Positions 1 through 64,000 of a DNA stretch of 64,000 bases are shown here, in pieces. Below the pieces are notes generated by a model. The model had not been told where the DNA came from. It was given only the letters and a program-made list of their open reading frames with translations, and ran no database searches. Made by a program: the position numbers and the translations under genes. Each line of letters opens with the position of its first letter. The first letter of the stretch is position 1. Location: the NCBI RefSeq assembly GCF_024494685.1, contig NZ_JANHDM010000013.1, forward strand, positions 1 to 64,000. The letters run 5' to 3'. The DNA is from Halorubrum rubrum. GTDB taxonomy: Archaea > Halobacteriota > Halobacteria > Halobacteriales > Haloferacaceae.

Positions 1-71
1 CCTGGGGGAAGCGCCGTCGTGAGGCGGTTGCAGCATTCGTGCTTCACCGACGGCGTCGGGGTACTTCAAAG

Positions 72-101
72 TGGTCGTGATTACCGGCGTAATCACGACC
101 A
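72..101. repeat. perfect 13-bp inverted repeat (hairpin)
   Basis: Arms at 72-84 (TGGTCGTGATTAC) and 89-101 are exact reverse complements around a 4-base CGGC centre. It lies downstream of the partition operon. It could be a terminator hairpin or a protein-binding site; there is no adjoining T-run to decide. No gene is visible in 1-298. Confidence 0.6.
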
Positions 102-240
102 GACGTCTATTTGCCTAAAGTTCCGGATTCCGGCGGTAGCAGTGTTAATAGCCAAGAAACCAGATTTATAAATTATATATCGCTATACCAAAACTGAGCC
201 ACGGTCTCAACTGAGTCCACCGTATAGAGGCGGAATCAGA

Positions 241-305
241 CTATTCTGAGGTTGCTGGTGGGGTATTGTAGAATAGTATCCTATTTTGGAATAGTGCGCT
301 ATTCA
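241..305. repeat. partition-type repeats at 3' end of par operon
   Basis: Copies of GAATAGT at 271-277 and 289-295 (18 bp apart, two 9-bp units) are interleaved with inverted copies at 281-285 (CTATT) and 298-304 (GCTATTC). The last copy overlaps the stop codon of the small par gene. The same motif is arrayed upstream and inside the start of parA, so this is inferred to be a binding site of the partition partner protein. Confidence 0.6.
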
Positions 306-700
306 GTCGATTCTGAAGAAGCAGACTCGCGGGCTTGTTCGAATCGTTCGGCCACTTCGTCTACGAGATCTTCCTCCACGACGGTTCGGAGAAGAGCATC
401 AGTCATCTCCCGAACGACGATGTTCTGGTAGCCCTGCTGGTTGAGCTCGCGTTCCAGTTCGTACTTCAGCCAGGAATCGAAGTCCTCGATCGTAGCCACC
501 CGGGCGTAGAAAGGCCGCTGTTTAGCGGCCTCATAGCTGAACGCTGAATCGGTCATCGGGTTTTGTCGTTCGACGGGTTCCTGAGAGGGCATCTCCTCGT
601 CGCCTTCCGATTCAGACGCGTCATCCGTATCCTGGGGTTCGTCGTCCGGTTCATCTTCGAGTGTCTCCCCGAGGTCGGCAAACGGATCGTCGTCAGACAT
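299..700 (-). CDS. small acidic partner of ParA (ParB-like adaptor, predicted)
   Basis: A 133-aa protein. The first ~50 residues are extremely acidic and low-complexity (DDEPDDEPQDTDD). The C-terminal ~75 residues (from about FYARVATIEDF) are a compact helical domain. Its ATG at 700 overlaps the parA stop by 8 bp, so the two are translationally coupled. ParA operons normally have a second small gene encoding the centromere-binding adaptor, and the repeats around the operon fit that role. No ParB or SegB motif is evident by eye, so the function is inferred from context. A longer frame reaching 892 is rejected because it runs inside parA. Confidence 0.7.
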   Translation of the reverse strand: MSDDDPFADLGETLEDEPDDEPQDTDDASESEGDEEMPSQEPVERQNPMTDSAFSYEAAKQRPFYARVATIEDFDSWLKYELERELNQQGYQNIVVREMTDALLRTVVEEDLVDEVAERFEQARESASSESTE

Positions 701-1640
701 GGCGGACCACCTCACCTGCCTCGACGATGTGCGCCAACTCGTCGAAACACTGCAACTGGTCACAGTCAGGGTCGTAGTCCAGCAGGGGTTTGCGCTCGCC
801 ATAGGCCTTCGTGATGCTGGTTCGGTCCCGGATGCCTGGTGAGGGTTTGAGATCGCCGGCGTCGACAGCCTCCCAGTCCGTGATTCTCGCAAAATTCGGG
901 ATGCGGTCCTGAAGATTATCGTGCGAGTTGAGACGTTCGAGGAGCTGTCGATCTTGAGTCTGCTGGTCGATACGGCCGCTCAACATGTTCGGAACCAGCG
1001 ACAGGACGTCGACGTCCATATGCTGCCGAAGCGGGGAGATCTGTCGCTCGATGGTTCGCTCCAAGCCGGCCATCGCCTCGTTCCCCGGGGCGAGCGGAAG
1101 CACCAAGTTCGCCGTCGCGACGAGCGCGTTGTCCGTGAGTCGGGATCGGTACGCCGGCGAATCCGTGACGATATAATCGTACGTGTCCCCAAGGAGTGGG
1201 TCGACGACTTCCCGTTTGAGCAGCGCAGAGGGTTGGAATACGTCGCCGACGACGATCTCCCGCTCGACCTGTTCTAAGTCCTCGCTGGACGGGAGGATAT
1301 CGAACTCATAGCTGGTATCGTAGACAACTGAAGTCGGGTCAGCATCGTTGAAGAAAACGTCGCCGATGGTTTCCTCGGTGTTGTGGTACTGGTCGTCAAA
1401 CCCCAGGCCCACGGACGCGTGGCCGTTCGGGTCAAGATCGATGAGGAGGACATCGTGGTCGTGTGAGGCCAGCTGTCGGGCGAGGTTGACAGCGATCGTC
1501 GATTTGCCGACGCCCCCCTTCAGCATACACACCGAAACAGCCCGAGAGTTCCCATCGGTCTGTACCGAATCATATGGGCTATTCGGGCTATTTGTTCTAT
1601 CTATGCTATTCTTGCTATCCGAGCCACTCATACTATTCAA
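693..1640 (-). CDS. parA: ParA/Soj/SegA-type partition ATPase
   Basis: A 315-aa Walker-type ATPase. The deviant Walker A KGGVGKST is at residues 41-48, followed by a Walker A' LIDLDPNGHAS and a switch-like ITDSPAY segment, as in ParA/MinD proteins. ParA proteins segregate plasmids through ATP-dependent nucleoid binding together with a centromere-bound partner; here the partner is probably the overlapping downstream gene. The first ~30 residues are an unusual run of tripeptides (NSI, DRT, NSP, NSP) encoded by the 9-bp DNA repeats described separately, so the N-terminus may be shaped by a DNA site rather than by protein function. A start at residue 4 is equally possible. Confidence 0.92.
   Translation of the reverse strand: MNSMSGSDSKNSIDRTNSPNSPYDSVQTDGNSRAVSVCMLKGGVGKSTIAVNLARQLASHDHDVLLIDLDPNGHASVGLGFDDQYHNTEETIGDVFFNDADPTSVVYDTSYEFDILPSSEDLEQVEREIVVGDVFQPSALLKREVVDPLLGDTYDYIVTDSPAYRSRLTDNALVATANLVLPLAPGNEAMAGLERTIERQISPLRQHMDVDVLSLVPNMLSGRIDQQTQDRQLLERLNSHDNLQDRIPNFARITDWEAVDAGDLKPSPGIRDRTSITKAYGERKPLLDYDPDCDQLQCFDELAHIVEAGEVVRHV
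1578..1638. repeat. 9-bp-phased tandem repeat array overlapping parA start
   Basis: CTAT cores occur at 1579, 1588, 1597, 1606, 1615 and 1633, with a degenerate unit at 1624, so the period is exactly 9 bp. The unit consensus is about GCTATTC plus two bases. The array lies within the first codons of parA and reaches just past its start. Phased short direct repeats are typical of centromere/operator sites bound by small ribbon-helix-helix or HTH partners. Confidence 0.75.
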
Positions 1641-1673
1641 AAGTATTCACCCCTCTCAACTTAACTCTATGGT

Positions 1674-1733
1674 GAATAGTTTGAATGGTGTACTATCTAT
1701 ACTGTTTAGGCTATTCAAGAATAGTATTCTATC
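1674..1733. promoter_or_regulatory. parA promoter region with further GAATAGT/ACTATTC units
   Basis: Units at 1674 (GAATAGT), 1683 (GAATGGT), 1692 (ACTATCT), 1701 (ACTGTTT), 1710 (GCTATTC), 1719 (GAATAGT) and 1727 (TTCTATC) keep roughly 9-bp register, in both orientations. This is the upstream region of the par operon, so the array probably serves both as autoregulatory operator and partition site. The rest of 1734-1992 is AT-rich with no gene seen. Confidence 0.6.
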
Positions 1734-1992
1734 TCAAAATAGATTAGATAGAAGAGTGGAACGTAGAATCAGGAAACGATCTCTCATAGACCGGACTCAA
1801 TAACGGTCAGTTCACTGGAAGACCACTCAAACAGTTCCTTGACAAAAACGAGGATCACGATTATCAGGAAGAGTGACCCCTCACTACGGGGGTTCAGATT
1901 AATCATAGAACCCTCCTCTACTGTGACTGAAGATACTCAACCACACATCTAGTATGATTTTTTATCTTTCCCAGATTTTTGGCAACCATCGG

Positions 1993-2626
1993 ATGTACGA
2001 GATACTCGACGACACGGCGGTACAGGTCGTCCTCGCCATCAAGAGTGGCGACTCTATCCGCAATGTCGCCCAACAACTCCACACGCCGTACGAGACGGTC
2101 CGACAGGCCGTGAACCGTCTCGAAGACTCAGGATACGTCCACTATGATGACGGCCTCTCTGTCGTCAACGAGCAGGTAAGAGACGCCGCCCGCGAACTCA
2201 TCGCTGCCAGTGCCGGCGGCAGTTCCCTCTCGATTGAGGAGGCGTACGTCCTCCCACAGTTTGGAGACTGGCCGTTTGCCTTCAAGCGGATCGATGCTGT
2301 CTATGTCTGGACCAGGGCGGATACCAAGTCGGTCGCAAGCCTACCGACTATCTGTTGTTCCTAGCTGTCTACGAGCAAGATATCGACGCCTGGAAAGAGT
2401 TTTTTGAATCGTTCGACCTTCCCACCGCATTCGAGCGACGGGAGACGAGTTAGAGAGGCCGCTACAGGTCGTCCTTGAGCCACGTTCGTCACTCGATGTC
2501 AATCACGTCGAAGGATATCCGGTGATCCCGAGAGGTGAGACGGTTGAGTATATGCGCGAAAACTACGCCCAGTTTCAGTCGGCACTGGAGATCCTTGACC
2601 GGATGTATGAGGGTCTCAAGCTTTAG
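1993..2626 (+). pseudogene. winged-helix regulator, two frameshifts
   Basis: The reading frame starts MYEILDDTAVQVVLAI and has a clear winged-helix region (residues ~1-50, TPYETVRQAVNRLEDSGYV). It is intact to about 2311, continues in another frame from about 2315 (GGYQVGRKPTDYLLFLAVYE), and shifts again near 2445 into a third frame (DELERPLQVVLEPRSS) ending at a TAG at 2624-2626. All three pieces read as one ~210-aa haloarchaeal regulator of unknown target. Two single-base indels, or sequencing errors, explain the breaks. An ATG at 1954 would add 13 residues but is less likely. Confidence 0.75.
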
Positions 2627-2636
2627 TGAGGAGAGG

Positions 2637-2948
2637 TTAGAAGTCTAAAGAAATTTCCTCACTATCACCCGAGGGAAAGAGGAGATCAAATGCAGGATGC
2701 TTGTAGAGAATCTCGCGGCACTCACGGCATCGCGTGAATAGGGATTGCTCCGCATCCCAAAAATCAGAACGCATTACGACAGCAGAATCACGTGAGCCGT
2801 AATGCCCACCAGATACTGAAAAATGGTTGAACTCAAGCCCTCCACACTCCGGACAGGGATCATTCATACTTTCCCAGTCATCCCGCTTAACGCCGGAAAT
2901 TGTCTGTTCGTTCTCTTCTTGATCAATAACTCGTATCGAGAGTCTCAT
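2637..2948 (-). CDS. small zinc-ribbon-like protein
   Basis: A 103-aa protein with CPECGG at about residues 32-37 and CRECREIL about 45 residues later, suggesting one zinc-binding site. The rest is not recognised. It stands between convergent regulator-like genes and its function is unknown. Codon use and acidic composition fit a real haloarchaeal gene. Confidence 0.6.
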   Translation of the reverse strand: MRLSIRVIDQEENEQTISGVKRDDWESMNDPCPECGGLEFNHFSVSGGHYGSRDSAVVMRSDFWDAEQSLFTRCRECREILYKHPAFDLLFPSGDSEEISLDF

Positions 2949-2993
2949 TGGATCTCGCCTCCGCCCATATTGAGGCGAAATAAAATGGCGGTA

Positions 2994-3341
2994 TCAGTCG
3001 ATCATTCGAGCAACCACAATCAGGATCAAATACTCCTCAATACGAGGAGTGACTGTTACGATTTTAGCGCGATCGTCGTAATCAATAATATCGTATTTGG
3101 CGAGTTTTGGCAGGTGGTTCTGAATCAACCCATTATATACTGATTCATAATCTTGGGAAGTGACTTCTCGTGGTGAAGTTCCATTTTCGACGCTTCCAAT
3201 CACCCTAGCCAGATGTCGGACATCAATATCCTGTTCGTACCCGAATAGGAATAAGTAATTTAATAGAAGGACTCGCCGTTCATTTCCGAGAATTCCAAGG
3301 ACATTCGTAACGCTACTGGGGTAATGAGCAGTAGACGTCAT
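2994..3341 (-). CDS. winged-helix protein, DUF7344-like
   Basis: A 115-aa protein with an ERRVLLLNYLFLF helix, a middle RHLARVIGSVENG segment, and the LPKLAKYDIIDYD recognition-type segment seen in the haloarchaeal DUF7344 family. Such proteins are predicted DNA-binding regulators with unknown targets. The family assignment is from memory of the motif pattern. It is followed by the zinc-ribbon gene on the same strand after 45 bp. Confidence 0.65.
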   Translation of the reverse strand: MTSTAHYPSSVTNVLGILGNERRVLLLNYLFLFGYEQDIDVRHLARVIGSVENGTSPREVTSQDYESVYNGLIQNHLPKLAKYDIIDYDDRAKIVTVTPRIEEYLILIVVARMID

Positions 3342-3598
3342 ACAAGATCTCCTTGAATTCCTCTCGGCGGTACATACCGATTCTGACCATCGGATTTTTG
3401 CAGGTTGTCGGTTTGAATGTACATGCTGTCTGTCTCAGGCAGCGCGGGCGCGGTGTCTCCAGCACCGCCCTCGTTTCTGAGGGGCCGCGCTTCATACCTT
3501 CAACACTCTCCCAGACCCTTAATTCTAACGTAGTAATATACTCTGTTAGACTATTGGGGAAGGATACGACTATACGAACAGATGCGTATTCGCCACAC
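3342..3598. other. intergenic region with no supported gene
   Basis: This is the gap between the divergent genes at 3341 and 3599. Open frames run through it on both strands, but they overlap each other and a real gene and show no recognisable domain. It probably holds the divergent promoters. Confidence 0.5.
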
Positions 3599-3841
3599 AT
3601 GACTAATGAGGAATACGCTCCGAGTGAAAACGAGGAAGAAATCCTGAATGTTTTGAAGGAAGGGCAGGGTTCATCTCAACCCTGGGGACGAGCAAACCCA
3701 TTATTCCTACGGGAACAGACCGGCCTAAACAAGCAGCAGGTGAATTATGCACTTAGGCAACTCATCGCTGCTGGATGGGTAACTAAGGTCACGGAGGGGC
3801 TTTATGAATTCGTTGACGATCCCCGAAATGGTAACACTTGA
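3599..3841 (+). CDS. small winged-helix protein
   Basis: An 80-aa protein starting MTNEEYAPSENEEEIL. A single winged-helix domain (FLREQTGLNKQQVNYALRQLIAAGWVTKV) with a terminal wing fills it. An in-frame extension upstream to 3353 is possible but reads as non-coding. Its 3' end converges on the ATPase gene 12 bp away. Probably a transcriptional regulator; target unknown. Confidence 0.65.
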   Translation: MTNEEYAPSENEEEILNVLKEGQGSSQPWGRANPLFLREQTGLNKQQVNYALRQLIAAGWVTKVTEGLYEFVDDPRNGNT

Positions 3842-3852
3842 ATTATTGATTA

Positions 3853-5010
3853 TCAGACCGTCTCTTCCACCCAAGCAGCTGTGATTTTATTTTCCTTTGA
3901 TTCCGCAGCATCATCGAGGATACGACTACACATAGATAGGACCTGTCGGATATTGCCCTGTGATGTTTGGAGAATCAAATCCAACGCCTCCTCAGAGAAT
4001 GGCTCTATCCCTTCATTATCAGCAGAAGACACTCTCTCTTGATCTAGATAATCACGCACCAACTCATAGAGGTTCTCACTTGTAAGGGGTTTCAGAGCAA
4101 CTTCTTCCCCAATTCGCTCACTGAACGCGTGGTACTCACTCATCACGTCTTGCCATACCTCGGGAGCACAACCAAACAGCATGCATAGTCCCGAACTGTT
4201 CTGATCCATCAGGTGCCGAATGCTGTTGAGTGTTGCCTGTTCATCCTTTGGTGAGAGTCGCGCGATGCTCTCGAACTCGTCGACGAAGACGAAAATACCC
4301 GTATAACCGAGTTCGAGGAGCATATTTTTGAGTGCAGTGAAGGCCCGAACACCCATCGTGTCGTCGTCGAGTGCGCTGTGAATTTCCATCTCCTTGCGCT
4401 GCTCGTAACGAATCCCCTCTGCGGTAAGCCACTGCCACGCGTAGAGATTCGTGTCCTCGTACACCATGTGGATAATGGCACGCGCAAAGTCGGCGAATTT
4501 CGTCACATCGCTGAGGCGGCGAATCGCCTCGGGGACAATTTCCGAGAGCAGCACATCGCCTTCGTCAATCAGCGATTCCATCCCACTGGCACCGATCGGG
4601 TTTGTGTCGGTGACATCTCTCGCCACAGATGCAAGAAACTCGTACGCGAGCTCTTGGAGTCGGTTGAAACCCAGGTCGTAGACAAACTCGTGGTAGATGT
4701 CGAGGAATCCTTCACCAGGCTGGGCGACATATCCCACGACGACGTCGTCGCGACCACGGAGGAGCGAGCGCGTGTATTTGAGCGTGTGAGACTTCCCATT
4801 CCCATACTTTCCAGTGACTACCAGATGTTTCGACTTCCCAGTAGACAACATCGACGAAACCGTCGAGCTGATCTTATCCGAAACGTGCTGCTGCCCACAG
4901 TAAATCTCGGGGTCTTCAGCTGGAACTGGACTGTATGGGAAGGGGTTCGCGTTTAGGTCGTACTGTGAGTAGTCTTGCTGTTCGTCGGTGATCGTGAATG
5001 CGTCGGACAT
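3853..5010 (-). CDS. AAA ATPase of the predicted DNA-modification operon
   Basis: A 385-aa P-loop ATPase. It begins with a DLNANPFPYSPVP segment, has Walker A GKYGNGKSHT around residues 67-75, Walker B FVFVDEFES around 240-248, and an arginine-rich sensor region near the C-terminus (GNIRQVLSMCSRIL). It is the last gene of a minus-strand operon with a 298-aa HTH protein (1-bp overlap) and the DpdA-like TGT. The same order (HTH protein then ATPase with a G.YG.GKSH loop) recurs in the restriction operon at 15.2-19.4 kb. Probably it couples nucleotide hydrolysis to DNA recognition by the modification enzymes; that role is inferred from context. Confidence 0.75.
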   Translation of the reverse strand: MSDAFTITDEQQDYSQYDLNANPFPYSPVPAEDPEIYCGQQHVSDKISSTVSSMLSTGKSKHLVVTGKYGNGKSHTLKYTRSLLRGRDDVVVGYVAQPGEGFLDIYHEFVYDLGFNRLQELAYEFLASVARDVTDTNPIGASGMESLIDEGDVLLSEIVPEAIRRLSDVTKFADFARAIIHMVYEDTNLYAWQWLTAEGIRYEQRKEMEIHSALDDDTMGVRAFTALKNMLLELGYTGIFVFVDEFESIARLSPKDEQATLNSIRHLMDQNSSGLCMLFGCAPEVWQDVMSEYHAFSERIGEEVALKPLTSENLYELVRDYLDQERVSSADNEGIEPFSEEALDLILQTSQGNIRQVLSMCSRILDDAAESKENKITAAWVEETV

Positions 5011-5906
5011 TATGTAGCCTCCTGCGAGTATTCGATGTCGCGGTCATGCACCGCGAGGTAGTAGTATTTCTTACCGAACTGTTCAACGCCGGCCATAACC
5101 TGCTGAGTGGACTGGGATGTGCTAACTAAACCGTCCTCTTCAGAGAGCGCTATACGCTTGATGCCGAGTGCAGAATCCTTCGCAGCCGTATCCATTGGCG
5201 CTCCCGACAGCTCGAGCTTACCGACGTTCTGTCGGCAGAGCTCCAGCAGCGCTGCGTCGAAATCATCGCGAGTGCAGCCGAGTCGTTCACAGGTCTCCTC
5301 ACGGAGACGTGGAATCGACAGGTAGCGCTGTCGAAGGTCAACACCTGCTCTCTCTTCAAGATCGTCGTACACGTCCAAAAGCAGGTAGTGGTAGTTAGCG
5401 GATATCGCCGCCTGGTCTACCAAGTAGTAGTTACCTGTGAACGCGTTCCGTTGGACTCGGCCCAACCGCTCAGCCCAATCCCCAAGGACCTCCACACTCG
5501 TTTGGTTATATGAATATGGGCTGAACTCTTGTGCCTCTTCCAATTGAGTCAAGAGTGTGTCTAAACCAGCGTTTTCGACGTTTTCGAGAACCTCGATGAA
5601 TGTCCCGTAGTGGGGACTACGTGTCTCCAAGATTGTACTTACTTGGCTCCAGTCCTCGTCGCGAATTGCACTAAGGAATGACAAACCGACATCAGTCGTC
5701 GTATAGACTGGTTCCTCGCCAGAATCATCTTCGTCGAGCAACGAGATACGCTTTGCTTCAAGGATTGTTTCACGTGCACGGCGGTGACTTACCTCCAATT
5801 CGTCCTCAAGATCTACAGTTGACTTGCTAACTGCTTCACAGGCATGAGTCAGTTCAGCCATCCGGCTGAGAGTGACTGGCCTTACAGTTGGTCTCTCATC
5901 GCTCAT
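5010..5906 (-). CDS. winged-helix protein of the modification operon
   Basis: A 298-aa protein. The N-terminal ~65 residues form a winged helix (STVDLEDELEVSHRRARETILEAKRISLL), and a second HTH-like stretch is near residues 195-225 (PRLREETCERLGCTRDDFDAALLEL). It overlaps the TGT gene by 4 bp (ATGA) and the ATPase gene by 1 bp, so the three are made together. It is the positional counterpart of the 255-aa HTH protein preceding the large ATPase in the restriction operon. It may be a DNA-recognition subunit; there is no catalytic motif. Confidence 0.65.
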   Translation of the reverse strand: MSDERPTVRPVTLSRMAELTHACEAVSKSTVDLEDELEVSHRRARETILEAKRISLLDEDDSGEEPVYTTTDVGLSFLSAIRDEDWSQVSTILETRSPHYGTFIEVLENVENAGLDTLLTQLEEAQEFSPYSYNQTSVEVLGDWAERLGRVQRNAFTGNYYLVDQAAISANYHYLLLDVYDDLEERAGVDLRQRYLSIPRLREETCERLGCTRDDFDAALLELCRQNVGKLELSGAPMDTAAKDSALGIKRIALSEEDGLVSTSQSTQQVMAGVEQFGKKYYYLAVHDRDIEYSQEAT

Positions 5907-6937
5907 GTGAGCCTCCTCATCTGTTGCTTCGCGGTTTCGTATGCCCGCTTAGTGACCTCGTTGCCGCTGAAGCGCAAGTCGAGGTACTCCTCAATATCTC
6001 GACCAGATTCGGCGACATACCGGAAGCGTCGCAGCTCGGTCGCAAGTGCCCAGAGATTATGCTGGGTCAGGGCAGTTCGGTCTTCGCGAATCTCGTCGAG
6101 TGCTTTTTGTCCACACACTGGGCAGGGACAGGGGAGCCTGTCTAGTTCCTCGATATTGCGTAGTTCTTCTCCCCCGAATCCCGGAATTAGGTAGTTCCGG
6201 TTGCCTGCACTACGAATGAAGGCCGAAGAGTCGAAACTGTCGACCCCCAAGTAGAGCAGCAGTGGTTGATAGACGAGACCTCCGAGACCATACACGTGCA
6301 GGTGCTTGTCTGTCGCGTTTCGTGCAGATAGTATCAGTTTTGTTACTTTTTTATAGTCGGTTCGTATTGGAACCATACTTCCGAGGGCATAGCCATCGAA
6401 TTCACCATTCTTCTCTAAGTATTGTATGTTATTCCGGATCGTCTCTGGATCGTAACCATGGACACTCGCGAAGAGAAGGCCCTCCCCATCGTGATGGTCG
6501 CTCGCTTTGAGTGCGTACTCGATGCTTTGGTCGATTCGCCGTTGGTTTTCTGCTGCCCGATTCTCCCTTGAGAGAGGAATGTCGACTGTACCGAGGATGT
6601 CCGCGTCCAATTGTCTCTGGGTATCAAGCGTTTTTGCTGGGGTAGTGTCCACTTCTTCGTTGGCGAAATCGAACCCACCACTATCAGCGAAAACGATGGT
6701 GTCCTCGGGGACGTCCATTTCCTCCCGTAATGTTACACCATTCGATATTCTCTGCCACATTGGGTCTCGGTTGCGAATTGATCTCGCGTTGATCATCGCT
6801 GCCGAGAACTCTGGGATCGTGCCGACGTACGTCGGTGTATTGTCACTCGACCGCTTCCCGATGTTTCTGACGGGGAAGAGAACAGGGGTATCTAATTCCC
6901 CTCGGGGGAGGTCGAGTTTCCTGCGTCGATACAACAT
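5903..6937 (-). CDS. dpdA: TGT-family DNA transglycosylase, DpdA-like
   Basis: A 344-aa TIM-barrel TGT homologue. Visible active-site features: ADSGGF at 84-89 (general-base Asp85), TVD at 117-119, SVHG at 158-161, ALGS at 184-187, HVYGLGG at 214-220, and GVDSFDSS at 231-238 (nucleophile Asp in this segment). The TGT zinc site is CPCPVC (C270, C272, C275) with H293. TGTs swap guanine for a 7-deazaguanine. Archaeal tRNA TGTs are longer and carry a PUA domain, absent here. The preQ0 genes a few kb away and the restriction-type operon beyond them point to a DNA-acting DpdA role. The name rests on motifs and context. Confidence 0.8.
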   Translation of the reverse strand: MLYRRRKLDLPRGELDTPVLFPVRNIGKRSSDNTPTYVGTIPEFSAAMINARSIRNRDPMWQRISNGVTLREEMDVPEDTIVFADSGGFDFANEEVDTTPAKTLDTQRQLDADILGTVDIPLSRENRAAENQRRIDQSIEYALKASDHHDGEGLLFASVHGYDPETIRNNIQYLEKNGEFDGYALGSMVPIRTDYKKVTKLILSARNATDKHLHVYGLGGLVYQPLLLYLGVDSFDSSAFIRSAGNRNYLIPGFGGEELRNIEELDRLPCPCPVCGQKALDEIREDRTALTQHNLWALATELRRFRYVAESGRDIEEYLDLRFSGNEVTKRAYETAKQQMRRLT

Positions 6938-7076
6938 GCCTCCCGCTCGGGTAGGCTGTCCTCTTATTTAGTGAATGGGGCAATATGGACCGTTCAATAA
7001 TATATCATTTATCCTAGAGTGGGGGATGGTTCTTAGGAGCGGAAGAACACGTACGATGCCACTTGGTAGTGGAGGA
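6938..7076. promoter_or_regulatory. short intergenic gap, probable promoter of the dpdA operon
   Basis: A 139-bp AT-rich gap before the dpdA-like gene, containing an AATAATATAT stretch around 6996-7005. The gap separates it from the larger TGT-fusion gene, so the three-gene operon may have its own promoter. Confidence 0.35.
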
Positions 7077-9980
7077 TCACTCAGACTCAAATTCCGCTTG
7101 TGGTGGTACTTCCTCTACTCGCCGACATAGTTCTTCGATAGTTTCCGGGCGAAGAGTATCGACAGTATCGATGTATCGAGCGAAATTCTTCATATAGTGA
7201 CCCTTGAGTCCAACAACGATCGTGCTATGTTCTTTTGCGTCCTCTGTCCGCGCGGGAATGGATTCGATATTGTCAAATTGGTCTTCGACAAGTTCGCGGT
7301 TGAAGACCACACCAATCCGGTCTGAACGTACCTCCTGGACCATCTCGTCGATGTCGATACTGGTGTAATAATCCTTCCCAAGGGTAAAGAATACGACATC
7401 ATAATCGGCCTCTTGAAGGAGGTGTCGTAGGTCTTTTTGAATGTCGAGTTTCGCAGATCGCTCTCTTATGTCGCTAACATTCATTGAGCTGAATGTTACC
7501 TCGTAGGGGGGGAGATAGTCGTCTTCTGCGACAAGGCCAAATCCTGCACTTACGAAGTAACGGTCGACGTCGTGACCTTGTCGCAGAAGCCATCTAACTG
7601 CACTCTTGACGTGGTTTTGCTGGCGTCCCGTGTACAGGTCGCGTGCTGCAATACCTGGCACATTATCCCGAGCGAGGAGGTCTTCACGAGAGAATTGGAG
7701 AGTTTCCTCTTCACCGAAAATCGGCGCGTCGTCTGGTATCTCCTTCGATCCTGAACATTGGTCGATGACAAGGATGTCCAATCCGTTTTCGGTATCAATC
7801 TCAGGTGGATGAGGCACGAAGTCGTCACTGGCTGCATAGTTTTGCCCGCAGACCTCGAGTATTTCATCTCGCAAGTCTCGAGGGTTGCTATTGGTGTGTA
7901 CCTCGCAACCGTTTTCCCGAGCAGCCGCTACAGCTTCTTCGTCAAGTTCACCATCCAATGTGTGTACGAAGAGGTGCTGGTACCTCGCTGCTTGTTCGCC
8001 GACGTTTGCTGCCATACGATCTGGGGCGAACGAGACGAGCGACGGGGTTTCTTCCCACCACTCACTCACGCCGTTCGCATCTAGTACACCAATCTCTGCG
8101 ACCGGAAGGTCATGTGTTTGAGTCCAGAACGAGGAGTGTTTGTCGCACAGATAGTCTTCAACAGTTTCGTAGCCACTGTAGGCTGCATCCCCCTGGGTCG
8201 CGACGAGGATCTTCGGAAGGTCTTCCTCGAATTCATCGTAGAAGCGTCGTGTGTTGTGGAACCCTCGTCTCCGATTCCGATCGTTCCCCCGGAAGATGCA
8301 AACCTCGACACCGTACTCTCTACAGATTGGACAGTTACATTTCTCCCACGGACGACTTCGAAGGGTGTCTTGATACTCTTGGAGCAGGTCGTCGTCACCG
8401 ATCCAAGTAGCGTAATCCCGGACAATCGCCCAGACTCGATCATAGTCACTGACAACGTACGGCTCGTTCAAAACGGTCTTCGCGTGTGGGAACCCCTCAA
8501 ATACGTCTACCGCTGTGCTCAGTAGTTCGTCGTACTCCTCGAACGGAACTGGAGCAGTCGGGGTATCTTCCCGCAGGAGTTTGACTAACTTACTACGGAG
8601 ATTATCACTGAAGCTCGCCTGAAGCTCGCGGCCATACTCGAAATCCTCTCGGAACGCCCTTTCTATGTCCTGTAGGAGCGACTCATCATACTGATCATCG
8701 TGGCGGTGTTCCAGGAGATATTCTCTCGTCGCTGGAAGCACCTTCTCAGCCTGTTCGTACCAACTCTCGAGAGCATTACGAATCGAATCTCCTGTATCGT
8801 ATGCTCGGAGTGCCACCAATGTTTCACGACCGCGTAGGGACGTTTCAACAGCTTCGTCGAGATCGTCCCGGCTCGATGGATAGCGAACTCGAATGGCATC
8901 GTAGCGTTCGTCGTTATCAAGACGATAATTCTGTCCACCGGTCCACGCCGAACGAAGCATACTCGCGCTGTCGAAACTAGTCATCCCCGACCGACCAATC
9001 GTCTCGAACGCCTCAGTCTTCGCGAAGCCGAAGACGTGAGAGTCGATGCGGGTGTTGTGTTCTCGTTCGAACTGCTTGATCGTCTTCCCGACGCTCTTGA
9101 CGATTCCACGAACGTCGTGAACTGGGCTACCTGCGACTCCCCCGATTCCGAGGTAGTCATAACCCATACCAAGCACTTCCTCGGTGGCCTTACTGTATGA
9201 ATCAGGGTTCCATCCCTGGATAGCGACCATCAGTCGGAACGGATAGTCACGACGCTGGTAGAGGTCATACATCTCTCGGGCGTTCCGCAGCGTCAGGTCG
9301 TAGCGGAACTCGGCGTCGTGTTCGCGATAGACCGCACGTGAATCCTGTGCGAGACGGGACAGAACGGTATCAATGTCTCCCCGAAAGTCCTCAGCGATGA
9401 ACGGCTCAACTTCTATATCGGGATCAGTACGAATCGTCGGCTCGTACTCGTCGACATATGAGGGCCATTCCTCTGGCCATTCCTCGATCATAACGTCAAC
9501 GACGTCGGTGATGGGATCGGGGATGTCGCCTTTGTTGAGTTCTCCGTCGAACGCGCGTTCGTCAAGATAAAGTCGTCCCTTGTCCTTTCCCGACCCTAGA
9601 ACGAGGTGGTCGATAGTGACGCCGACAGTAACGTCCAGCGTCTCGTAGAAGTCGAGCATATCCTCGTTCCCGTACGGTGGGAAAGGGAGCGACTTGTACC
9701 CCCAAGCCCCGCAGTCACTAATCGTCGGTAACCAATTCGGGATAGAAAGTACGGGGTCATCGTAGACACCGTACTGGGCTAGTCGCTCGGCTTTGCGGTT
9801 TGTCTCTTCGACCTGTTCGCGAGATATGAGAACCCCGTCTACTGGTGTGGTTTCGGGCTCGAAAATGTCCCAGATATAGTCCAGATCGCGCTCTTGACGG
9901 TTCAAGGTAGAGAGTTCGTCGTGTTCGAAATCGTAGTGGGAGTCGACTGCGTCGTCCCACTCAGGTACGTAGAACCGCAC
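7077..9980 (-). CDS. TGT-like protein fused to a DUF6884-like domain
   Basis: A 967-aa protein with a GTG start. Residues ~80-345 are TGT-like: ISDCGAWGY at 87-95 (Asp89 in the general-base position), IDHL at 123-126, VAIQGW at 252-257, GIGG at 278-281, FDSAS at 336-340. A TGT-type zinc site follows, with C548, C550, C553 and probably H575. Residues ~733-900 have the DUF6884 pattern: IDQCSGSK at 739-746, ARDLYTGRQ, SAGFGLV at 811-817, LPPYEVTF at 823-830. In phages, DUF6884 proteins accompany DpdA2-type enzymes that put 7-deazaguanines in DNA; a fusion links both functions. Its role beside the 344-aa TGT is unknown (second specificity, or base processing). Confidence 0.75.
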   Translation of the reverse strand: MRFYVPEWDDAVDSHYDFEHDELSTLNRQERDLDYIWDIFEPETTPVDGVLISREQVEETNRKAERLAQYGVYDDPVLSIPNWLPTISDCGAWGYKSLPFPPYGNEDMLDFYETLDVTVGVTIDHLVLGSGKDKGRLYLDERAFDGELNKGDIPDPITDVVDVMIEEWPEEWPSYVDEYEPTIRTDPDIEVEPFIAEDFRGDIDTVLSRLAQDSRAVYREHDAEFRYDLTLRNAREMYDLYQRRDYPFRLMVAIQGWNPDSYSKATEEVLGMGYDYLGIGGVAGSPVHDVRGIVKSVGKTIKQFEREHNTRIDSHVFGFAKTEAFETIGRSGMTSFDSASMLRSAWTGGQNYRLDNDERYDAIRVRYPSSRDDLDEAVETSLRGRETLVALRAYDTGDSIRNALESWYEQAEKVLPATREYLLEHRHDDQYDESLLQDIERAFREDFEYGRELQASFSDNLRSKLVKLLREDTPTAPVPFEEYDELLSTAVDVFEGFPHAKTVLNEPYVVSDYDRVWAIVRDYATWIGDDDLLQEYQDTLRSRPWEKCNCPICREYGVEVCIFRGNDRNRRRGFHNTRRFYDEFEEDLPKILVATQGDAAYSGYETVEDYLCDKHSSFWTQTHDLPVAEIGVLDANGVSEWWEETPSLVSFAPDRMAANVGEQAARYQHLFVHTLDGELDEEAVAAARENGCEVHTNSNPRDLRDEILEVCGQNYAASDDFVPHPPEIDTENGLDILVIDQCSGSKEIPDDAPIFGEEETLQFSREDLLARDNVPGIAARDLYTGRQQNHVKSAVRWLLRQGHDVDRYFVSAGFGLVAEDDYLPPYEVTFSSMNVSDIRERSAKLDIQKDLRHLLQEADYDVVFFTLGKDYYTSIDIDEMVQEVRSDRIGVVFNRELVEDQFDNIESIPARTEDAKEHSTIVVGLKGHYMKNFARYIDTVDTLRPETIEELCRRVEEVPPQAEFESE

Positions 9981-10060
9981 GTTAGATAGTCACCAGTAGT
10001 AGCGATGGGAGGGCATCCTATAAATCCGTTTGAAGTCCCTCACTCTGTAACTGGCACTAA

Positions 10061-10732
10061 CTAACCGAAGTCAGATAGTGTAGGGCCAGTATGGATCTGT
10101 ATCGAATCCCATTGGTCAGGGTACTCTGCCTCAACTTGCTCAAAAACACCGTCGCCAATCTCGGTCAGAACGTAACTACTTGACCGAATCTTCGCGAGTT
10201 CCAGGTGGACTAACCACTTGTAGTGTACTTTAGCACGTGGTACCCACGAACTGTCACTATCGACATCGGGGTAGAGATGGTCGATTCGCTCACCGAACCT
10301 CTGTGCCGCTGGTGTGTCTTGAGTTGTCGGAACGGTTTCAACTGTGAGCTGATGGAGAACTGCCAGCATTGGCAAACGGTGCTCATAAAAAATAACCATC
10401 CAGAGAAGGGCCTGTTCGGTACACGATAGCGAATCTTTCACTCCGATGCCTAACTTTGCTCCAGAATGACTCTGTTGCAGTGCAGGTTCATACGCTTCGG
10501 TAAGCGATCGCCCTTTTTCAGTTAGTTCGCCCTCATCCAGAAGGTCAAGCAGTTCCAAGAGTCGAGTCACGTGCTGAACTTTTCTTGACCCCACGACACC
10601 TCTGTTGAAAGCTAATGTCCGCAGATCGGCATTCGGCTCACGCCGTCGCAACTCAAGCAACTCGCAAGCTAGCGGAAGGTCGTCCCAATCCGGCTGAACC
10701 GTCTCTAGGTGCCTGACTGACGACGTTTCCAC
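10061..10732 (-). CDS. HTH-like protein at head of modification operon
   Basis: A 223-aa protein with a GTG start. The N-terminal half looks like a winged helix (RKVQHVTRLLELLDLLDEGELTEKG), and a second wing-like repeat lies near the C-terminus (KVHYKWLVHLELAKIRSSSYVLTEIGDGVF). No enzyme motif is seen. It is the first minus-strand gene, divergent from queD and 80 bp before the TGT fusion, so it may regulate the module or serve as a DNA-binding subunit. Confidence 0.6.
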   Translation of the reverse strand: METSSVRHLETVQPDWDDLPLACELLELRRREPNADLRTLAFNRGVVGSRKVQHVTRLLELLDLLDEGELTEKGRSLTEAYEPALQQSHSGAKLGIGVKDSLSCTEQALLWMVIFYEHRLPMLAVLHQLTVETVPTTQDTPAAQRFGERIDHLYPDVDSDSSWVPRAKVHYKWLVHLELAKIRSSSYVLTEIGDGVFEQVEAEYPDQWDSIQIHTGPTLSDFG

Positions 10733-10840
10733 AACTATGGGCTCTAATTTGCCAACCGCAATATAATTTCCTCACGTGATTAGGGACATAGTGAGTATGC
10801 TACCGATAATACTTAGTGAATACTGGGAGAGCCTCTTGGT
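10733..10840. promoter_or_regulatory. divergent promoter region between modification genes and queD
   Basis: An ATATAATT box at 10761-10768 sits about 30 bp before the minus-strand start at 10732, the distance expected of an archaeal TATA box on a leaderless transcript. A GATAATACTTAG stretch near 10805-10816 is similarly placed before the GTG of queD at 10841. Shared control of both arms is inferred. Confidence 0.45.
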
Positions 10841-11296
10841 GTGCATCTTGAACAAGAATCGGTCTCCGACCTTTCCGAGTCTGGTGAGAGGACACTATTC
10901 ATAGGAAGGGACAACCCGATCCGAATCAGCACCGGGCACCGCCTCCTCCACCACGATGGGAAATGTAGTCGTCCACATGGACACAACTACGAAATCTCGG
11001 TGGAGGTCACTGGTTCTCTCACCCAAGATGGCTGGGTCGTAGACAAAGGAGATATTACCTCAGTAATAGATGACTGGGACCACCGCTTCCTCCTCGAGAA
11101 GGACGACCCCCTCATCGACGCCTTCGAGCAGAGCGGCGACGGTGATTCACTCGTCGTTCTCGAACACCCACCGACCGCGGAAGTGATGGGGCTCGTCTTG
11201 GAACGAAAACTCCTCGAGACACTTCCAGAGTCAGTCTCAGACATCTCAGTAGCGGTGCGGGAGACATCGGAGCTCTGTGCGGGGGCGACACACTGA
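10841..11296 (+). CDS. queD: 6-carboxytetrahydropterin synthase (QueD)
   Basis: A 151-aa protein of the 6-pyruvoyltetrahydropterin synthase family. It has the zinc histidines H33 (in STGHRLLHHDG), H46 and H48 (HGHNYEISVEVTG), and catalytic Cys42 in GKCSRPHGH. QueD makes 6-carboxy-tetrahydropterin, the second step of preQ0 synthesis. It starts with GTG at 10841; its stop overlaps the queE ATG by 1 base. First gene of a four-gene preQ0 operon. Confidence 0.92.
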   Translation: MHLEQESVSDLSESGERTLFIGRDNPIRISTGHRLLHHDGKCSRPHGHNYEISVEVTGSLTQDGWVVDKGDITSVIDDWDHRFLLEKDDPLIDAFEQSGDGDSLVVLEHPPTAEVMGLVLERKLLETLPESVSDISVAVRETSELCAGATH

Positions 11297-12069
11297 TGCC
11301 AGTCAGTTCGACAGCTGATGAGCAGCCAGCGGACGATGTCGATGGCGCAGCACTGCCGGTCAACGAGCTCTTCTACTCGCTCCAGGGCGAAGGGAAGCTC
11401 ACCGGGACGCCATCGGTGTTCGTCCGCACCAGCGGATGTAATCTCCGATGTTGGTTCTGTGACTCCTACCACACCTCCTGGGAGCCCACCCACGCCACAA
11501 TGAGCGTCGACGACATCGTCGAGGAAGTCCAGTCACACGACGATGCCGACCACGTCGTCCTAACTGGTGGTGAACCGCTTATCCACGATGACGCGGTCAC
11601 TCTCCTCGAGCAGCTCGACGATCTCGGCTACCACACTACCGTTGAAACCAACGGTACCATCCACCGTGACGCCCCCATCGATCTGGCAAGCATCAGCCCG
11701 AAACTCGCCTCCAGCACACCCACCCCTGAGAAAGACCCCAAGGGCGATGGCGAGTGGGCAGACCGTCATGAAGAACGGCGCATCGACCTCGATGCACTCG
11801 GCGCACTCGTCGACGACTATAACGCACAACTCAAGTTTGTCGTCACTGGCCCCGATGACCTGCCCGAGATCGAATCCCTCCTCGCTGACGTCCGATCGAC
11901 GGCAGCGAGTCGCATCCCGGATTCTGACGTGCTGCTGATGCCCGAGGGGACGACTCGAGACGAACTCGATGCCCGCCGGAATGAGGTAGCTGAACTCGCG
12001 ATGGAGTACGGCTACCGGTACACGCCCCGCTTGCACGTAGACCTCTGGAACGACGCCCCCGAAACGTAA
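11296..12069 (+). CDS. queE: 7-carboxy-7-deazaguanine synthase (QueE)
   Basis: A 257-aa radical-SAM enzyme. The cluster motif C48-x3-C52-x2-C55 (SGCNLRCWFC) and the SAM-binding TGGEPL at 90-95 are intact, with the QueE N-terminal FYSLQGEG signature. It converts 6-carboxytetrahydropterin to 7-carboxy-7-deazaguanine. It lies between queD (1-bp overlap) and folE (1 base apart). Confidence 0.93.
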   Translation: MPVSSTADEQPADDVDGAALPVNELFYSLQGEGKLTGTPSVFVRTSGCNLRCWFCDSYHTSWEPTHATMSVDDIVEEVQSHDDADHVVLTGGEPLIHDDAVTLLEQLDDLGYHTTVETNGTIHRDAPIDLASISPKLASSTPTPEKDPKGDGEWADRHEERRIDLDALGALVDDYNAQLKFVVTGPDDLPEIESLLADVRSTAASRIPDSDVLLMPEGTTRDELDARRNEVAELAMEYGYRYTPRLHVDLWNDAPET

Positions 12070-12070
12070 C

Positions 12071-12679
12071 ATGACGAGGACGCACTCTCAATTCGCGACT
12101 GGCGAGGTAGAATCAGACATCGACTACGAGAAGGCACAGCGGGGCGTTCGCCTCCTGTTAGAGGCCGTCGGCGAGGACCCGGACAGTAACGCGCTGACTG
12201 AGACCTGGCAGCGCCGCGTACCGGACGCCTTCGCGACACTCACCGAAGGCCAACGGGAGGCCGCGAAGCCGACGATGCGGACCTTCGACGCCGAGACGAC
12301 CGATCTCGTTGTCAAAACCACAATTCCCGTGTATTCGCTGTGTGAGCACCACTTGTTGCCGTTCTTTGGAACAGTTCATTTGGCGTATCGGCCGACAGAC
12401 GAGGTGGTAGGGCTCTCGAAGCTGACTCGGTACGTCCGCTGGCAGTCACGAAATCTCACGATGCAGGAACAGCTGACGAACGACATCGCGTCCGGACTCA
12501 AAGAGGAACTAGACGCAGCTACCGTCTTTGTCGAAATGAACGCAACGCACCTCTGTGAGGCGATGCGCGGCGTCGAGACGAGAAGCACGACCACCACCAG
12601 GGCAACTGCCGGAGAACCGACTGAGGCAGAACGTGAGCGGTTCCAAGCAGCTGTCAACCGTACGGAGGGTCAGGGATGA
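12071..12679 (+). CDS. folE: GTP cyclohydrolase I (FolE)
   Basis: A 202-aa protein with the GTP cyclohydrolase I core: SLCEHHLLPFFGTVHLAY (zinc Cys and two His), VVGLSKL, QEQLT, and the final ATHLCEAMRGV motif supplying the second zinc Cys. It forms dihydroneopterin triphosphate from GTP, the entry step to preQ0. Archaea generally use other GTP cyclohydrolase types, so a bacterial-type FolE in a queDEC operon suggests a transferred, self-contained preQ0 cassette. Confidence 0.92.
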   Translation: MTRTHSQFATGEVESDIDYEKAQRGVRLLLEAVGEDPDSNALTETWQRRVPDAFATLTEGQREAAKPTMRTFDAETTDLVVKTTIPVYSLCEHHLLPFFGTVHLAYRPTDEVVGLSKLTRYVRWQSRNLTMQEQLTNDIASGLKEELDAATVFVEMNATHLCEAMRGVETRSTTTTRATAGEPTEAERERFQAAVNRTEGQG

Positions 12680-13371
12680 GCGAGCAACGAGCGGTAATCC
12701 TGGCGTCTGGGGGAATGGATAGTGCGACCGCGGCGGCTGTCGCGCAGGATGCTGGCTACGAGTTGTACATGCTGCACACGTCCTACGGCCAGCAGACCGA
12801 GAGTAAGGAGTACGAATGTGCGCAGGCCCAGGCCGAGGCCTTCGACGCCGCAGACTTCCTCCACCTGACGACGGACCACCTCTCGAAGATCGGTGCGTCG
12901 AGTCTCACTGACGACGAGATGGACGTCGAGGAGGCAGACTTGGAGAGTGACGAGATTCCGAGCTCCTACGTACCGTTCCGGAACGCGAACCTGCTGTCGA
13001 TGGCGACGTCGTATGCAGAAGCCAACGATTGTGAGGCCGTGTTTATCGGTGCGCACAGCGAGGACTTCTCGGGGTATCCGGACTGCCGACCGGAGTTCTT
13101 CGAGGCGTTCCAGCAGGTCGTCGACGTCGGCACGAAACCGGAGACGGAGATTAGCGTCGAAGCGCCGTTTGTCGAGTTGTCGAAGACAGACATCGCCGAA
13201 CGCGGTCTCGAACTCGACGTCCCCTATGAACACACCTGGAGCTGCTACCGGGAAGAAGCACCAGCGTGTGGCACGTGTGACGCGTGTGCGTTCCGTCTCC
13301 AGGCGTTCCAAAATCTCGGCGAGCGCGATCCAATCGAATACGCCGAGCGCCCCGATTATACCGAATTATAG
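12676..13371 (+). CDS. queC: 7-cyano-7-deazaguanine synthase (QueC)
   Basis: A 231-aa ATP-dependent PP-loop enzyme. The SGGMDS motif is at residues 11-16, and the C-terminal zinc cluster is SCYREEAPACGTCDAC. It turns 7-carboxy-7-deazaguanine into preQ0, the substrate expected by the TGT/DpdA enzymes nearby. It overlaps folE by 4 bp. It has no fused amidotransferase or amidinotransferase domain, so any further change of preQ0 must come from another gene. Confidence 0.93.
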   Translation: MSEQRAVILASGGMDSATAAAVAQDAGYELYMLHTSYGQQTESKEYECAQAQAEAFDAADFLHLTTDHLSKIGASSLTDDEMDVEEADLESDEIPSSYVPFRNANLLSMATSYAEANDCEAVFIGAHSEDFSGYPDCRPEFFEAFQQVVDVGTKPETEISVEAPFVELSKTDIAERGLELDVPYEHTWSCYREEAPACGTCDACAFRLQAFQNLGERDPIEYAERPDYTEL

Positions 13372-13687
13372 ACGCCGCTGAACCGATTTATCCTCGAATA
13401 GGGCGGTTATGGCGCAAATTCTTCTCGACGCGGGTGTGGCTCACGAAGAGTAGGACCGGTGCGGGAGACACCGATCCCAGGGTGCCCGATGCAGAAAGTA
13501 ATCTAATAATCATCCAACAGTTCTAGTTTGTGAATACCTATGGTGGTTTCACTCATTCGTCTAAACGGACGACAAAGCGCCGCGTAGTGGGATGCGCGGC
13601 GGTGAAAATGCCAGTTCCATCGTTGGCACTACTCCCCTTCCTCTGAAGTGGCGGACATTGATTACCGTAGCCGAATGAAATTGACTC
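13372..13687. other. intergenic region with a GC-rich hairpin
   Basis: No gene is seen in 316 bp. A perfect 7-bp stem (CGCCGCG at 13578-13584 with CGCGGCG at 13595-13601, 10-base loop) could be a terminator or part of a small RNA. The region separates the preQ0 operon from the restriction-type operon. Confidence 0.4.
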
Positions 13688-13963
13688 ATGGGCAGAATCA
13701 CACAATCAACCCGACTAAGTCAGGTTCAGCACATCATCGGTAGCGGAACCGGAGTACTCGACTTCGCAGTAGATGGTGAAGACGACTACTACACGTGGGA
13801 CGGCAATGAGGGCGCTGAGTGGGAGATTGAGGATGTGGCTTCCGTTCAGAACATCGATGAAGATCGGTTCATCATGTATCCGGAAGGTGAGTTTTTCGTT
13901 TGCGAAATCGAATCACAGGGCGAGGAGCAAAACACCGGTCCAGTTCACTGTTGGTGCGAGTAA
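13688..13963 (+). CDS. small acidic protein, unknown
   Basis: A 91-aa acidic protein (MGRITQSTRLSQVQHIIG...). It is rich in D/E/W/Y with a C-terminal HCWCE. No known motif. It precedes the restriction operon on the same strand, with 42 bp to the next start. Composition fits a real haloarchaeal gene, but evidence is limited. Confidence 0.5.
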   Translation: MGRITQSTRLSQVQHIIGSGTGVLDFAVDGEDDYYTWDGNEGAEWEIEDVASVQNIDEDRFIMYPEGEFFVCEIESQGEEQNTGPVHCWCE

Positions 13964-14005
13964 GACAGGAACAGAAATATCTGTCACCGAGAGTTGGCTA
14001 TCAAT

Positions 14006-15160
14006 ATGTATGCTGACGATGTCGATTTCTACTCCCTCTCAGAAACCAAACAACGACGCTTGGTCCATAATAAGCGCGTTGCGACTACTGACCAACTTCT
14101 AAATGAACTGCCAAAGGGAAAGCCTGCGGTTCGAATATTTGAACGCTCTCTCGACCAATTAGTGTTGGATCAACTGGAGCAGGGTCAATACACTATCGAA
14201 GAATTAGCAAACCACTTTAGCGTACAACCCGCGGACGTTCGACGTATACTACATAAGTATCGCCGACGCGGGTCAGACGACTTTACGAACGAGAATTTCA
14301 AACTGAACCTTCTTGAGGAACGGCACGGTGTGATACGCGGTGTCGACAGTGACGGAAGGTCACTCTATTATACGCTTCAAACAATCCCATTCTTCGCTCG
14401 TGTAGTAGATCCAACGTTGATGTTTTCTCTATTGGGACTGGACGAGTATGTCGATACGCTCCCTCATATTGCCGAACATATCCCTGGTGGAAAAGTCACT
14501 GAACTGGATGAAGACTACGCCTTCGTGATCGGTGAATACTGGAATATTGACCCGGAGGAAGTGTTCGAATACTTGACTGAGTTTGACCGCGCATATGTCG
14601 ATACATCATTACTTCCGCTACCATATATTGAAGACGATGATCACTATGAACGTGTTTCTCGTCGGTTTAGGCAGGTTGAGGGGGTCTACCGTATGTTTCG
14701 TGGAACGTCAGATCATATCCAGGAAGTCGGTGAAGAATTCATAGGTCGTATCGAACAGAACCAAGTTGGAATAGCTACTTATCAAGTAATGAGTATTGAT
14801 TTCGCTGATTTTGAGTGGTATGTAGACCAGTCTGGTGACTATGTCCTTCACAACGAAATCAGCGATTGGGTAGAGCAAATAGCCCGATCGCTTCAACCCG
14901 ATGAACCTACTAAGGACATCGACGATTCGACAGAGGACACAGAGATTAATCTTCGAGATGAAATTCAATTAATCCTCTCAGAGAAACATCGAACTCCTGC
15001 CGAGATATACGAAGAACTCCCACGAGATATTCAATTGGGAACGGATAAATCAGAAGTCAAGGCAGTTCTAGAACGATTGGCCAATACAGGTGTTATCAGC
15101 AAAAAGAACGAGAAGTCGACATGTCATTATTTCCAGCGACAGGGGAAAACGTGGGAGTAG
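14006..15160 (+). CDS. HTH-containing protein, paralogue of the 411-aa protein at 27.5 kb
   Basis: A 384-aa protein (ATG at 14006; a TTG 12 bases upstream is less likely). The N-terminal 150 residues align by eye with the protein at 27518-28753: FYSLSE..RR, VFERSLDQLVLDQL, YTIEELANHF, HGVIRGVDSDG, YYTLQTIPFFARVVDPTL. The ELANHFSVQPADVRRIL segment is HTH-like, and a winged-helix-like segment closes the C-terminus (EIQLILSEKHRTPAEIYEEL). No catalytic motif. It opens the restriction-type gene set 51 bp before the 255-aa HTH gene. Confidence 0.65.
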   Translation: MYADDVDFYSLSETKQRRLVHNKRVATTDQLLNELPKGKPAVRIFERSLDQLVLDQLEQGQYTIEELANHFSVQPADVRRILHKYRRRGSDDFTNENFKLNLLEERHGVIRGVDSDGRSLYYTLQTIPFFARVVDPTLMFSLLGLDEYVDTLPHIAEHIPGGKVTELDEDYAFVIGEYWNIDPEEVFEYLTEFDRAYVDTSLLPLPYIEDDDHYERVSRRFRQVEGVYRMFRGTSDHIQEVGEEFIGRIEQNQVGIATYQVMSIDFADFEWYVDQSGDYVLHNEISDWVEQIARSLQPDEPTKDIDDSTEDTEINLRDEIQLILSEKHRTPAEIYEELPRDIQLGTDKSEVKAVLERLANTGVISKKNEKSTCHYFQRQGKTWE

Positions 15161-15211
15161 TCAGGGAAGCCTTTATCTACTTATGAGCGAGACCAACAAT
15201 ATCCTATTCGA

Positions 15212-15979
15212 ATGACCCTCCAGTATGCGCGTCTCTTCCAATTACGGGCCGGCATTCAATTGATCGCAGAATCTGGCCCGATGTCCAAGAAGGAGCTTAC
15301 AGACGCACTGAGACAACGGAAAACAATCAATGCTGATGAAACCGCTACAGAAGGAGCAGACGATATTATCGAGCAACTTCGTGATGCAAATCTCATAAAA
15401 AATAGCGAAGAAGGGTATCGACTAACAGCTGAAGAGGAATTTAACGACAAGGGGGTCGTGTTAACTTATTCAGGTGAGGAAGTCGTTGGTGCAGGGGATC
15501 AGCGAGCTCAAGCAGACCGAATTCTTGCGAATATCATGTACCAACACCCGATGCTGCTCGTCCTCTCGAAATTCATCTACCGAAAAGGCCCGGTCAAGGA
15601 CTACGAAGTGATGCGGGAATTTGATGGGGAAGCGTTCATTGGTGACAAGATGAATCAATTCACAATTGACATGGGCCTCGATCTTCTGGAAGATGCCGAC
15701 GTTATTGAACCGGGTGATAATGGCTACATCCAAGGAAGATGGCCTGTCCGGCTCTTCGCACACGTTATCTACGAAGAATATTCGGATTTGATTGGAGACG
15801 GAGGAAGTATTCGAGAACCAGAACTCTTCGAGAGATTAGAAACATTATACGGGATCCCTCGAAGGACATTCGATAACTACATTAAAAGACTCCACACTGC
15901 CGGTATCGTTTCTGAAGGTAGCTACAAACAGTTGACGCTCAACGAAAGCGTACTTGAAGGAGCCAAAATCTATGAGTGA
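15212..15979 (+). CDS. winged-helix protein preceding the large ATPase
   Basis: A 255-aa protein with an N-terminal wHTH (PMSKKELTDALRQRKT), a middle linker, and a C-terminal HTH (YGIPRRTFDNYIKRLHTAGIV). Its stop overlaps the start of the large ATPase by 8 bp. It occupies the position that a DpdG-type protein has before DpdH in bacterial dpd clusters; that parallel is contextual. It is also the counterpart of the 298-aa HTH protein in the modification operon. Confidence 0.65.
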   Translation: MTLQYARLFQLRAGIQLIAESGPMSKKELTDALRQRKTINADETATEGADDIIEQLRDANLIKNSEEGYRLTAEEEFNDKGVVLTYSGEEVVGAGDQRAQADRILANIMYQHPMLLVLSKFIYRKGPVKDYEVMREFDGEAFIGDKMNQFTIDMGLDLLEDADVIEPGDNGYIQGRWPVRLFAHVIYEEYSDLIGDGGSIREPELFERLETLYGIPRRTFDNYIKRLHTAGIVSEGSYKQLTLNESVLEGAKIYE

Positions 15980-18900
15980 ACCAGCAAGCAAATTCGACGA
16001 ACTAGGGTTGGAACGAGACCCATTCTCGACCACTATCGCGGATGAGGAGATTGCGGCACAGTATAGTTTGGTCGGAAGAGATGATCAGGAGTATCGCCTA
16101 CGTGAATTCGTCCAATCGGGCATTCGTGAGCCCGACCTCATGAAGCGTCGGCTGATTTTCGGAGAATATGGGACAGGTAAGTCCCACCATCTCATCGAGT
16201 TGCGGGACGAGGTAAGAGAAGGCGTTGAGGTCGAGGGGGAAACGTACGAAGCACTAGCAGTATACGTCGGCAACTTAGGCTTGAGTATTCGTCGACTGTA
16301 TGAGAAAATTGTTGAGGAGATACTAGAAGACGAACCTAGACTTCAGGACTACGTAGAGGCACTTCCTGATGTCGAACCGGACAGTAGTGTCGACGAGGCC
16401 TATCAATATGAACGTCTGCAAGACAACGTTGCCACAAACCTTCGGAAAATCGTCACACACGCTAGGGAAGAATTAGGATACCGCTCAGTCTACCTCTTCA
16501 TCGACGAAGCAGAAGATATTGAGGCAGAAAATGACGAGCAGAAGGTACAGCGGTTTATTCGCTCGTTCCTCCACTTTGTTAACGAATTGAACACATCCGG
16601 CCTACATATTCTCCTCGGGTTCTCTCAAGGTGCGCGAATGGCAATTACCCAATACGAGGATGACGACGACTCGCTGGGTAATGCATTAGTTCAAAGGTTC
16701 CAAGGAGACGACATTTATCTCGGCGATCTTACTGAATCGGACGTCAAGGAGATGCTAATTGACCGGATGGATGTTCACCGAACGTCTAACCGTGGTGAAA
16801 TTTCACCGATTGTGGAGGACACTATCGATGTTGTAACTGAGGTTACGGGCGGCCATCCACGATCGATCCTTCAGATATACTCTGAGGCCCTCAACTACGC
16901 AGCGAAGGTAGATGCGGACAGGATTGATGGCGATGCTATCGTTTACGCTCTTAGAGATTTCACCTCTCTTGTGCGTGACGAGGATCTCCTAAGTGGAGAA
17001 GCACTCACCACACTCAAGAAGGGGCTCGAGGATGCACACCCGGACGCACGAGATGACTTCGAGCGTTTGGAGGGCCGCCTCATTGGAGAAGGAGATGCGA
17101 TTCCAGAGAACTCCTTCTCAGACGGCGTTCCTGGCGCTCTCATGAGCCCGATTACTGTTGAGGGAGAGGATGCTGGCGAAATCCGCGTCCTTGAAAAGCG
17201 TGACCGACACGGCCGATACTATTACGTTCTGAGTGAAGAGGCCAAAGACTTCCTCTTCCGCGGAAAAGGTGACGAAGGTACGGAAATACAGAAGCTCGAT
17301 CTTCAAGCAACCAATGCCCCAGATAAATACCAGAGATACCTTTCACGTGGGCTAGCGCTAGCGGTTCAATCGATGGGTAAAGGGAGCCTGCACAAGGATC
17401 CAGTCACCATCGCCTCCGGCCGGTACGAATACGCTCTTTACTTAATTGATGTTGATCGAGGGCCAGGAAAAGGAAAGCCAACTGTCGCCGTTGGGGTCTA
17501 TAACGGTCAAGAGATCCCCGTAGAATTGCTCAAGCTCTACGTCGAAGCCTACCAATCCCGGGGGGCTACCTTCGGTGCGTTGGTGAAGCAAAATCAGCAG
17601 CAATCCGCGGAGGCGAATAAGTATGTTAACGGGCTAGACAGCGAAGAGCGACAGTTTGTCACCGACCGCATTATAGAAGTCAATCTCTCTACCGAACAAC
17701 GTGATAACTTCATTTACGGCAGGTTGTTGGCTCTCGGTGATTCTGAGATTCAAGCTGAAGGAATGGTCGATGGGCACACGTTGATCTCTGAGATCGGCAT
17801 TATCGGTGGCTTACAAGAGACCTTCACTGACACCATCCTTCCATTTCCTGACAAAGTCCATCGAAATGTGATTGATCATTTAGAAAAGAACGACGCCCGG
17901 GAGTTTACGATCGGTGATTTACAGGACGAATTAGAAATACAGAGCTATAATCTAAAATCCGACCATATGATCGGTCTCAAGGACCAGAATCTAGTAGCCA
18001 AATCTGGTCAACGGTGGATTTACCCAGATATTGAGAATGATAGGCCTCCTTGGTACGAGATTTATCGACGACTCAATGAACAGGGGGCGCTAACTATGGA
18101 AGAAATCCAAGCACAGGTCACTACGGATTTTGCCCTTGGATGTTCACGTGGTGACGAGAATGCGATGATTCAGTGGTATCTGGACCATCTCCAGAGACAG
18201 AACTACGTTGAGCCCACGACAGTAGAACGGGAAGGAGAGATTCACGACGCATACGACATAGTTAGTGTCGAGGACCAGTATAATGAAGCTAGGTCCCGGG
18301 CTCAATCTAGGCTGGATGCGGCGCAGGTGCTCTACGAAGAAGCGGTTTCGCTTGACGCCAAGAGTATCAATAGCTACAAGAACCGAATTGAGGACTACAC
18401 CACTCAACTCGATCAGTTTGATGAAGTTTTCAACCCGACCCACAACGACCTGAACGAGGTTCGGGCCCTCATCGATGATATTGTGGGACTAGAGGAAGAC
18501 CTGGAAGATACTGTCTCTGACCGCAAAGAGAAGATCATCGGTAACGCAGTTTCAGTTCGGGACGATATTGACGATCTTCGACGGAAAATTTCGAAATCTG
18601 ATGTAGAGGGCTCATTCGGGTCTCAGCTTGATGACTACGATGACGAGTTGGGAGAACTGGATACGGAACTTGAGTCTCTCATTGATAACGAGCAGTATGA
18701 GCGGCTTGCGAAACGAACTGGGAGCATCGATGACCGGGTAGATACGATAGACGATGAGGTTGAGCAACTTCTGGGAGTCAAGTCGAAATGTACTGAGAAA
18801 TACAAGCAACTCCGTGACATAGCGGACAGCGCGAAAGACCATATCGACGCTATTGCAGCAGACAACTCTTCGCACGCGGAACTAGAAGAGCAACTTGAGA

Positions 18901-19364
18901 CAATTGAATCCCGATTTGACGATTACCGAGATCAGTTCAACAGTGGCGAATTCCAGGTTGCCCTCAGCACCCTCGAAGAGATTGAACCAGAGCTCAAGTC
19001 ACTCAAAGATCAGGCACAAGGGATTGAGCAGCAGCAACAACAGTATCTAAAACAGCTCGATGACCTCGACCCGGAAATATCCGACGAGGAAGGGAAAGAC
19101 CTGCTTGAAGAAGCACGGAAAACCGTAAAGAAGGGCGACTTCGCCACGGCGCCGACACTCATTGACGACCTTCGTGAACGTGCAAAAGGGCCGACTCGGC
19201 GTGAGCAATTTGTCGCTGCCTTGCGTGAGTATGATGGGAGTTTCACGAAGATCGTCACTGAGACAGACTTCAATGAGACAGAAGCGTTTAGTCAACTCAA
19301 AGATGTCTACTCGGACTCTACGAGTGACATCGAGGACATAACGGTCGTGATGACCAATGAGTAA
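15972..19364 (+). CDS. large AAA ATPase with coiled-coil C-terminus (DpdH-like role)
   Basis: A 1130-aa protein (ATG at 15972). The N-terminal ATPase has GLERDPFSTT, Walker A FGEYGTGKSHH around residues 60-70, and Walker B VYLFIDEAEDIE around 172-183. From about residue 770 to 1090 it is mostly charged coiled coil (RSRAQSRLDAAQVLYEEAV onward), like SMC- or BREX-type motor proteins. It overlaps both neighbours by 8 bp. The ATPase core resembles that of the 385-aa protein at 3.9 kb. Probably the motor or sensor of the restriction complex; function inferred. Confidence 0.75.
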   Translation: MSEPASKFDELGLERDPFSTTIADEEIAAQYSLVGRDDQEYRLREFVQSGIREPDLMKRRLIFGEYGTGKSHHLIELRDEVREGVEVEGETYEALAVYVGNLGLSIRRLYEKIVEEILEDEPRLQDYVEALPDVEPDSSVDEAYQYERLQDNVATNLRKIVTHAREELGYRSVYLFIDEAEDIEAENDEQKVQRFIRSFLHFVNELNTSGLHILLGFSQGARMAITQYEDDDDSLGNALVQRFQGDDIYLGDLTESDVKEMLIDRMDVHRTSNRGEISPIVEDTIDVVTEVTGGHPRSILQIYSEALNYAAKVDADRIDGDAIVYALRDFTSLVRDEDLLSGEALTTLKKGLEDAHPDARDDFERLEGRLIGEGDAIPENSFSDGVPGALMSPITVEGEDAGEIRVLEKRDRHGRYYYVLSEEAKDFLFRGKGDEGTEIQKLDLQATNAPDKYQRYLSRGLALAVQSMGKGSLHKDPVTIASGRYEYALYLIDVDRGPGKGKPTVAVGVYNGQEIPVELLKLYVEAYQSRGATFGALVKQNQQQSAEANKYVNGLDSEERQFVTDRIIEVNLSTEQRDNFIYGRLLALGDSEIQAEGMVDGHTLISEIGIIGGLQETFTDTILPFPDKVHRNVIDHLEKNDAREFTIGDLQDELEIQSYNLKSDHMIGLKDQNLVAKSGQRWIYPDIENDRPPWYEIYRRLNEQGALTMEEIQAQVTTDFALGCSRGDENAMIQWYLDHLQRQNYVEPTTVEREGEIHDAYDIVSVEDQYNEARSRAQSRLDAAQVLYEEAVSLDAKSINSYKNRIEDYTTQLDQFDEVFNPTHNDLNEVRALIDDIVGLEEDLEDTVSDRKEKIIGNAVSVRDDIDDLRRKISKSDVEGSFGSQLDDYDDELGELDTELESLIDNEQYERLAKRTGSIDDRVDTIDDEVEQLLGVKSKCTEKYKQLRDIADSAKDHIDAIAADNSSHAELEEQLETIESRFDDYRDQFNSGEFQVALSTLEEIEPELKSLKDQAQGIEQQQQQYLKQLDDLDPEISDEEGKDLLEEARKTVKKGDFATAPTLIDDLRERAKGPTRREQFVAALREYDGSFTKIVTETDFNETEAFSQLKDVYSDSTSDIEDITVVMTNE

Positions 19365-22146
19365 TGCAGCGATGGGACAGCATGAGCACCTTGATGCTGT
19401 CAAGGAGATGTGGGAGGTTCTAGTTGACGGGGAAGACCATGATGACCTCCAACAGCATGTCCTTAGATGGGTTGATAATGCTTGTAAGCAGCAGATCAAC
19501 GCCGGTAACTACGATTCTACGGTAGCACTGTCCGACCTGTTCGATCGGTTTCACCGAACCTTCGTACTCGGTGAAAATGAACCGGAGACTGGCGAAAATA
19601 TCGATATTACCTACGTATTCCCTGCTCAGCTAACTACCAAAACGGCCAGCCAGCTACTCTTCCAACACGTCATCGACAAACTTGTCGAAAGGGATGTCTT
19701 ACTCTATGTCTACGACAAACAACGCGTTCGGAGTCGTGTAGCAGAAGTCACTAGGTACTTCGCACTACTTCGTCAGCGGTTCGCTGACCGAAGTGGATTT
19801 GAGCATGCTCCCAGTCTCACGAAGATGGTCAAGATGGACATACAGTCCCGTGAGAAGCCTAAATGGGGCGACCAAGGAATTGACTTGGGTGACAAAATTA
19901 GAGAGATTTTACAGCGCGCAAGTACCGGCGAACCTGCTTCTGAGTTTGGGTCTGTCGGGCGTACAGACTGGCGAGAGGCCACGAATGATGCGCTCACCCT
20001 GATATACAGGCTTTGTAAGCGCCGGGGTATGACCGGGTTAGCTGCATTCCAGGGGAGATCCCTCGATGAACTCTATCGCCGGGCAGTTACCGAACGAAAC
20101 GAAGAACGGGCCCACGTTATTACCGCGAGCACCGGCGGTGGTAAGACAGAGGCCTTCTTGTTCCCGATACTCGCATACAGCCTGACGGCGAACCATGACA
20201 ACATTCGGGTAGGCGGTGTTGACGCTGTTCTTGCATACCCCCGAAAAGATCTGTGTGATAACCAGTTTGAGCGCATCGTCGAGTATCTATACGAGATTGA
20301 ACAGATTATCGCTGCTGACGACGAACTGCCCTATGATTCGCTCCCGATAACAGTTGCTCTCCAACACGGTAGTGCAAGCCAATCCGAGATCAGTTGCCCC
20401 GTTGACGGCTGTGATGGGGGAATGCCGACCGATGAAATGGTCTGTGACAAGGATCCCGCGCATAAGGCTGACTTTGCCCGATCAGATAAGGGAGCCACAG
20501 CCGACATCATCGTAGTCACTCCCGATACGCTTCATCGACGGTTGATGGATCACCGGGGCTACGATCAGTTCTGGAAACACGCGTCACCTCCAAAGTTCGT
20601 TGTCCTCGACGAGGTTCACGTCTATACGAACCAGTACGGAATGCATGTCGCAAACGTAATGCGGCGGTTCCAAGCTGCGATGCGTGAAGTCGATCCTGAC
20701 CAACAACCCAACTTGGTTGCCTCCAGTGCAACAATATCAAACGCTGAACAGTTTACAGAGGCAATATTTGGGGCGCCCAGTGCTAGAGAGATCACTCCCC
20801 GAGGGAAGAACGAAGACATCCCATGGAAGGAGACGAGTAAGGAATTTAGAAAAGAGAGTGAGATTGAAGAAATCGGGTGGGAATATCTCGTATTTATAAA
20901 GGCTACAGACCCCCGAGAGGTCCAGGTTCCACAGGGTGAAGCAAAGTACAAACCTCGGCGTGAATGGGGACCAGAGGACTTCGAAGAGACGAACGTAACG
21001 AATCTCTCGTCCATGATTCAGGTCGCCTTCACGATGTACCATACGATCCTCAAACAGGAGTCTGACGAGGGTCAACTGAAGAACAAAATTCTGGGGTTCG
21101 TTGACTCGATCGATTCCGTCAAAAGACTAGGTGATTATATCCAAGACGCAGAGTCTGGACGAGGTGTCGAGGGTCAGGAGTTATTTACTCTCCGTACCCC
21201 TGATGCTTTCCTGCGAGACGAAGATGAACCAGGGACGAATCCAGACTGCCCCAAGCACCAGTTCAGATCGAATGCAGCATCCCATGAACGGGCGGTCTGT
21301 GAACCACTTCCTCCGAACAAGAACCTGAATCCATGCCCGGTCTATGAGGCAGGTGAGTGCTGGTGGACGATGACCGACGAGCTTGACCTTGAGCCGATGG
21401 ATGTCTACCTGCACAAAAGTGGCCGAACCGAGACTCCGGACGGGACCCGCGTTGAAGACGACAATTGGGACCTTATGGTCACTACTAGCGCACTGGAAGT
21501 TGGGTTCGATCATCCCGGCATAATTGGAACCTTCCAGTACCGAGCACCGATGAACATCCCCGGATTCGTACAACGGAAAGGGAGAGGAGGTCGTGATCCT
21601 GATGATCAACCAATCTCAGTAGTCGTTCTCGGGTCACGTCCTGAAGACGCATTCTACTTCCACCATGAAAACCTGCTCTCTGACCCAGATGAGAGGTACC
21701 TCGAAATCAATCTGGATGAAGAGAACAGGTTTGTTCGAACAGAGCACCTCGTCTCTGCCATCTTCGATTACTTGAACGTCACTGACAACGAAACCGCGGA
21801 CGAGATATACCGAAGATTAGACATTGAGGAGTTAGACGAGAAATTCACACATGAGCAGGATGAGATCACTAACTGGCTCCGCAAGGCGTTCCCGATGGTG
21901 CCCGAGGAGCAGATTACTGCCGTGATTGATGAAATTGGAGACTACATCAATCTAACACAGGCCCCGTTAACACCTGCAAGTGTAGGTGGAGGGGACATCC
22001 AAGAATTCTGGGAGGCAGCACGCTTCCCTAGAGGGACTCGTCAGGCCGATCTCGAGGAGAGCCTTGATGATCTGAAGTTCAAGCGCCGGCTTTTCCAGGA
22101 GATTGCGGCGGGGAATCTCGACTTGGAGAACACTTCCAACAAATGA
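19357..22146 (+). CDS. DEAD-type superfamily 2 helicase (DrmA/DpdJ-like)
   Basis: A 929-aa SF2 helicase. Walker A TASTGGGKTEAFLFP is near residues 256-270 and the DEVH box (VVLDEVHVYTN) near 416-426. A SSATISN motif III follows, and C-terminal motifs are VTTSALEVGFDHP and QRKGRGGRDPDD near 738. A small Cys cluster (CPVDGCDGG...CDKDPAH) interrupts domain 1. Helicases with this C-terminal pattern pair with DUF1998 proteins in DISARM and related systems, and the next gene is such a protein. Probably it unwinds or translocates unmodified invading DNA. Confidence 0.85.
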   Translation: MSNAAMGQHEHLDAVKEMWEVLVDGEDHDDLQQHVLRWVDNACKQQINAGNYDSTVALSDLFDRFHRTFVLGENEPETGENIDITYVFPAQLTTKTASQLLFQHVIDKLVERDVLLYVYDKQRVRSRVAEVTRYFALLRQRFADRSGFEHAPSLTKMVKMDIQSREKPKWGDQGIDLGDKIREILQRASTGEPASEFGSVGRTDWREATNDALTLIYRLCKRRGMTGLAAFQGRSLDELYRRAVTERNEERAHVITASTGGGKTEAFLFPILAYSLTANHDNIRVGGVDAVLAYPRKDLCDNQFERIVEYLYEIEQIIAADDELPYDSLPITVALQHGSASQSEISCPVDGCDGGMPTDEMVCDKDPAHKADFARSDKGATADIIVVTPDTLHRRLMDHRGYDQFWKHASPPKFVVLDEVHVYTNQYGMHVANVMRRFQAAMREVDPDQQPNLVASSATISNAEQFTEAIFGAPSAREITPRGKNEDIPWKETSKEFRKESEIEEIGWEYLVFIKATDPREVQVPQGEAKYKPRREWGPEDFEETNVTNLSSMIQVAFTMYHTILKQESDEGQLKNKILGFVDSIDSVKRLGDYIQDAESGRGVEGQELFTLRTPDAFLRDEDEPGTNPDCPKHQFRSNAASHERAVCEPLPPNKNLNPCPVYEAGECWWTMTDELDLEPMDVYLHKSGRTETPDGTRVEDDNWDLMVTTSALEVGFDHPGIIGTFQYRAPMNIPGFVQRKGRGGRDPDDQPISVVVLGSRPEDAFYFHHENLLSDPDERYLEINLDEENRFVRTEHLVSAIFDYLNVTDNETADEIYRRLDIEELDEKFTHEQDEITNWLRKAFPMVPEEQITAVIDEIGDYINLTQAPLTPASVGGGDIQEFWEAARFPRGTRQADLEESLDDLKFKRRLFQEIAAGNLDLENTSNK

Positions 22147-24275
22147 GCGATCAAACTCCTCTCTCGGAAGCAGATGACCTAACGCAAGAAGAGCGATTGC
22201 TGGCACGACTTAATGGCCTGATTCAATACCAATCTGACCTACTCGATAAGGTCCAGCGTAATCGTTTCCGTCCATATTGCCATATACCAGACCTCTTCGA
22301 ACTTGATCCAGAGGCAACAAGGCCATTTAGCGTTCCTGGTACGTTTATCTCTGAGCAGGTCGGCGGTAACATCAGTGTTGTCAACGCGAATGGCGGCTTT
22401 TTGGCGAATGAGCCGCTTGATCTTATGTTGGGGAGCTTTCTGCCCGGCGGCTACAAACGCCGATGGGAATTCGACCTATGGACTGGCGATTTCGGGCCTT
22501 CATCGAGAAGAGGATTTGCAGATATTAACGACGGGCTGCGCATTCGAACATCCAGCCAACTGTCCGAGATTCTACCACAGAGTGAAGAAGAGCGGTACAC
22601 ACCGTTTGAGCACCCTGTAGATGAGGTAAGCGTCTACATTCCCCAACAGTTCATCGTCTGGAATCCGAGCGTGGGTGAGAACGGAGTGCATACGCACTAC
22701 TATTGGGATTCTGCGAACGGGGTTGTAAGGAACCAGAAACCAGAGGACGTCCCAGAAGAGGAGCTCACGACGCTGAAAAGTGATCCGACCTCGCAGTTCC
22801 TCTGGTTTAAGCACCCCCTTGGACGAGGCGACAGTCCAGAGTCACTGGATTTGTCGACGATGACCGGTGGCCTTATTGAGCAGGGAGAGTTCAACAACGA
22901 CGCGACATTTCTTAAATCGTACTATGCAACCCTGTTGACGTTATACGGCGAAGAGAGGACATTCTCAGAGGTAATTCGCTATCGTCACGGGGAAGATGAC
23001 GCCACTGCATTCGTCGGTAGCCGTGAGGAAAGCCAGGTTCTGATGTTTGATATAGACCGGTCGATAGTCACTGAGTTACTTGACAATGTCTTCCAGAAAG
23101 AAACGCCACTTTTCCGAGACCTCCAATTTTCGCTCTTATACCGTCGATTATGGGATCGCCTGTTCTTCCAAGAGGAGGCTCTCGAGCACGCATTTAGCGT
23201 TACCCCGTTCTATCGTGCCCTAATTGCGGTCGACTACCTCTTTTCGATGGGGTCTGACGGGCCAGACTCGCTATTTGAGGCCAGTGTTAACGACATTGAA
23301 GCACGTCTTCCGAGCCTCTTACCGTCTAGGGACCGACGGTTAGGATTGCTTGATTACGATGACGGGGAAATCTCGACTTATGAGACGCTTCTGGATGAAT
23401 ATGGAGATTCGTTGGAATCCATCATTGAGGAGTGTGCTGACGGCGAGTCAGTGAGGCAATTTGCTGAGCATGTCTTTATCCATTCACTCAAACATGGACT
23501 TGCTTCGTGGGCGGCAGAATACAGTGCCGGAGGTGGTGACTTCGAAGCTTGGTATGACGTGAACTTCGTAGAGACGAGCGGCGAAACCGTTGAGATCGGT
23601 ATCTATGATTCAATTCAAGGCGGTGCTGGTGTGAGCCGTGAAGTCTTCGATGACTTACGCGAGCTATCCGATACTGAACTGCTAAGCGGGCTTGCTGAAC
23701 AGTCGAGCTGCCATATTGGTGCTACAGAAGAGACGTTGGTTTCCTTGCTGAAGGAATACTCTGGAGAGTACGTGTTTGACCTCGCCCAAACGAACGAGAT
23801 TGCATCTGGGCGCGACGTACCCGAGTTCAATGATGTGTTTCAGGACCTTGGAGTCGACTTCTCGTACGCTCGGTACGATGACGTCAAACCGCTACTTCAC
23901 CGACGCCTTAACCGAATTGCCGAAACTCGGGAAATGGCCCGCTTCTATAGCGTTGTTGCTGAGACATATACGACAACGAAGGAACAACTAAACCGCACAC
24001 CACGGCCGGTAGACTTAGTATTTGCTTTGGAGGACCGAACGTTCTTCGACACCCGGGTCAGAGAAACGTATCGTCGGTTTGCGAATAGACGTTCCCAGCG
24101 CCGCGATCTCAGTGAGTTGGCTGAACGAATAGAAGAGGTAACCAAGCAGTGTATTCATGCATGCCCGGACTGTCTAAAACGGGATTCCTGCACACACCAG
24201 TATCGGTATCAAGAACAAATGCTCGACCGCCGTCTCCTCGCACGCGCACTAGCGGTACTTGATGGAGGCAAATGA
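22143..24275 (+). CDS. DUF1998 / DrmB-like helicase partner
   Basis: A 710-aa protein. The C-terminal part carries DUF1998-type features: HSLKHGLASWAAEYSAGG, IGIYDSIQGGAGVSREVFDDL, and a zinc cluster CIHACPDCLKRDSC followed by DRRLLARAL at the end. DUF1998 proteins form a unit with their partner helicase (DrmA-DrmB in DISARM; fused in MrfA). The 4-bp overlap with the helicase gene supports a split version. The N-terminal half (QYQSDLLDKVQRNRFRPYCHIPDLFEL) fits DrmB start regions. Confidence 0.75.
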   Translation: MSDQTPLSEADDLTQEERLLARLNGLIQYQSDLLDKVQRNRFRPYCHIPDLFELDPEATRPFSVPGTFISEQVGGNISVVNANGGFLANEPLDLMLGSFLPGGYKRRWEFDLWTGDFGPSSRRGFADINDGLRIRTSSQLSEILPQSEEERYTPFEHPVDEVSVYIPQQFIVWNPSVGENGVHTHYYWDSANGVVRNQKPEDVPEEELTTLKSDPTSQFLWFKHPLGRGDSPESLDLSTMTGGLIEQGEFNNDATFLKSYYATLLTLYGEERTFSEVIRYRHGEDDATAFVGSREESQVLMFDIDRSIVTELLDNVFQKETPLFRDLQFSLLYRRLWDRLFFQEEALEHAFSVTPFYRALIAVDYLFSMGSDGPDSLFEASVNDIEARLPSLLPSRDRRLGLLDYDDGEISTYETLLDEYGDSLESIIEECADGESVRQFAEHVFIHSLKHGLASWAAEYSAGGGDFEAWYDVNFVETSGETVEIGIYDSIQGGAGVSREVFDDLRELSDTELLSGLAEQSSCHIGATEETLVSLLKEYSGEYVFDLAQTNEIASGRDVPEFNDVFQDLGVDFSYARYDDVKPLLHRRLNRIAETREMARFYSVVAETYTTTKEQLNRTPRPVDLVFALEDRTFFDTRVRETYRRFANRRSQRRDLSELAERIEEVTKQCIHACPDCLKRDSCTHQYRYQEQMLDRRLLARALAVLDGGK

Positions 24276-27200
24276 AGATGATCTATCCGATTCAGGACAT
24301 CGTTGACGACGAGACGCACTATGGCCAGGAAGTCACTATCCGATGTACAGTCGTTGGTGACCCAAGAAGAGGGCAACAAGGCGGAGACAAGACACTGTAT
24401 CCAGTTCGGGTGTCTGGTCAGTTCGAAGGTGATGCCTTCCTCTCGATCTGGCATGAGGATCCTGCTTGGACGGACTCGTTCGGGCGAACCGCATCGTATC
24501 TTCGTGAAATAATCGACGAGGTGCCTTTACAGCAAGACGAGTCGGTCGTCGTCAGGGGGATTCCTAACACACACAACGGCAAGTGGTATTTCAACGTCAC
24601 CGGAATCATAATCCGAGACCCGGATACCGCAATCGGCAAAAGTGAGATGCGCTCCGCTAGCGAGTGCCCCCGTATTTACGACCTTCTCTACGAGAAGAAC
24701 GTATATTCACCCGGTAGGTACGATCTTTCTCCCGGAGCAATCAAAGGTAGAATTGTCCACACATTAGTAGAACACGCCATCGAAGAAGGGGGCAAAGGTC
24801 AATTCAAAGGTGGATGGTCGGAAGCTCAAGTTGAGGCGTCTCTTGAAGAGCTAATTGAGTCAGAGTATTCTATCGAGATGGCTCTGTGTCGGTTGGCATG
24901 GGTGAGCCCCAACCGAATTCGGGAGAACGCGTTAGATGCTGCTACTCGTCTTCTGACAGACGACGAATTTACAAATCGAATCGCTTCAGCGACAGACGTT
25001 AGTGCAGAAGTAGGCCTATCTGCCTCTGTCGGCTTTAATGGCCGCGTTGACCTAATCATCGATGGGACCCCCTATGATCTCAAAACCAACTACAAGCTGA
25101 CCGATAAGACACGGAATCATCACCGATTTCAGCTCCGGGTCTATCTCCTAGCATTCCTCCTCGAAACTCTTGAGACGGGAGAGCGTCTTCATGATCGAAT
25201 TGACAAAGGGGTCGGCGGCTATCTCGTGTATCCGAACCTTGCGAACGAATCGAGCGTCGTGTTGGAAGAAGTCGAATTGCGGCGCCGCGATGTAGAAGAC
25301 ATTCTTTCTCTCCGAAATGAGGCATCTGTTCTTCGCGATGGATTCGGTGTGCCGACGACTTACGGTCGGGATTGTACTGGCTGTACGTTCAAGTCACCGA
25401 CAACCGACCAAGAGGAAAATGAGATTCTTCCATCACCTTGTCAATACTACTGTCAGTCTGAGCGCCGTTGGCCGTGCTTTGAATCAGACGATGAAGGGAA
25501 CATCATATCCCAGTGTCCGCTTTTCGACGATTGTGACCAACGACTCGAATTCCGAGATCCCGCTGTCACCGACCATTACACGGGGCTTCGTCAGGGACTG
25601 AACACTGAGCGAGACCATCGGAAACGATTAGGCTACGAACTTGAGCAATTAGCTCCAGAAACACTGTCAGAGGCAGGGTTACGAATCCCTGATCTCAAGC
25701 TTAACGCCTTAGAGGGCCAACGAAGGATGGTCTTCACGTCAGATGCAGGGCTAGTTCCGTCCTTTACCCCAGGTTCGGGCGTACGTCTCATGCAGACCGG
25801 CACAGAATACTATCAAGAAGCCACATACTATGGCCGGGTTGAGAACAAGTATGTCTTCCAGCTGAAATCAACGCCCAATTCGGCCTTCCTTGATCCTACG
25901 GAGGCGTATGAAGCCGTCCGTACCGTCGCCGCTGATTCTCTACCACGTGAGCTGTTGTCACAACTGGACTACGCTCAGCGAGGAGAGGTATCACCCCTCC
26001 TTGAAACGACAGGAAAGGCCGGCGATAACGAGGACAGTCTTGACCCTTCGGACCTAAATTCTCTTTCCGAGTACACCGACGCAAAGGAATTATATCTGGA
26101 TGTTCCAGTCCGTCGCGAGCGGACTACGCTCGTTACTGATATTGTTACAAAACTTGCCACGCAGCAGTATCCAAGCCCCGCTGGTGGCGAAGAGATACCT
26201 GACGATGAACAACGCGCGTTAATCCTCTGTACGCGGCCTGAAATGACCGACTCGGTCGAAGAGCGACTTTCATCAGTCGAAGGGGCGACTAGAATGGACG
26301 GATTCGCTGGTGGAGCGACGACGGGTCTTACTGGAACGTCTGATGGGCACGAGATTTATGAGGGGCTTCGCGACGCATCTGTCGTGGTTTCATCGGCACG
26401 CTATGCGCTTAGTGAACAGGTATTCCACGCTATGCGAGATGGTGATGAGTCGGTTCGGCCCCATACTGACAAATTCTTCGACACGATCGTAATTGTGGGT
26501 GCGGAAAGTCTTGCAGAACCCCAGTTCCATTTCCTCCAGATTCTCGGCGATCGAGTAGCGGCAATTGGTGACACTCGACGGTCTGGTCCTGAGATTGTCA
26601 GTGGGGAGGCTAGAGAGGCCCGTCTTGACGAGGCGTATTTTAACCGTCTATACCGGCGGTTCGCGAATGTTGAGAGCGACGACAGTCAGAGCATTCAGGT
26701 GAAAGCAGAACTCACTCGTACAATGCAATCTGCATTTTCGGGGCTGGAACTTGACGCTGAGACTATTGACGGAAGTTTCGAATTTAGAGATACGGATGGA
26801 GCAATAGCAACGGCCATCGGTGAAACCTCACTAGAGTATCAAGTACCAACATCCACTGAAGAAGACGAAACCCGCTTCATCCGGCTGGAACCAGTCGAAC
26901 AAGTTGATGCAGTCCATATCTCTCAGTCTCTACAACAACTTAGAACCCTTGACGCGAGCGCACTAACGTTCGGCGAGACATACACAATCCAGGACATCAG
27001 ATTCAAAGTCCGGACCAGTAATCCTATTGATAGCGATCATCATCGTCTGAAGGTCAGTATCCCCGTACATGCGACACCATACCTCCATCAGCGCCTGACA
27101 CAGAATAAAGCCGAAGCTGAAAAGGTAGCTGAAGTTTGTACAAACGTCTCTCCAGATTTGGTTGTTACTCCCTTTGTCGCCCATGCAAATGCCATTCGAG

Positions 27201-27445
27201 AAGAGTTAGAAGAAATTGGGAAAGACATAGCGGTTCATCTCCCCGATCAGCTATCTGGAACTCATGTAGACTCAGCTGTAGTCAGTCTCGCCGTTACAGG
27301 CGAAGAACGAGTGGTCACTCCGCCCGTGAGTGATATTGAGCAACTCTACACCTGCTTCAACTGTGCACAAGACGTTACATTAGTTGGCGATCGAGAAACT
27401 TTGGAACGGAACTCACTCATCAGCCGGTTGATTGAATCTACCTGA
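24272..27445 (+). CDS. OB-fold + Cas4/RecB-like nuclease + degenerate SF1 helicase fusion
   Basis: A 1057-aa protein, probably the DNA-cutting subunit. Residues ~15-115 look like an OB fold. A PD-(D/E)XK nuclease follows: RIVHTLVEHAIEEG, GRVDLIIDG near 257-265, YDLKTNYK near 268-275. A Cas4-like cysteine set (CTGC, CQYYC, CPLFDDC) lies between about 368 and 420. The C-terminal half resembles a DNA2-type helicase, with DTIVIVGAESLAEPQ near 737 where active enzymes have a DEA(S) box, and no Walker A seen, so this half is probably inactive. It overlaps the DUF1998 gene by 4 bp. Bacterial Dpd and DISARM use a PLD nuclease instead. Confidence 0.75.
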   Translation: MKMIYPIQDIVDDETHYGQEVTIRCTVVGDPRRGQQGGDKTLYPVRVSGQFEGDAFLSIWHEDPAWTDSFGRTASYLREIIDEVPLQQDESVVVRGIPNTHNGKWYFNVTGIIIRDPDTAIGKSEMRSASECPRIYDLLYEKNVYSPGRYDLSPGAIKGRIVHTLVEHAIEEGGKGQFKGGWSEAQVEASLEELIESEYSIEMALCRLAWVSPNRIRENALDAATRLLTDDEFTNRIASATDVSAEVGLSASVGFNGRVDLIIDGTPYDLKTNYKLTDKTRNHHRFQLRVYLLAFLLETLETGERLHDRIDKGVGGYLVYPNLANESSVVLEEVELRRRDVEDILSLRNEASVLRDGFGVPTTYGRDCTGCTFKSPTTDQEENEILPSPCQYYCQSERRWPCFESDDEGNIISQCPLFDDCDQRLEFRDPAVTDHYTGLRQGLNTERDHRKRLGYELEQLAPETLSEAGLRIPDLKLNALEGQRRMVFTSDAGLVPSFTPGSGVRLMQTGTEYYQEATYYGRVENKYVFQLKSTPNSAFLDPTEAYEAVRTVAADSLPRELLSQLDYAQRGEVSPLLETTGKAGDNEDSLDPSDLNSLSEYTDAKELYLDVPVRRERTTLVTDIVTKLATQQYPSPAGGEEIPDDEQRALILCTRPEMTDSVEERLSSVEGATRMDGFAGGATTGLTGTSDGHEIYEGLRDASVVVSSARYALSEQVFHAMRDGDESVRPHTDKFFDTIVIVGAESLAEPQFHFLQILGDRVAAIGDTRRSGPEIVSGEAREARLDEAYFNRLYRRFANVESDDSQSIQVKAELTRTMQSAFSGLELDAETIDGSFEFRDTDGAIATAIGETSLEYQVPTSTEEDETRFIRLEPVEQVDAVHISQSLQQLRTLDASALTFGETYTIQDIRFKVRTSNPIDSDHHRLKVSIPVHATPYLHQRLTQNKAEAEKVAEVCTNVSPDLVVTPFVAHANAIREELEEIGKDIAVHLPDQLSGTHVDSAVVSLAVTGEERVVTPPVSDIEQLYTCFNCAQDVTLVGDRETLERNSLISRLIEST

Positions 27446-27517
27446 GCGTTTACCGGCACGAATACCAATAATGTACGAACTGGATCAGAGAATAACCAAC
27501 CGATACACCCGAAAGCT

Positions 27518-28753
27518 ATGATTCCGACAGACGAATTCTATGACAAGCCCGAGGTAGAAAGGCAAGAGCTTGTGGACGCGGGCCACGTCGTGACCGACGG
27601 CAAGATTGCAGAAACAGTACCTTCAAACAGACGTGGCGGAATTCACGTTTTTGAGGAACCAGTCACCGATCTCGTTGTCGATCGCCTCAAGGGTGCCCGA
27701 TACACCGCAAATGAACTCGCTCCAGACTTCCCCATCGACAAGGAAGAGCTAGATGATTTGTTCAATTGGATGAAATATGAGCCAATGGACCTTCTTACGG
27801 ACCACTTCGGTGTACTAAGGGTCGTGGATACCGAGGGCGCAGAATATGTCTATACTGTAGAAGCAATACCATTTTCGGCACGGTGTATCGACCCAACTCT
27901 AAGTGGATACTTGTTAGACGCTAACGATCGATGTCCGATTTCCCGTCCTGAAATCACAACGAAGCGCAACTCTACTTCTCGGGATAAATACGTAGATCAA
28001 GCAATCGATTACTGGGGAATCCCAGAAGACGAGATAACAATGGATCTCGATGATCAAGTCGGATTCGCAAAATCCACCCTCGGACCTTTGCCGGTTATTA
28101 GCGATTTGTCGGACGCAGAACGCGTTATAGAGCGATTCCAGAGCACTGAGGACAGTTACCGCCGGAAACAGCATACAGTCCAGAGCGTTAAAAAGAGCAT
28201 TAGCTTCCACAAATCTCGTTGCCGGCGCAATCCCTCACTAGGTGCATTTCAGTCGTTCAGTCTATTTTTGATGGATGTCAGCGAATATTCATCAATTGAG
28301 AACGACAGTCAGCTACGGGAGTTAGTTACGCAGGGAGGACAGGTTCTCTATCGGTGCCTGTACGGGAATCTTTGGCCAGGCGGATCAACCGCTTGGCGAC
28401 CGTTCGAAATCACGATTCAGGACAGAAGTATAGATACCTTTGACCGTCGAGTAATCGATATTGTAGAGCAACAACCCACATCAAACGGACAATTATCCGA
28501 CCGTTGGGGTTTTTCAGATGGGAGAGAGGTCTGGGATTACCTTCAGTCTGAACTCAGTCAGTATGTAACCCGGAACACCGACAAATTCGCTTGTGCAACC
28601 GAATCAGCCCGTCGTTACGTAAGTGGACTCGAGCAAGACGGCAAGATCGCTCTCAGTAAAGAGCCTCCCAGGATCCCAGGTAAAGGAAGAATCACCCTGG
28701 CAGTCACAGACTCCCAGCAAAATGATACCAGCGGCGTTAACTGGAACAGGTGA
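27518..28753 (+). CDS. paralogue of the 384-aa protein, last gene of the restriction set
   Basis: A 411-aa protein. Its first ~150 residues align by eye with the protein at 14006-15160: FYDKPEVERQELV, VFEEPVTDLVVDRL, YTANELAPDF, FGVLRVVDTEG, YTVEAIPFSARCIDPTL. The C-terminal 250 residues are diverged, with a winged-helix-like segment (TSNGQLSDRWGFSDGREVWDYL). The two paralogues bracket the ATPase-helicase-nuclease operon, 72 bp after the nuclease gene. Role unknown; paired specificity or regulatory subunits are plausible. Confidence 0.65.
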   Translation: MIPTDEFYDKPEVERQELVDAGHVVTDGKIAETVPSNRRGGIHVFEEPVTDLVVDRLKGARYTANELAPDFPIDKEELDDLFNWMKYEPMDLLTDHFGVLRVVDTEGAEYVYTVEAIPFSARCIDPTLSGYLLDANDRCPISRPEITTKRNSTSRDKYVDQAIDYWGIPEDEITMDLDDQVGFAKSTLGPLPVISDLSDAERVIERFQSTEDSYRRKQHTVQSVKKSISFHKSRCRRNPSLGAFQSFSLFLMDVSEYSSIENDSQLRELVTQGGQVLYRCLYGNLWPGGSTAWRPFEITIQDRSIDTFDRRVIDIVEQQPTSNGQLSDRWGFSDGREVWDYLQSELSQYVTRNTDKFACATESARRYVSGLEQDGKIALSKEPPRIPGKGRITLAVTDSQQNDTSGVNWNR

Positions 28754-29065
28754 TTGTGGGAACTTCACCCCCCGGCCTTTCTTCCTAACAAAAACGCACA
28801 CTTCGTCGATTTAGACAGGTCTAACCAGATCGAGGGCAACCGTATCGAGCGCTCTGGCGAAGTGCTCAATAGGCCGGCGCATCGTCTATTGTGTCATCTC
28901 AATTTCCCGCTTAAGTCGGCTGAAAATCGTGTTGACCAGAGAAACGCCTAAATTGCGAATAACTACCAATAGAACGCAATCTTCGAACCAATCTCCTAGG
29001 CAAGAGCGTTTCCGGAAACACCCCGGTTACACTTTTATGACCAGAAAGTAGTCTACCAGATACAG
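28754..29065. other. intergenic region with 12-bp palindrome before orc
   Basis: No gene is supported in 312 bp. A perfect palindrome GTTTCCGGAAAC at 29008-29019 lies 47 bp before the orc start and is followed by ACACCCCGG and a TTTTATGA TATA-like stretch near 29034-29041. The GGAAAC core resembles the GGAAACGTGGGG elements around the second orc gene. It may be an operator or weak initiator-binding site. Confidence 0.45.
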
Positions 29066-30094
29066 ATGATCCGCGATGCTCGCGTACTCCGCGCTGGGTT
29101 CGTCCCTCGGGAAGTTGAGCATCGCGACGCCGAAGTCAACCACCTCTCCAGCGTTCTCGAACCCATCACGAACGGGGAACCCGCCGACACGGCCATCGTC
29201 ACTGGACCCAGCGGCGCCGGCAAGACCTGCATCTCGCAATTCGTCACCGAACGCCTACGTGAGGAGGTGCTCGACGTCGAGGCCACCTACGTCAACTGCT
29301 GGCGTAACTACACCCGGTTCCGCACGCTCTACCAGATTCTCGACGATCTCGGCGCCACCATCGGCATCCACCGGCAGTCGACGCCCCACGACGAACTCGT
29401 CGACCGGCTCCAGCAGCATGACGGCCCGCGAACGGTCGTCATCCTCGACGAGGTCGATCAGCTCGAAGACCCCAGCGTCATCTACGACCTCCACAGCCTC
29501 CCGCAGTTCGCGATCATCTGCATCGCGAACAAGGAAGAGGAGCTGTTCAGCCGCGTCGACGACCGCCTCGTGAGCCGGCTGCGCTCCAGCGAGCACGTCC
29601 GGATGGACAAGTACCACGACGAGCAGCTGTACGACATTCTGAGTGCGCGGGCAAAGTGGGGACTCGATGAAGACGTCATCACCGACGACCAGCTCTACCG
29701 GATCGCCGACGCGGCCGCCGGCGACGCCCGCCTCGCAATCGGAATCCTTCGAACGGCCGCCGGCAAGGCCGATCGCGAGAACCACGAACGCATCACCGAC
29801 GACATACTCCTGGACGCCGCCGAGGATGCTCGGGCCCAGATCAAACAGAAGAGCCTCGATTCACTCACCCCCCATCAGCGCGTCGTCTACGATATCGTCC
29901 GCGACAACGGCCCGATCGGACCAAGCGAGATCCACGAGCAGTATGCCGAGGAGGTCGACGACCCCCGGACGAAACGCACCGTCCGAACGTACCTCTCGAA
30001 GATGGAGCAGTACAATCTCCTCGAGGCGGAGGGGACGAGTCGGGATCGAGAGTACTCGCTCGTCGATTCGGCAGCGGCGTCGCCGATGCAGTGA
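29066..30094 (+). CDS. orc: Orc1/Cdc6-type replication initiator
   Basis: A 342-aa AAA+ protein. Walker A VTGPSGAGKT is at about residues 45-54, Walker B VVILDEVDQL near 117-126, a sensor-2 region follows (GDARLAIGILRTAAGKAD), and a C-terminal winged helix (HQRVVYDIVRDNGPIGPSEIHEQY) ends the protein. Orc1/Cdc6 proteins bind origin repeats and load the helicase in archaea. This is a short form, without the long N-terminal acidic segment of the second orc at 38 kb. No clear ORB array is adjacent, only one palindrome upstream. Confidence 0.9.
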   Translation: MIRDARVLRAGFVPREVEHRDAEVNHLSSVLEPITNGEPADTAIVTGPSGAGKTCISQFVTERLREEVLDVEATYVNCWRNYTRFRTLYQILDDLGATIGIHRQSTPHDELVDRLQQHDGPRTVVILDEVDQLEDPSVIYDLHSLPQFAIICIANKEEELFSRVDDRLVSRLRSSEHVRMDKYHDEQLYDILSARAKWGLDEDVITDDQLYRIADAAAGDARLAIGILRTAAGKADRENHERITDDILLDAAEDARAQIKQKSLDSLTPHQRVVYDIVRDNGPIGPSEIHEQYAEEVDDPRTKRTVRTYLSKMEQYNLLEAEGTSRDREYSLVDSAAASPMQ

Positions 30095-30112
30095 CCTTGA
30101 CCCCGTCAGCTA

Positions 30113-30799
30113 TCAGGAACTGAACTCGCCGAGGCCTGATTGCTCGTGATCCAGCGCCTCGATAACCTGGGGATCGTCGTTTCCGGGGTTGTTGACCCGC
30201 GTCGAGATCTCGTAGGCGTCCAGATCATCTTTCTGATACGGCTGGCACAGTTCCTTGCGAGTGTCCGGGTCTGCGGCGAGCCAGTCGGACTCAGCGTCCT
30301 TTGGGAGGACGACCGGCATCCGGTCATGGATTGAGTTCATCAGGTCGTTCGGCTCCGTCGTGAGAATCGTGACGCACGAGATCGTCTCGTCGTCGCCCTC
30401 CCAGACGTCCCAGAGCCCGGCCATCGCGAACGCGGGGTCGTCCTCGCGAAAAATCCGGTAGGGCTGTTTCGAACCGCCGTTCGGCGATTTCCATTCGTAG
30501 AACCCTGACGAGGGGACGAGGCAGGGACGTGATTCCCACGCCCGCTCGAAGACGCGTTTCTCGTCGGCCGTCTCGGAGCGAGCGTTGATGATGCCCTCCT
30601 CAGGCTCATCCGTCCAGAATGGAATCAGCCCCCAGTGGTAGGCGTTGATCTCGTCTGGAGCCTCGTTCGTGATGATGTGGAGGTCGTCGCCAGGCGCGAT
30701 GTTGTATCGGGGTGTATAGCCTCCGTCCGTGATGACCTCGGCGTTGAAGCGGACCTCGAGTTCGGCCTGGTCGATGAAGAGCGAATTTCGGCCACACAT
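30113..30799 (-). CDS. SRAP family protein (YedK/HMCES)
   Basis: A 228-aa protein starting MCGRNSLF, which puts catalytic Cys at position 2; the start at 30799 is chosen for this reason over a longer frame. The conserved INARSET (Asn), SGFYEWK (Glu) and HDRMPVVLP (His) motifs are all present. SRAP proteins form a thiazolidine crosslink with abasic sites in single-stranded DNA and shield them during replication. It converges on orc with an 18-bp gap. Confidence 0.92.
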   Translation of the reverse strand: MCGRNSLFIDQAELEVRFNAEVITDGGYTPRYNIAPGDDLHIITNEAPDEINAYHWGLIPFWTDEPEEGIINARSETADEKRVFERAWESRPCLVPSSGFYEWKSPNGGSKQPYRIFREDDPAFAMAGLWDVWEGDDETISCVTILTTEPNDLMNSIHDRMPVVLPKDAESDWLAADPDTRKELCQPYQKDDLDAYEISTRVNNPGNDDPQVIEALDHEQSGLGEFSS

Positions 30800-31009
30800 A
30801 CATCCGGGTCCGACCGGGAGAATCTTCAACGTATCTGGAAATGTGAAGGGCTGGTTCTGTTGCACCCTCGTTTGATTGTAGATTTGGGTATGATCGGTAA
30901 GTCCAGAGGAGGTATACAGCAACTCGCCGCTGTTATTCGCCGGAGGGACCGAACGCACTGATAAGGAACCCGCACCAACTTAATATAAGAACCAGACAGG
31001 ACCTATATC

Positions 31010-32320
31010 ATGGACGAGCGGTTCTACGACGCATATCAGCGAATCTGGGAGCTACCAAGGACCGGCGAAGTACGTGTCCAAATGGGACAAGAATCTGCAT
31101 TCAAAAAGAACCTTTTCGGAGCCATTCGGGATCTCGGACTCGACAGAGACCACCACCGAATCACGAATAGAGGTCTCTACAAGAAATTTCACGAAGGACT
31201 CATCGAGATAGCCGAAACACACGGAACAGACCTCACCGAAGACGAGTTGAGAGGTCATTTTCAGACCAAAAAGAGTGGTATTTTCTCGAATTGGTTAGGG
31301 ACTCCACCGGACACGTACAAGCTTGTATTCCCGATAATGATTCGGAGCAAGCATTTTCCAGATGAAGTCGAACTCTACGAGTCGAAAGCAGAGCAAATCG
31401 ACGAAGATCAATGGGAAAATCATCTCATAGCGGCCGAAAATGACGATGATTCGAGTTTCGATTCCTTTCTGGATGAACTTCCGAATGACTACTCGGACCA
31501 CCCGTTGAAACGGCGTGAGTGGACCTTCTTGATGGTCGAAATGAAAGCCCGGGACGAGTTCTACGCCCTACACAGGGTCTCGGAACTCGTCGAAATCCGC
31601 TTCGCTGAAATAAACTTCTTCGATCAGCTCTGGGCCGCAGGTATGCCGCAACCGGGGAGTTCAGATCGTGCTCCCTACGAGAAATGGACCCGTCATCAAG
31701 AACCACCGTTCTACCTCATATTCCAAGACGGAGATTTCGTTACGTATCGCCCGATGGATTTCGATTATCGGCGGTCAGTTGGTCGGTTCCATTTTAACCA
31801 CGCAGACGACGTCGATGAGATCAGCGACATTCCGACGTTCGACTATGATGCTGACAAGGGAACCTACGAGGGATATATTGTCAGTGCGCTACTCGCGTAC
31901 CAAGACGGGATAACCGAACGATCTGTTCGGCAATCTTTCTTTAGTTTCTGGAGGGGCATCGAGATTCTTTCGAATACCAGCGATTATTCGAACGCCAGTG
32001 ACTTCGACAAGATGGTTGACCGTGGTGAATTCGCGCTTTCCTATCACCACGACATGGACGACTCGCTTCGTCCCGAATTGAAGCGAGCCATCGAAGAGAT
32101 AGAAGAGAAACGCCACGAACTCGTTCATGAAGGGCTAAAGACCGAGATTCATCAAGGTCATCGGAATGGCGCGAAATTACTACTGGACGGGTTGTTACTC
32201 CTATACATCGACAAATACGGGCAGTGGGATCTCAATGATATGTCCTCTTTTCTCAAACACGGGGTCGAATATCAAGAGAAGGTCCAGTTCCTCACAACGC
32301 TGCTAACGGACCTATCGTAG
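31010..32320 (+). CDS. HEPN-domain protein, candidate defence RNase
   Basis: A 436-aa protein. The N-terminal half is unrecognised. The C-terminal ~130 residues have a HEPN character: SFFSFWRGIEILSN helix, then a second helix with KRHELVHEG, matching the R-x4-H motif (R368, H373) of HEPN ribonucleases such as the Apea-like group. It stands alone on the plus strand between SRAP and plasmid genes. HEPN nucleases often act as toxins or abortive-infection effectors; that role is inferred. Confidence 0.6.
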   Translation: MDERFYDAYQRIWELPRTGEVRVQMGQESAFKKNLFGAIRDLGLDRDHHRITNRGLYKKFHEGLIEIAETHGTDLTEDELRGHFQTKKSGIFSNWLGTPPDTYKLVFPIMIRSKHFPDEVELYESKAEQIDEDQWENHLIAAENDDDSSFDSFLDELPNDYSDHPLKRREWTFLMVEMKARDEFYALHRVSELVEIRFAEINFFDQLWAAGMPQPGSSDRAPYEKWTRHQEPPFYLIFQDGDFVTYRPMDFDYRRSVGRFHFNHADDVDEISDIPTFDYDADKGTYEGYIVSALLAYQDGITERSVRQSFFSFWRGIEILSNTSDYSNASDFDKMVDRGEFALSYHHDMDDSLRPELKRAIEEIEEKRHELVHEGLKTEIHQGHRNGAKLLLDGLLLLYIDKYGQWDLNDMSSFLKHGVEYQEKVQFLTTLLTDLS

Positions 32321-32533
32321 AGGCGCCCAGAACGATCATACATTTCCATCCACGAAGAAGACACCTAGCTCGTCAGGGATTTCACCGCCGTCTTCGTGGA
32401 GTATCTACCAATTTGAGTCCGCGCAAGATGACGACTGAGTTGTGGCCAATTCGCAAGCCTACTTATCGACTGTTTCACCGCAGAAGGTTGGTGACCGGGA
32501 GAATTTCTACAGAGCCAGCTCTGAATCGTGTGA

Positions 32534-33124
32534 TTAGAGCTCGGTCGGTGGCAGAAGCTCACAGAGAACAGCTGCTTGGTCAAGAAGTGCGTCGAAGAGC
32601 CGTTCAGTCGGTCGATACAGCGCGTGGTGTTCATCAACAGAATATGGCGTTTTCTCATCATCTGTGTGTGAGAGAAATCCGCTTTTGAGAAGCGGAACGA
32701 GGGTAGTATCCAGCGCAGTTCCGGAACGGCCAGATTCGACTTCGAGTGTGTGTCGAGAGAATTCAGAAAGGAACCGTGTACAGCAACTCAGGACGTGAGC
32801 ACGTCGATCAGCGAATAGTTCGTTGAGCGCAGTACGATGGGTGCGTGTCCAATACTCGTCGAGTTTGACGTATGTACGAACGATAGGGGAAAGCTCGTTC
32901 AAGGAACCATTAGCATGGACGATGCCAAGGTCGTTGAGAGCATGTTGGTCTTTGGTGTCCAGAGACTCGCCGAGGGGATGGAGAACAGTTTGAAGCGCAT
33001 CGTGGTACTGTGAAGTAAGGAATTCCCCGGCAACAACGTGGGCGTTCACGATATTTCGAGCTGGGTGCATTGACTCGTGGTGGTCGGGGTTTCGGTGGTC
33101 GACGTGGGTTCGTGGATAGCTCAT
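32534..33124 (-). CDS. haloarchaeal plasmid protein, unknown
   Basis: A 196-aa His- and Asp-rich protein (MSYPRTHVDHRNPDHHES...) with predicted helices and a wing-like C-terminus (LLKSGFLSHTDDEKTPYSVDEH). It may be a winged-helix protein. It is divergent from the RecA-like/PolB operon, with one copy of the TTAACCAACA dyad in the gap, so it may share its control. Not recognised. Confidence 0.55.
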   Translation of the reverse strand: MSYPRTHVDHRNPDHHESMHPARNIVNAHVVAGEFLTSQYHDALQTVLHPLGESLDTKDQHALNDLGIVHANGSLNELSPIVRTYVKLDEYWTRTHRTALNELFADRRAHVLSCCTRFLSEFSRHTLEVESGRSGTALDTTLVPLLKSGFLSHTDDEKTPYSVDEHHALYRPTERLFDALLDQAAVLCELLPPTEL

Positions 33125-33198
33125 AGAGCACCTCTTCCAACGTGGCGTTGAGCATTAACATTCCGAGCAGCCAGGCTCGAGACTCCAGCTGTGAAGGT

Positions 33199-33240
33199 TT
33201 AACCAACACGCCGGCGTCAATACGGGCAGATGTTGGTTAA
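33199..33240. promoter_or_regulatory. paired inverted repeat (plasmid dyad, copy 1)
   Basis: TTAACCAACA at 33199-33208 and TGTTGGTTAA at 33231-33240, arms 32 bp start to start. It lies between divergent genes at 33124 and 33397. One of seven such sites in the window. Confidence 0.75.
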
Positions 33241-33396
33241 CCCGGAGAACACTGGATTCAGGAACTATTCTCGGAAACAGGATCCAAACGGAGACTACTC
33301 GAGACCGTACCGGGATTGGAGGGGATCAAGTCGACTTCCCTGAAACGCGGAAGCGACACGCCGCGGCTTATCGGGAACGTAGACAACTAATCGAGT

Positions 33397-34341
33397 ATGG
33401 GAAAACACTCAACGTCGAACCGATTGTCGGTGGACCAGCCGACACGGGGTGCTGACCGCAATCGGTCCCTCGCTGACCAGGCCGATCCGGCTGCGGACGA
33501 AATGCTGCTGCCGCAACTCGACGACGGCATCACCCTACTCGACGTCGAAGGTGGCCGCGGCGTCCCGATCCTGCAGTCGCTCGTGCTCGACCATCTCCTC
33601 CTGCACGCCGGACCCTCCTTCTGGGTCGACGCAAACGGCCACGCGACGACGACGACACTCGCTCAGATCGCGCCCAGTCAACGGTTGCTCAACCGAATCC
33701 ACGTGGCACGTGGATTCACTGCCTACCAGCACTACGGCGCCGTCTGTGATCTCCCGACAGCGGTGAACGAGTCGATCCGGACGTCCACCGCCGACGCCGG
33801 GGCGGCCGGTCGAGAGGAACCAAGTCGAGACGAGGACACGTCGCCCCACACGCCCGCCCTCATCGTCGCGCCGGCCGTCGACGCCCAGTACCGCGCCGAC
33901 GATACCCTCGGCGAGACTCACGCGAAAACCCTACAGGCCCGAACCCTCGCCCGGTTGGCGACCTACGCCGACGGATACGACATCCCGGTGCTCGTCACCC
34001 GGGCGCAGCGCGACGACTTCACGACGCCGGTCGCGATGGCCGCCGACCACCACCTGAAGTGCGAGCAGACCCGAATGGGGCCACGGGTCGTCGGCGAGGA
34101 CTTCGAGACGCTCGTCTATCCCGTCGACGACGGCGCGTACTACCAGACGACGTTCGCGTACTGGCGGCAGCTGCTCGCGGCACGCGCCACGCAGGTCGGC
34201 GTGGAACCGACGACGCCGGCGCCGTCGACGCCGACCCCGGAGGGTGTCGGGACGGGTGTCACAGCTGACGGTGAGGCGGTGGCGGCCACCACGGATCCCT
34301 TGCTTGATGCGTGGACGGCGAGCGGAACAGGAGGACGATAG
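33397..34341 (+). CDS. RecA/RadA-like protein without a visible P-loop
   Basis: A 314-aa protein. An internal region (LLDVEGGRGVPILQSLVLDHLLL) occupies the place of a RecA-type Walker A but lacks the GKT/S. A beta strand ALIVAPAVDAQYRADD and ARTLARLATYADGYDIPVLVTRAQ are RecA-fold-like. It begins an operon with a 101-aa protein and a family-B polymerase (2-bp gap, then 4-bp overlap). It may be a non-catalytic recombinase paralogue accompanying plasmid DNA synthesis; assignment moderate. Confidence 0.6.
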   Translation: MGKHSTSNRLSVDQPTRGADRNRSLADQADPAADEMLLPQLDDGITLLDVEGGRGVPILQSLVLDHLLLHAGPSFWVDANGHATTTTLAQIAPSQRLLNRIHVARGFTAYQHYGAVCDLPTAVNESIRTSTADAGAAGREEPSRDEDTSPHTPALIVAPAVDAQYRADDTLGETHAKTLQARTLARLATYADGYDIPVLVTRAQRDDFTTPVAMAADHHLKCEQTRMGPRVVGEDFETLVYPVDDGAYYQTTFAYWRQLLAARATQVGVEPTTPAPSTPTPEGVGTGVTADGEAVAATTDPLLDAWTASGTGGR

Positions 34342-34343
34342 CG

Positions 34344-34649
34344 ATGGGGCGCACGAACCCAACCTACCGTGATGCACTGCGGGCCATCGAAGAGCGCTGG
34401 GCCGAGTTCCGCCGGGCACTGCGGCGTCGCGACCAGCCGCGCTTCGACCGGCTGTTCGAGTACGCCCGCGAGCACGCCGACGCGAGCGGGCTGTTGAACC
34501 ACCAGAATCCGCTGCTGCCGGCGCTACTCAGCATCGATCTCGAACAGGAGGAGCGCCTCGACGACCACGAGGAACGCCTCGAAGAGCTCGAAGCCGCGGT
34601 CGCAGCACGCGATGACCAGGGGGCCGCTCCACCAGACTCGGACCCGTGA
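34344..34649 (+). CDS. small coiled-coil protein between RecA-like and PolB
   Basis: A 101-aa highly charged protein. The C-terminal half is a predicted coiled coil (LEQEERLDDHEERLEELEAAVAA). Its TGA overlaps the GTG of polB by 4 bp, so it is translated with the polymerase. Possibly an accessory subunit. An upstream in-frame start at 34311 would sit inside the previous gene. Confidence 0.7.
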   Translation: MGRTNPTYRDALRAIEERWAEFRRALRRRDQPRFDRLFEYAREHADASGLLNHQNPLLPALLSIDLEQEERLDDHEERLEELEAAVAARDDQGAAPPDSDP

Positions 34650-36817
34650 CGATGCCGTTCAGTATCGACTTTCTGGACGACGGCCGCGTTCTGGAGTGGG
34701 AGGCAACCGCCGACGGCGCCGTCGCAACAGAACGGGATAACTACACACCGCGATTCTACGTCGCCCCTCGGGACCCTGATGCCGACCTTGATCTCACGAC
34801 GCTCCAGTCGGTGTACGACCAGCACCCGGACGTCGTCGCGACCGAGATGGTTACGCGACGGCCGGGCTTTCGACGAGACGAGGAGGCCGTTCTCGCGGTC
34901 GACGTCGTCCACATCGACCGCATCACTCCACTCGCCCGGCAGGCGCGTCAGCTGTCGGCCTATCCAGTCGGGGATCTCGCCTGCTTCAACGTCGACTTCT
35001 CGCGAGAGTTCCGATACTGTCTGGAGACCGGCGCCGATCCGACGCCGGCGAGCGAGCTGTCGACGCTCCGGCTCAGCGTCCCGGTGACCGAAACGAGCAA
35101 CGACATCTATGGGGAGCTGTCCGTCGCCGGCGACACCGTCACCGGCTCGCCGACGGATCTCCTGACCGCCGTCCTGAGGGCGCTCGACGCGCACGATCCG
35201 GACGTCCTGGTCTGCTCGACGAGTGAGATCGTCCCGACCCTGTACGAGATGGCGACGGACGCCGGCGTCGACGACTTCTCGTTGAGTCGGTGGCCGGACG
35301 TCGATTATCAGCAGCTCGCGAGCCGGTCGACGTACTCGAGCTACGGCCGCGTCGGCCACTCCCCAGCGCGGTACAACGTGCCCGGCCGGGCGATCATCGA
35401 CGAATCGAACACGTTCTTCTACGGGGAGACGAACCTCGACGGCGTCCTCGACCTCGTGTCGCGCTCGAAAAAGCCTGTCCAGGAGCTCGCGTGGGCGTCA
35501 ATCGGGAACGTCCTCACGGCGATCCAGATCTGCGAGGCCCACGACCGCGGCGTCCTCGTCCCGTGGAACTCCTGGCGTCACGAGTTCTACAAGCCGATGG
35601 GGACGCTCCACGATGCCGACCGCGGCGGCTTCATCTTCGCACCCGAGGTCGGCCTCCACGAGAACGTCCACGAACTCGACTTCTCCTCGTTGTATCCGAA
35701 CATCATCTGCACCCGGAACGTCTCGCCAGACGTCATCCGGTGTAGCTGCCACAGCGACCGCGACGACGTCCCCGGCCTCGGATACTCGATCTGCGACGAC
35801 CGGGGCTACCTCGTCGATGTGCTACAGCCGATCATCGACGCACGCGACGAGATCAAGGCGGCCATCCGTCGCGAGAAGGAACGAGACGACCCCGACGAGG
35901 ACCGTCTGGCGGAACTCGAGGGACGGTCGGGAGCGCTGAAGTGGATCCTCGTCGCCTGCTTCGGCTATCAGGGGTTCAGCAACGCGAAGTTCGGCCGCAT
36001 CGAGTGCCACGAAGCAATCAACGCGTTCGCTCGCGAGATCCTACTGACGGCGAAACAGCGGCTGGAAGCTGGCGGCTGGCGGGTCGTCCACGGCATCGTC
36101 GACTCCATCTGGGTGACGCCGGACCCTGACGTCGACGACGATGACCGCGAAGACCTCCAGACGCTCGCGACGGAGATCACGGAACGTGTCGAGATTCGGC
36201 TCGAACACGAAGCCCACTACGACTGGGTGGCGTTCGTGCCGCAGCGCGAGAGCGACGCCGGCGCGTTGACGAAGTACTTCGGGAAGGTCGCCGGCGACAA
36301 CGATTTCAAGATACGCGGGATTGAAGCTCGGCAGCGCTCAACCCCACCGTTCATCGAGGACGTCCAGCGGGACTATCTCGAACGGCTCGGTGCGACTAAA
36401 TCTCCGGACACCGTACTCGACTGTCTTCAGGACGCGATCAAGCGCCTCCACGCTGGAACGGTGCCGGTCAAGCAGCTCGTCGAACGGAATCGTGTCTCCA
36501 AGCCGCTGGAAGGGTACACGCAGAACACGCAGAACGTGGCGGCGCTGAAGCGGGCTCGGGACCAGGACCTCGCTATCCACCCGGGACAGGACATCGAGTA
36601 CGTGGTCGTCGACGACGAGAAGAGTTCGCGAGAGCGAGTCGCGTTGGCCCACGAAGAGGTAGAGTCGTACGATGCGTCGTACTACGAGACGCAACTCGTC
36701 AGAGCTGTCGAGAGTGTGCTGTCACCGCTTGGCTGGGATCGGACGGAGATTCGACGCGAGATCGCGGAAACTCGAGAAACGGACTTGACCGCCTTCACCG
36801 AGATTGGAAGACGTTAA
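34646..36817 (+). CDS. polB: family-B DNA polymerase (plasmid PolB)
   Basis: A 723-aa polymerase. An exonuclease-like FNVDFSREFRYCL segment is near residue 115. Motif A is HELDFSSLYPNIICT near 343-357, motif B KWILVACFGYQGFSNAKFG near 432-450, and motif C HGIVDSIWV near 482-490. Motif C has only the second Asp of the usual D-T-D; the first is Ile. Family-B enzymes need the motif A Asp and the second motif C Asp, both present, so reduced but not zero activity is possible. GTG start overlapping the previous gene; ATG two codons later is an alternative. Confidence 0.88.
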   Translation: MTMPFSIDFLDDGRVLEWEATADGAVATERDNYTPRFYVAPRDPDADLDLTTLQSVYDQHPDVVATEMVTRRPGFRRDEEAVLAVDVVHIDRITPLARQARQLSAYPVGDLACFNVDFSREFRYCLETGADPTPASELSTLRLSVPVTETSNDIYGELSVAGDTVTGSPTDLLTAVLRALDAHDPDVLVCSTSEIVPTLYEMATDAGVDDFSLSRWPDVDYQQLASRSTYSSYGRVGHSPARYNVPGRAIIDESNTFFYGETNLDGVLDLVSRSKKPVQELAWASIGNVLTAIQICEAHDRGVLVPWNSWRHEFYKPMGTLHDADRGGFIFAPEVGLHENVHELDFSSLYPNIICTRNVSPDVIRCSCHSDRDDVPGLGYSICDDRGYLVDVLQPIIDARDEIKAAIRREKERDDPDEDRLAELEGRSGALKWILVACFGYQGFSNAKFGRIECHEAINAFAREILLTAKQRLEAGGWRVVHGIVDSIWVTPDPDVDDDDREDLQTLATEITERVEIRLEHEAHYDWVAFVPQRESDAGALTKYFGKVAGDNDFKIRGIEARQRSTPPFIEDVQRDYLERLGATKSPDTVLDCLQDAIKRLHAGTVPVKQLVERNRVSKPLEGYTQNTQNVAALKRARDQDLAIHPGQDIEYVVVDDEKSSRERVALAHEEVESYDASYYETQLVRAVESVLSPLGWDRTEIRREIAETRETDLTAFTEIGRR

Positions 36818-36854
36818 CCAACACCATCGAGGTATCGGGAGAGTTGTTGGTTAA
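36814..36854. promoter_or_regulatory. paired inverted repeat (plasmid dyad, copy 2)
   Basis: TTAACCAACA at 36814-36823 overlaps the polB stop; TGTTGGTTAA is at 36845-36854, arms 31 bp apart. Unlike the other copies it is not clearly before a gene; it faces the origin region. Confidence 0.75.
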
Positions 36855-36900
36855 TACTGAGTGGAGACACGGAAGGGAGCTGGAGAGAATGCTTCGCCCA

Positions 36901-37962
36901 CACACCCCTCGTCCAGAGTGAAAACCAATCAAGAGAGTGGGGTGAGGTCCACGAGAAACGGGGGTTCTCGTGGGAGAAGATCAGCAAGAATCACGGAATG
37001 ACTGCCTGAGACGGGAGAACACGGAGGAAATGGAACAGCAAACACGAGCAGCGGTTCGAAACCACCCGGACGAATGCCGCCTTCGTCCTCTTCCTTGTGC
37101 TGAATGCACTTGGGGAGTTGTAAGAGGTAGGTAGTAATAAAACTTCTAGATAATACTATGAAGATTGGTATGTTTAGAGGATCTTCGACTGTGTGACGAC
37201 TGCTGTTCGAGGGATACTCGTCTCACGTCTTGTGATTTCGGTACTTCCCAGCTGACTCGTCGTGTGGTTTCCGCCCGGTGAGCCGAGGGACTCTCGTAGC
37301 GTTTCACTCTGGACGAGGGGTGTGGGGGTTCGATTCCATCGTCCGCGTATTATGAGATGTTGAAGGAACAATCGTCATTCTGACTATTCGCCAACTACCG
37401 AACCGGCATCAAAGCCGAAATCGGGATTGGTATCTCCCGATCTCCCTCGTCAATCGGAATCAAGATACCCGTTCCCGACAGTTCTGATTGTACCCTGCTT
37501 TGCTTCGGCTGGAGATCTGATCTGCGTCTTCACTCTTGATTGGGGGTGTCGACGAACGCTCGTCAGCATTACTCGAGGTTCACACTCCACTCCAGCTCGT
37601 CACACCGGCGCTTTCACTCTGGACGAGGGGTGTCTGCCGTGCGTCAGACGTCCAGGGCCGATGTGTCATCTCATAGAAATGATTGATTACCAGGTTCGGG
37701 AGATACACTCTGGACGGGGGGTGTCGTCTCAACCAAGTACGCTGCTTCCGTATGGAGGGCTATTCACTCTTGACCAGGGGTGTGTCAAACCCGCTCCAGT
37801 CTGGCGTTTTCACTCTGGATTGGGGGTGCCCGTCTGCGGCGGTAACTCTCGCTCCGAATCCGATTTCACTCGGGACCGACTTGACCCTTTGTGAGGATGA
37901 TACGCCAGCGACAAAACATCAGAAGACGACCATAGCCCGATTTACACTCTGGTCGAGGTAGC
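36901..37962. other. replication origin: ORB-type repeat array upstream of orc
   Basis: A long non-coding stretch with origin-recognition-box-like repeats, core CACTCTGGACGAGGGGTGT. One inverted copy is at 36901-36924. Direct copies start at 37302, 37528, 37612, 37703, 37762 and 37808; degenerate copies lie at about 37864 and 37941. They end 40 bp before the second orc gene, the usual arrangement of haloarchaeal origins (initiator gene next to its ORBs). Between the inverted and direct copies the sequence is AT-richer (37130-37165), a possible unwinding region. Confidence 0.85.
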
Positions 37963-38002
37963 CAAATCATTAAGTAGGTCCCATCCGCGATATCTGATAT
38001 TG

Positions 38003-39280
38003 ATGGCTGAGGAACCGTCCCAACTCTCTGACTTCGACGGCCGCTACGAGGATCCCGCTGACGATCCCCTCTTTGACTTTGATGAAGACGACCCCGACCG
38101 AGCCAACATTTTCGCTCGAAAGGAACTGCTGAAGGTTGGCCACGTCCCTGAAAGCGGCCGTATCGTCGGCCGAGATGGCGAGATCAAGGCCGTTGCTGCT
38201 GAACTCAGGCCGATCGTTCGTGGCGATCCGCCCAACAACGTGATTATTTACGGGAAAACGGGTACGGGGAAGTCGCTCGTTGCCCGTCACGTCACAGAAC
38301 GAGCCCGCCGAGCCGCGGAGTCGAACGGTGTGTCCGTCGGCACGGTCTACGTCGACTGCGCGCAGCACAACACACAGACACGCGTCGCGAGGACGGTGAC
38401 TCGTTCACTCAACGAAACGGACGAGACTGACTTCGATATTCCACGCGCAGGGATTGGCAGCGGGGAATACTACGACTATCTCTGGGAGATTCTGGATACT
38501 GCCTACGAGTCAGTCATCATTATTCTCGACGAGGTGGACCGACTCGATGACGATGATATTCTTATGCAGCTCTCGCGGGCTCGCGAATCGGGGAAAGCGG
38601 ATTGCCACCTGGGCGTCATCGCAGTCAGCAACAAAATCGAGTATCGCGACCAGCTGAACGAACGCGTCAAGTCCAGTCTTCGCGAAGAGGAGTTCGTCTT
38701 CCAACCCTACGACGCGAATCAACTGCGCGAGATTATGAAGCACCGACGGGACGCGTTCCACGATGGCGTTCTCTCCGATGATGTGATCCCGCTGACGGCG
38801 GCACTAGCCGCTCAAGAACACGGTGACGCCAGAAAGGCCATCGAAATTCTTCGTCACGCCGGCGAACTAGCCGAACGAGAAAACGTCGACACAGTCGTTG
38901 AGGAACACGTTCGTGATGCTCAGGAGTGGGCTGAAATCGATCGGTTCGAGGAGCTGCTACGCGGGTCGACGACCCAGGTCAAATTCATCCTCTATTCGCT
39001 CGCGCTGCTCACCGAAGAGAATCCGAACGAGGATGGATTCTCTACCAACCGGATTTACGAACGGTATCAAGCGACGACAGAGAAGGCTGATGCGAAGACT
39101 CTCAGCGAGCACCGCGTCTACGAGCTGTTGAAAGAGCAGGCATTCCTCGGCGTCGTTGAATCAACTCGGACCGGTGGTGGCCGGGGTGAAGGCAGTTATC
39201 TCGAGCATCGGCTGGTTCAGGACACCGGTATCGTGCTGAAATCTGTCCTCCGGGATAGCCGGCTGGAAGACCTGGCCTAG
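38003..39280 (+). CDS. orc: Orc1/Cdc6 replication initiator of this origin
   Basis: A 425-aa AAA+ initiator (ATG at 38003). An acidic N-terminus (FDGRYEDPADDPLFDFDEDD) precedes the ATPase: Walker A IIYGKTGTGKS near residues 80-90, Walker B IIILDEVDRLDDDD near 172-185, sensor 2 (GDARKAIEILRHAGELAE), then a winged helix. ORB-type repeats flank the gene on both sides, so it probably initiates at this origin. Confidence 0.93.
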   Translation: MAEEPSQLSDFDGRYEDPADDPLFDFDEDDPDRANIFARKELLKVGHVPESGRIVGRDGEIKAVAAELRPIVRGDPPNNVIIYGKTGTGKSLVARHVTERARRAAESNGVSVGTVYVDCAQHNTQTRVARTVTRSLNETDETDFDIPRAGIGSGEYYDYLWEILDTAYESVIIILDEVDRLDDDDILMQLSRARESGKADCHLGVIAVSNKIEYRDQLNERVKSSLREEEFVFQPYDANQLREIMKHRRDAFHDGVLSDDVIPLTAALAAQEHGDARKAIEILRHAGELAERENVDTVVEEHVRDAQEWAEIDRFEELLRGSTTQVKFILYSLALLTEENPNEDGFSTNRIYERYQATTEKADAKTLSEHRVYELLKEQAFLGVVESTRTGGGRGEGSYLEHRLVQDTGIVLKSVLRDSRLEDLA

Positions 39281-39300
39281 CTCCCGTTTCGGTCGCTGAC

Positions 39301-39590
39301 CACACCCCTGATCACGAGTGTATCTCTCGATACGTCGGAAACGTGGGGTGGGTGATCCGAGGTCGTCTTCTACTCCCAATAATCGACTTTGGCCGGGTGA
39401 CGAAACGACGGAAACGTGGGGGGTGTGATCCCCTCGATCGTGGCTGCGTTCCCTCCACCGACCTCCAGTTACGACGGAAACGTGGGGTGGGTATCTTTTC
39501 TCCGTGTGTTACCTGTTTGGACTGACCGGACCCATTCACACTGAGGGGTGTGGGGTGGGTTGAACCCATTCACACTCTGGGGGGTGTCCT
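39301..39590. other. downstream ORB-like repeats
   Basis: An inverted ORB-like box at 39301-39323 is followed by three GGAAACGTGGGG elements (about 39337-39354, 39410-39427, 39475-39492, each ending GGGTG or GGTGT), then two boxes of the CATTCACACT...GGGGTGT type at about 39533-39553 and 39568-39588. They complete the origin on the far side of orc. No gene is seen in 39281-39643. Confidence 0.75.
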
Positions 39591-39643
39591 CTACTACGCT
39601 ACTAATTGCGCTTGACAAACCTCCGGCTACGGTTCACCACCGT

Positions 39644-39967
39644 CTACTCGTCGGGACTGACGGGGCCTTTATACTGGGAACGCACTTTTTCGCCTTCTCG
39701 CCACTGCCAGTAGTAGTAGCGGTTGTCGTTAATCTCCTTGATCGTGATCGTGGCCTTGGCCGGGACATCGTCCGGCAGATCGTCGGGACGTTCTTCGATT
39801 TCGCTTTCATCTGAGTCCTCTTCGAGACGTGCCTCGCGAGCTTTGTGCTCAGCTAGCTCTTCAGCGTAGCGGGCAACGTGCTGGAGCTGCTCAGAAGAGG
39901 ACTCGTTGAGCGTATTGACGAGGTCTGTCGGGAGTTCCGCCGGCGGCGTCGGTGGCTCGTAGGACAT
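39644..39967 (-). CDS. small conserved haloarchaeal protein (DUF6788-like)
   Basis: A 107-aa protein starting MSYEPPTPPAELP (39967). A very acidic middle precedes a C-terminal KEINDNRYYYWQWREGEKVRSQYKGPV segment, resembling a family of small plasmid and phage proteins with a conserved YYYW/QWREG motif. Function unknown. A dyad repeat sits 17 bp upstream, and an upstream in-frame Met would lie inside that dyad, so the inner start is preferred. Confidence 0.65.
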   Translation of the reverse strand: MSYEPPTPPAELPTDLVNTLNESSSEQLQHVARYAEELAEHKAREARLEEDSDESEIEERPDDLPDDVPAKATITIKEINDNRYYYWQWREGEKVRSQYKGPVSPDE

Positions 39968-39983
39968 CAGCGGTCGCCTCGTG

Positions 39984-40024
39984 TTAACCAACAAAGGCCG
40001 CATCGGCATAGATTTGTTGGTTAA
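39984..40024. promoter_or_regulatory. paired inverted repeat (plasmid dyad, copy 3)
   Basis: TTAACCAACA at 39984-39993 and TGTTGGTTAA at 40015-40024, arms 31 bp apart. Immediately upstream of the minus-strand gene starting at 39967. Confidence 0.8.
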
Positions 40025-40090
40025 TAAGATATCGCCCCGTCACGGCCTGAAGAGTATGAATAGCAAGCTATTCCGGAATAGAACGTTCCA

Positions 40091-40504
40091 TTAGATGTCG
40101 TCGGGACGGGGCGCGTTCTCGTACTTGACCATCTTCTCGGGCTTGTCGGAGATGGTCTCGTAGATCTGCTGAAGCGTCTCTTCAGCGGCGAGCAGGTTGT
40201 GGTCGTTGAGGAACTCTCGCCCATTCTCCGTGAGGCCGTAGAACTTCCAGGGGTAGCCCTGTCGGCGCTGGTCGCCGTCCAGGGCGACCTCCTTCACGAT
40301 GCCCTCATCGATCAGCTTCTGGATGTGCTTGTAGACAGTGGCGTCACTCACGCTGGGGTTGAGCTCCTCGAGTTCGTACATCGAAGGAAGCTGCTCGGGG
40401 TGCTGGAGGATGTTGTTGATCAGGGTAAACCGCGTCTGCTGAGTGACGAAATGGATGAGTTCCCGTGGTGCCGTGTTCTCACCGTTCCCAAGGCCATCGT
40501 CCAT
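40091..40504 (-). CDS. winged-helix transcriptional regulator (PadR/ArsR-like)
   Basis: A 137-aa regulator (ATG at 40504; an in-frame TTG at 40531 is less likely). The wHTH spans about residues 15-95: FVTQQTRFTLINNILQHPEQLPSMYELEELNPSVSDATVYKHIQKLIDEGIV, then a wing GYPWKFYGLTENGREFL. A perfect 9-bp-arm palindrome lies 29-52 bp upstream, probably its own operator. The C-terminal KPEKMVKYENAPRPDD is a common tail in this haloarchaeal group. Confidence 0.85.
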   Translation of the reverse strand: MDDGLGNGENTAPRELIHFVTQQTRFTLINNILQHPEQLPSMYELEELNPSVSDATVYKHIQKLIDEGIVKEVALDGDQRRQGYPWKFYGLTENGREFLNDHNLLAAEETLQQIYETISDKPEKMVKYENAPRPDDI

Positions 40505-40532
40505 ATTGGTGTGTTCAATCGAGTACGCCAAA

Positions 40533-40556
40533 GTAGTTTACCCCAGAGTAAACTAC
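40533..40556. promoter_or_regulatory. palindromic operator candidate
   Basis: Exact inverted repeat GTAGTTTAC (40533-40541) and GTAAACTAC (40548-40556) with a 6-base spacer. It sits before the regulator at 40504 and downstream of the SWIM gene. Probably an autoregulatory operator of the wHTH protein. Confidence 0.65.
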
Positions 40557-40589
40557 CACGCAGAAGCGACCGAGAAGCAAGACAGGAGC

Positions 40590-41408
40590 TTACACCTGTG
40601 GTGGAAGCTGACCATCTGGACGTGGGACCTGCCCCTGTTTGATTTCGTGATCGACGCGACGCATATGTTTGCAGCCCCCGTCTGGAGCGCGCTGCTGCCA
40701 ATCGGGACAGGTACAGGATTGCCCGATAATATCGACTTCGTATCGATTTCCGGACGCCGCTTCGACTTCGTAGCGACCACCCTTGGCGAGTAGGGAGACG
40801 GTCATCGCTTCCTCGACAGCGCGTTTCGTTCGTGGCTCGAGATCATCGGCCGAGGTGGAGCCATTCGAGACGAGCATTCGGTCACGGACGTCCCCTGCCT
40901 GTCCTCCGTCTGGAGCGACAGCGTCGTCAGTCTCCTGAATCCGGTTTTCCAAGAGTGCTTCCGAAAGGTTCCCCTCCGGCCAGAGAAAGTGGACTTCTCG
41001 TCGCTCTCGATGGTCGTAGGAGCCACAGGCAGCCGCACTCCCTTCCCAGACTCGCCATGCCCCCAGCGCGGCCATAACAGTGAGGATGACCCGGGGAACC
41101 GGTGTTTGGTCCTCAGGGTAGAACACTCGAAAGCGCGTACAGTCGTCCTGTGGCGGTACTGTGTCCCACCACTCGACGTCGGACCTCCAACTGTCGTACA
41201 TCGCTTGATCTCGGCCGTATCCAACCGTCACGCCATCGACCTGCGGGACCTCCTCGGGGATCGCGTTGGCATCACCTTCGAGGAGTCGGAGTACAGCGTA
41301 CCGGAGGTACTCGTGTGCAGGGGAGTTCGTGGCTTGGGCGACCTGGTTGTACTGCTCTGCGACTCGCTCCGCTTCTGCCAGAACGGCTCTGAGATGTCGC
41401 TCTGTCAT
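40590..41408 (-). CDS. SWIM zinc-finger protein
   Basis: A 272-aa protein. The C-terminal SWIM motif is complete: SCTCPDWQQRAPDGGCKHMRRV (CxC...CxH) near residues 233-254, preceded by the usual GNRYEVDIIGQ strands. SWIM domains bind DNA or protein, often in recombination or transposition proteins. The N-terminal part is not recognised. It has both a 5' stem-loop (41428) and an upstream dyad (41460). Confidence 0.8.
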   Translation of the reverse strand: MTERHLRAVLAEAERVAEQYNQVAQATNSPAHEYLRYAVLRLLEGDANAIPEEVPQVDGVTVGYGRDQAMYDSWRSDVEWWDTVPPQDDCTRFRVFYPEDQTPVPRVILTVMAALGAWRVWEGSAAACGSYDHRERREVHFLWPEGNLSEALLENRIQETDDAVAPDGGQAGDVRDRMLVSNGSTSADDLEPRTKRAVEEAMTVSLLAKGGRYEVEAASGNRYEVDIIGQSCTCPDWQQRAPDGGCKHMRRVDHEIKQGQVPRPDGQLPPQV

Positions 41409-41427
41409 GATTCGATGAGGCTGGAAT

Positions 41428-41451
41428 GCGCCTCCACCCCTCGGCGGGCGC
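41428..41451 (-). ncRNA. 5' leader stem-loop, copy 1
   Basis: Stem GCGCC (41428-41432) with GGCGC (41447-41451); loop contains CCACCCCT on the plus strand. It lies 20 bp before the SWIM gene start. Candidate structured leader element on the minus-strand transcript. Confidence 0.55.
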
Positions 41452-41459
41452 TCACAAAC

Positions 41460-41500
41460 TTAACCAACGCACCAGCTAGATATCCCGAATTGTTGGGTAA
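41460..41500. promoter_or_regulatory. paired inverted repeat (plasmid dyad, copy 4)
   Basis: TTAACCAACG at 41460-41469 and TGTTGGGTAA at 41491-41500; each arm has one mismatch but the 31-bp arm spacing is kept. Upstream of the SWIM gene. Confidence 0.65.
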
Positions 41501-41556
41501 TCCCAGAGCTCCGGATGCGACACCCATCAACTATCGACACCGACATCGGCCGTTCC

Positions 41557-42360
41557 CTACGGCGATCCCTGTTGGGAGATCGCCGTGTCCAACTGCTCCC
41601 AGACCATTTCGAACGCCGGCGGATCACCGGTCAGGTCCGGCAGCGTGGTCTCCCACTGGTGGCGGATCGTCTCTTGTTGCTCGGCGGGGAGTCCGTCGTT
41701 CAGATCAACGGTGAGCCCATCGTGTTTACACTTCGCGTCGAAGGCGGGCCCCACGTCGGCAAAGTTGATCGCGACCGAATCGGTTTCGAGCAGCTGATAG
41801 AGATCATAGTAGTCACGGGCGGCTCCGCGCTGGTAGATCGCTCGGAGCTTTTCGGCGAAGATCTCCTCGACGCTGTACGCTTGTAGGTCGAATTCAGCTA
41901 TGTCTTCGTACGCGTGCGTGTGCTGAACAGGGTCGAAGGCGACGTGCTCGTCGACCATCACGTCGATGCTGGTCGTGTTGGGGTGGTTGAGGACGGCGCG
42001 GTACTGAATACTGATGTCGACGTAGTGGGTCGGGTAGTGGTCCTGCTGGGATTCGTGGTGCTCTCGAATCTCGAATTCGATGCCAGAGCGTTCAGCAATC
42101 GTATCGAGGACCGTTCGGAGCTCCTGTTTGGACCCCTGGTACTCCCCTTCGACGCCAAAATCGAGGTCCTCCGAGAATCGCCACGATTGCGGGAAATACA
42201 GCTTGGACAGCGCGGTCCCGCCTTTGAACAGGAGGTTGTCGCCGTAGTCGCTCGTGAAGATGCCCCAGAGGAGCCACGAATTGACGTAGTTCTTTTCGGC
42301 GTACCCTTGCCGAACGCCCAGTTCGCGAGCGAGAATCCGGAGCCGGTCCTGACTGATCAT
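41557..42360 (-). CDS. abiEii: AbiEii-type nucleotidyltransferase toxin
   Basis: A 267-aa protein with the nucleotidyltransferase signature LLFKGGTALSKLYF and RFSEDLDFGVEG (catalytic Asp pair), then AYSVEEIFAEKLRAIYQRGAARDYYDLYQL, typical of AbiEii. Such toxins are pyrophosphorolytic or CCA-adding-like nucleotidyltransferases that inactivate tRNA in type IV toxin-antitoxin systems. Start ATG at 42360, 5 bases after the antitoxin stop. Confidence 0.88.
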   Translation of the reverse strand: MISQDRLRILARELGVRQGYAEKNYVNSWLLWGIFTSDYGDNLLFKGGTALSKLYFPQSWRFSEDLDFGVEGEYQGSKQELRTVLDTIAERSGIEFEIREHHESQQDHYPTHYVDISIQYRAVLNHPNTTSIDVMVDEHVAFDPVQHTHAYEDIAEFDLQAYSVEEIFAEKLRAIYQRGAARDYYDLYQLLETDSVAINFADVGPAFDAKCKHDGLTVDLNDGLPAEQQETIRHQWETTLPDLTGDPPAFEMVWEQLDTAISQQGSP

Positions 42361-42365
42361 CGCGA

Positions 42366-43196
42366 TCAGGACTCCGTCGGCTCCAGCGTGGCTGGCTCGA
42401 CGTTGATTCGGAGGCGATACGTACTGTCGGTCGATCCGGTGTCGGGTCGCGTCGGGTCCAGTGAGGAATAACCACTCGTGAACGACGCAACGAGTTCTTC
42501 GCGGGCGGGGAGGTCGATGCCGAGCTGGTCGGCGAGGTAGACGATCCGCTTGGTCGCAGCGCCGTTGTCGAGGCGTTCGAGGTACTCGCCGACAGTGAGC
42601 CAGTCGCAACCCCGTTCGTCGGCAGTACGCATCGCGGTTGCGAGTTCCCGAAGGCCACCGCAGAACTCGGGGTGGTCCGCACAGTCGACCAGCGTCTTCT
42701 CCAGGTCGCTGACCTGAACGGTCGTGCCCTCGACCGATGTTGTCTCAACGCCGAAGAATTTCTGCTCGGTGACTGTCGTGACGCGGTACGGGACGCCGTG
42801 GATCTCCCGGCTTTGCGCTCGGGTCGGCGTGACGACGTACACCGTCCGGGGAACCTGTTCGGTCAGTCCGTGGTGGCTGAGGGCGCTGTAGTAGCCGATG
42901 TACATCGGCTCGGCGACGTGGGCAGCGATGAGGTACTCGTGGGTCGTGTACACGGCCTCCTCGCCGGCAGTGAGTGGAACGATGAGATACGTGCCCGGGA
43001 AGAGCCGGTCGAGCCAGCCCTTCTCGGTGAGCCGGGAGGCGATCTCGCGGGCGGTGTTTGGGGGGACCTCCAGCGTCGTCTCGATGTCGTCGACGGAGAT
43101 GATCTGGTGACCCGCGCCAGCGAGTCGTGCAAGGAGTCGACTTTCTCGAGTCGAGAGCCCCTGTCGTATATTTTCTGTTTGTTCTATGGTACTCAT
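42366..43196 (-). CDS. abiEi: AbiEi-type antitoxin, winged-helix regulator
   Basis: A 276-aa protein with an N-terminal wHTH (HQIISVDDIETTLEVPPNTAREIASRLTEKGWLDRLFPGTYLIVP), then the AbiEi_3/4-like domain (YIGYYSALSHHGLTEQVPRTVYVVT, GVPYRVTTVTEQKFFGVE, KTLVDCADHPEFCGG). It normally neutralises AbiEii and represses the operon. It is encoded first and directly coupled to the toxin gene. A plasmid dyad lies 79 bp upstream. Confidence 0.88.
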   Translation of the reverse strand: MSTIEQTENIRQGLSTRESRLLARLAGAGHQIISVDDIETTLEVPPNTAREIASRLTEKGWLDRLFPGTYLIVPLTAGEEAVYTTHEYLIAAHVAEPMYIGYYSALSHHGLTEQVPRTVYVVTPTRAQSREIHGVPYRVTTVTEQKFFGVETTSVEGTTVQVSDLEKTLVDCADHPEFCGGLRELATAMRTADERGCDWLTVGEYLERLDNGAATKRIVYLADQLGIDLPAREELVASFTSGYSSLDPTRPDTGSTDSTYRLRINVEPATLEPTES

Positions 43197-43274
43197 ACCT
43201 GCGTTTCTTACATAGAGTATAACACGGGCCTGCTTTAGCCTTGCGACTGCCGCGGACGGCGGAGACGAGCAGAC

Positions 43275-43315
43275 TTAACCAACAGAATCGGGGTGTGGAA
43301 CCGTGCGTTGGTTAA
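43275..43315. promoter_or_regulatory. paired inverted repeat (plasmid dyad, copy 5)
   Basis: TTAACCAACA at 43275-43284 and CGTTGGTTAA at 43306-43315, 31 bp apart. Upstream of the AbiE operon and just after the ArdC-like gene end. Confidence 0.75.
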
Positions 43316-43319
43316 GGAT

Positions 43320-44252
43320 TCAAGCGCCGTCTTCGACTACGTCGATGAGCTCTTCTGCTGTGGAACTGATCCGGTCGAGACGGTCGCGAACGATCTCGGG
43401 ATCGTCCGACTCCCACGCGGCCAAGTAGAACGCCGACCCGCTGGTATCTAACCCACAGTACCGCCCGACGACGTACGCGACCGCCTCGGCTTCGACTTCG
43501 CGTTTCGACCGCTCGGTGTCGTCGTCGATGTCGAAGTGAAGCAGGGCGTGGGCGTACTCGTGGATCAACGTCCGCGCAAGGTCGGCATCGTTCTCCCGAT
43601 CACGCACCTCCACCCGCGGTTGCATATCGACGAGACTCAGCTGCTCGCAGATGCCCTTCGCCTCGCCGTGCGTCCACTTCGCTTCCGGAACGATCCGAAC
43701 CGTCACGCCAACTTCGTCGGCGGCTCCAGTAAGCCGACCGACGAGGTCGCCGGCGTCCCCGGTTGCTTCCGTGTCGAGATCAGGAAGCGACTCGCCTTCG
43801 GTCTGAGAGACGTCGAACACCGGCGCGGGCTTGAACCCGACCAGGCCCTCGGACCACTCCTCGGGCGGCGTCTCATCGTAGTCACAGTCGCTGTCCTCGT
43901 GGTAGCTTGGCGAGTTTTCGCACTCCGGGCACTGCTTGGTGATGATCGGCGCCCAGATCCAGATGGCCGACTCCCCCTCCTGGACGTGGCGGTCGAACTC
44001 TTCCTGCCACGTCCGGTAGCCCGCCACCCGGGTTGCCTCCGGGTACTGGCGCTTGATGAGGAGCGTGTTCCGATACGAGTAGTCGTGGAAGCGGCTCTGG
44101 ACGTCCAGCCACTCCTGGAACTCCTCACTAGTCTGCGCGTCGTCGACGCCGGCGACGAGGTCGTCGATCCACTGTTCGATCGTACTGTTCATCTCGTCGG
44201 ATCGTGTGTCGGTCTTGTCGAAGGAGACCGACGAGTCTCTGGTCGTAGACAT
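43320..44252 (-). CDS. ArdC-like antirestriction protein with zinc metallopeptidase domain
   Basis: A 310-aa protein (ATG at 44252; GTG at 44261 possible). The N-terminal part matches the ArdC ssDNA-binding domain (SRFHDYSYRNTLLIKRQYPEATRVAGYRTWQ) with an inserted CPECENS...DCDY zinc-like loop. The C-terminal half has the ImmA/IrrE-type metal site HEYAHALLH and a later EAEAVAYVV. ArdC proteins protect incoming plasmids from host restriction. Confidence 0.85.
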   Translation of the reverse strand: MSTTRDSSVSFDKTDTRSDEMNSTIEQWIDDLVAGVDDAQTSEEFQEWLDVQSRFHDYSYRNTLLIKRQYPEATRVAGYRTWQEEFDRHVQEGESAIWIWAPIITKQCPECENSPSYHEDSDCDYDETPPEEWSEGLVGFKPAPVFDVSQTEGESLPDLDTEATGDAGDLVGRLTGAADEVGVTVRIVPEAKWTHGEAKGICEQLSLVDMQPRVEVRDRENDADLARTLIHEYAHALLHFDIDDDTERSKREVEAEAVAYVVGRYCGLDTSGSAFYLAAWESDDPEIVRDRLDRISSTAEELIDVVEDGA

Positions 44253-44297
44253 CGTGATCACCGAATCGAGTTCACGGCGACTGCGTCAGTTCAGGAC

Positions 44298-44319
44298 GCG
44301 CCGCACCCCTCAGGGGCGC
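44298..44319 (-). ncRNA. 5' leader stem-loop, copy 2
   Basis: Stem GCGCC (44298-44302) with GGCGC (44315-44319), loop containing GCACCCCT; a plus-strand AAAAAC run follows, i.e. a U-run 5' of the stem in the transcript. Upstream of the ArdC-like gene. Confidence 0.6.
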
Positions 44320-44420
44320 AAAAACAGAAATTCACCAACTGGCTTTCCAGGCGTCAGCAACGTGTTCAGTTTCACTCCACTTTCCAATATTTTACACTAC
44401 ACGTCTGAGTACACTGTTGC

Positions 44421-44720
44421 ATGAGCAAATGGGCAGATTACGTAATCACTGCAGTTAGATACAGTGGTGACTCTATCGACCAAGTTCGGGTATATGAGGA
44501 CGATGGAGATCAACTGGCCAACCGAGATACTAAATCGCGAATGGCCGTCATCCTCCGCTTATCGGTTGGACAAAAGTACTGTACGGCGTATAAGAATGAC
44601 AATGGGAAATGGACGAAGGGTGATGATGTCGGGACAGTAGAAGTTGACGGGACAACCTACCTCCGGACTGACGGGAACAACATCGCGAGCGACAATCTGG
44701 GCGAACTGCCAGAGTTCTAG
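44421..44720 (+). CDS. DUF3892-like small protein
   Basis: A 99-aa protein. The opening WADYVITAVRYSGDSIDQVRVYEDDGD fits the DUF3892 family, whose function is unknown. It is one of few plus-strand genes in this region and overlaps the 3' end of the minus-strand gene at 44717 by 4 bp. Confidence 0.7.
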   Translation: MSKWADYVITAVRYSGDSIDQVRVYEDDGDQLANRDTKSRMAVILRLSVGQKYCTAYKNDNGKWTKGDDVGTVEVDGTTYLRTDGNNIASDNLGELPEF

Positions 44721-45079
44721 TGAGTCTTAGAATCGCGTAGAGAGCGTTTTTCTTGGGCCAATCCGATCGTGACGAGGTACTCGAGGAACTCGTCGAACCG
44801 CTCGACGTCACTGGGCGTGTCGGTCGCAAGATGACGCGCCCACTCGATGGCCCACTGGAAGGCAGGATCCGTGCCGCCCTTGCCGTGAATGTACCACCAC
44901 CGGGCCGCTTTCAGCACGACCAGCGGATTCGTCGGTGGCTGCTCACTGGCGAGCCCACGGGTGATAGACTCGATTTCGTCGGGGACGTCGGCGGGATCGA
45001 TCTCCGCTGATTGCGTGTTGTCGATATCGACCGGGATATCGTCGATCGAGACGTTGTCGGGACTCTGTTGTTGACTCAC
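44717..45079 (-). CDS. conserved haloarchaeal plasmid protein, unknown
   Basis: A 120-aa protein with a GTG start at 45079. The acidic N-terminal ~40 residues precede a helical domain (LVVLKAARWWYIHGKGGTDPAFQWAIEWARHLA). No motif of known function. The leader stem-loop upstream supports the start. Confidence 0.65.
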   Translation of the reverse strand: MSQQQSPDNVSIDDIPVDIDNTQSAEIDPADVPDEIESITRGLASEQPPTNPLVVLKAARWWYIHGKGGTDPAFQWAIEWARHLATDTPSDVERFDEFLEYLVTIGLAQEKRSLRDSKTH

Positions 45080-45109
45080 TGGAAGTCACCTCTGAGAGCT
45101 TTCGAAGGA

Positions 45110-45130
45110 GCCCTCGCCCTCTCTGGGGGC
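45110..45130 (-). ncRNA. 5' leader stem-loop, copy 3
   Basis: Stem GCCC (45110-45113) with GGGC (45127-45130), loop with GCCCTCT, then GCGAAAAACA. Upstream of the gene at 45079. Weaker than most copies. Confidence 0.45.
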
Positions 45131-45150
45131 GCGAAAAACAGGTCGCGAAG

Positions 45151-46152
45151 TCACGTCGGCGGGAGGTAGACGCTCTGCTCGCCGGCGATCTCCTCCAGGT
45201 TGTTTCGATGACGGTGGCTGAAGTAGCACTCGTAGCTACAGTATCCACAGATTGCGCCAGTATCGTATTCGGCCACGTACGGGCCGCGGCGAGTTCGCCA
45301 GACGTTCGTCCCGCACTCGGTACAGGCTGCGTCCTCGAGATCGGCAGGACTCGGACCCTCGTACTCGACGGTCATCCCCTCGTCTTCTGGTGTCGATTCA
45401 GGCCAGACCCCGTGTTGCTGCCAGAACTCGCGGACGCGGGCGAGGCTGTGACGCACCGTCTTTCGGACGGTGACGTGGTCGGCGTCGCGACCGCTGTCGT
45501 CCCAGCCGTCGGCCGTCCAGAACTCACCGAACTGTGCGCCACAATGTAGCCCGTTCCAGTCGACGCCGACGATGTCGGCTGGTGGCTCGTCCGTGAGTGT
45601 CGGTCTGGTCAGCTGTCGAATGGCGTCGAGCTGCTTGGGCGGACTCCCTCCAAGGATGTGGACGCGCCGCCCTCTCCAATCGGCTGGATCGGAGAAATCG
45701 TGGGCCAGTCGGTCGGCGTATCCCCGTGAATACCCGAGGACGAGGGTCTCGGGTATCGCGTCGATCACCGCTCGCGACTTCGGAACGACGATGAGCTCGG
45801 CCTCGGGATAGCTCGCTCGGATCTCGCGAGCGGCAGCGACGTGGGCGTCGACGGCATCTGGTTCGTAGATGTCGCCGATGACACCGACCTGTGGCTCGTG
45901 CTCGAAGAACCGATCGACGAAGCGTTCCAGGTTGGGATTGCGGAAGTCGTTATCGAGCATCCCCACAGGGATCTCGAGGTTCAGGTACTGGTCTGCTTGA
46001 TACCCACAGTCTTCCCGAAACCCGGGAAGAAATCCGAGAGCTAGAGCATCAGCCGCGAATGGAGCTCGATGAAGGAACGCTATATGGTCTGCTTGTCTGG
46101 CGGCAGCGATGTCACTAGCCGTGCTGGAGTCTGTACTCAAATCGAGGGACAT
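45151..46152 (-). CDS. DUF6610-like protein with TGT-like features
   Basis: A 333-aa protein of a haloarchaeal plasmid family (DUF6610 from memory). A barrel-like succession is visible: HIAFLHRAPFAADALALGFLPGF, IPVGMLDNDF, VGVIGDIYEP, ELIVVPKS, LVLGYSRGYADR, RVHILGGSPPKQ, ADIVGVDWN. The last three recall the TGT/DpdA barrel pattern (GLGG..., VDSFD). A C-terminal zinc finger CTECG...CGYCSYEC follows. Function unknown; the TGT resemblance is a by-eye inference. Confidence 0.65.
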   Translation of the reverse strand: MSLDLSTDSSTASDIAAARQADHIAFLHRAPFAADALALGFLPGFREDCGYQADQYLNLEIPVGMLDNDFRNPNLERFVDRFFEHEPQVGVIGDIYEPDAVDAHVAAAREIRASYPEAELIVVPKSRAVIDAIPETLVLGYSRGYADRLAHDFSDPADWRGRRVHILGGSPPKQLDAIRQLTRPTLTDEPPADIVGVDWNGLHCGAQFGEFWTADGWDDSGRDADHVTVRKTVRHSLARVREFWQQHGVWPESTPEDEGMTVEYEGPSPADLEDAACTECGTNVWRTRRGPYVAEYDTGAICGYCSYECYFSHRHRNNLEEIAGEQSVYLPPT

Positions 46153-46180
46153 GATTGGGCTCGCGAGGTCGCTGCTGGCT

Positions 46181-46201
46181 GCCCCGCACCCATTCAGGGG
46201 C
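46181..46201 (-). ncRNA. 5' leader stem-loop, copy 4
   Basis: Stem GCCCC (46181-46185) with GGGGC (46197-46201), loop GCACCCATTCA, then GCGAAAAAC. Between the dyad at 46225 and the start at 46152. Confidence 0.65.
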
Positions 46202-46224
46202 GCGAAAAACCGATGTACAGCGGG

Positions 46225-46265
46225 TTAACCAACAATAGGGAACTCACGCGGAACTTGTTGGTTAA
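46225..46265. promoter_or_regulatory. paired inverted repeat (plasmid dyad, copy 6)
   Basis: TTAACCAACA at 46225-46234 and TGTTGGTTAA at 46256-46265, 31 bp apart. Upstream of the DUF6610-like gene; the leader stem-loop lies between it and the start codon. Confidence 0.8.
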
Positions 46266-46274
46266 GAACAGAGC

Positions 46275-46496
46275 TTACTCTTCGCCCTCACGGAGCTCTT
46301 CAGCCTTCCACTTGAGCCGGCGCAGGATCTGCGTCCGATTCTGGTGGGCGTTCTCGTATGCAACACACTCTTGGAGGGTTTCCATATCCGGGATCGTCGC
46401 AATACCGGCCTTGATCAATCGGTAATTCGGTGCTTCAAGACGCTTCTCAGGGGGGAATTCGTCGTCACTCCCGTCGCTAATCGTGGACTGTTCCAT
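46275..46496 (-). CDS. small conserved haloarchaeal plasmid protein
   Basis: A 73-aa charged helical protein (PDMETLQECVAYENAHQNRTQILRRLKWKAEELREGEE). Not recognised. Its leader stem-loop is 8 bp upstream and the dyad immediately follows its stop. It is probably co-transcribed with the gene at 46563. Confidence 0.6.
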   Translation of the reverse strand: MEQSTISDGSDDEFPPEKRLEAPNYRLIKAGIATIPDMETLQECVAYENAHQNRTQILRRLKWKAEELREGEE

Positions 46497-46503
46497 CTCG
46501 GTA

Positions 46504-46523
46504 GCCCTCCACCCATCCAGGGC
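46504..46523 (-). ncRNA. 5' leader stem-loop, copy 5
   Basis: Stem GCCCT (46504-46508) with AGGGC (46519-46523); the T/A pair is a compensatory variant of other copies. Loop CCACCCATCC, then GAGAAAAAC. Confidence 0.65.
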
Positions 46524-46562
46524 GAGAAAAACAGAACAGACGACTACATCACCGACGCGGCG

Positions 46563-47729
46563 TCAGGCCATCGCCTCTTGGAACCGCTGACGCAGCGCGT
46601 CCTCGCGTTCTTCGAACTGCTCGACTTTCTCCTGCAGGTCGTCGCTGACCCGTTCGATGCTCGCCAGCGCTCGTTCGCCGGCCAGCGAGGCCTGTGACCC
46701 ATCGTCCCCGTCCGCCTCTAGCTGCTGCTCGTAGGCCTGCTCGACGCGCTCGATCGTGCCTTCCGGATTGAACAGGATGTCGTTGGCGATGCGGACGTAC
46801 TGATCGAGAGATGCCCCTTCTTTCCCCTGGAAGAAGTGGGTGAGCGCGTACGTCGCGCCGGAATGCAGCGTCCACATATCGATCTCGAAGGGGGACGCCG
46901 CATTGGCTTCTGCATCGCCGGCGGCACGCTCGGCCAGGTAGTCCGGGAACCCCAGCAGGGTGTAGAACTCCGTGACGGTGAACGGGAGCTCCGAGAAGTC
47001 GAGGTCGATGTCCTGGGCGTCCCGGATGAACTCGAAGAGATCGTCGGCGACGAGTTCGACCTGTGTGAGAATCTCTTCCCACCAGGTTCGGAAATTCCGC
47101 ACGTCGCCGACGTGTTTGATGACCTCCTTATCGGTGAGCGAGCGCATCGTGTTCGAGCAGTAGCCATCCTGAGCAAACCCTTCGACGTAGACGGCGTGCT
47201 CGCCGAAGAAGTCGTAGCCCGACGTGACGCCCATCGTGATCGGGTCCGACCGGCCGGGAAGGCGCACCTCGAGGCCGTCGAACATGATGTCCATGTGGAC
47301 CTCGCCGCCGCCCCGGTAGCGCCGAATCTCGCCGAACATCACTTCGCCCAACGGCGTCTCGTCGATGGTCTCCTCACGGAGGACCTCCTCTAGCGGCCCG
47401 TAGACGTCGACCGGGTTGATGATCGAGTACGAGTCAGTCGGGATGTGAAATAGTGACTCCGCCTCAGTGTCACCGTCCGCTTCTGCTTGCAACCGCGACG
47501 GCTCGACGATTGCGTTGAACCGCTCCGTCTCGACCCACTCGTCGGTGTACGGATTGCGATACGCGACTGCTGTATCGACCGCCTGTGGGAGGTTTCGAAT
47601 CGCCTCACTGAAGCTGATCGGTTCGGGACCTCCGTATTGCTCGGCGTACCACTCGGGTAGTTCGGTGTCGGTTCGCCCATCAAGGCCTGCGAAGACCGTA
47701 GCTGTCTCTGGGTCTTTCATGGATTCCAT
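46563..47729 (-). CDS. DUF932-like plasmid protein
   Basis: A 388-aa protein. The middle (AVAYRNPYTDEWVETERFNAIVEPSRLQ, HIPTDSYSIINPVDVYGPLEEVL) resembles the DUF932 phage/plasmid family; the rest is helical with a coiled-coil end (LQEKVEQFEEREDALRQRFQEAMA). Function of DUF932 is unknown. A truncated copy of its N-terminus lies at 49434-49637. Start at 47729 (MESMKDP); Met at 47720 is possible. Confidence 0.7.
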   Translation of the reverse strand: MESMKDPETATVFAGLDGRTDTELPEWYAEQYGGPEPISFSEAIRNLPQAVDTAVAYRNPYTDEWVETERFNAIVEPSRLQAEADGDTEAESLFHIPTDSYSIINPVDVYGPLEEVLREETIDETPLGEVMFGEIRRYRGGGEVHMDIMFDGLEVRLPGRSDPITMGVTSGYDFFGEHAVYVEGFAQDGYCSNTMRSLTDKEVIKHVGDVRNFRTWWEEILTQVELVADDLFEFIRDAQDIDLDFSELPFTVTEFYTLLGFPDYLAERAAGDAEANAASPFEIDMWTLHSGATYALTHFFQGKEGASLDQYVRIANDILFNPEGTIERVEQAYEQQLEADGDDGSQASLAGERALASIERVSDDLQEKVEQFEEREDALRQRFQEAMA

Positions 47730-47753
47730 CTCACAGGCGCACTGCGTTCCACC

Positions 47754-47776
47754 GCGCCTGCACCCATCGCAGGCGC
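47754..47776 (-). ncRNA. 5' leader stem-loop, copy 6
   Basis: Perfect 7-bp stem GCGCCTG (47754-47760) with CAGGCGC (47770-47776), loop CACCCATCG, then AAAAC. The stem sequence differs from other copies but pairing is kept. Confidence 0.7.
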
Positions 47777-47862
47777 AAAACAGACTCTACCGTGGGAATA
47801 TACCAGGGATGGACTGTAAGTTCCCTACTTTCACTGATCCGAACAGAGCGTGACGAGAGAAA

Positions 47863-48066
47863 TCAGTCCTGCCGTTGAACGATATACAAGTGAACGAGCA
47901 ATCCGAGGATGCCCAAGAACCCTAAGATGACCCCCCGGAGTCGTGGACTGGAGAATCCTCGTTTCTCTGAATCAGAATACACGTAGTACCCGACGGTCGG
48001 CCAAAATACGAGGAGGTACAGGCCCATGCGAACAAGCAGACCATTGTACGCTGTTAAGAGGCTCAT
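47863..48066 (-). CDS. small membrane protein
   Basis: A 67-aa protein with two predicted membrane helices (GLYLLVFWPTVGYYVYS and GVILGFLGILGLLVHLYIV) and a short basic loop between. Directly follows the second membrane protein gene (adjacent stop and start). Unknown function. Confidence 0.6.
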   Translation of the reverse strand: MSLLTAYNGLLVRMGLYLLVFWPTVGYYVYSDSEKRGFSSPRLRGVILGFLGILGLLVHLYIVQRQD

Positions 48067-48282
48067 CTATTCTCCCCGCGTATTATTGATTACTTGCGGG
48101 ACGATGACACCGACGACGATGACGACTGCTATACTGACCCACGTCGGAAGCGTCGTGAGCGTCGCAACGAGGTAGAGGAGGACGAGGGCCAACAGACCGA
48201 ATCCGAGGATAGTCTGATTTTCACGGGAAACCATATCCAGAGTATGAATGGTAGCTGAAATAATGTTGTCGGCGACTCTCAT
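48067..48282 (-). CDS. small membrane protein
   Basis: A 71-aa protein with two predicted membrane helices (TILGFGLLALVLLYLVATL and VSIAVVIVVGVIVPQVI). Its stop abuts the next start, so the two small membrane proteins form a pair. Unknown function. Confidence 0.6.
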   Translation of the reverse strand: MRVADNIISATIHTLDMVSRENQTILGFGLLALVLLYLVATLTTLPTWVSIAVVIVVGVIVPQVINNTRGE

Positions 48283-48350
48283 CGATAGGTTTTCTCCCGA
48301 TCTAATCGCGTTTCACTCCGTCAGGCAAGAACAATCGTCCGGTAGTATAA

Positions 48351-48596
48351 CTACTGACAGTCGTGGACTTGGATCCGTTCTGGCAGGCCGACTTTCCCAC
48401 AGAGCGGGCACTCGACGAGTGGTATCGGCGGGAGATCCTGACACGCAGCAAGGGCTCCTCGGAGATAGGCTTTCGTCGTCATTGACTCGGCGCTTTCGAG
48501 GGCACTGGTGAGGTGCCAGTGGAGTCGTTCTCTGTTCGTGAAATCGTCTGTATCGGGCGTCGGGATAGACTCGTCTGTCTCTCGCATTTGAATCAC
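48351..48596 (-). CDS. small zinc-ribbon protein coupled to an HNH nuclease gene
   Basis: An 81-aa protein with a C-terminal CPLCGKVGLPERIQVHDC zinc site (CxxC...HxC). Its start overlaps the stop of the HNH gene by 4 bp, so they are translated together. Unknown function. Confidence 0.65.
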   Translation of the reverse strand: MIQMRETDESIPTPDTDDFTNRERLHWHLTSALESAESMTTKAYLRGALAACQDLPPIPLVECPLCGKVGLPERIQVHDCQ

Positions 48597-49426
48597 GAGG
48601 GTTCCCCCTCATTCCCTCGGAGGGGGAGAGCAACACCCACCAGCCTACCTCGCTCTGGTGGCCGTGTGGCGTCGACAATTGTATCCAAACGCTGCGGGGC
48701 GACGGCTTCCCAGATGAGATGATGCTTCGAACAGACTGTCACGAGATTCGAAACCCGGTTTGCCTGTTCGTAGTCAAACCGTCCGTCGGGACCGACGAAG
48801 AATTTCCGTGGGAGCAGATGGTGGACAGAGATGTCCTTCCCAATCTGTTCTTGATGATCCGCTTGAGTCATCTCACACCACGGCGTTTGGCACTGGAAGT
48901 CATCACGTTCCAATGCTTGCCGCCGTTGCTCCGGCCAATTTGGCCCGTACGGAATCTCTGAACGCTCTTGATAGGACCGTGGTTGTGAGAAGCCAGCTTC
49001 GGTGAGTGCCTCTTCCCACCCGCCAAACCGGTGGTCATATGTCCATCTGTGATATTCTCCAACCCGATCCATCTCTCCGCTTGATGGCGGGCGACCGAAC
49101 TGCTCCGCAAGGCGGTCAATCTCATCCACCAGGTCCTGATCGGTGAGTCGGAATTTCCGGTTTGGAGCGTAGCCAGCCTCACGAAGCGCCTCGTTCCAAC
49201 TCCCGAATTTGTTCTGGCAGACGCGCTGGGAGTATTCCCCGTGCTCGCTCATCTCCTTTGCTGTCGGCGGGTTTCCTAATTTGTCTGCGACACGCTGAAT
49301 GTCGTCGAGAATTATGTCCGCGTCCGTTACGATCTGGTCGCGACGATGGACCGCGGTTACGTGGCCTCCCAACTCGTTGGAGGTCGCAAATGCCTCGCCA
49401 CAGTAGTCACAGATATGGTCGGTCAA
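48593..49426 (-). CDS. HNH endonuclease with zinc finger and homing-type repeats
   Basis: A 277-aa protein. A C2H2 finger CDYCGEAFATSNELGGHVTAVH opens it; two copies of the homing-endonuclease-associated repeat follow (GNPPTAKEMSEHGEYSQRVCQNKFGSWNEALREAG and GRPPSSGEMDRVGEYHRWTYDHRFGGWEEALTEAG). The HNH core comes next (ALERDDFQCQ, DISVHHLLPRKFF, NLVTVCSKHHLIWE). It cuts DNA, possibly as a free-standing homing or defence nuclease. Confidence 0.85.
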   Translation of the reverse strand: MTDHICDYCGEAFATSNELGGHVTAVHRRDQIVTDADIILDDIQRVADKLGNPPTAKEMSEHGEYSQRVCQNKFGSWNEALREAGYAPNRKFRLTDQDLVDEIDRLAEQFGRPPSSGEMDRVGEYHRWTYDHRFGGWEEALTEAGFSQPRSYQERSEIPYGPNWPEQRRQALERDDFQCQTPWCEMTQADHQEQIGKDISVHHLLPRKFFVGPDGRFDYEQANRVSNLVTVCSKHHLIWEAVAPQRLDTIVDATRPPERGRLVGVALPLRGNEGEPS

Positions 49427-49433
49427 CGCTCCG

Positions 49434-49637
49434 TCACCTCCCTCCGCGGTTCCCCCGTAATGGGTTATAAACTCTCGACCCGATGAGGGATTGTAGAAGA
49501 TCGCGGACCGCCTCGGCGAAGGTCACAGGGTCTGCATCCCCGTGTCGCTCTCGGTACCACTCTGGTAGTTCGGTGTCGGTACGTCCATCGACGCCAGCGA
49601 AGATGGTTCTGGACTCTGGATCTTTCATTGCAGTCAC
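49434..49637 (-). pseudogene. truncated copy of the DUF932-like gene
   Basis: The first ~45 codons (MKDPESRTIFAGVDGRTDTELPEWY) match the N-terminus of the protein at 46563-47729 almost residue for residue. The rest is replaced by an unrelated tail ending after 67 codons, next to the HNH gene. It keeps its own leader stem-loop at 49687. Probably a gene fragment left by recombination. Confidence 0.8.
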
Positions 49638-49686
49638 CTCACTTCAGGAATCCTCGTCGACGTGCGACTGCATCGTCTCGCGCCCT

Positions 49687-49705
49687 GCGCCCCTCTCCCG
49701 GGCGC
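49687..49705 (-). ncRNA. 5' leader stem-loop, copy 7
   Basis: Stem GCGCCC (49687-49692) with GGGCGC (49700-49705), short loop CTCTCCC, then AAAAAC. Upstream of the truncated gene. Confidence 0.6.
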
Positions 49706-49757
49706 AAAAACAACGTCTCACGAACTACCACTCGACCTGGAGCGTGTCCTCACATCC

Positions 49758-49889
49758 TCAGGTGTCTCCGTCGGTGCGCTCCTGTCGGTCGTTGTACCGC
49801 TCCAGTTCACGCCCGATTTTCTCGAGCGCCTCGACACCACGTTCGAGGAGCTGATGGGTGGCTCGCGCCAGTCGAAGCGTCTCTATCAG
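49758..49889 (-). other. possible small ORF or gene remnant
   Basis: Directly after the DUF6166-like stop, a frame reads LARATHQLLERGVEALEKIGREL and so on for about 43 codons with protein-like composition, then meets TGA and continues briefly in frame. It lacks an ATG/GTG start where expected. Best read as a degenerate small gene. Confidence 0.35.
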
Positions 49890-50572
49890 TGCTCCCCCTC
49901 CAGGGGTTCGAGGAGATCGTTGCTCTCCTCTGCGAGTTCCCGAATCACCCGTTCCACGTCAGCCTCCTCGGTAACCGTCTGATGTGCGAGTGGGGCTGGG
50001 TACGCTCGGTCACCCTGGCTGCAGAGCACGACCAGCCACTCGTCGCTACCCTCCCCGAGTACGATGTAGTGGTCGCGATCAGCGCGCTGGAAGACCCGCC
50101 GGTCCGGGCGAGAGACGGCTCGCCAGTTCTCGGGGAGCGTCGGTGACGGCCGTCCACCGTCGGCGAGCGCGACGACGTCGTCGGTAAGGGTCGCCATCGC
50201 GGCGTCGATCTCCTCGCCGGGGAGGTGCCAGCACGCCGCTGCACCGTCGCACTCCAGCTGTGAGACCACCTGATCCCGGAACGCGATGTAGTGCTCACGG
50301 GCGAACTGCTCATCGTCGTAGTAGTCGAGGAGGAGCGCGCACGCGAGCTGGGCGGGCCCGCTACCACTGTACCCCCACTCGAACCCGCTTGGACTGTGGT
50401 TGACGAGGTCCAGACTGCGCTCGAGGGAGAGTCGCCGATGCTCCGAGAGGTTCAGAACGACGGCTTGGGCGTCGACGCGGAAGCCGACGTATTCGACTGC
50501 GTCTCGGTGAGCCTGACCTGGCGATGCGACTGGAACCGATTCCGAACTAGCCATAGGTACATTCCCGTTCAT
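49886..50572 (-). CDS. DUF6166-like protein
   Basis: A 228-aa protein starting MNGNVPMASSESV (50572). The segment VEYVGFRVDAQAVVLNLSEHR...SPSGFEWGYSGSGPAQLACALLLDY fits the DUF6166 plasmid/phage family, of unknown function. A C-terminal HYIVLGEGSDEWLVVLC strand pair follows. A much longer upstream frame is antisense to the Mrr gene and rejected; the stem-loop at 50596 supports this start. Confidence 0.75.
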   Translation of the reverse strand: MNGNVPMASSESVPVASPGQAHRDAVEYVGFRVDAQAVVLNLSEHRRLSLERSLDLVNHSPSGFEWGYSGSGPAQLACALLLDYYDDEQFAREHYIAFRDQVVSQLECDGAAACWHLPGEEIDAAMATLTDDVVALADGGRPSPTLPENWRAVSRPDRRVFQRADRDHYIVLGEGSDEWLVVLCSQGDRAYPAPLAHQTVTEEADVERVIRELAEESNDLLEPLEGEH

Positions 50573-50595
50573 CGTTGCTCGCGGGCGGTTCGGTG

Positions 50596-50618
50596 ACCCC
50601 CGCACCCCTCTCAGGGGT
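50596..50618 (-). ncRNA. 5' leader stem-loop, copy 8
   Basis: Stem ACCCC (50596-50600) with GGGGT (50614-50618), loop CGCACCCCTCTCA, then AACAAACAG. The A-T closing pair is another compensatory variant. Confidence 0.6.
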
Positions 50619-50689
50619 TCAACAAACAGGACGGCGTAGCGTTCGGCAACGTATTTGGCAGTTGCAACGTACTGTCCACATAATTGAGG

Positions 50690-52054
50690 ATGGCTGTACT
50701 GGACGATCTCTCGGGGTTCGAGTTCGAGGACGTGATGGAGGACGTGTTCCGGAACCTCGGCTACGAGAACGTCCGCCAGGCCGACCGCACGGCTGACGAG
50801 GGTCGCGATGTCATTATGGAGGAGGTCGTCGACGGCACGCGGCGTGCGATCATCGTCGAGTGCAAGCACACGGGGACGGTCGGGCGGCCGGTCGTCCAGA
50901 AGCTTCACTCGGCGATCGCGACGTTCGACTTCGACGGCCCGAAACGCGGAATGGTCGTCACGACCGGCCGGTTTACGAACCCTGCTCAGGAGTACGCCGA
51001 CCGCCTCCAGCAGAACGACGACCCCCATCCAATCGAGCTGCTCGACGGCGAGGATCTCCGGGAGGTCGCCGACGAGATCGGCCTCGACCTCTACAACGGG
51101 CGCATCGAGATTCTCTGCGACGAGACGCTCCGCCCGTACGACCCGGCCGCCGACGTCGACGTGGCCGTCACGGAGGCGTTCCGCGACATCGAGAACATCG
51201 AAGCCGTCGACCTTCCAGAACCGTATTCGTCGGTGACGTTCCGCCCGGTGGTCGCGGTCACCGCGGACACGAACGCCGTCTTCGAGACGTCGGTGGGCGT
51301 CATCCACCGGATCAACGACCGGACCCGATTCGTCGCCCACGCCGAACGCGGGCAGCCGCAGGTCGTCGACGAAGACGTCGCGACGCTGGTCACCGAGAAC
51401 CTCCACGCGACGGTCGAGCTCGACACCGAGCAGTTCGGAGAAGTATTCGACGACGTCGAGGAGCGGCGGTTCGGGTAGACGCAAACAGAGTACAAGGAGT
51501 GGGCCGTCGAGCGCCTCCAGCAGCATCACACGACGACGGTCACCTACACCGGCGACAACAACGTCACGTACGACAAGACCTGCGAGCCGAACCGCTCGGA
51601 CATCTCCGTCCAATCAATCGAACCAGTGTACCTCCCCGAAGTTCGGCACACTACCGACCTCCAGGAGTACACCTACCCCTACGAGTACTACGCGGCAGGC
51701 CCGTCACGAGTAACAGCCGAGGACGGCATCCACCGCTGCGTCCATTGTGACACGAGCGGCATTGATGAGACGTACACCTACTGTTCAAACTGCGGGGCCA
51801 TCGCCTGCTCCAGCCACACCAAAACGGAGCGGCTGGAAGGCGAACCGGTCTGTACGGGCTGTGCGGTGACGGAACGGTTCTCGCTGAAGACGAAGTACTT
51901 CTACGACGAGGAGAATCTCGAAGCGTTCCGCGAGGAGTACGCCGCCATGCCGTTTCACGAGAAGGCGATGGAGAACAAGTGGCTGGCCGGGGGAAGCGTT
52001 GTCGCGACGCTGCTGGTCGTCGTCGGACTACTCGTCATCGGCGGCATCATCTGA
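50690..52054 (+). pseudogene. Mrr-type restriction endonuclease split by an in-frame TAG
   Basis: The N-terminal part (262 aa, 50690-51478) has the Mrr core: FEDVMEDVFRNLGYENVRQ, DEGRDVIMEE, AIIVECKHTG (GxD...ExK), VVTTGRFTNPAQEYA. It ends at a TAG at 51476-51478. The same frame continues without a further stop to 52054, adding coding-like sequence: TEYKEWAVERLQQ, a zinc finger region (CVHCDTSG...CSNCGAIACSSH...CTGC) and a final membrane helix (VVATLLVVVGLLVIGGII). One base change (e.g. CAG to TAG) explains the break; the first part may still fold alone. Confidence 0.75.
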
Positions 52055-52067
52055 GCGGGCTAAGCGT

Positions 52068-52640
52068 TCACGCCGGCTCAGCGACCAGCTCTTCGAGCGC
52101 GTGCTCAAGCGGGCCGTGGAACTGCCAACTGGCCCGCTCGAAGGCTTCCTCGGTCGGACCATCCCACCGGGGGAACGCGGAATGACCACTCACCTTGACC
52201 GTCCACTCGGATGACTCCTCGAACGGGTTCCGGGTCGGGAGTTCGACGACGTAAAGGTACTCCTCGTCGCCGTGAATGCCGTCGGCTGGATTCTCGACGC
52301 CGTGTCCGAGCAGGAACATCGGCTGGTCGAGGTGCTCCATATTGTCCGGGTCGAGGAGATCCGCTGGCTGTGCTGCGTCGATCGTTCGCTCTGGGTCACC
52401 ATCCAGATACAGGTCAACTGTCGAGAGCTTGTCGAGGAAGACGAACGACGCTGCCGTATACCCCGGTCCTCGCTCGGCACGGGTCGCGTCGAGAAGTTCC
52501 TTCAACTGCGCAAGATCGCGAAGCACGCTCTCCGGGTAGCCGTCCGAATGTCGATACACTTGCGCGACGCGGTCGTTATCGGTTTGTTCGCCGTCCTGGT
52601 CCACTCGTTCGACGAATCTGAGTTGACTCCGTGTCGACAT
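52068..52640 (-). CDS. conserved haloarchaeal plasmid protein, unknown
   Basis: A 190-aa protein beginning MSTRSQLRFVERVDQDG and containing VAQVYRHSDGYPESVL, a pattern shared with small proteins widespread on plasmids and phages. Function unknown. It converges with the Mrr-type gene (13-bp gap) and has a perfect leader stem-loop. Confidence 0.65.
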   Translation of the reverse strand: MSTRSQLRFVERVDQDGEQTDNDRVAQVYRHSDGYPESVLRDLAQLKELLDATRAERGPGYTAASFVFLDKLSTVDLYLDGDPERTIDAAQPADLLDPDNMEHLDQPMFLLGHGVENPADGIHGDEEYLYVVELPTRNPFEESSEWTVKVSGHSAFPRWDGPTEEAFERASWQFHGPLEHALEELVAEPA

Positions 52641-52660
52641 CGATCATCGCCGGCACGTGT

Positions 52661-52683
52661 GCGCCGGCACCCATCGCCGGCGC
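52661..52683 (-). ncRNA. 5' leader stem-loop, copy 9
   Basis: Perfect 7-bp stem GCGCCGG (52661-52667) with CCGGCGC (52677-52683), loop CACCCATCG, then TCGAAAAAC. The loop is identical to copy 6 while the stem differs at several paired positions. Confidence 0.7.
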
Positions 52684-52713
52684 TCGAAAAACTCTCCTCG
52701 TGACGGCGGATTC

Positions 52714-53130
52714 TCAGGATTCGTCCGCTCGTTCGACAGTAATGGTCAGGTTTCCCGATTCGTAGTCGGCCTCGAAGTCGACGGCGAACGCGTCCGCCTC
52801 GTAGGCGGCGTGGTAGGCGCGGTGGCGTGCGAGCGAGCCGGTGGCCTTGAAGTGGAAGAACGCGGCCGCCGTGTAGGGCTTGCTCTGTGTTTCGACCTGC
52901 GACTCGACGGATGCGGGGAGCGCGATCTGGGGCGTCTCCGTGTCGATACTCGCAGCGAATTCCTTCGCTTCCTCAACTGTTGCTTGCGAATGTGCCGGTG
53001 TCTCGCCGGTGAGCACGTTCACCGGTGTTTCCGTCTCGTCGGTGAACAGGACGTCTTCGAAGGTGTGTGTCCCGAGGATCGCCTCAGGATCCAACTCGCA
53101 GTCGTGAAAGGGGTCGTCGTCTGAGGTCAT
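52714..53130 (-). CDS. acidic conserved protein, unknown
   Basis: A 138-aa protein (ATG at 53130; an upstream TTG is unlikely). No recognised domain; a segment SKPYTAAAFFHFKATGSLARHRAYHAAYEADAFAVDFE may be the folded part. It ends a run of minus-strand genes. A degenerate relative of the leader motif (CACCCATTCCTGCCCC then TGAAAAAC, 53156-53176) lies upstream without a good stem. Confidence 0.55.
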   Translation of the reverse strand: MTSDDDPFHDCELDPEAILGTHTFEDVLFTDETETPVNVLTGETPAHSQATVEEAKEFAASIDTETPQIALPASVESQVETQSKPYTAAAFFHFKATGSLARHRAYHAAYEADAFAVDFEADYESGNLTITVERADES

Positions 53131-53297
53131 CAAATCACGAGCCTATGGATGGCTCACCCATTCCTGCCCCTGAAAAACAACACCTGTGAATGGTTCTGAA
53201 AACGGTTCTTCTGCAATCTGCACTCAAATGATGCCTCTTGATTGCCGATTCGCTAGTGCCTCAACGTTATGCGTGTGACGTGTTTGAATGGGGGATA

Positions 53298-56200
53298 ATG
53301 GCAGAACAACGGGCTATCACTAATCTGCAGGATATTCGAGAAACGAAGCTGGGAACGTATGCGAATGAGCCGCCGTTGGTGAGTAAGGACTTCAAGCTGG
53401 AGGCGGCGGATAGTGCAGACTATAGTCGACGGTTTGTGTTTGAACTCTTGCAGAATGCGGATGACGAGATGCCGGAAGACAGTGACAAGCCGCGAAAGGT
53501 TCGATTCGAACTGCGCGGAGACTGTCTGCTTGTTGGCAACACTGGGCGGCCATTCGATGCTGCGGATCTGGATGCAATTACGACGCTCACCCAGACAACG
53601 AAAGGTGACGAAGGTGATGAAGCCACTATCGGGCACAAGGGGAGAGGCTTTACGTCAATTCTGGATATCACATCGAACCCGGTGATTTTTTCGCAGAATG
53701 GGGGCGGGCTGCTTGCTGCCGAGTTCGACCGAGAAAAGACACGTGACGTAATCGAGAAGAAATTACGTAAGGACGGCGTCGAGACCGACGGAGAGATCGA
53801 CAACGTCCCGCTGATGTCGATTCCGTTCCCAAGTGAACCCGATACTCGCGTGTCGGAACTACTCAAAACGGGATATTCGACGGTGTTTCGACTGCCGCTC
53901 AAAGACGAGAATCAAGAACGGATCTTCGAGACGATTGAGTCGACGTTCAAGGAGCAGGTCACGCGGGAGACTGTTGCGTTGCTTCCGAAAACGGATCGTG
54001 TCGAGTTCGCCGTCGGTGACCGTCAACGCGTCTGGGAGAAAACCCGGCGGGACTGGCGAGGAAAGACTGCAGCATCCGTTATCGGAATCGAACGACGTGG
54101 TGATCTCGATCCGGACACTCCTGAAGAGATCTCGGAAGAACTCATTTCATTCGCCCGCGAGTACGATGTTCCGGATCGGTCGTTTGCAGGGATCGACTCG
54201 GCTATTCTCGACGATATCGGTAAATTACGGTTAAGTGTGGCGTTCAGACTCGAGGATGACGACAATACATCTCTCAGACCGTTGTTTGTCGGCGATGATG
54301 CGAATGAGCGCCCGTTCGTCCACGTTTTCTTGCCGACCGAGGAGCGAAGCCCTATTCCCGCGCTGCTGAACGGGACATTCCAGGTGAGCACCTCTCGAAG
54401 AAGTCTAAATATGCCGACAAACCCGGAAACTGGTGCCGTCATGGGGTTGAATGGGTGGCTTTTCCAGCGGGTGGCCGACCTCCTCGCCGCCGACGTCCTA
54501 TCCTTCGTAAAAGAGACCGATACGGCGCTCGACGAGTTCCTCCGGACGATTGACTTTACGGCAGTAAACGCCGATGAGACGACGCGGACAAACCCGGTGA
54601 ACCGTTGCTTTGTGGAGGCACTTCAGGATGCCTTCGAAGGGGTAGCCTTTGTTCCTCGATTAGAACAAGTGGCTTCTGGCGATTCGACGTCCGATGCTGA
54701 TCGGCGGCCACTTTCTGAAATTGTTCTTCCATACACGCATCCGGACGCAGCGCGAGTCGGTCCTCTTACGGCGATGGTGTACGGGCAAGACCGTTTTGAG
54801 CTGGTGAACGATGAGGCTGAAATAGGGGGCTGGTTCCCCGCAACACCACTGCTCGAACACGATGTCGCTGCGATCCTTGAAGAGCTGGGGGCAACTCGAC
54901 TCAGGCCCCATCACACCCCCGCTGTTCTCGGTGCCGCTCCGGACGAAAATGCCATTCTTCAGTATCGAGACGCGCCTGAGCGACTTACAGTCGACCCTAT
55001 CGTGTTCGCGCTGGCGGAAACGTGGCTAACGCTTACTGATAGTACGGATAAGCGACGGCTCGCTGAGGCTGCTCGGGCGGAAGCAGTGTTCCCGGTCGGC
55101 GATCCTTTGGTTGGAACGCACGGCGAGTACTACAAACACGAGCCCACGCCTGAGTCGGTCGAATGCTTCTTCCCACCACAACAGAGTGTCCCGACGGATG
55201 CACTCGCGGGAATTCGTCTGTTCCCGAATGAACTCTATTACACGGAGGGCTCTCAACAGGCCGATTCGGATGCTCGGACTGAGCTCCTCGACGGCGGGGA
55301 GTACGAGAGCGTTCTGGATGCACTTTGGGACATCAACGACTTCGGGTTCCAGGATATTGCCGAAAAGGGTGTATTCCCACTCCTCCCAGGGCCATCATCC
55401 GGCGATGTCGACGATAGCCCGCTACGTGACCCCGAGGTACTCGAGTTCGTCCAGCGATTGGCGACGAGCAGCACGACGGGGAAACCGCCAGCCTCCCCGA
55501 AGGAGCCGCTACCGTACACGTACCGCAGCAACGACCCTTACTACGACTTATGTATGCTTCCGGTCCCAACAGCGGATGGTGAGTGGGCGCGTGCCTATGA
55601 GGTATACTTCGGTGCGAGCTGGCAGCGTAACAAGCCTACTGCGGGCCGAGTAGAGCAACTCCTCCAGACGGCAGGGGTATCGCCACCGGTGCTGGCACCG
55701 CCGAGGGAATTCGGGCTAGACGACTCTGACGACTGGTCGAAGTGGCGTGAATTCTTCCAGTGGATCGGGGTCTGCGAGCATATACGTATCACACCGTTCT
55801 TCCATCCCACCCAGTCACACCGCTACAGCGCCACGGAACACATCGACCCTGGGTCTAATTCCACGCTTGATCCAGAGAGCCAGTTCAGCCCGAGTACGCT
55901 CTCCGAAGGCGACCTCGATACGTACCTGACGAAGTTGGAGTCTGCTGCATACGAGGCGGTGAGCGAAGATGACGGGGAGCGACCGTACATCTGGCAAGTC
56001 AACGGACTAGAGTACGATCACGCACTACTCGAGGCAGGGAAGGATCCGGAGTTCGGCAAACTGCTGATGGGGCACCTGTACATGTGGTGGGGGAAGATCT
56101 CGGAGCACGCGAACGCAACCGTAGCGCTCTATTCCAACAACCGACTCCGGTATCAGACGACCTACCTGTTCGATCAGGACGAGATTGAAGGTGTCCTACC

Positions 56201-58202
56201 GAATCTCTGGCTCTGGCAGCTCCAGCGTGCCCCCTGGTTGCCGAGTACGCTCGGGCAAGTCCCCCCTGAGGACGCATGGTTACTCAACGACAGGGACTTA
56301 CAGCGATACTCGGTTGACATCGGCGACAGTCGACATCCGCTCTTACCGACGCTCCGCCGAGAGGTGTATGGGGAACTAGCTGAGAATGCTCCTGATTTAC
56401 TCGATGCATTATCGATTCGGCGGCGTGTTGAGACGCGGACGCTCACGCCATGTGACGCCAGAACGGTTGCAGAACGGATCAGATCCGTCTTCACGGAAAT
56501 GGAGAACGAGACTGATCCTAGCGCATATTATCTCTCTGAAATCGAAGCGGCGTATAGCAATCTGAGCGAGGACTTGCCGCCACTAGACAACCAAGGTCAG
56601 ATCCAGTCTTCAGGGTGGGAGCCGACTGAAACCGGCCTCGATTCAGTGCCTGTCCCCTGTATGACCGGTGATGAGATACAGTTCCACGAGGCTTCAGCGA
56701 CATACTTTACGCGGAGTCACGAGGAAGCATTACGGTTTGAGGGACTGGCGGTTCCTATCTTTGCGTTAACTCGCGAGGATACGCCGGCGATCGGTAAGCA
56801 CTTCGGAATGATCGACTTGGTCGAGGCTGTTGAGGAGACGCCGCAGATCGACGAGGAACGTATTGCGGTGACAGAGCGATTCCGAGAGGAATGGCTGGAC
56901 GTGGCGGCGCCATACGTACTTTGTCGGTTGAAAGCGACGCGGAGCAGCCAACAGGAGGACGCAGGTGGACTGTCCCGGTTCGTCGATCAAATAGTCCTTG
57001 TCGGCTCTCTGAAGGTCAGTTATGAACTTCGGGATAGTCCGAAAGCGGATCCTTTGACGCGGCCGGCGGAGTACTTCATCGAGCGGGACGATCACGGGAA
57101 TCGGACGCGAGTGTACGTCGTTGCGGACAGCTCCGATCCGGTTCGGGACGCCCCGGTGGAATCGATATCGAAAGCGTTTGCAGAGTATCACGGCCTGGGG
57201 AGTTGGGAGTCGCTGTACGTACTCCTGCAACAAGCGCCCGACAGAGGAGCGATGCAATCGCAACTGAAGGCGGCTGGCGCGCCAGCTAGCCGGAGAGAGC
57301 TTGAGGCCAGGCGGGCAGCGTACGAGGGACGAGCAGAACAACGTCAAATTGAAACAGTCGTCAGCGCCGGATTCGACGGTGAGCAGATCACGACGGGTAG
57401 AAATGAGTCGACCATTACTGAGTCTCCGAACTCGGACGCACCTTCATCCGAGTCCTCGGAGTCTGGTACCACGGTTCGGGATGGGTCACGAGTACCGTCA
57501 GCTGAACAGCTGACCGGAATTGGCGACAGTTCCACGCTCTCGGTTGGGAACACGGATACGGGTGGCAGTTCACACTCGGAAGCATCTGAGAACACTATTG
57601 GTGGAGGTTCCAAAGCATCCTCGTCGCGACAGACCAAGGTGACAGCGAACTATATCGACAAAGTCGATGAGTTTGGGATGGAGGCAACGTACCACGCTGA
57701 ACTTCAGCGTCTTCGCGAAGAGGGCTGTCCAGAGCCAGAAAAGTACGTCCACGACGTCCACACGCGTGACCTCTACCTCGAAGCGAGGAATGACGATATC
57801 GCCGGCCCAGTTCTGGAATCATTAGAGGAGCGGGGCGTGATATCCAAGCCATATCCAGGATTCGATTTCTTGGTGGTAGCTCGAGACACCAGCAAGCCAG
57901 AACGGTGTATCGAGCTAAAATCGTCTGGATCGAACACACGGCGGCCGTCGATCAGCTGGAACGAGTGGAAGTCGGCACGAAACGAAAACCTCCGAGAAGC
58001 ATACTATCTATACGTCGCCGTGGAGCTTGAATCCGGAAAGAGCGGCGATGCGAGACTGATTCAGGTCCCGAACCCGTTCTCAACGCTCGATTCGCGCGAG
58101 CGAACCGTTCGGTCACAGAGTAGGGAGGTTCAAGTGAAGCTTTCGGAGTTCCATCCGGAAGAACAAGAGGTTGTTGAGCGCGCAATTCACTGGGAGGAAT
58201 GA
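53298..58202 (+). CDS. sacsin/NO VEIN-like ATPase with DUF3883 domain, predicted defence protein
   Basis: A 1634-aa protein; the ATG at 53298 follows a GGGGG ribosome-binding-like run. The N-terminus is a GHKL/Hsp90-type ATPase: N-box ELLQNADD near residues 49-56, VGNTGRPF at 79-86, IGHKGRGF at 111-118, as in sacsin and NO VEIN. A long unassigned middle and a Ser-rich linker follow. The last ~130 residues are DUF3883-like (GFDFLVVARD...ERCIELKSSG near 1520-1540), a PD-(D/E)XK-related fold. Such proteins are recurrent in prokaryotic defence islands; the activity is unproven. Confidence 0.8.
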   Translation: MAEQRAITNLQDIRETKLGTYANEPPLVSKDFKLEAADSADYSRRFVFELLQNADDEMPEDSDKPRKVRFELRGDCLLVGNTGRPFDAADLDAITTLTQTTKGDEGDEATIGHKGRGFTSILDITSNPVIFSQNGGGLLAAEFDREKTRDVIEKKLRKDGVETDGEIDNVPLMSIPFPSEPDTRVSELLKTGYSTVFRLPLKDENQERIFETIESTFKEQVTRETVALLPKTDRVEFAVGDRQRVWEKTRRDWRGKTAASVIGIERRGDLDPDTPEEISEELISFAREYDVPDRSFAGIDSAILDDIGKLRLSVAFRLEDDDNTSLRPLFVGDDANERPFVHVFLPTEERSPIPALLNGTFQVSTSRRSLNMPTNPETGAVMGLNGWLFQRVADLLAADVLSFVKETDTALDEFLRTIDFTAVNADETTRTNPVNRCFVEALQDAFEGVAFVPRLEQVASGDSTSDADRRPLSEIVLPYTHPDAARVGPLTAMVYGQDRFELVNDEAEIGGWFPATPLLEHDVAAILEELGATRLRPHHTPAVLGAAPDENAILQYRDAPERLTVDPIVFALAETWLTLTDSTDKRRLAEAARAEAVFPVGDPLVGTHGEYYKHEPTPESVECFFPPQQSVPTDALAGIRLFPNELYYTEGSQQADSDARTELLDGGEYESVLDALWDINDFGFQDIAEKGVFPLLPGPSSGDVDDSPLRDPEVLEFVQRLATSSTTGKPPASPKEPLPYTYRSNDPYYDLCMLPVPTADGEWARAYEVYFGASWQRNKPTAGRVEQLLQTAGVSPPVLAPPREFGLDDSDDWSKWREFFQWIGVCEHIRITPFFHPTQSHRYSATEHIDPGSNSTLDPESQFSPSTLSEGDLDTYLTKLESAAYEAVSEDDGERPYIWQVNGLEYDHALLEAGKDPEFGKLLMGHLYMWWGKISEHANATVALYSNNRLRYQTTYLFDQDEIEGVLPNLWLWQLQRAPWLPSTLGQVPPEDAWLLNDRDLQRYSVDIGDSRHPLLPTLRREVYGELAENAPDLLDALSIRRRVETRTLTPCDARTVAERIRSVFTEMENETDPSAYYLSEIEAAYSNLSEDLPPLDNQGQIQSSGWEPTETGLDSVPVPCMTGDEIQFHEASATYFTRSHEEALRFEGLAVPIFALTREDTPAIGKHFGMIDLVEAVEETPQIDEERIAVTERFREEWLDVAAPYVLCRLKATRSSQQEDAGGLSRFVDQIVLVGSLKVSYELRDSPKADPLTRPAEYFIERDDHGNRTRVYVVADSSDPVRDAPVESISKAFAEYHGLGSWESLYVLLQQAPDRGAMQSQLKAAGAPASRRELEARRAAYEGRAEQRQIETVVSAGFDGEQITTGRNESTITESPNSDAPSSESSESGTTVRDGSRVPSAEQLTGIGDSSTLSVGNTDTGGSSHSEASENTIGGGSKASSSRQTKVTANYIDKVDEFGMEATYHAELQRLREEGCPEPEKYVHDVHTRDLYLEARNDDIAGPVLESLEERGVISKPYPGFDFLVVARDTSKPERCIELKSSGSNTRRPSISWNEWKSARNENLREAYYLYVAVELESGKSGDARLIQVPNPFSTLDSRERTVRSQSREVQVKLSEFHPEEQEVVERAIHWEE

Positions 58203-58300
58203 CGCTCAGATACCCAATCTAAGGTAGAATTACACCATCTCGCGCCGCTTTTGTATAGGGCAAGTCCCCCAGCGCTAAGGTAGCGGTCGAGAGTAGCAAT

Positions 58301-58316
58301 CACCTGTAAACAGGTG
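58301..58316. terminator. palindrome between convergent genes
   Basis: CACCTGT (58301-58307) and ACAGGTG (58310-58316) around AA form a compact hairpin between the ends of the convergent genes at 58202 and 58348. A bidirectional terminator is the likeliest reading. Confidence 0.45.
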
Positions 58317-58347
58317 AGGAGAGCCGTTCTGCCCTGTAGCAAATTTT

Positions 58348-59010
58348 CTACGACTTGCCGAGATTGGCTTTTTCGAAGGGAGATTCACCAGTCGGAATGA
58401 GCAGCTCCTGTCGGTCCCCGACCCGCTCAGCGAGCTTCCGTTTTAGGTACTGTCTCGCCGTCGACGGCGTGAAGACGCCCTTGTCGATCATGTCACCGAC
58501 GACGTCTTTGAGGGCCGCGAACTGCCCCTGCAGGTGGCCGTCGCCGACCGGCTCGCCGTCGTACCAGCGCACCGTCGCAAGCGCGCCGTTCCCGACAGTC
58601 TCTCCCTGTTCGACCGTCTCCGAGTCGTACTGGAGCCCGAACCACAGCGTCCGATAGGCGGTCACCTCGAACGTCGTCGACACCACGAAGAACGCCTCGT
58701 GGTGGAGGTAGTCGAGATGGTCCGCGACGATCTCGTCGAGGGTGAGCCCGGTGGCACGGGGTTTCGGCTCGACGACCGTCGACGGTCGATCCTCGCCAGC
58801 GAGGTAGCCGTCGACCGCATCTGCCTCGAGGCCATCGGCCAGTTCCGCCAGCAGCTGTTTCGCCCACTTGGAGTCGGTGTCGTCGGCACCGAACGGCGAT
58901 TCAGCCGAAATTCGGCGCTTGAGCTTGAGGTTTGCTGCACCCCAATGGCTGTAGTGGAGCGTGTACTGTCCGTCTGTGCGTTCGTACGCAACGAGTGCGC
59001 GGTGTCCCAT
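58348..59010 (-). CDS. DUF6735-like conserved plasmid protein
   Basis: A 220-aa protein with the opening MGHRALVAYERTDGQYTLHYSHWGAANL, recalled as the haloarchaeal DUF6735 family; it resembles widespread plasmid proteins of unknown function. A central FFVVSTTFEVTAYRTLWFGLQYDS strand region is conserved-looking. Unknown role. Confidence 0.7.
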   Translation of the reverse strand: MGHRALVAYERTDGQYTLHYSHWGAANLKLKRRISAESPFGADDTDSKWAKQLLAELADGLEADAVDGYLAGEDRPSTVVEPKPRATGLTLDEIVADHLDYLHHEAFFVVSTTFEVTAYRTLWFGLQYDSETVEQGETVGNGALATVRWYDGEPVGDGHLQGQFAALKDVVGDMIDKGVFTPSTARQYLKRKLAERVGDRQELLIPTGESPFEKANLGKS

Positions 59011-59044
59011 CGAGCAATCACCTCACGGGGCGACCGCGATTGGA

Positions 59045-59070
59045 TCGCCCCGCACCCCTCTCGGGGGACG
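59045..59070 (-). ncRNA. 5' leader stem-loop, copy 10
   Basis: TCGCCCC (59045-59051) opposite GGGGGACGA (59063-59071), loop GCACCCCTCTC; the central C-G pairs form the stem, with one bulged base. Before the gene at 59010. Confidence 0.5.
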
Positions 59071-59077
59071 AACAACG

Positions 59078-59458
59078 CTACTCGTCGATCGGGTCGAGAG
59101 AACTGAGGTCCGCGTGGAGGACTTCGCCATCGCGAACGACGTACCGCTTCGCCAGCACTGGGAAACGACACTTGGTGAACCCCGCTGTCTGGATGTCGAA
59201 TTCCTCGTCAGCTTCGAGGTGGTCGGCGAGTTCTCGCAGGAATTCGTGGGTCACGATCCCGCCTTCGTAGTCCGGCAGGCCGTTCTCCCGCGCCTCGTAC
59301 ACCTCGAAGTCGTCGTACCCCCAGATGGTGAGCTCTCCGTCTTCGGTCACCTCCCAGTCGAGCGTCCCGAAGCAGTATCTCTCACAGAGTTCGCGGACTG
59401 CCTGTGGATCCGATACGATCGCGCCGGTCGACGTCGTCGCAGCTTGTAGTGTCGCCAT
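59078..59458 (-). CDS. conserved haloarchaeal plasmid protein, unknown
   Basis: A 126-aa acidic protein (ELCERYCFGTLDWEVTEDGELTIWGYDDFEVYEARENGLPDYEGGIVTHEFLRELADHLEADEEFDIQTAGFTKCRFPVLAKRYVV). Compact alpha/beta-looking domain, no known motif. Its leader has the longest stem of the series. Confidence 0.65.
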   Translation of the reverse strand: MATLQAATTSTGAIVSDPQAVRELCERYCFGTLDWEVTEDGELTIWGYDDFEVYEARENGLPDYEGGIVTHEFLRELADHLEADEEFDIQTAGFTKCRFPVLAKRYVVRDGEVLHADLSSLDPIDE

Positions 59459-59475
59459 GTCAGGAGTTCACGGGG

Positions 59476-59502
59476 TCGCCCCCGCACCCCTGTCGGGGGC
59501 GA
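59476..59502 (-). ncRNA. 5' leader stem-loop, copy 11
   Basis: Perfect 8-bp stem TCGCCCCC (59476-59483) with GGGGGCGA (59495-59502), loop GCACCCCTGTC, then TAAACCAAC. Best-formed copy; 17 bp before the start at 59458. Confidence 0.7.
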
Positions 59503-59549
59503 TAAACCAACGTGAGAGGTGCCTCCCGAGGTGTGGCCGGCGACGCCAG

Positions 59550-59738
59550 TTAGGAGTCTGCGTGGGCGTCCGCCCCGACTCCGTCGCCCGGCCGCGTGAG
59601 TAGACTCACTTCTTCCAGGAGGTTTCTCGCGGTCTCGACTCGCTCTCGATCCGCCTCGTCCAACCGGTCGACGTCGAGTCGGTTGAGATTGCTGAGTACA
59701 CGATGCATCCGGTAGCCCTGTTTGAACTCTTGCTCCAT
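59550..59738 (-). CDS. small helical protein, unknown
   Basis: A 62-aa helical protein (MEQEFKQGYRMHRVLSNLNRLDVDRLDEADRERVETARNLLEEV...). The Met at 59738 is chosen because the leader stem-loop ends at 59744 and would fall inside the gene if a start at 59780 were used. Function unknown. Confidence 0.6.
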   Translation of the reverse strand: MEQEFKQGYRMHRVLSNLNRLDVDRLDEADRERVETARNLLEEVSLLTRPGDGVGADAHADS

Positions 59739-59743
59739 CGGAA

Positions 59744-59765
59744 GCGCCTCACCACTCGCCGGCGC
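59744..59765 (-). ncRNA. 5' leader stem-loop, copy 12
   Basis: Stem GCGCC (59744-59748) with GGCGC (59761-59765), loop TCACCACTCGCC, then GGAAAG. It sits between the dyad at 59816 and the start at 59738. Confidence 0.5.
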
Positions 59766-59815
59766 GGAAAGACACCCCATCGAGACTGGCGTCGGGCTTG
59801 CAGGAGCTCGCGGTC

Positions 59816-59857
59816 TTAACCAACGAACCTCGACGGTGCTCGCAGGGTGTTGGTTAA
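59816..59857. promoter_or_regulatory. paired inverted repeat (plasmid dyad, copy 7)
   Basis: TTAACCAACG at 59816-59825 and TGTTGGTTAA at 59848-59857, 32 bp apart. Upstream of the 62-aa gene, with the stem-loop between, matching the order at 41.4 and 46.2 kb. Confidence 0.75.
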
Positions 59858-59876
59858 CCGACGCTCAGCACTGGGG

Positions 59877-60758
59877 CTACTCGAGATTGGGTCCGTAGCG
59901 AGCCGAGCCACACACCCGACACTCCCAGATCGGTTGCCCCGTCCACGCCTCATCCGGGACCGACTCGTGGGTCTTGAACCGATGGTCGGTCGCCCGTCCA
60001 CAGTCTTGACAGTCAAGTTCCTGCGTCGTCGGTACCGACGACACCTGGCGATCAGCCGCAGCTTCGCCAGTAGATTCGGTCAGCGCCATCGCTGGAACCA
60101 GCCACACCGCGTCGTCGGCGTCGTCGAGGACCGCGTCGAGACGTGACGCGTCGCGGATGCCGTCCCCACGCTGGTCGTAGAGCCGCGTCGGGGCCTGCTC
60201 CTGGCGCTCCGACGTTCCCTGTCCGTGCCACCCAGTCCGGTCACGGGCGGCACTGAGAAGCCGCTCTCCCACCTCTGACGCCACCTGTACCCCGTCGGGG
60301 AGTGAGGGCCATTGCTCGGCCAGCTGGCGCGCCGGCGCCTCGTCGAGGTCGTAGATGAGCGTGTAGTCGTCGACGGCCGGCTCCGCCTCGTTGGCGGAGA
60401 GGAGGTTCGCCGCGGCGCCGCCCTTCGCCACGGCGCCGTAGAACGTGGTCGATTCGACGACCAGGTGGACGATGCCGAGGCACGTCGTCGACGCTGTCTC
60501 GTTCGTGCGAGTGGCGTCACTCCCGAGATGGTTAGTGAGACAGAACCGGCATTTCGTCTGGCCGTCTGGGACTGACGCCCCACAGGACCGGCACTCGCCG
60601 TCGGCGGCCGTCGGCGCATCAGGGTAGCCACCAGCGCTCGTCGCGACGCGCTGCCGCCGGGGGGCACCCTCACACCCGTCGTCCAGGCTCGTATCCGGAA
60701 TATGGGACGCCTCGCCGGTTGGCCGCAGTTCCTCAAAGTCGGAGTAACGACCGTTCAT
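59877..60758 (-). CDS. zinc-ribbon protein conserved on haloarchaeal plasmids
   Basis: A 293-aa protein (start MNGRYSDFEELRP at 60758; an upstream extension is unlikely). Two zinc ribbons: CRSCGASVPDGQTKCRFC near residues 58-75 and, at the C-terminus, CQDCGRATDH...WECRVCGSARYG. Between them is an alpha/beta domain (CLGIVHLVVESTTFYGAVAKGGAAANLL). Function unknown; homologues are common on haloarchaeal plasmids. Confidence 0.7.
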   Translation of the reverse strand: MNGRYSDFEELRPTGEASHIPDTSLDDGCEGAPRRQRVATSAGGYPDAPTAADGECRSCGASVPDGQTKCRFCLTNHLGSDATRTNETASTTCLGIVHLVVESTTFYGAVAKGGAAANLLSANEAEPAVDDYTLIYDLDEAPARQLAEQWPSLPDGVQVASEVGERLLSAARDRTGWHGQGTSERQEQAPTRLYDQRGDGIRDASRLDAVLDDADDAVWLVPAMALTESTGEAAADRQVSSVPTTQELDCQDCGRATDHRFKTHESVPDEAWTGQPIWECRVCGSARYGPNLE

Positions 60759-60888
60759 AGTGATCTGAATCTGAAGATGATTATCGTAGTCGCACAGCGT
60801 GTACTGATTGACTGACTGTTCCACTTCTCTCACACCTCCTTACGTCGGCAACTATTAAGTATTTCAGTATTTAAGTACTCCACATACG

Positions 60889-61026
60889 ATGACGACACGG
60901 TTGACCGTTGACTTCGAAGACGAACTCTACAAGGAGTTCTCGAAGCAGTGTATCGATGCCGAGAAAACCAAGTCCGAAGTGGTACGTGGACTCGTCAAAG
61001 ACTGGCTCGACGAACCCGACGAATGA
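60889..61026 (+). CDS. short ribbon-helix-helix protein preceding TnpB
   Basis: A 45-aa protein: a beta strand TRLTVDFEDELYKEF, then helices SKQCIDAEKTKSEVVRGLVKDWLDEPDE, the classic RHH (CopG-like) layout. Its TGA at 61024-61026 overlaps the tnpB ATG at 61023 (ATGA), so the two are coupled. An AT-rich segment with TTAAGTATTT-type sequence upstream probably holds the promoter. It may repress tnpB. Confidence 0.75.
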   Translation: MTTRLTVDFEDELYKEFSKQCIDAEKTKSEVVRGLVKDWLDEPDE

Positions 61027-62300
61027 CCGACGAGCAGGCTCTTGTGAAAACGCTAGATTTCCAGCTTGACATCCAGAGTGACAACGAGAGCCTGCTGTAC
61101 GACGCTACTCTCGAAGCCCGGTCGGTGTACAACGGAGCGATTCGCCTCGCCAAGCAGGGAGTGGACTGGGATGTGATTCACGACCGTGTGGCCGACGACG
61201 CTAACCTCGTGAAAAACACGACACAGCGCGTCGTTGCGAAGGCACTCGGTGCGATGGAGAACTACTACGAGTACGACGACTTCAACCAGCCAAGCCACAC
61301 CAAAGATGGCACATACCCACTCCGGGCGAACTACGAGGAAGGATACAATCTGTCGCTCACCGACGACGGCGACGTAGCGTTTCGTATCAGCGCAAAGCCG
61401 TACAAACACGTCAAGGGAATCCTGAACGGTGACGATGCCCACCTCGACGTTCTCAAGACCGCACTCACGAGCGACGAGTGGCGGCTCGGGACGGCTGAAG
61501 CACTATTCCACGACGGCACCGCCGAGTTGCACGTCAACGTCACCAATACCGAGCATGCCGTTCGTGATAAGCAGAACTCACAGACGGTTGTCGGAGTGGA
61601 CCTGAACGAGGATAACGTCGCTTTGACCGCGCTCTCCAAGGATGGCGTTGAGGATACGCTTGTTATCGAGTTCCCAGAAATCAAGTTTGAGCGCCACCGC
61701 TACTTTACGATCCGCAAGCGTGTCCATAACGCGGAGAAGTGGAGTGTACTCGATACCCTGGAAGGACAGGAAGAACGGTTCGTCCGCGACCGACTCCATA
61801 AGGTGTCGCGGCACGTCGTCGAGTGGAGCCAACAGTTCGAGAACCCATGCATCGTCTTTGAAGACCTCAAAGAGATGCGTGACAACATCGACTACGGTGC
61901 GCGGATGAACCGGCGCTTGCACCACCTCCCGTTCCGCACCCTCCAACACTACACGTCGTACAAAGCCGCGTTCGAAGAGATCCCGACAGTATGGATAAAT
62001 CCTGAGTTCACGAGTCAGCGGTGTCCACTATGTGGACATACTGAACGAGCGAACCGTCACAAGAAGCGGTTCAAGTGCCGGTCGTGTTCCCACCAAGACC
62101 ACAGCGACCGTAGTGCAAGCGTCAACATCGCCGTGAAAGGTATCAAGAAACATCAAGAGTGGACTGTGCCTGCTCTCAACAGCCTTCCCACTGTGCGGAC
62201 GGTGCGACGGCAGGCATCGGGGGCTGTGGACGCCCCAACCGTGACCCACGACACCGCTACAGGATATTATACCGATGGTGTCGAGGGAGTGTCCGACTAA
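61023..62300 (+). mobile_element. tnpB: TnpB (OrfB) of an IS200/IS605-type element
   Basis: A 425-aa RNA-guided nuclease of the TnpB family. RuvC residues are visible: VVGVDLNEDN (Asp near 193), VFEDLKEM (Glu near 280), DHSDRSASVNIA (Asp near 362); the zinc ribbon CPLCGH...CRSCS lies just before the last. TnpB cuts DNA matching the element's donor site, guided by an RNA from its 3' end. No TnpA transposase is present, as in IS1341-type solo elements. Its start is ATG at 61023, overlapping the RHH gene. Confidence 0.9.
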
Positions 62301-62336
62301 TCCACGGGAAGCCCCATTTGGGCTAGGGGCAGTTCA
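62301..62336 (+). ncRNA. right end of the TnpB element / 3' end of omega RNA (candidate)
   Basis: Directly after the tnpB stop: GCCCC at 62311-62315 can pair with GGGGC at 62326-62330, and AGCCC with GGGCT inside it. Haloarchaeal IS200/605 elements end in such a hairpin, and the guide RNA scaffold ends there with the guide reading into flanking DNA from about 62337. The exact end is not determined. Confidence 0.45.
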
Positions 62337-62409
62337 CAGAGAACATGCTCGTCTTTGGATAACCCGCGTAGACCGATGTGCAGTACAGACCGAGAGACAG
62401 TGGACTGCG

Positions 62410-62675
62410 TCAGGCGACCCGTTCCTCCAACGTATCCCGGTGTGCCCGAACAGTCGCCTTCGAGGCGTTCGCTACGTCCGCGGCCTCGGATTGCGTCAAC
62501 CATCGGCCCTCTTCGCGACCGGCCTTGTAGAGGCAGGCCGCTGCGAACCCGGCCGGATGGACGCCCGTCGTGACGCCGCGCTCCTCGGCCTGCTCCGCGA
62601 GGGCTCGGGCCCGCTGTCGGATTTCGTCCGGACACTCGAGGTCCGACGCAAGGCGGGGCACGAACATGCTGAGGG
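62410..62675 (-). pseudogene. C-terminal fragment of a TFB transcription factor
   Basis: About 88 codons match the second cyclin repeat of archaeal TFB: FVPRLASDLECPDEIRQRARALAEQA, GVTTGVHPAGFAAACLYKAGREEGRWLTQSEAADVANASKATVRAHRDTLEERV. The zinc ribbon and first repeat are missing; sequence before about 62678 is unrelated. It lies 75 bp from the TnpB element end, so a mobile-element-linked deletion is plausible. Confidence 0.8.
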
Positions 62676-62798
62676 AGACGCGGTCAAAGCTGCTTCTGAC
62701 CTGTTTTCTAAGCCCGTGGTGTTGTTGTTCGAAGCTGGTTCGTATCCCCTTGATTGACCTAACGCTGAAGAGAGTTGGTGTCGAAACCTGTGACAATA

Positions 62799-64000
62799 AT
62801 GATTCGTGAGCGGTCTCCGGAAATAGATCTTCATTCAGTTTCTGAGGAATTGGAGTCGGTCTCTGAGGTACTATCTGCGACGCTTGATAGAGGCGGTTTA
62901 GTCGTCGAGCTGGAGGACCAGTCTCTCCGGGTGATCCCTACAGATCGTTTCCATTCGGCGGAGGGAGAGCCGGAAGACACGGACAATGTGCTGTATGCAA
63001 CTAAAAACGGCTTTATCGAGCTCAGTGAGGAGGGATTCTTTCAGTACGAACTATCGGACTCCACGGACCACAGCATACTGCTAACCCAGATCGTTACTAG
63101 AGAAGGAAGCTCTAGAGAGATAGATTCGTTTGAGATGATGGATTTGCTTGCTGATGCAGGCTATTTGCCGCCTTACACTCCGGAGCCTCTGAGAGAACTG
63201 ATGGCGGGTTGGGCCGTTTCAGAGAAGGACTATTCGGTGCTCGATATAGCTGCGGGAACAGGATCTCTAATGCAAAAAGCCGCTGAATACACAGAAGGCT
63301 CGAAATTGGTAGGCATCGAAATCGAACCACTGTACGCTGATTTAGCCCGTAACAGGCTAAAAGAGAATGAGAACGCCGAAATAGTTACTCAAGACTTCTT
63401 TGAATGGCAACTACCTGGGACATCTTCAGGTGACGAGGAGGCGGAGAAGTTTGATGCGGTCATTGGCGACCCGCCCATGGGAAGGCTGTTCCACGTCAGC
63501 CCAGAAAGACGTGAAAGGATCCAAAAATGGGCTCCTGGCAGAGGACAGATCGCTTCAGCAGCCTTTGTCACTAAAGCTGTTTCACACCTGAAAGAGGGTG
63601 GTAGAGGGGCGTTCTTGCTTCCGAAAAGTGCATTGAAGCAGGGCTTATTAGAGGAGTTGACTGAAAGCTGCGGGATCCACCGGGTAATTGAACTGCCTGT
63701 TGGTCCGATAGGCAGTGCTCGTTCCACGGAGTTGGTACTGCTCACGGTAATCAAGGAAGATAGACCACGAGATGTACGTGAGACAGGGATTGGGAAATTC
63801 AATCAGACGGAGTTACCTGAGAACGCTCGGGGATTGTTCGAGCAGCCGCTCGACAAGATACTCCAGAATCGCTACAACCCCTACAACGTGGAGTTGGTAA
63901 AGGCGTCCCACGAGGATTTGGAAGGTAGGAACGTGGTGCGGATCCTGTCGAACCCGCCTATCTATGATATCATCACTTCTGACGGCTTCACTCGTTTCGG
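62799..64000 (+). CDS. adenine-specific DNA methyltransferase, partial at window end
   Basis: An open frame from ATG at 62799 to the window edge (400 codons, no stop). Residues ~145-155 have the SAM-binding VLDIAAGTGSL; AVIGDPPMG near 220 is the catalytic (D/N)PP(Y/F) motif with Met in the last place. FLLPKSALKQGLLEELTE and VIELPVGPIGSARSTELVLLTVI follow, as in HsdM-like N6-adenine methyltransferases. It may belong to a restriction or BREX/DISARM-type system continuing beyond the window. The Met instead of Tyr/Phe is unusual. Confidence 0.8.
   Translation, partial: MIRERSPEIDLHSVSEELESVSEVLSATLDRGGLVVELEDQSLRVIPTDRFHSAEGEPEDTDNVLYATKNGFIELSEEGFFQYELSDSTDHSILLTQIVTREGSSREIDSFEMMDLLADAGYLPPYTPEPLRELMAGWAVSEKDYSVLDIAAGTGSLMQKAAEYTEGSKLVGIEIEPLYADLARNRLKENENAEIVTQDFFEWQLPGTSSGDEEAEKFDAVIGDPPMGRLFHVSPERRERIQKWAPGRGQIASAAFVTKAVSHLKEGGRGAFLLPKSALKQGLLEELTESCGIHRVIELPVGPIGSARSTELVLLTVIKEDRPRDVRETGIGKFNQTELPENARGLFEQPLDKILQNRYNPYNVELVKASHEDLEGRNVVRILSNPPIYDIITSDGFTRF

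What the first reader, a model, noticed from the sequence alone, without database searches (positions are those of the whole stretch)
19357..27445. DrmA/DrmB-like pair joined to an OB + PD-(D/E)XK + dead-helicase fusion
The helicase and DUF1998 genes resemble the DISARM DrmA-DrmB core, but the expected PLD nuclease is replaced by a 1057-aa protein combining OB fold, Cas4/RecB-type nuclease with a cysteine cluster, and a DNA2-like helicase half lacking a P-loop and with GAES in place of a DEA box. This is a different effector design for the same core.
Basis: partly seen in the sequence, partly recalled or inferred. Interest (0 to 1): 0.7.

Follow-up and report, generated by a model that had tools for sequence, protein, structure and literature searches.

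The report
Haloarchaeal 7-deazaguanine defence with motorless Dna2
A plasmid island in a salt-loving archaeon appears to mark its own DNA with an unusual guanine-like base and to attack unmarked DNA with a two-piece DNA motor plus a Dna2-type nuclease whose own motor has been switched off in every known relative, a variant of a known defence family that has not been tested in the laboratory.

Summary
Three overlapping genes (19357-27445) encode a YprA-type SF2 helicase (D1), a separate DUF1998 canopy subunit (D2), and a 1057-aa OB + PD-(D/E)XK + SF1-like protein (D3). D3 lacks a P-loop and has GAE in place of DEA. The DISARM reading does not hold. D1 scores far better as DpdJ than DrmA and groups with bacterial DpdJ. 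The island has no PLD nuclease or methyltransferase, but carries DpdA, a second TGT and the preQ0 genes. D3 is not a new fusion: it has full Dna2 architecture, with nuclease residues and eight cysteines invariant and the ATPase motifs lost in all 17 sequences. D1 and D3 occur in the same 16 of 391 haloarchaeal genomes, all with DpdA. The nearest published system is BRIGADE (Bell et al. 2025 preprint), which mentions PD-(D/E)xK nucleases in passing. The window's clade lacks BRIGADE's ARMADA-like helicase (0 of 8 genomes) and has an AAA-coiled-coil protein instead. Most likely this is the restriction arm of a 7-deazaguanine DNA-modification system in which D1-D2 drives the DNA and D3 cuts it: a new variant of a known kind. 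Modification, cleavage and defence remain untested.

The parts
19357..22146 (+). D1: YprA/DpdJ-branch SF2 helicase, 929 aa; Walker A TASTGGGKT (256-264), DEVH (418-421), two conserved cysteine clusters (C347/C352/C363; C631/C648/C660/C668)
22143..24275 (+). D2: separate OB-CON-DUF1998 'canopy' subunit, 710 aa, with 4-Cys site C670/C674/C677/C683
   Evidence: MZB 1.8e-4; cysteines conserved; the only solved structures matched with Z>=8 are MrfA (Z 10.0, 8.4) and DrmB (Z 8.7), next 4.8; homologous to the C-terminal half of a split bacterial DpdJ
24272..27445 (+). D3: Dna2-type nuclease with inactivated SF1 helicase, 1057 aa: OB (1-115), PD-(D/E)XK nuclease (116-360), Cys-rich staple (361-430), stalk/beta-barrel (431-531), pseudo-RecA1 (590-800), pseudo-RecA2 (920-1057)
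15954..19364 (+). C3: AAA ATPase (P-loop GEYGTGKS, FIDEAED) + long coiled coil, 1136 aa; its C-terminal half is homologous to the ~358-aa protein found upstream of D1 in the other clade
15212..15979 (+). C2: 255-aa winged-helix-like protein; ORF overlaps C3, probably one operon C2-C3-D1-D2-D3
13994..15160 (+). C1: 388-aa wHTH-like protein, paralogue of E1
27518..28753 (+). E1: 411-aa DUF5797-containing protein, paralogue of C1 (26% over 290 aa, 7e-25)
12676..13371 (+). QueC (preQ0 synthesis)
   Evidence: PF06508 4e-76
12071..12679 (+). FolE, GTP cyclohydrolase I
   Evidence: PF01227 6.5e-52
11296..12069 (+). QueE, radical SAM 7-carboxy-7-deazaguanine synthase
   Evidence: PF04055 2.8e-17; annotated QueE in the near-identical plasmid
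10841..11296 (+). QueD (PTPS family)
   Evidence: PF01242 1.2e-19
7077..9980 (-). DpdA, 967 aa, DNA guanine transglycosylase with a C-terminal DpdC/DUF6884-like domain
   Evidence: NCBIfam DpdA 275.7 bits (cut-off 200); PADLOC DpdA 6.7e-74 and DpdC 1.2e-7; motifs shared with bacterial DpdA
5903..6937 (-). second TGT-family protein, 344 aa, arcTGT-like catalytic domain
   Evidence: PF01702 1.8e-26
5010..5906 (-). 298-aa protein of unknown family that travels with the second TGT
3853..5010 (-). BrxC/BrxD-type AAA ATPase, 385 aa, travels with the second TGT
   Evidence: PF10923 1.7e-16

Best explanation
The three genes are the restriction (effector) arm of a plasmid-borne haloarchaeal DNA-modification and restriction island. 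Modification arm (inferred from gene families): FolE-QueD-QueE-QueC make preQ0, and DpdA, perhaps helped by the second TGT with its 298-aa and BrxD-like partners, exchanges guanine for a 7-deazaguanine base in self DNA; the DpdC-like domain may convert it further. Effector arm: D1 is the ATP-driven SF2 motor and D2 its detached DUF1998 canopy, together a split DpdJ-type helicase, which loads on and unwinds DNA lacking the mark. D3 takes the place of the Dpd PLD nuclease. It is a Dna2 derivative whose Fe-S-stapled PD-(D/E)XK site cuts the single strand threaded through it, while its SF1 domains have lost ATPase function and now serve as a DNA-holding or docking scaffold fed by D1-D2. C3 (AAA + coiled coil) with C2 probably gates assembly or activation. 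Shown by computation: gene content, intact and lost motifs, fold matches, strict co-occurrence. Inferred: the modified base, self/non-self discrimination, strand feeding, and the C3 role.
For: Context: DpdA, preQ0 genes and second TGT within about 15 kb, same arrangement on the Halorientalis litorea plasmid. D1 is the DpdJ branch by HMM and tree (D1 clade joined to bacterial DpdJ, UFBoot 100; apart from ARMADA-like and DrmA). D2 matches only MrfA and DrmB canopies. D3: best Foldseek hits are Dna2 5ean/5eax/5eaw (2.9e-30); profile match to chromosomal haloarchaeal Dna2 over both halves (98.6%, 1e-15). Nuclease residues G159/H163/E167, D260, D/E269-x-K271, Q287/Y291 and cysteines 132, 368, 371, 390, 394, 402, 415, 421 are conserved throughout. 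Motif I GPPGTGKT is replaced by (D/N)(V/L)PxxxxR and motif II DEAxQ by G(A/G)E in all 17 sequences, yet the pseudo-helicase is under purifying selection (dN/dS 0.105). D1 and D3 occur in the same 16 of 391 genomes, all 16 with DpdA, which is in only 55 of 391 (hypergeometric 3e-15). All 16 also keep an ordinary Dna2 elsewhere, so D3 is not the housekeeping copy.
Against: No modified base, cleavage or virus protection has been measured. DpdA occurs without D1-D2-D3 in 39 genomes, so the modification does not require this effector. The model has low confidence exactly in the Cys-rich stretch (pLDDT < 50 at 357-438), so the Fe-S site is by sequence pattern only. PbeABCD, another archaeal modification-dependent module, was reported to block virus replication without cleavage (PMC6459918), so nuclease action cannot be taken for granted. 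The co-occurrence figure ignores shared ancestry and recent plasmid transfer (six near-identical copies).
Confidence: 0.7

Rival explanations
1. DISARM variant: D1-D2 are DrmA-DrmB and D3 replaces the DrmC PLD nuclease.
For: Helicase and DUF1998 subunit are separate adjacent genes followed by a nuclease, as in DISARM; D2's model matches DrmB (Z 8.7).
Against: DrmA scores far below DpdJ; DrmA-like proteins exist in 41 of 292 haloarchaeal genomes but not in this one; the tree separates D1 from them; no methyltransferase among the island proteins scanned; bacterial Dpd also has a split DpdJ.
Confidence: 0.04
2. The island is simply BRIGADE (Bell et al. 2025) with a PD-(D/E)xK nuclease, and nothing important distinguishes it.
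For: Haloarchaeal host, 7-deazaguanine cluster, Dpd-branch YprA and a PD-(D/E)xK nuclease are all in the BRIGADE description. Seven of the eight other D1-D2-D3 genomes do carry the ARMADA-like helicase, some beside a DpdH homologue.
Against: BRIGADE is defined by an ARMADA-like YprA helicase; none at 1e-30 in this genome or in the seven others of its clade. These eight instead share C3, essentially absent from the other clade.
Confidence: 0.25
3. D3's dead SF1 fold is a scanner: like AddB/RecC, whose inactivated helicase domains read Chi, it reads the single strand fed by D1-D2 and licenses cleavage only where the 7-deazaguanine mark is missing (a stronger form of the best explanation).
For: AddB/RecC precedent of an inactivated SF1 domain co-opted as ssDNA scanner (PMC4824097); the dead fold is conserved and selected; a discrimination step is needed and no other reader is evident in D1-D3.
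Against: No residue-level evidence for base reading; Dna2's helicase domain may simply be needed to hold DNA (PMC4716839); C1-C3 and the 298-aa protein are equally possible readers.
Confidence: 0.2
4. Repair or replication role: D3 is a plasmid-encoded end-processing nuclease unrelated to restriction.
For: Dna2 ancestry; nearby plasmid replication genes (Cdc6, PolB).
Against: Always operon-linked to the DpdJ-type helicase and limited to DpdA-bearing genomes; these genomes already hold Dna2; the DpdJ branch of YprA helicases is defence-associated (PMC12458937).
Confidence: 0.06

Closest known systems
BRIGADE (Bell et al. 2025 preprint, PMC12458937)
   Same: Halophilic archaea only, 7-deazaguanine biosynthesis cluster, a Dpd-branch YprA helicase, PLD or occasionally PD-(D/E)xK nuclease
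   Different: No ARMADA-like YprA helicase in the genome; AAA-coiled-coil protein C3 instead; the preprint's main text does not mention Dna2 (0 occurrences) or an inactivated motor in this nuclease
Bacterial Dpd (7-deazapurine in DNA) systems
   Same: DpdA and preQ0 genes; DpdJ-type helicase followed directly by the nuclease gene; split DpdJ also in Deinococcus taeanensis (L085)
   Different: No DpdK PLD nuclease, no recognisable DpdB/D/E/F/G/H in the island; nuclease is a Dna2 derivative; DUF1998 4-Cys site kept
DISARM
   Same: Separate helicase and DUF1998 genes followed by a nuclease gene
   Different: Helicase not in the DrmA branch; no PLD DrmC, no methyltransferase
Dna2 (eukaryotic, archaeal, Geobacillus Bad)
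   Same: OB, Fe-S-type PD-(D/E)XK nuclease, beta-barrel/stalk, SF1 1A/2A in the same order; nuclease motifs and four Fe-S-type cysteines
   Different: ATPase motifs lost; four further invariant cysteines
AddB / RecC (AddAB, RecBCD)
   Same: Inactivated SF1 helicase fold kept as a working part; AddB also pairs it with an Fe-S nuclease (own knowledge for the latter)
   Different: UvrD-like rather than Upf1/Dna2-like fold; partner motor is SF1, here SF2

Membership tests
DISARM | DrmA-branch helicase | tested here: not met
   DpdJ 3e-55 vs DrmA 3.6e-21; tree; no DrmA at 1e-40 in G000
DISARM | Separate DUF1998 subunit (DrmB-like) | tested here: met
   D2 matches DrmB Z 8.7 and MrfA Z 10.0
DISARM | DrmC PLD nuclease | tested here: not met
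   No PLD among island proteins; genome PLDs lie on other contigs
DISARM | DNA methyltransferase | tested here: not met
   None among the island proteins scanned
Dpd | DpdA transglycosylase | tested here: met
   275.7 bits, cut-off 200
Dpd | preQ0 synthesis genes | tested here: met
   FolE, QueD, QueE, QueC
Dpd | DpdJ helicase | tested here: inconclusive
   Groups with bacterial DpdJ in the tree but 176.5 bits against an NCBIfam cut-off of 800, and split in two
Dpd | DpdK PLD nuclease | tested here: not met
Dpd | DpdB, D, E, F, G, H | tested here: not met
   No PADLOC match in the other island proteins; C3 vs DpdH only 61% over part of the AAA core
Dpd | 7-deazaguanine in DNA | not testable with these tools
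   needs LC-MS of DNA
BRIGADE type I | Haloarchaeal, 7-deazaguanine cluster, Dpd-branch YprA, PLD or PD-(D/E)xK nuclease | tested here: met
BRIGADE type I | ARMADA-like YprA homologue | tested here: not met
   0 of 8 window-clade genomes at 1e-30; 7 of the 8 others positive
Dna2 | OB + PD-(D/E)XK + beta-barrel + SF1 domain order | tested here: met
   Foldseek 5ean 2.9e-30; VIA-align 629 residues over 20-1057, Z 19.0, rmsd 24.8 (domains placed differently)
Dna2 | Nuclease catalytic residues | tested here: met
   H163, D260, D/E269, K271, Q287, Y291
Dna2 | 4Fe-4S cluster | tested here: inconclusive
   Cysteine pattern conserved; cluster itself needs spectroscopy; model poor there
Dna2 | Functional Walker A / Walker B motor | tested here: not met
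   Motifs I and II lost in 17 of 17

The most novel reading that the evidence does not exclude
A Dna2 enzyme lost its own motor and was rebuilt into a restriction effector: a foreign SF2 motor (split DpdJ) feeds single-stranded DNA through it, and the dead SF1 domains act as a reader that lets the nuclease fire only where 7-deazaguanine is absent, a restriction analogue of Chi scanning by AddB/RecC.
Probability: 0.18. Interest if true: 0.8.

Novelty: new variant of a known kind. Interest (0 to 1): 0.52.

Why it matters
It moves the finding from DISARM to the poorly understood 7-deazaguanine defence family, where how self DNA is told from foreign DNA is not established. It identifies a compact, plasmid-mobile effector operon with a clear division of labour (one live motor, one dead motor, one nuclease) that could be moved into Haloferax volcanii and dissected. 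It also gives a case of a conserved pseudo-helicase in a Dna2 lineage, which lets one ask what an SF1 fold is kept for once ATP hydrolysis is gone.

Tried and rejected
PbeABCD: recalled as a haloarchaeal module of similar size; rejected on reading, since its parts are a PLD-helicase, a CxC-type ABC ATPase, a DndE-like and a small protein. BREX-related capture (BRC) systems with a TGT: share only the TGT. C3 or C2 as DpdH/DpdG/DpdI: C3 vs DpdH 61% over 113 columns of the AAA core only, C2 no match; the DpdH homologue is instead in the other clade's ARMADA-linked operon (99.7%). C3's coiled coil matching the 358-aa protein could have been coiled-coil bias: a reversed-alignment control fell to 0.9% and both share a conserved tail, so homology was kept. 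D3 against the SF1 half fused to DpdJ in Methylobacterium/Skermanella: no profile match above 8%, so common origin is not claimed. VIA-align lists were dominated by the helicase half (433-1057), so the nuclease fold rests on full-length Foldseek Dna2 hits, Pfam PDDEXK_1 and residue conservation. A literature search for Dna2 + haloarchaea + defence found nothing. Supplementary tables of the BRIGADE preprint could not be read here.

Full report
Check of the observation. The three ORFs exist at the stated coordinates and overlap by 4 bp each. Pfam gives DEAD/Helicase_C for D1, an MZB (DUF1998) remnant for D2, and PDDEXK_1 plus Dna2 for D3. D1 has an intact Walker A (TASTGGGKT) and DEVH in all orthologues. 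D3 has no P-loop.

Surroundings. The window is the start of contig C4 (111 kb) of a 3.2 Mb haloarchaeal genome and is GC-poorer over the island (mostly 0.46-0.53, against 0.55-0.67 further on). Upstream lie queD-queE-folE-queC, a 967-aa DpdA with a C-terminal DpdC/DUF6884-like domain, a second TGT, a 298-aa unknown and a BrxC/D-type ATPase. A 99%-identical island sits on a 140-kb Halorientalis litorea plasmid, and near-identical copies (94-99% in D3) occur in Haloarcula, Halorubrum, Halovenus and Haloterrigena, so the island moves between genera and families.

What D1-D2 are. D1 matches DpdJ models much better than DrmA models. In a tree of 34 helicase cores rooted on haloarchaeal DrmA, all D1 proteins form one clade joined to bacterial DpdJ with support 100, apart from the ARMADA-like helicases. 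D2's AlphaFold model (pLDDT 75.6) matches only MrfA and DrmB above Z 8 (Foldseek E-values alone are weak), and its sequence matches the second half of a split DpdJ in Deinococcus taeanensis, whose operon runs DpdE-DpdF-hyp-DpdH-hyp-helicase-hyp-PLD. D1-D2 is therefore a split DpdJ-type helicase with D3 in the nuclease position.

What D3 is. The AlphaFold model (pLDDT 76) finds mouse Dna2 as top hits (2.9e-30). Profile comparison with ordinary chromosomal haloarchaeal Dna2 aligns both nuclease and helicase halves (98.6%, 1e-15) and places GPPGTGKT opposite the DVPVRRER segment and DEAAQ opposite GAESL. In 17 sequences the nuclease motifs and eight cysteines do not vary, while motifs I and II are degenerate in every one. 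Cysteines 132/368/371/390 are in the order expected for the Dna2/Cas4/AddB Fe-S staple; 394/402/415/421 are extra. The pseudo-helicase evolves under about the same constraint as the nuclease (dN/dS 0.105 against 0.093, one pair of sequences). All 16 genomes keep a separate chromosomal Dna2.

Distribution. Among 391 haloarchaeal genomes D1 is in 16 and full-length D3 in the same 16. DpdA is in 55 and includes all 16 (hypergeometric 3e-15 without correction for ancestry). The 16 fall in two clades. In the window's clade (8 genomes) D1 is preceded by C3, an AAA ATPase with a long coiled coil, found only there apart from two marginal hits, and no ARMADA-like YprA is found in any of the eight genomes. 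In the other clade D1 is preceded by a 358-aa protein homologous to C3's C-terminal half (98.5%, reversed control 0.9%), and 7 of 8 genomes hold an ARMADA-like YprA helicase, in some beside a DpdH homologue. The constant unit is thus coiled-coil protein - D1 - D2 - D3.

Mechanism. By analogy with MrfA/DrmAB (D1-D2; PMC12458937) and Dna2 (single strand threaded through an Fe-S-stapled nuclease ring; PMC4716839), the simplest working model is that D1-D2 supplies translocation and D3 supplies cutting. D3's dead SF1 domains could hold the strand, dock the motor, or scan the strand as AddB/RecC do (PMC4824097). The mark read is presumably a 7-deazaguanine base. None of these steps has been tested.

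Comparison. Bell et al. (PMC12458937) describe BRIGADE, haloarchaeal Dpd-like systems with two YprA helicases and a PLD or occasionally PD-(D/E)xK nuclease. The second clade here fits BRIGADE type I; the window's clade fails its ARMADA-like criterion. Their main text does not mention Dna2; their supplement could not be read. Hence: new variant of a known kind.

Noticed in passing
window 7077-9980 (-): DpdA carries its DpdC/DUF6884-like domain at the C-terminus, whereas cyanobacterial DpdA (L089 120-2216, L083 712-2856) begins with a similar-looking domain, and several haloarchaeal loci have it as a separate ~240-aa gene: a movable domain.
   Followed up: partly
window 3853-6937 (-): A second TGT (344 aa), a 298-aa unknown and a BrxC/D-type AAA ATPase travel together beside DpdA; possibly a targeting module replacing DpdB.
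   Followed up: no
L084 6721-13242 and L090 6868-13209: Methylobacterium and Skermanella plasmids encode a DpdJ-type YprA helicase fused at its N-terminus to an SF1B (AAA_11/AAA_12) helicase with intact motifs, next to genes in DpdG/H/I order.
   Followed up: partly
L034 1806-12741 (-): In BRIGADE-type loci the ~1000-1170-aa protein beside the ARMADA-like helicase is a DpdH homologue (hhalign 99.7%, 7e-27).
   Followed up: partly
window 30113-30958 (-): An SRAP/SOS-response-associated peptidase homologue (abasic-site ssDNA binder) sits just downstream of the island in the window and in two near-identical copies; a link to base exchange is possible but untested.
   Followed up: no
window 13994-15160 and 27518-28753: Paralogous wHTH-like proteins C1 and E1 bracket the effector operon (26% identity, 7e-25).
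   Followed up: partly
G030:C7 18349-21567 and 135196-138432 (L049-L052): One genome carries two diverged D1-D2-D3 modules on the same contig.
   Followed up: no
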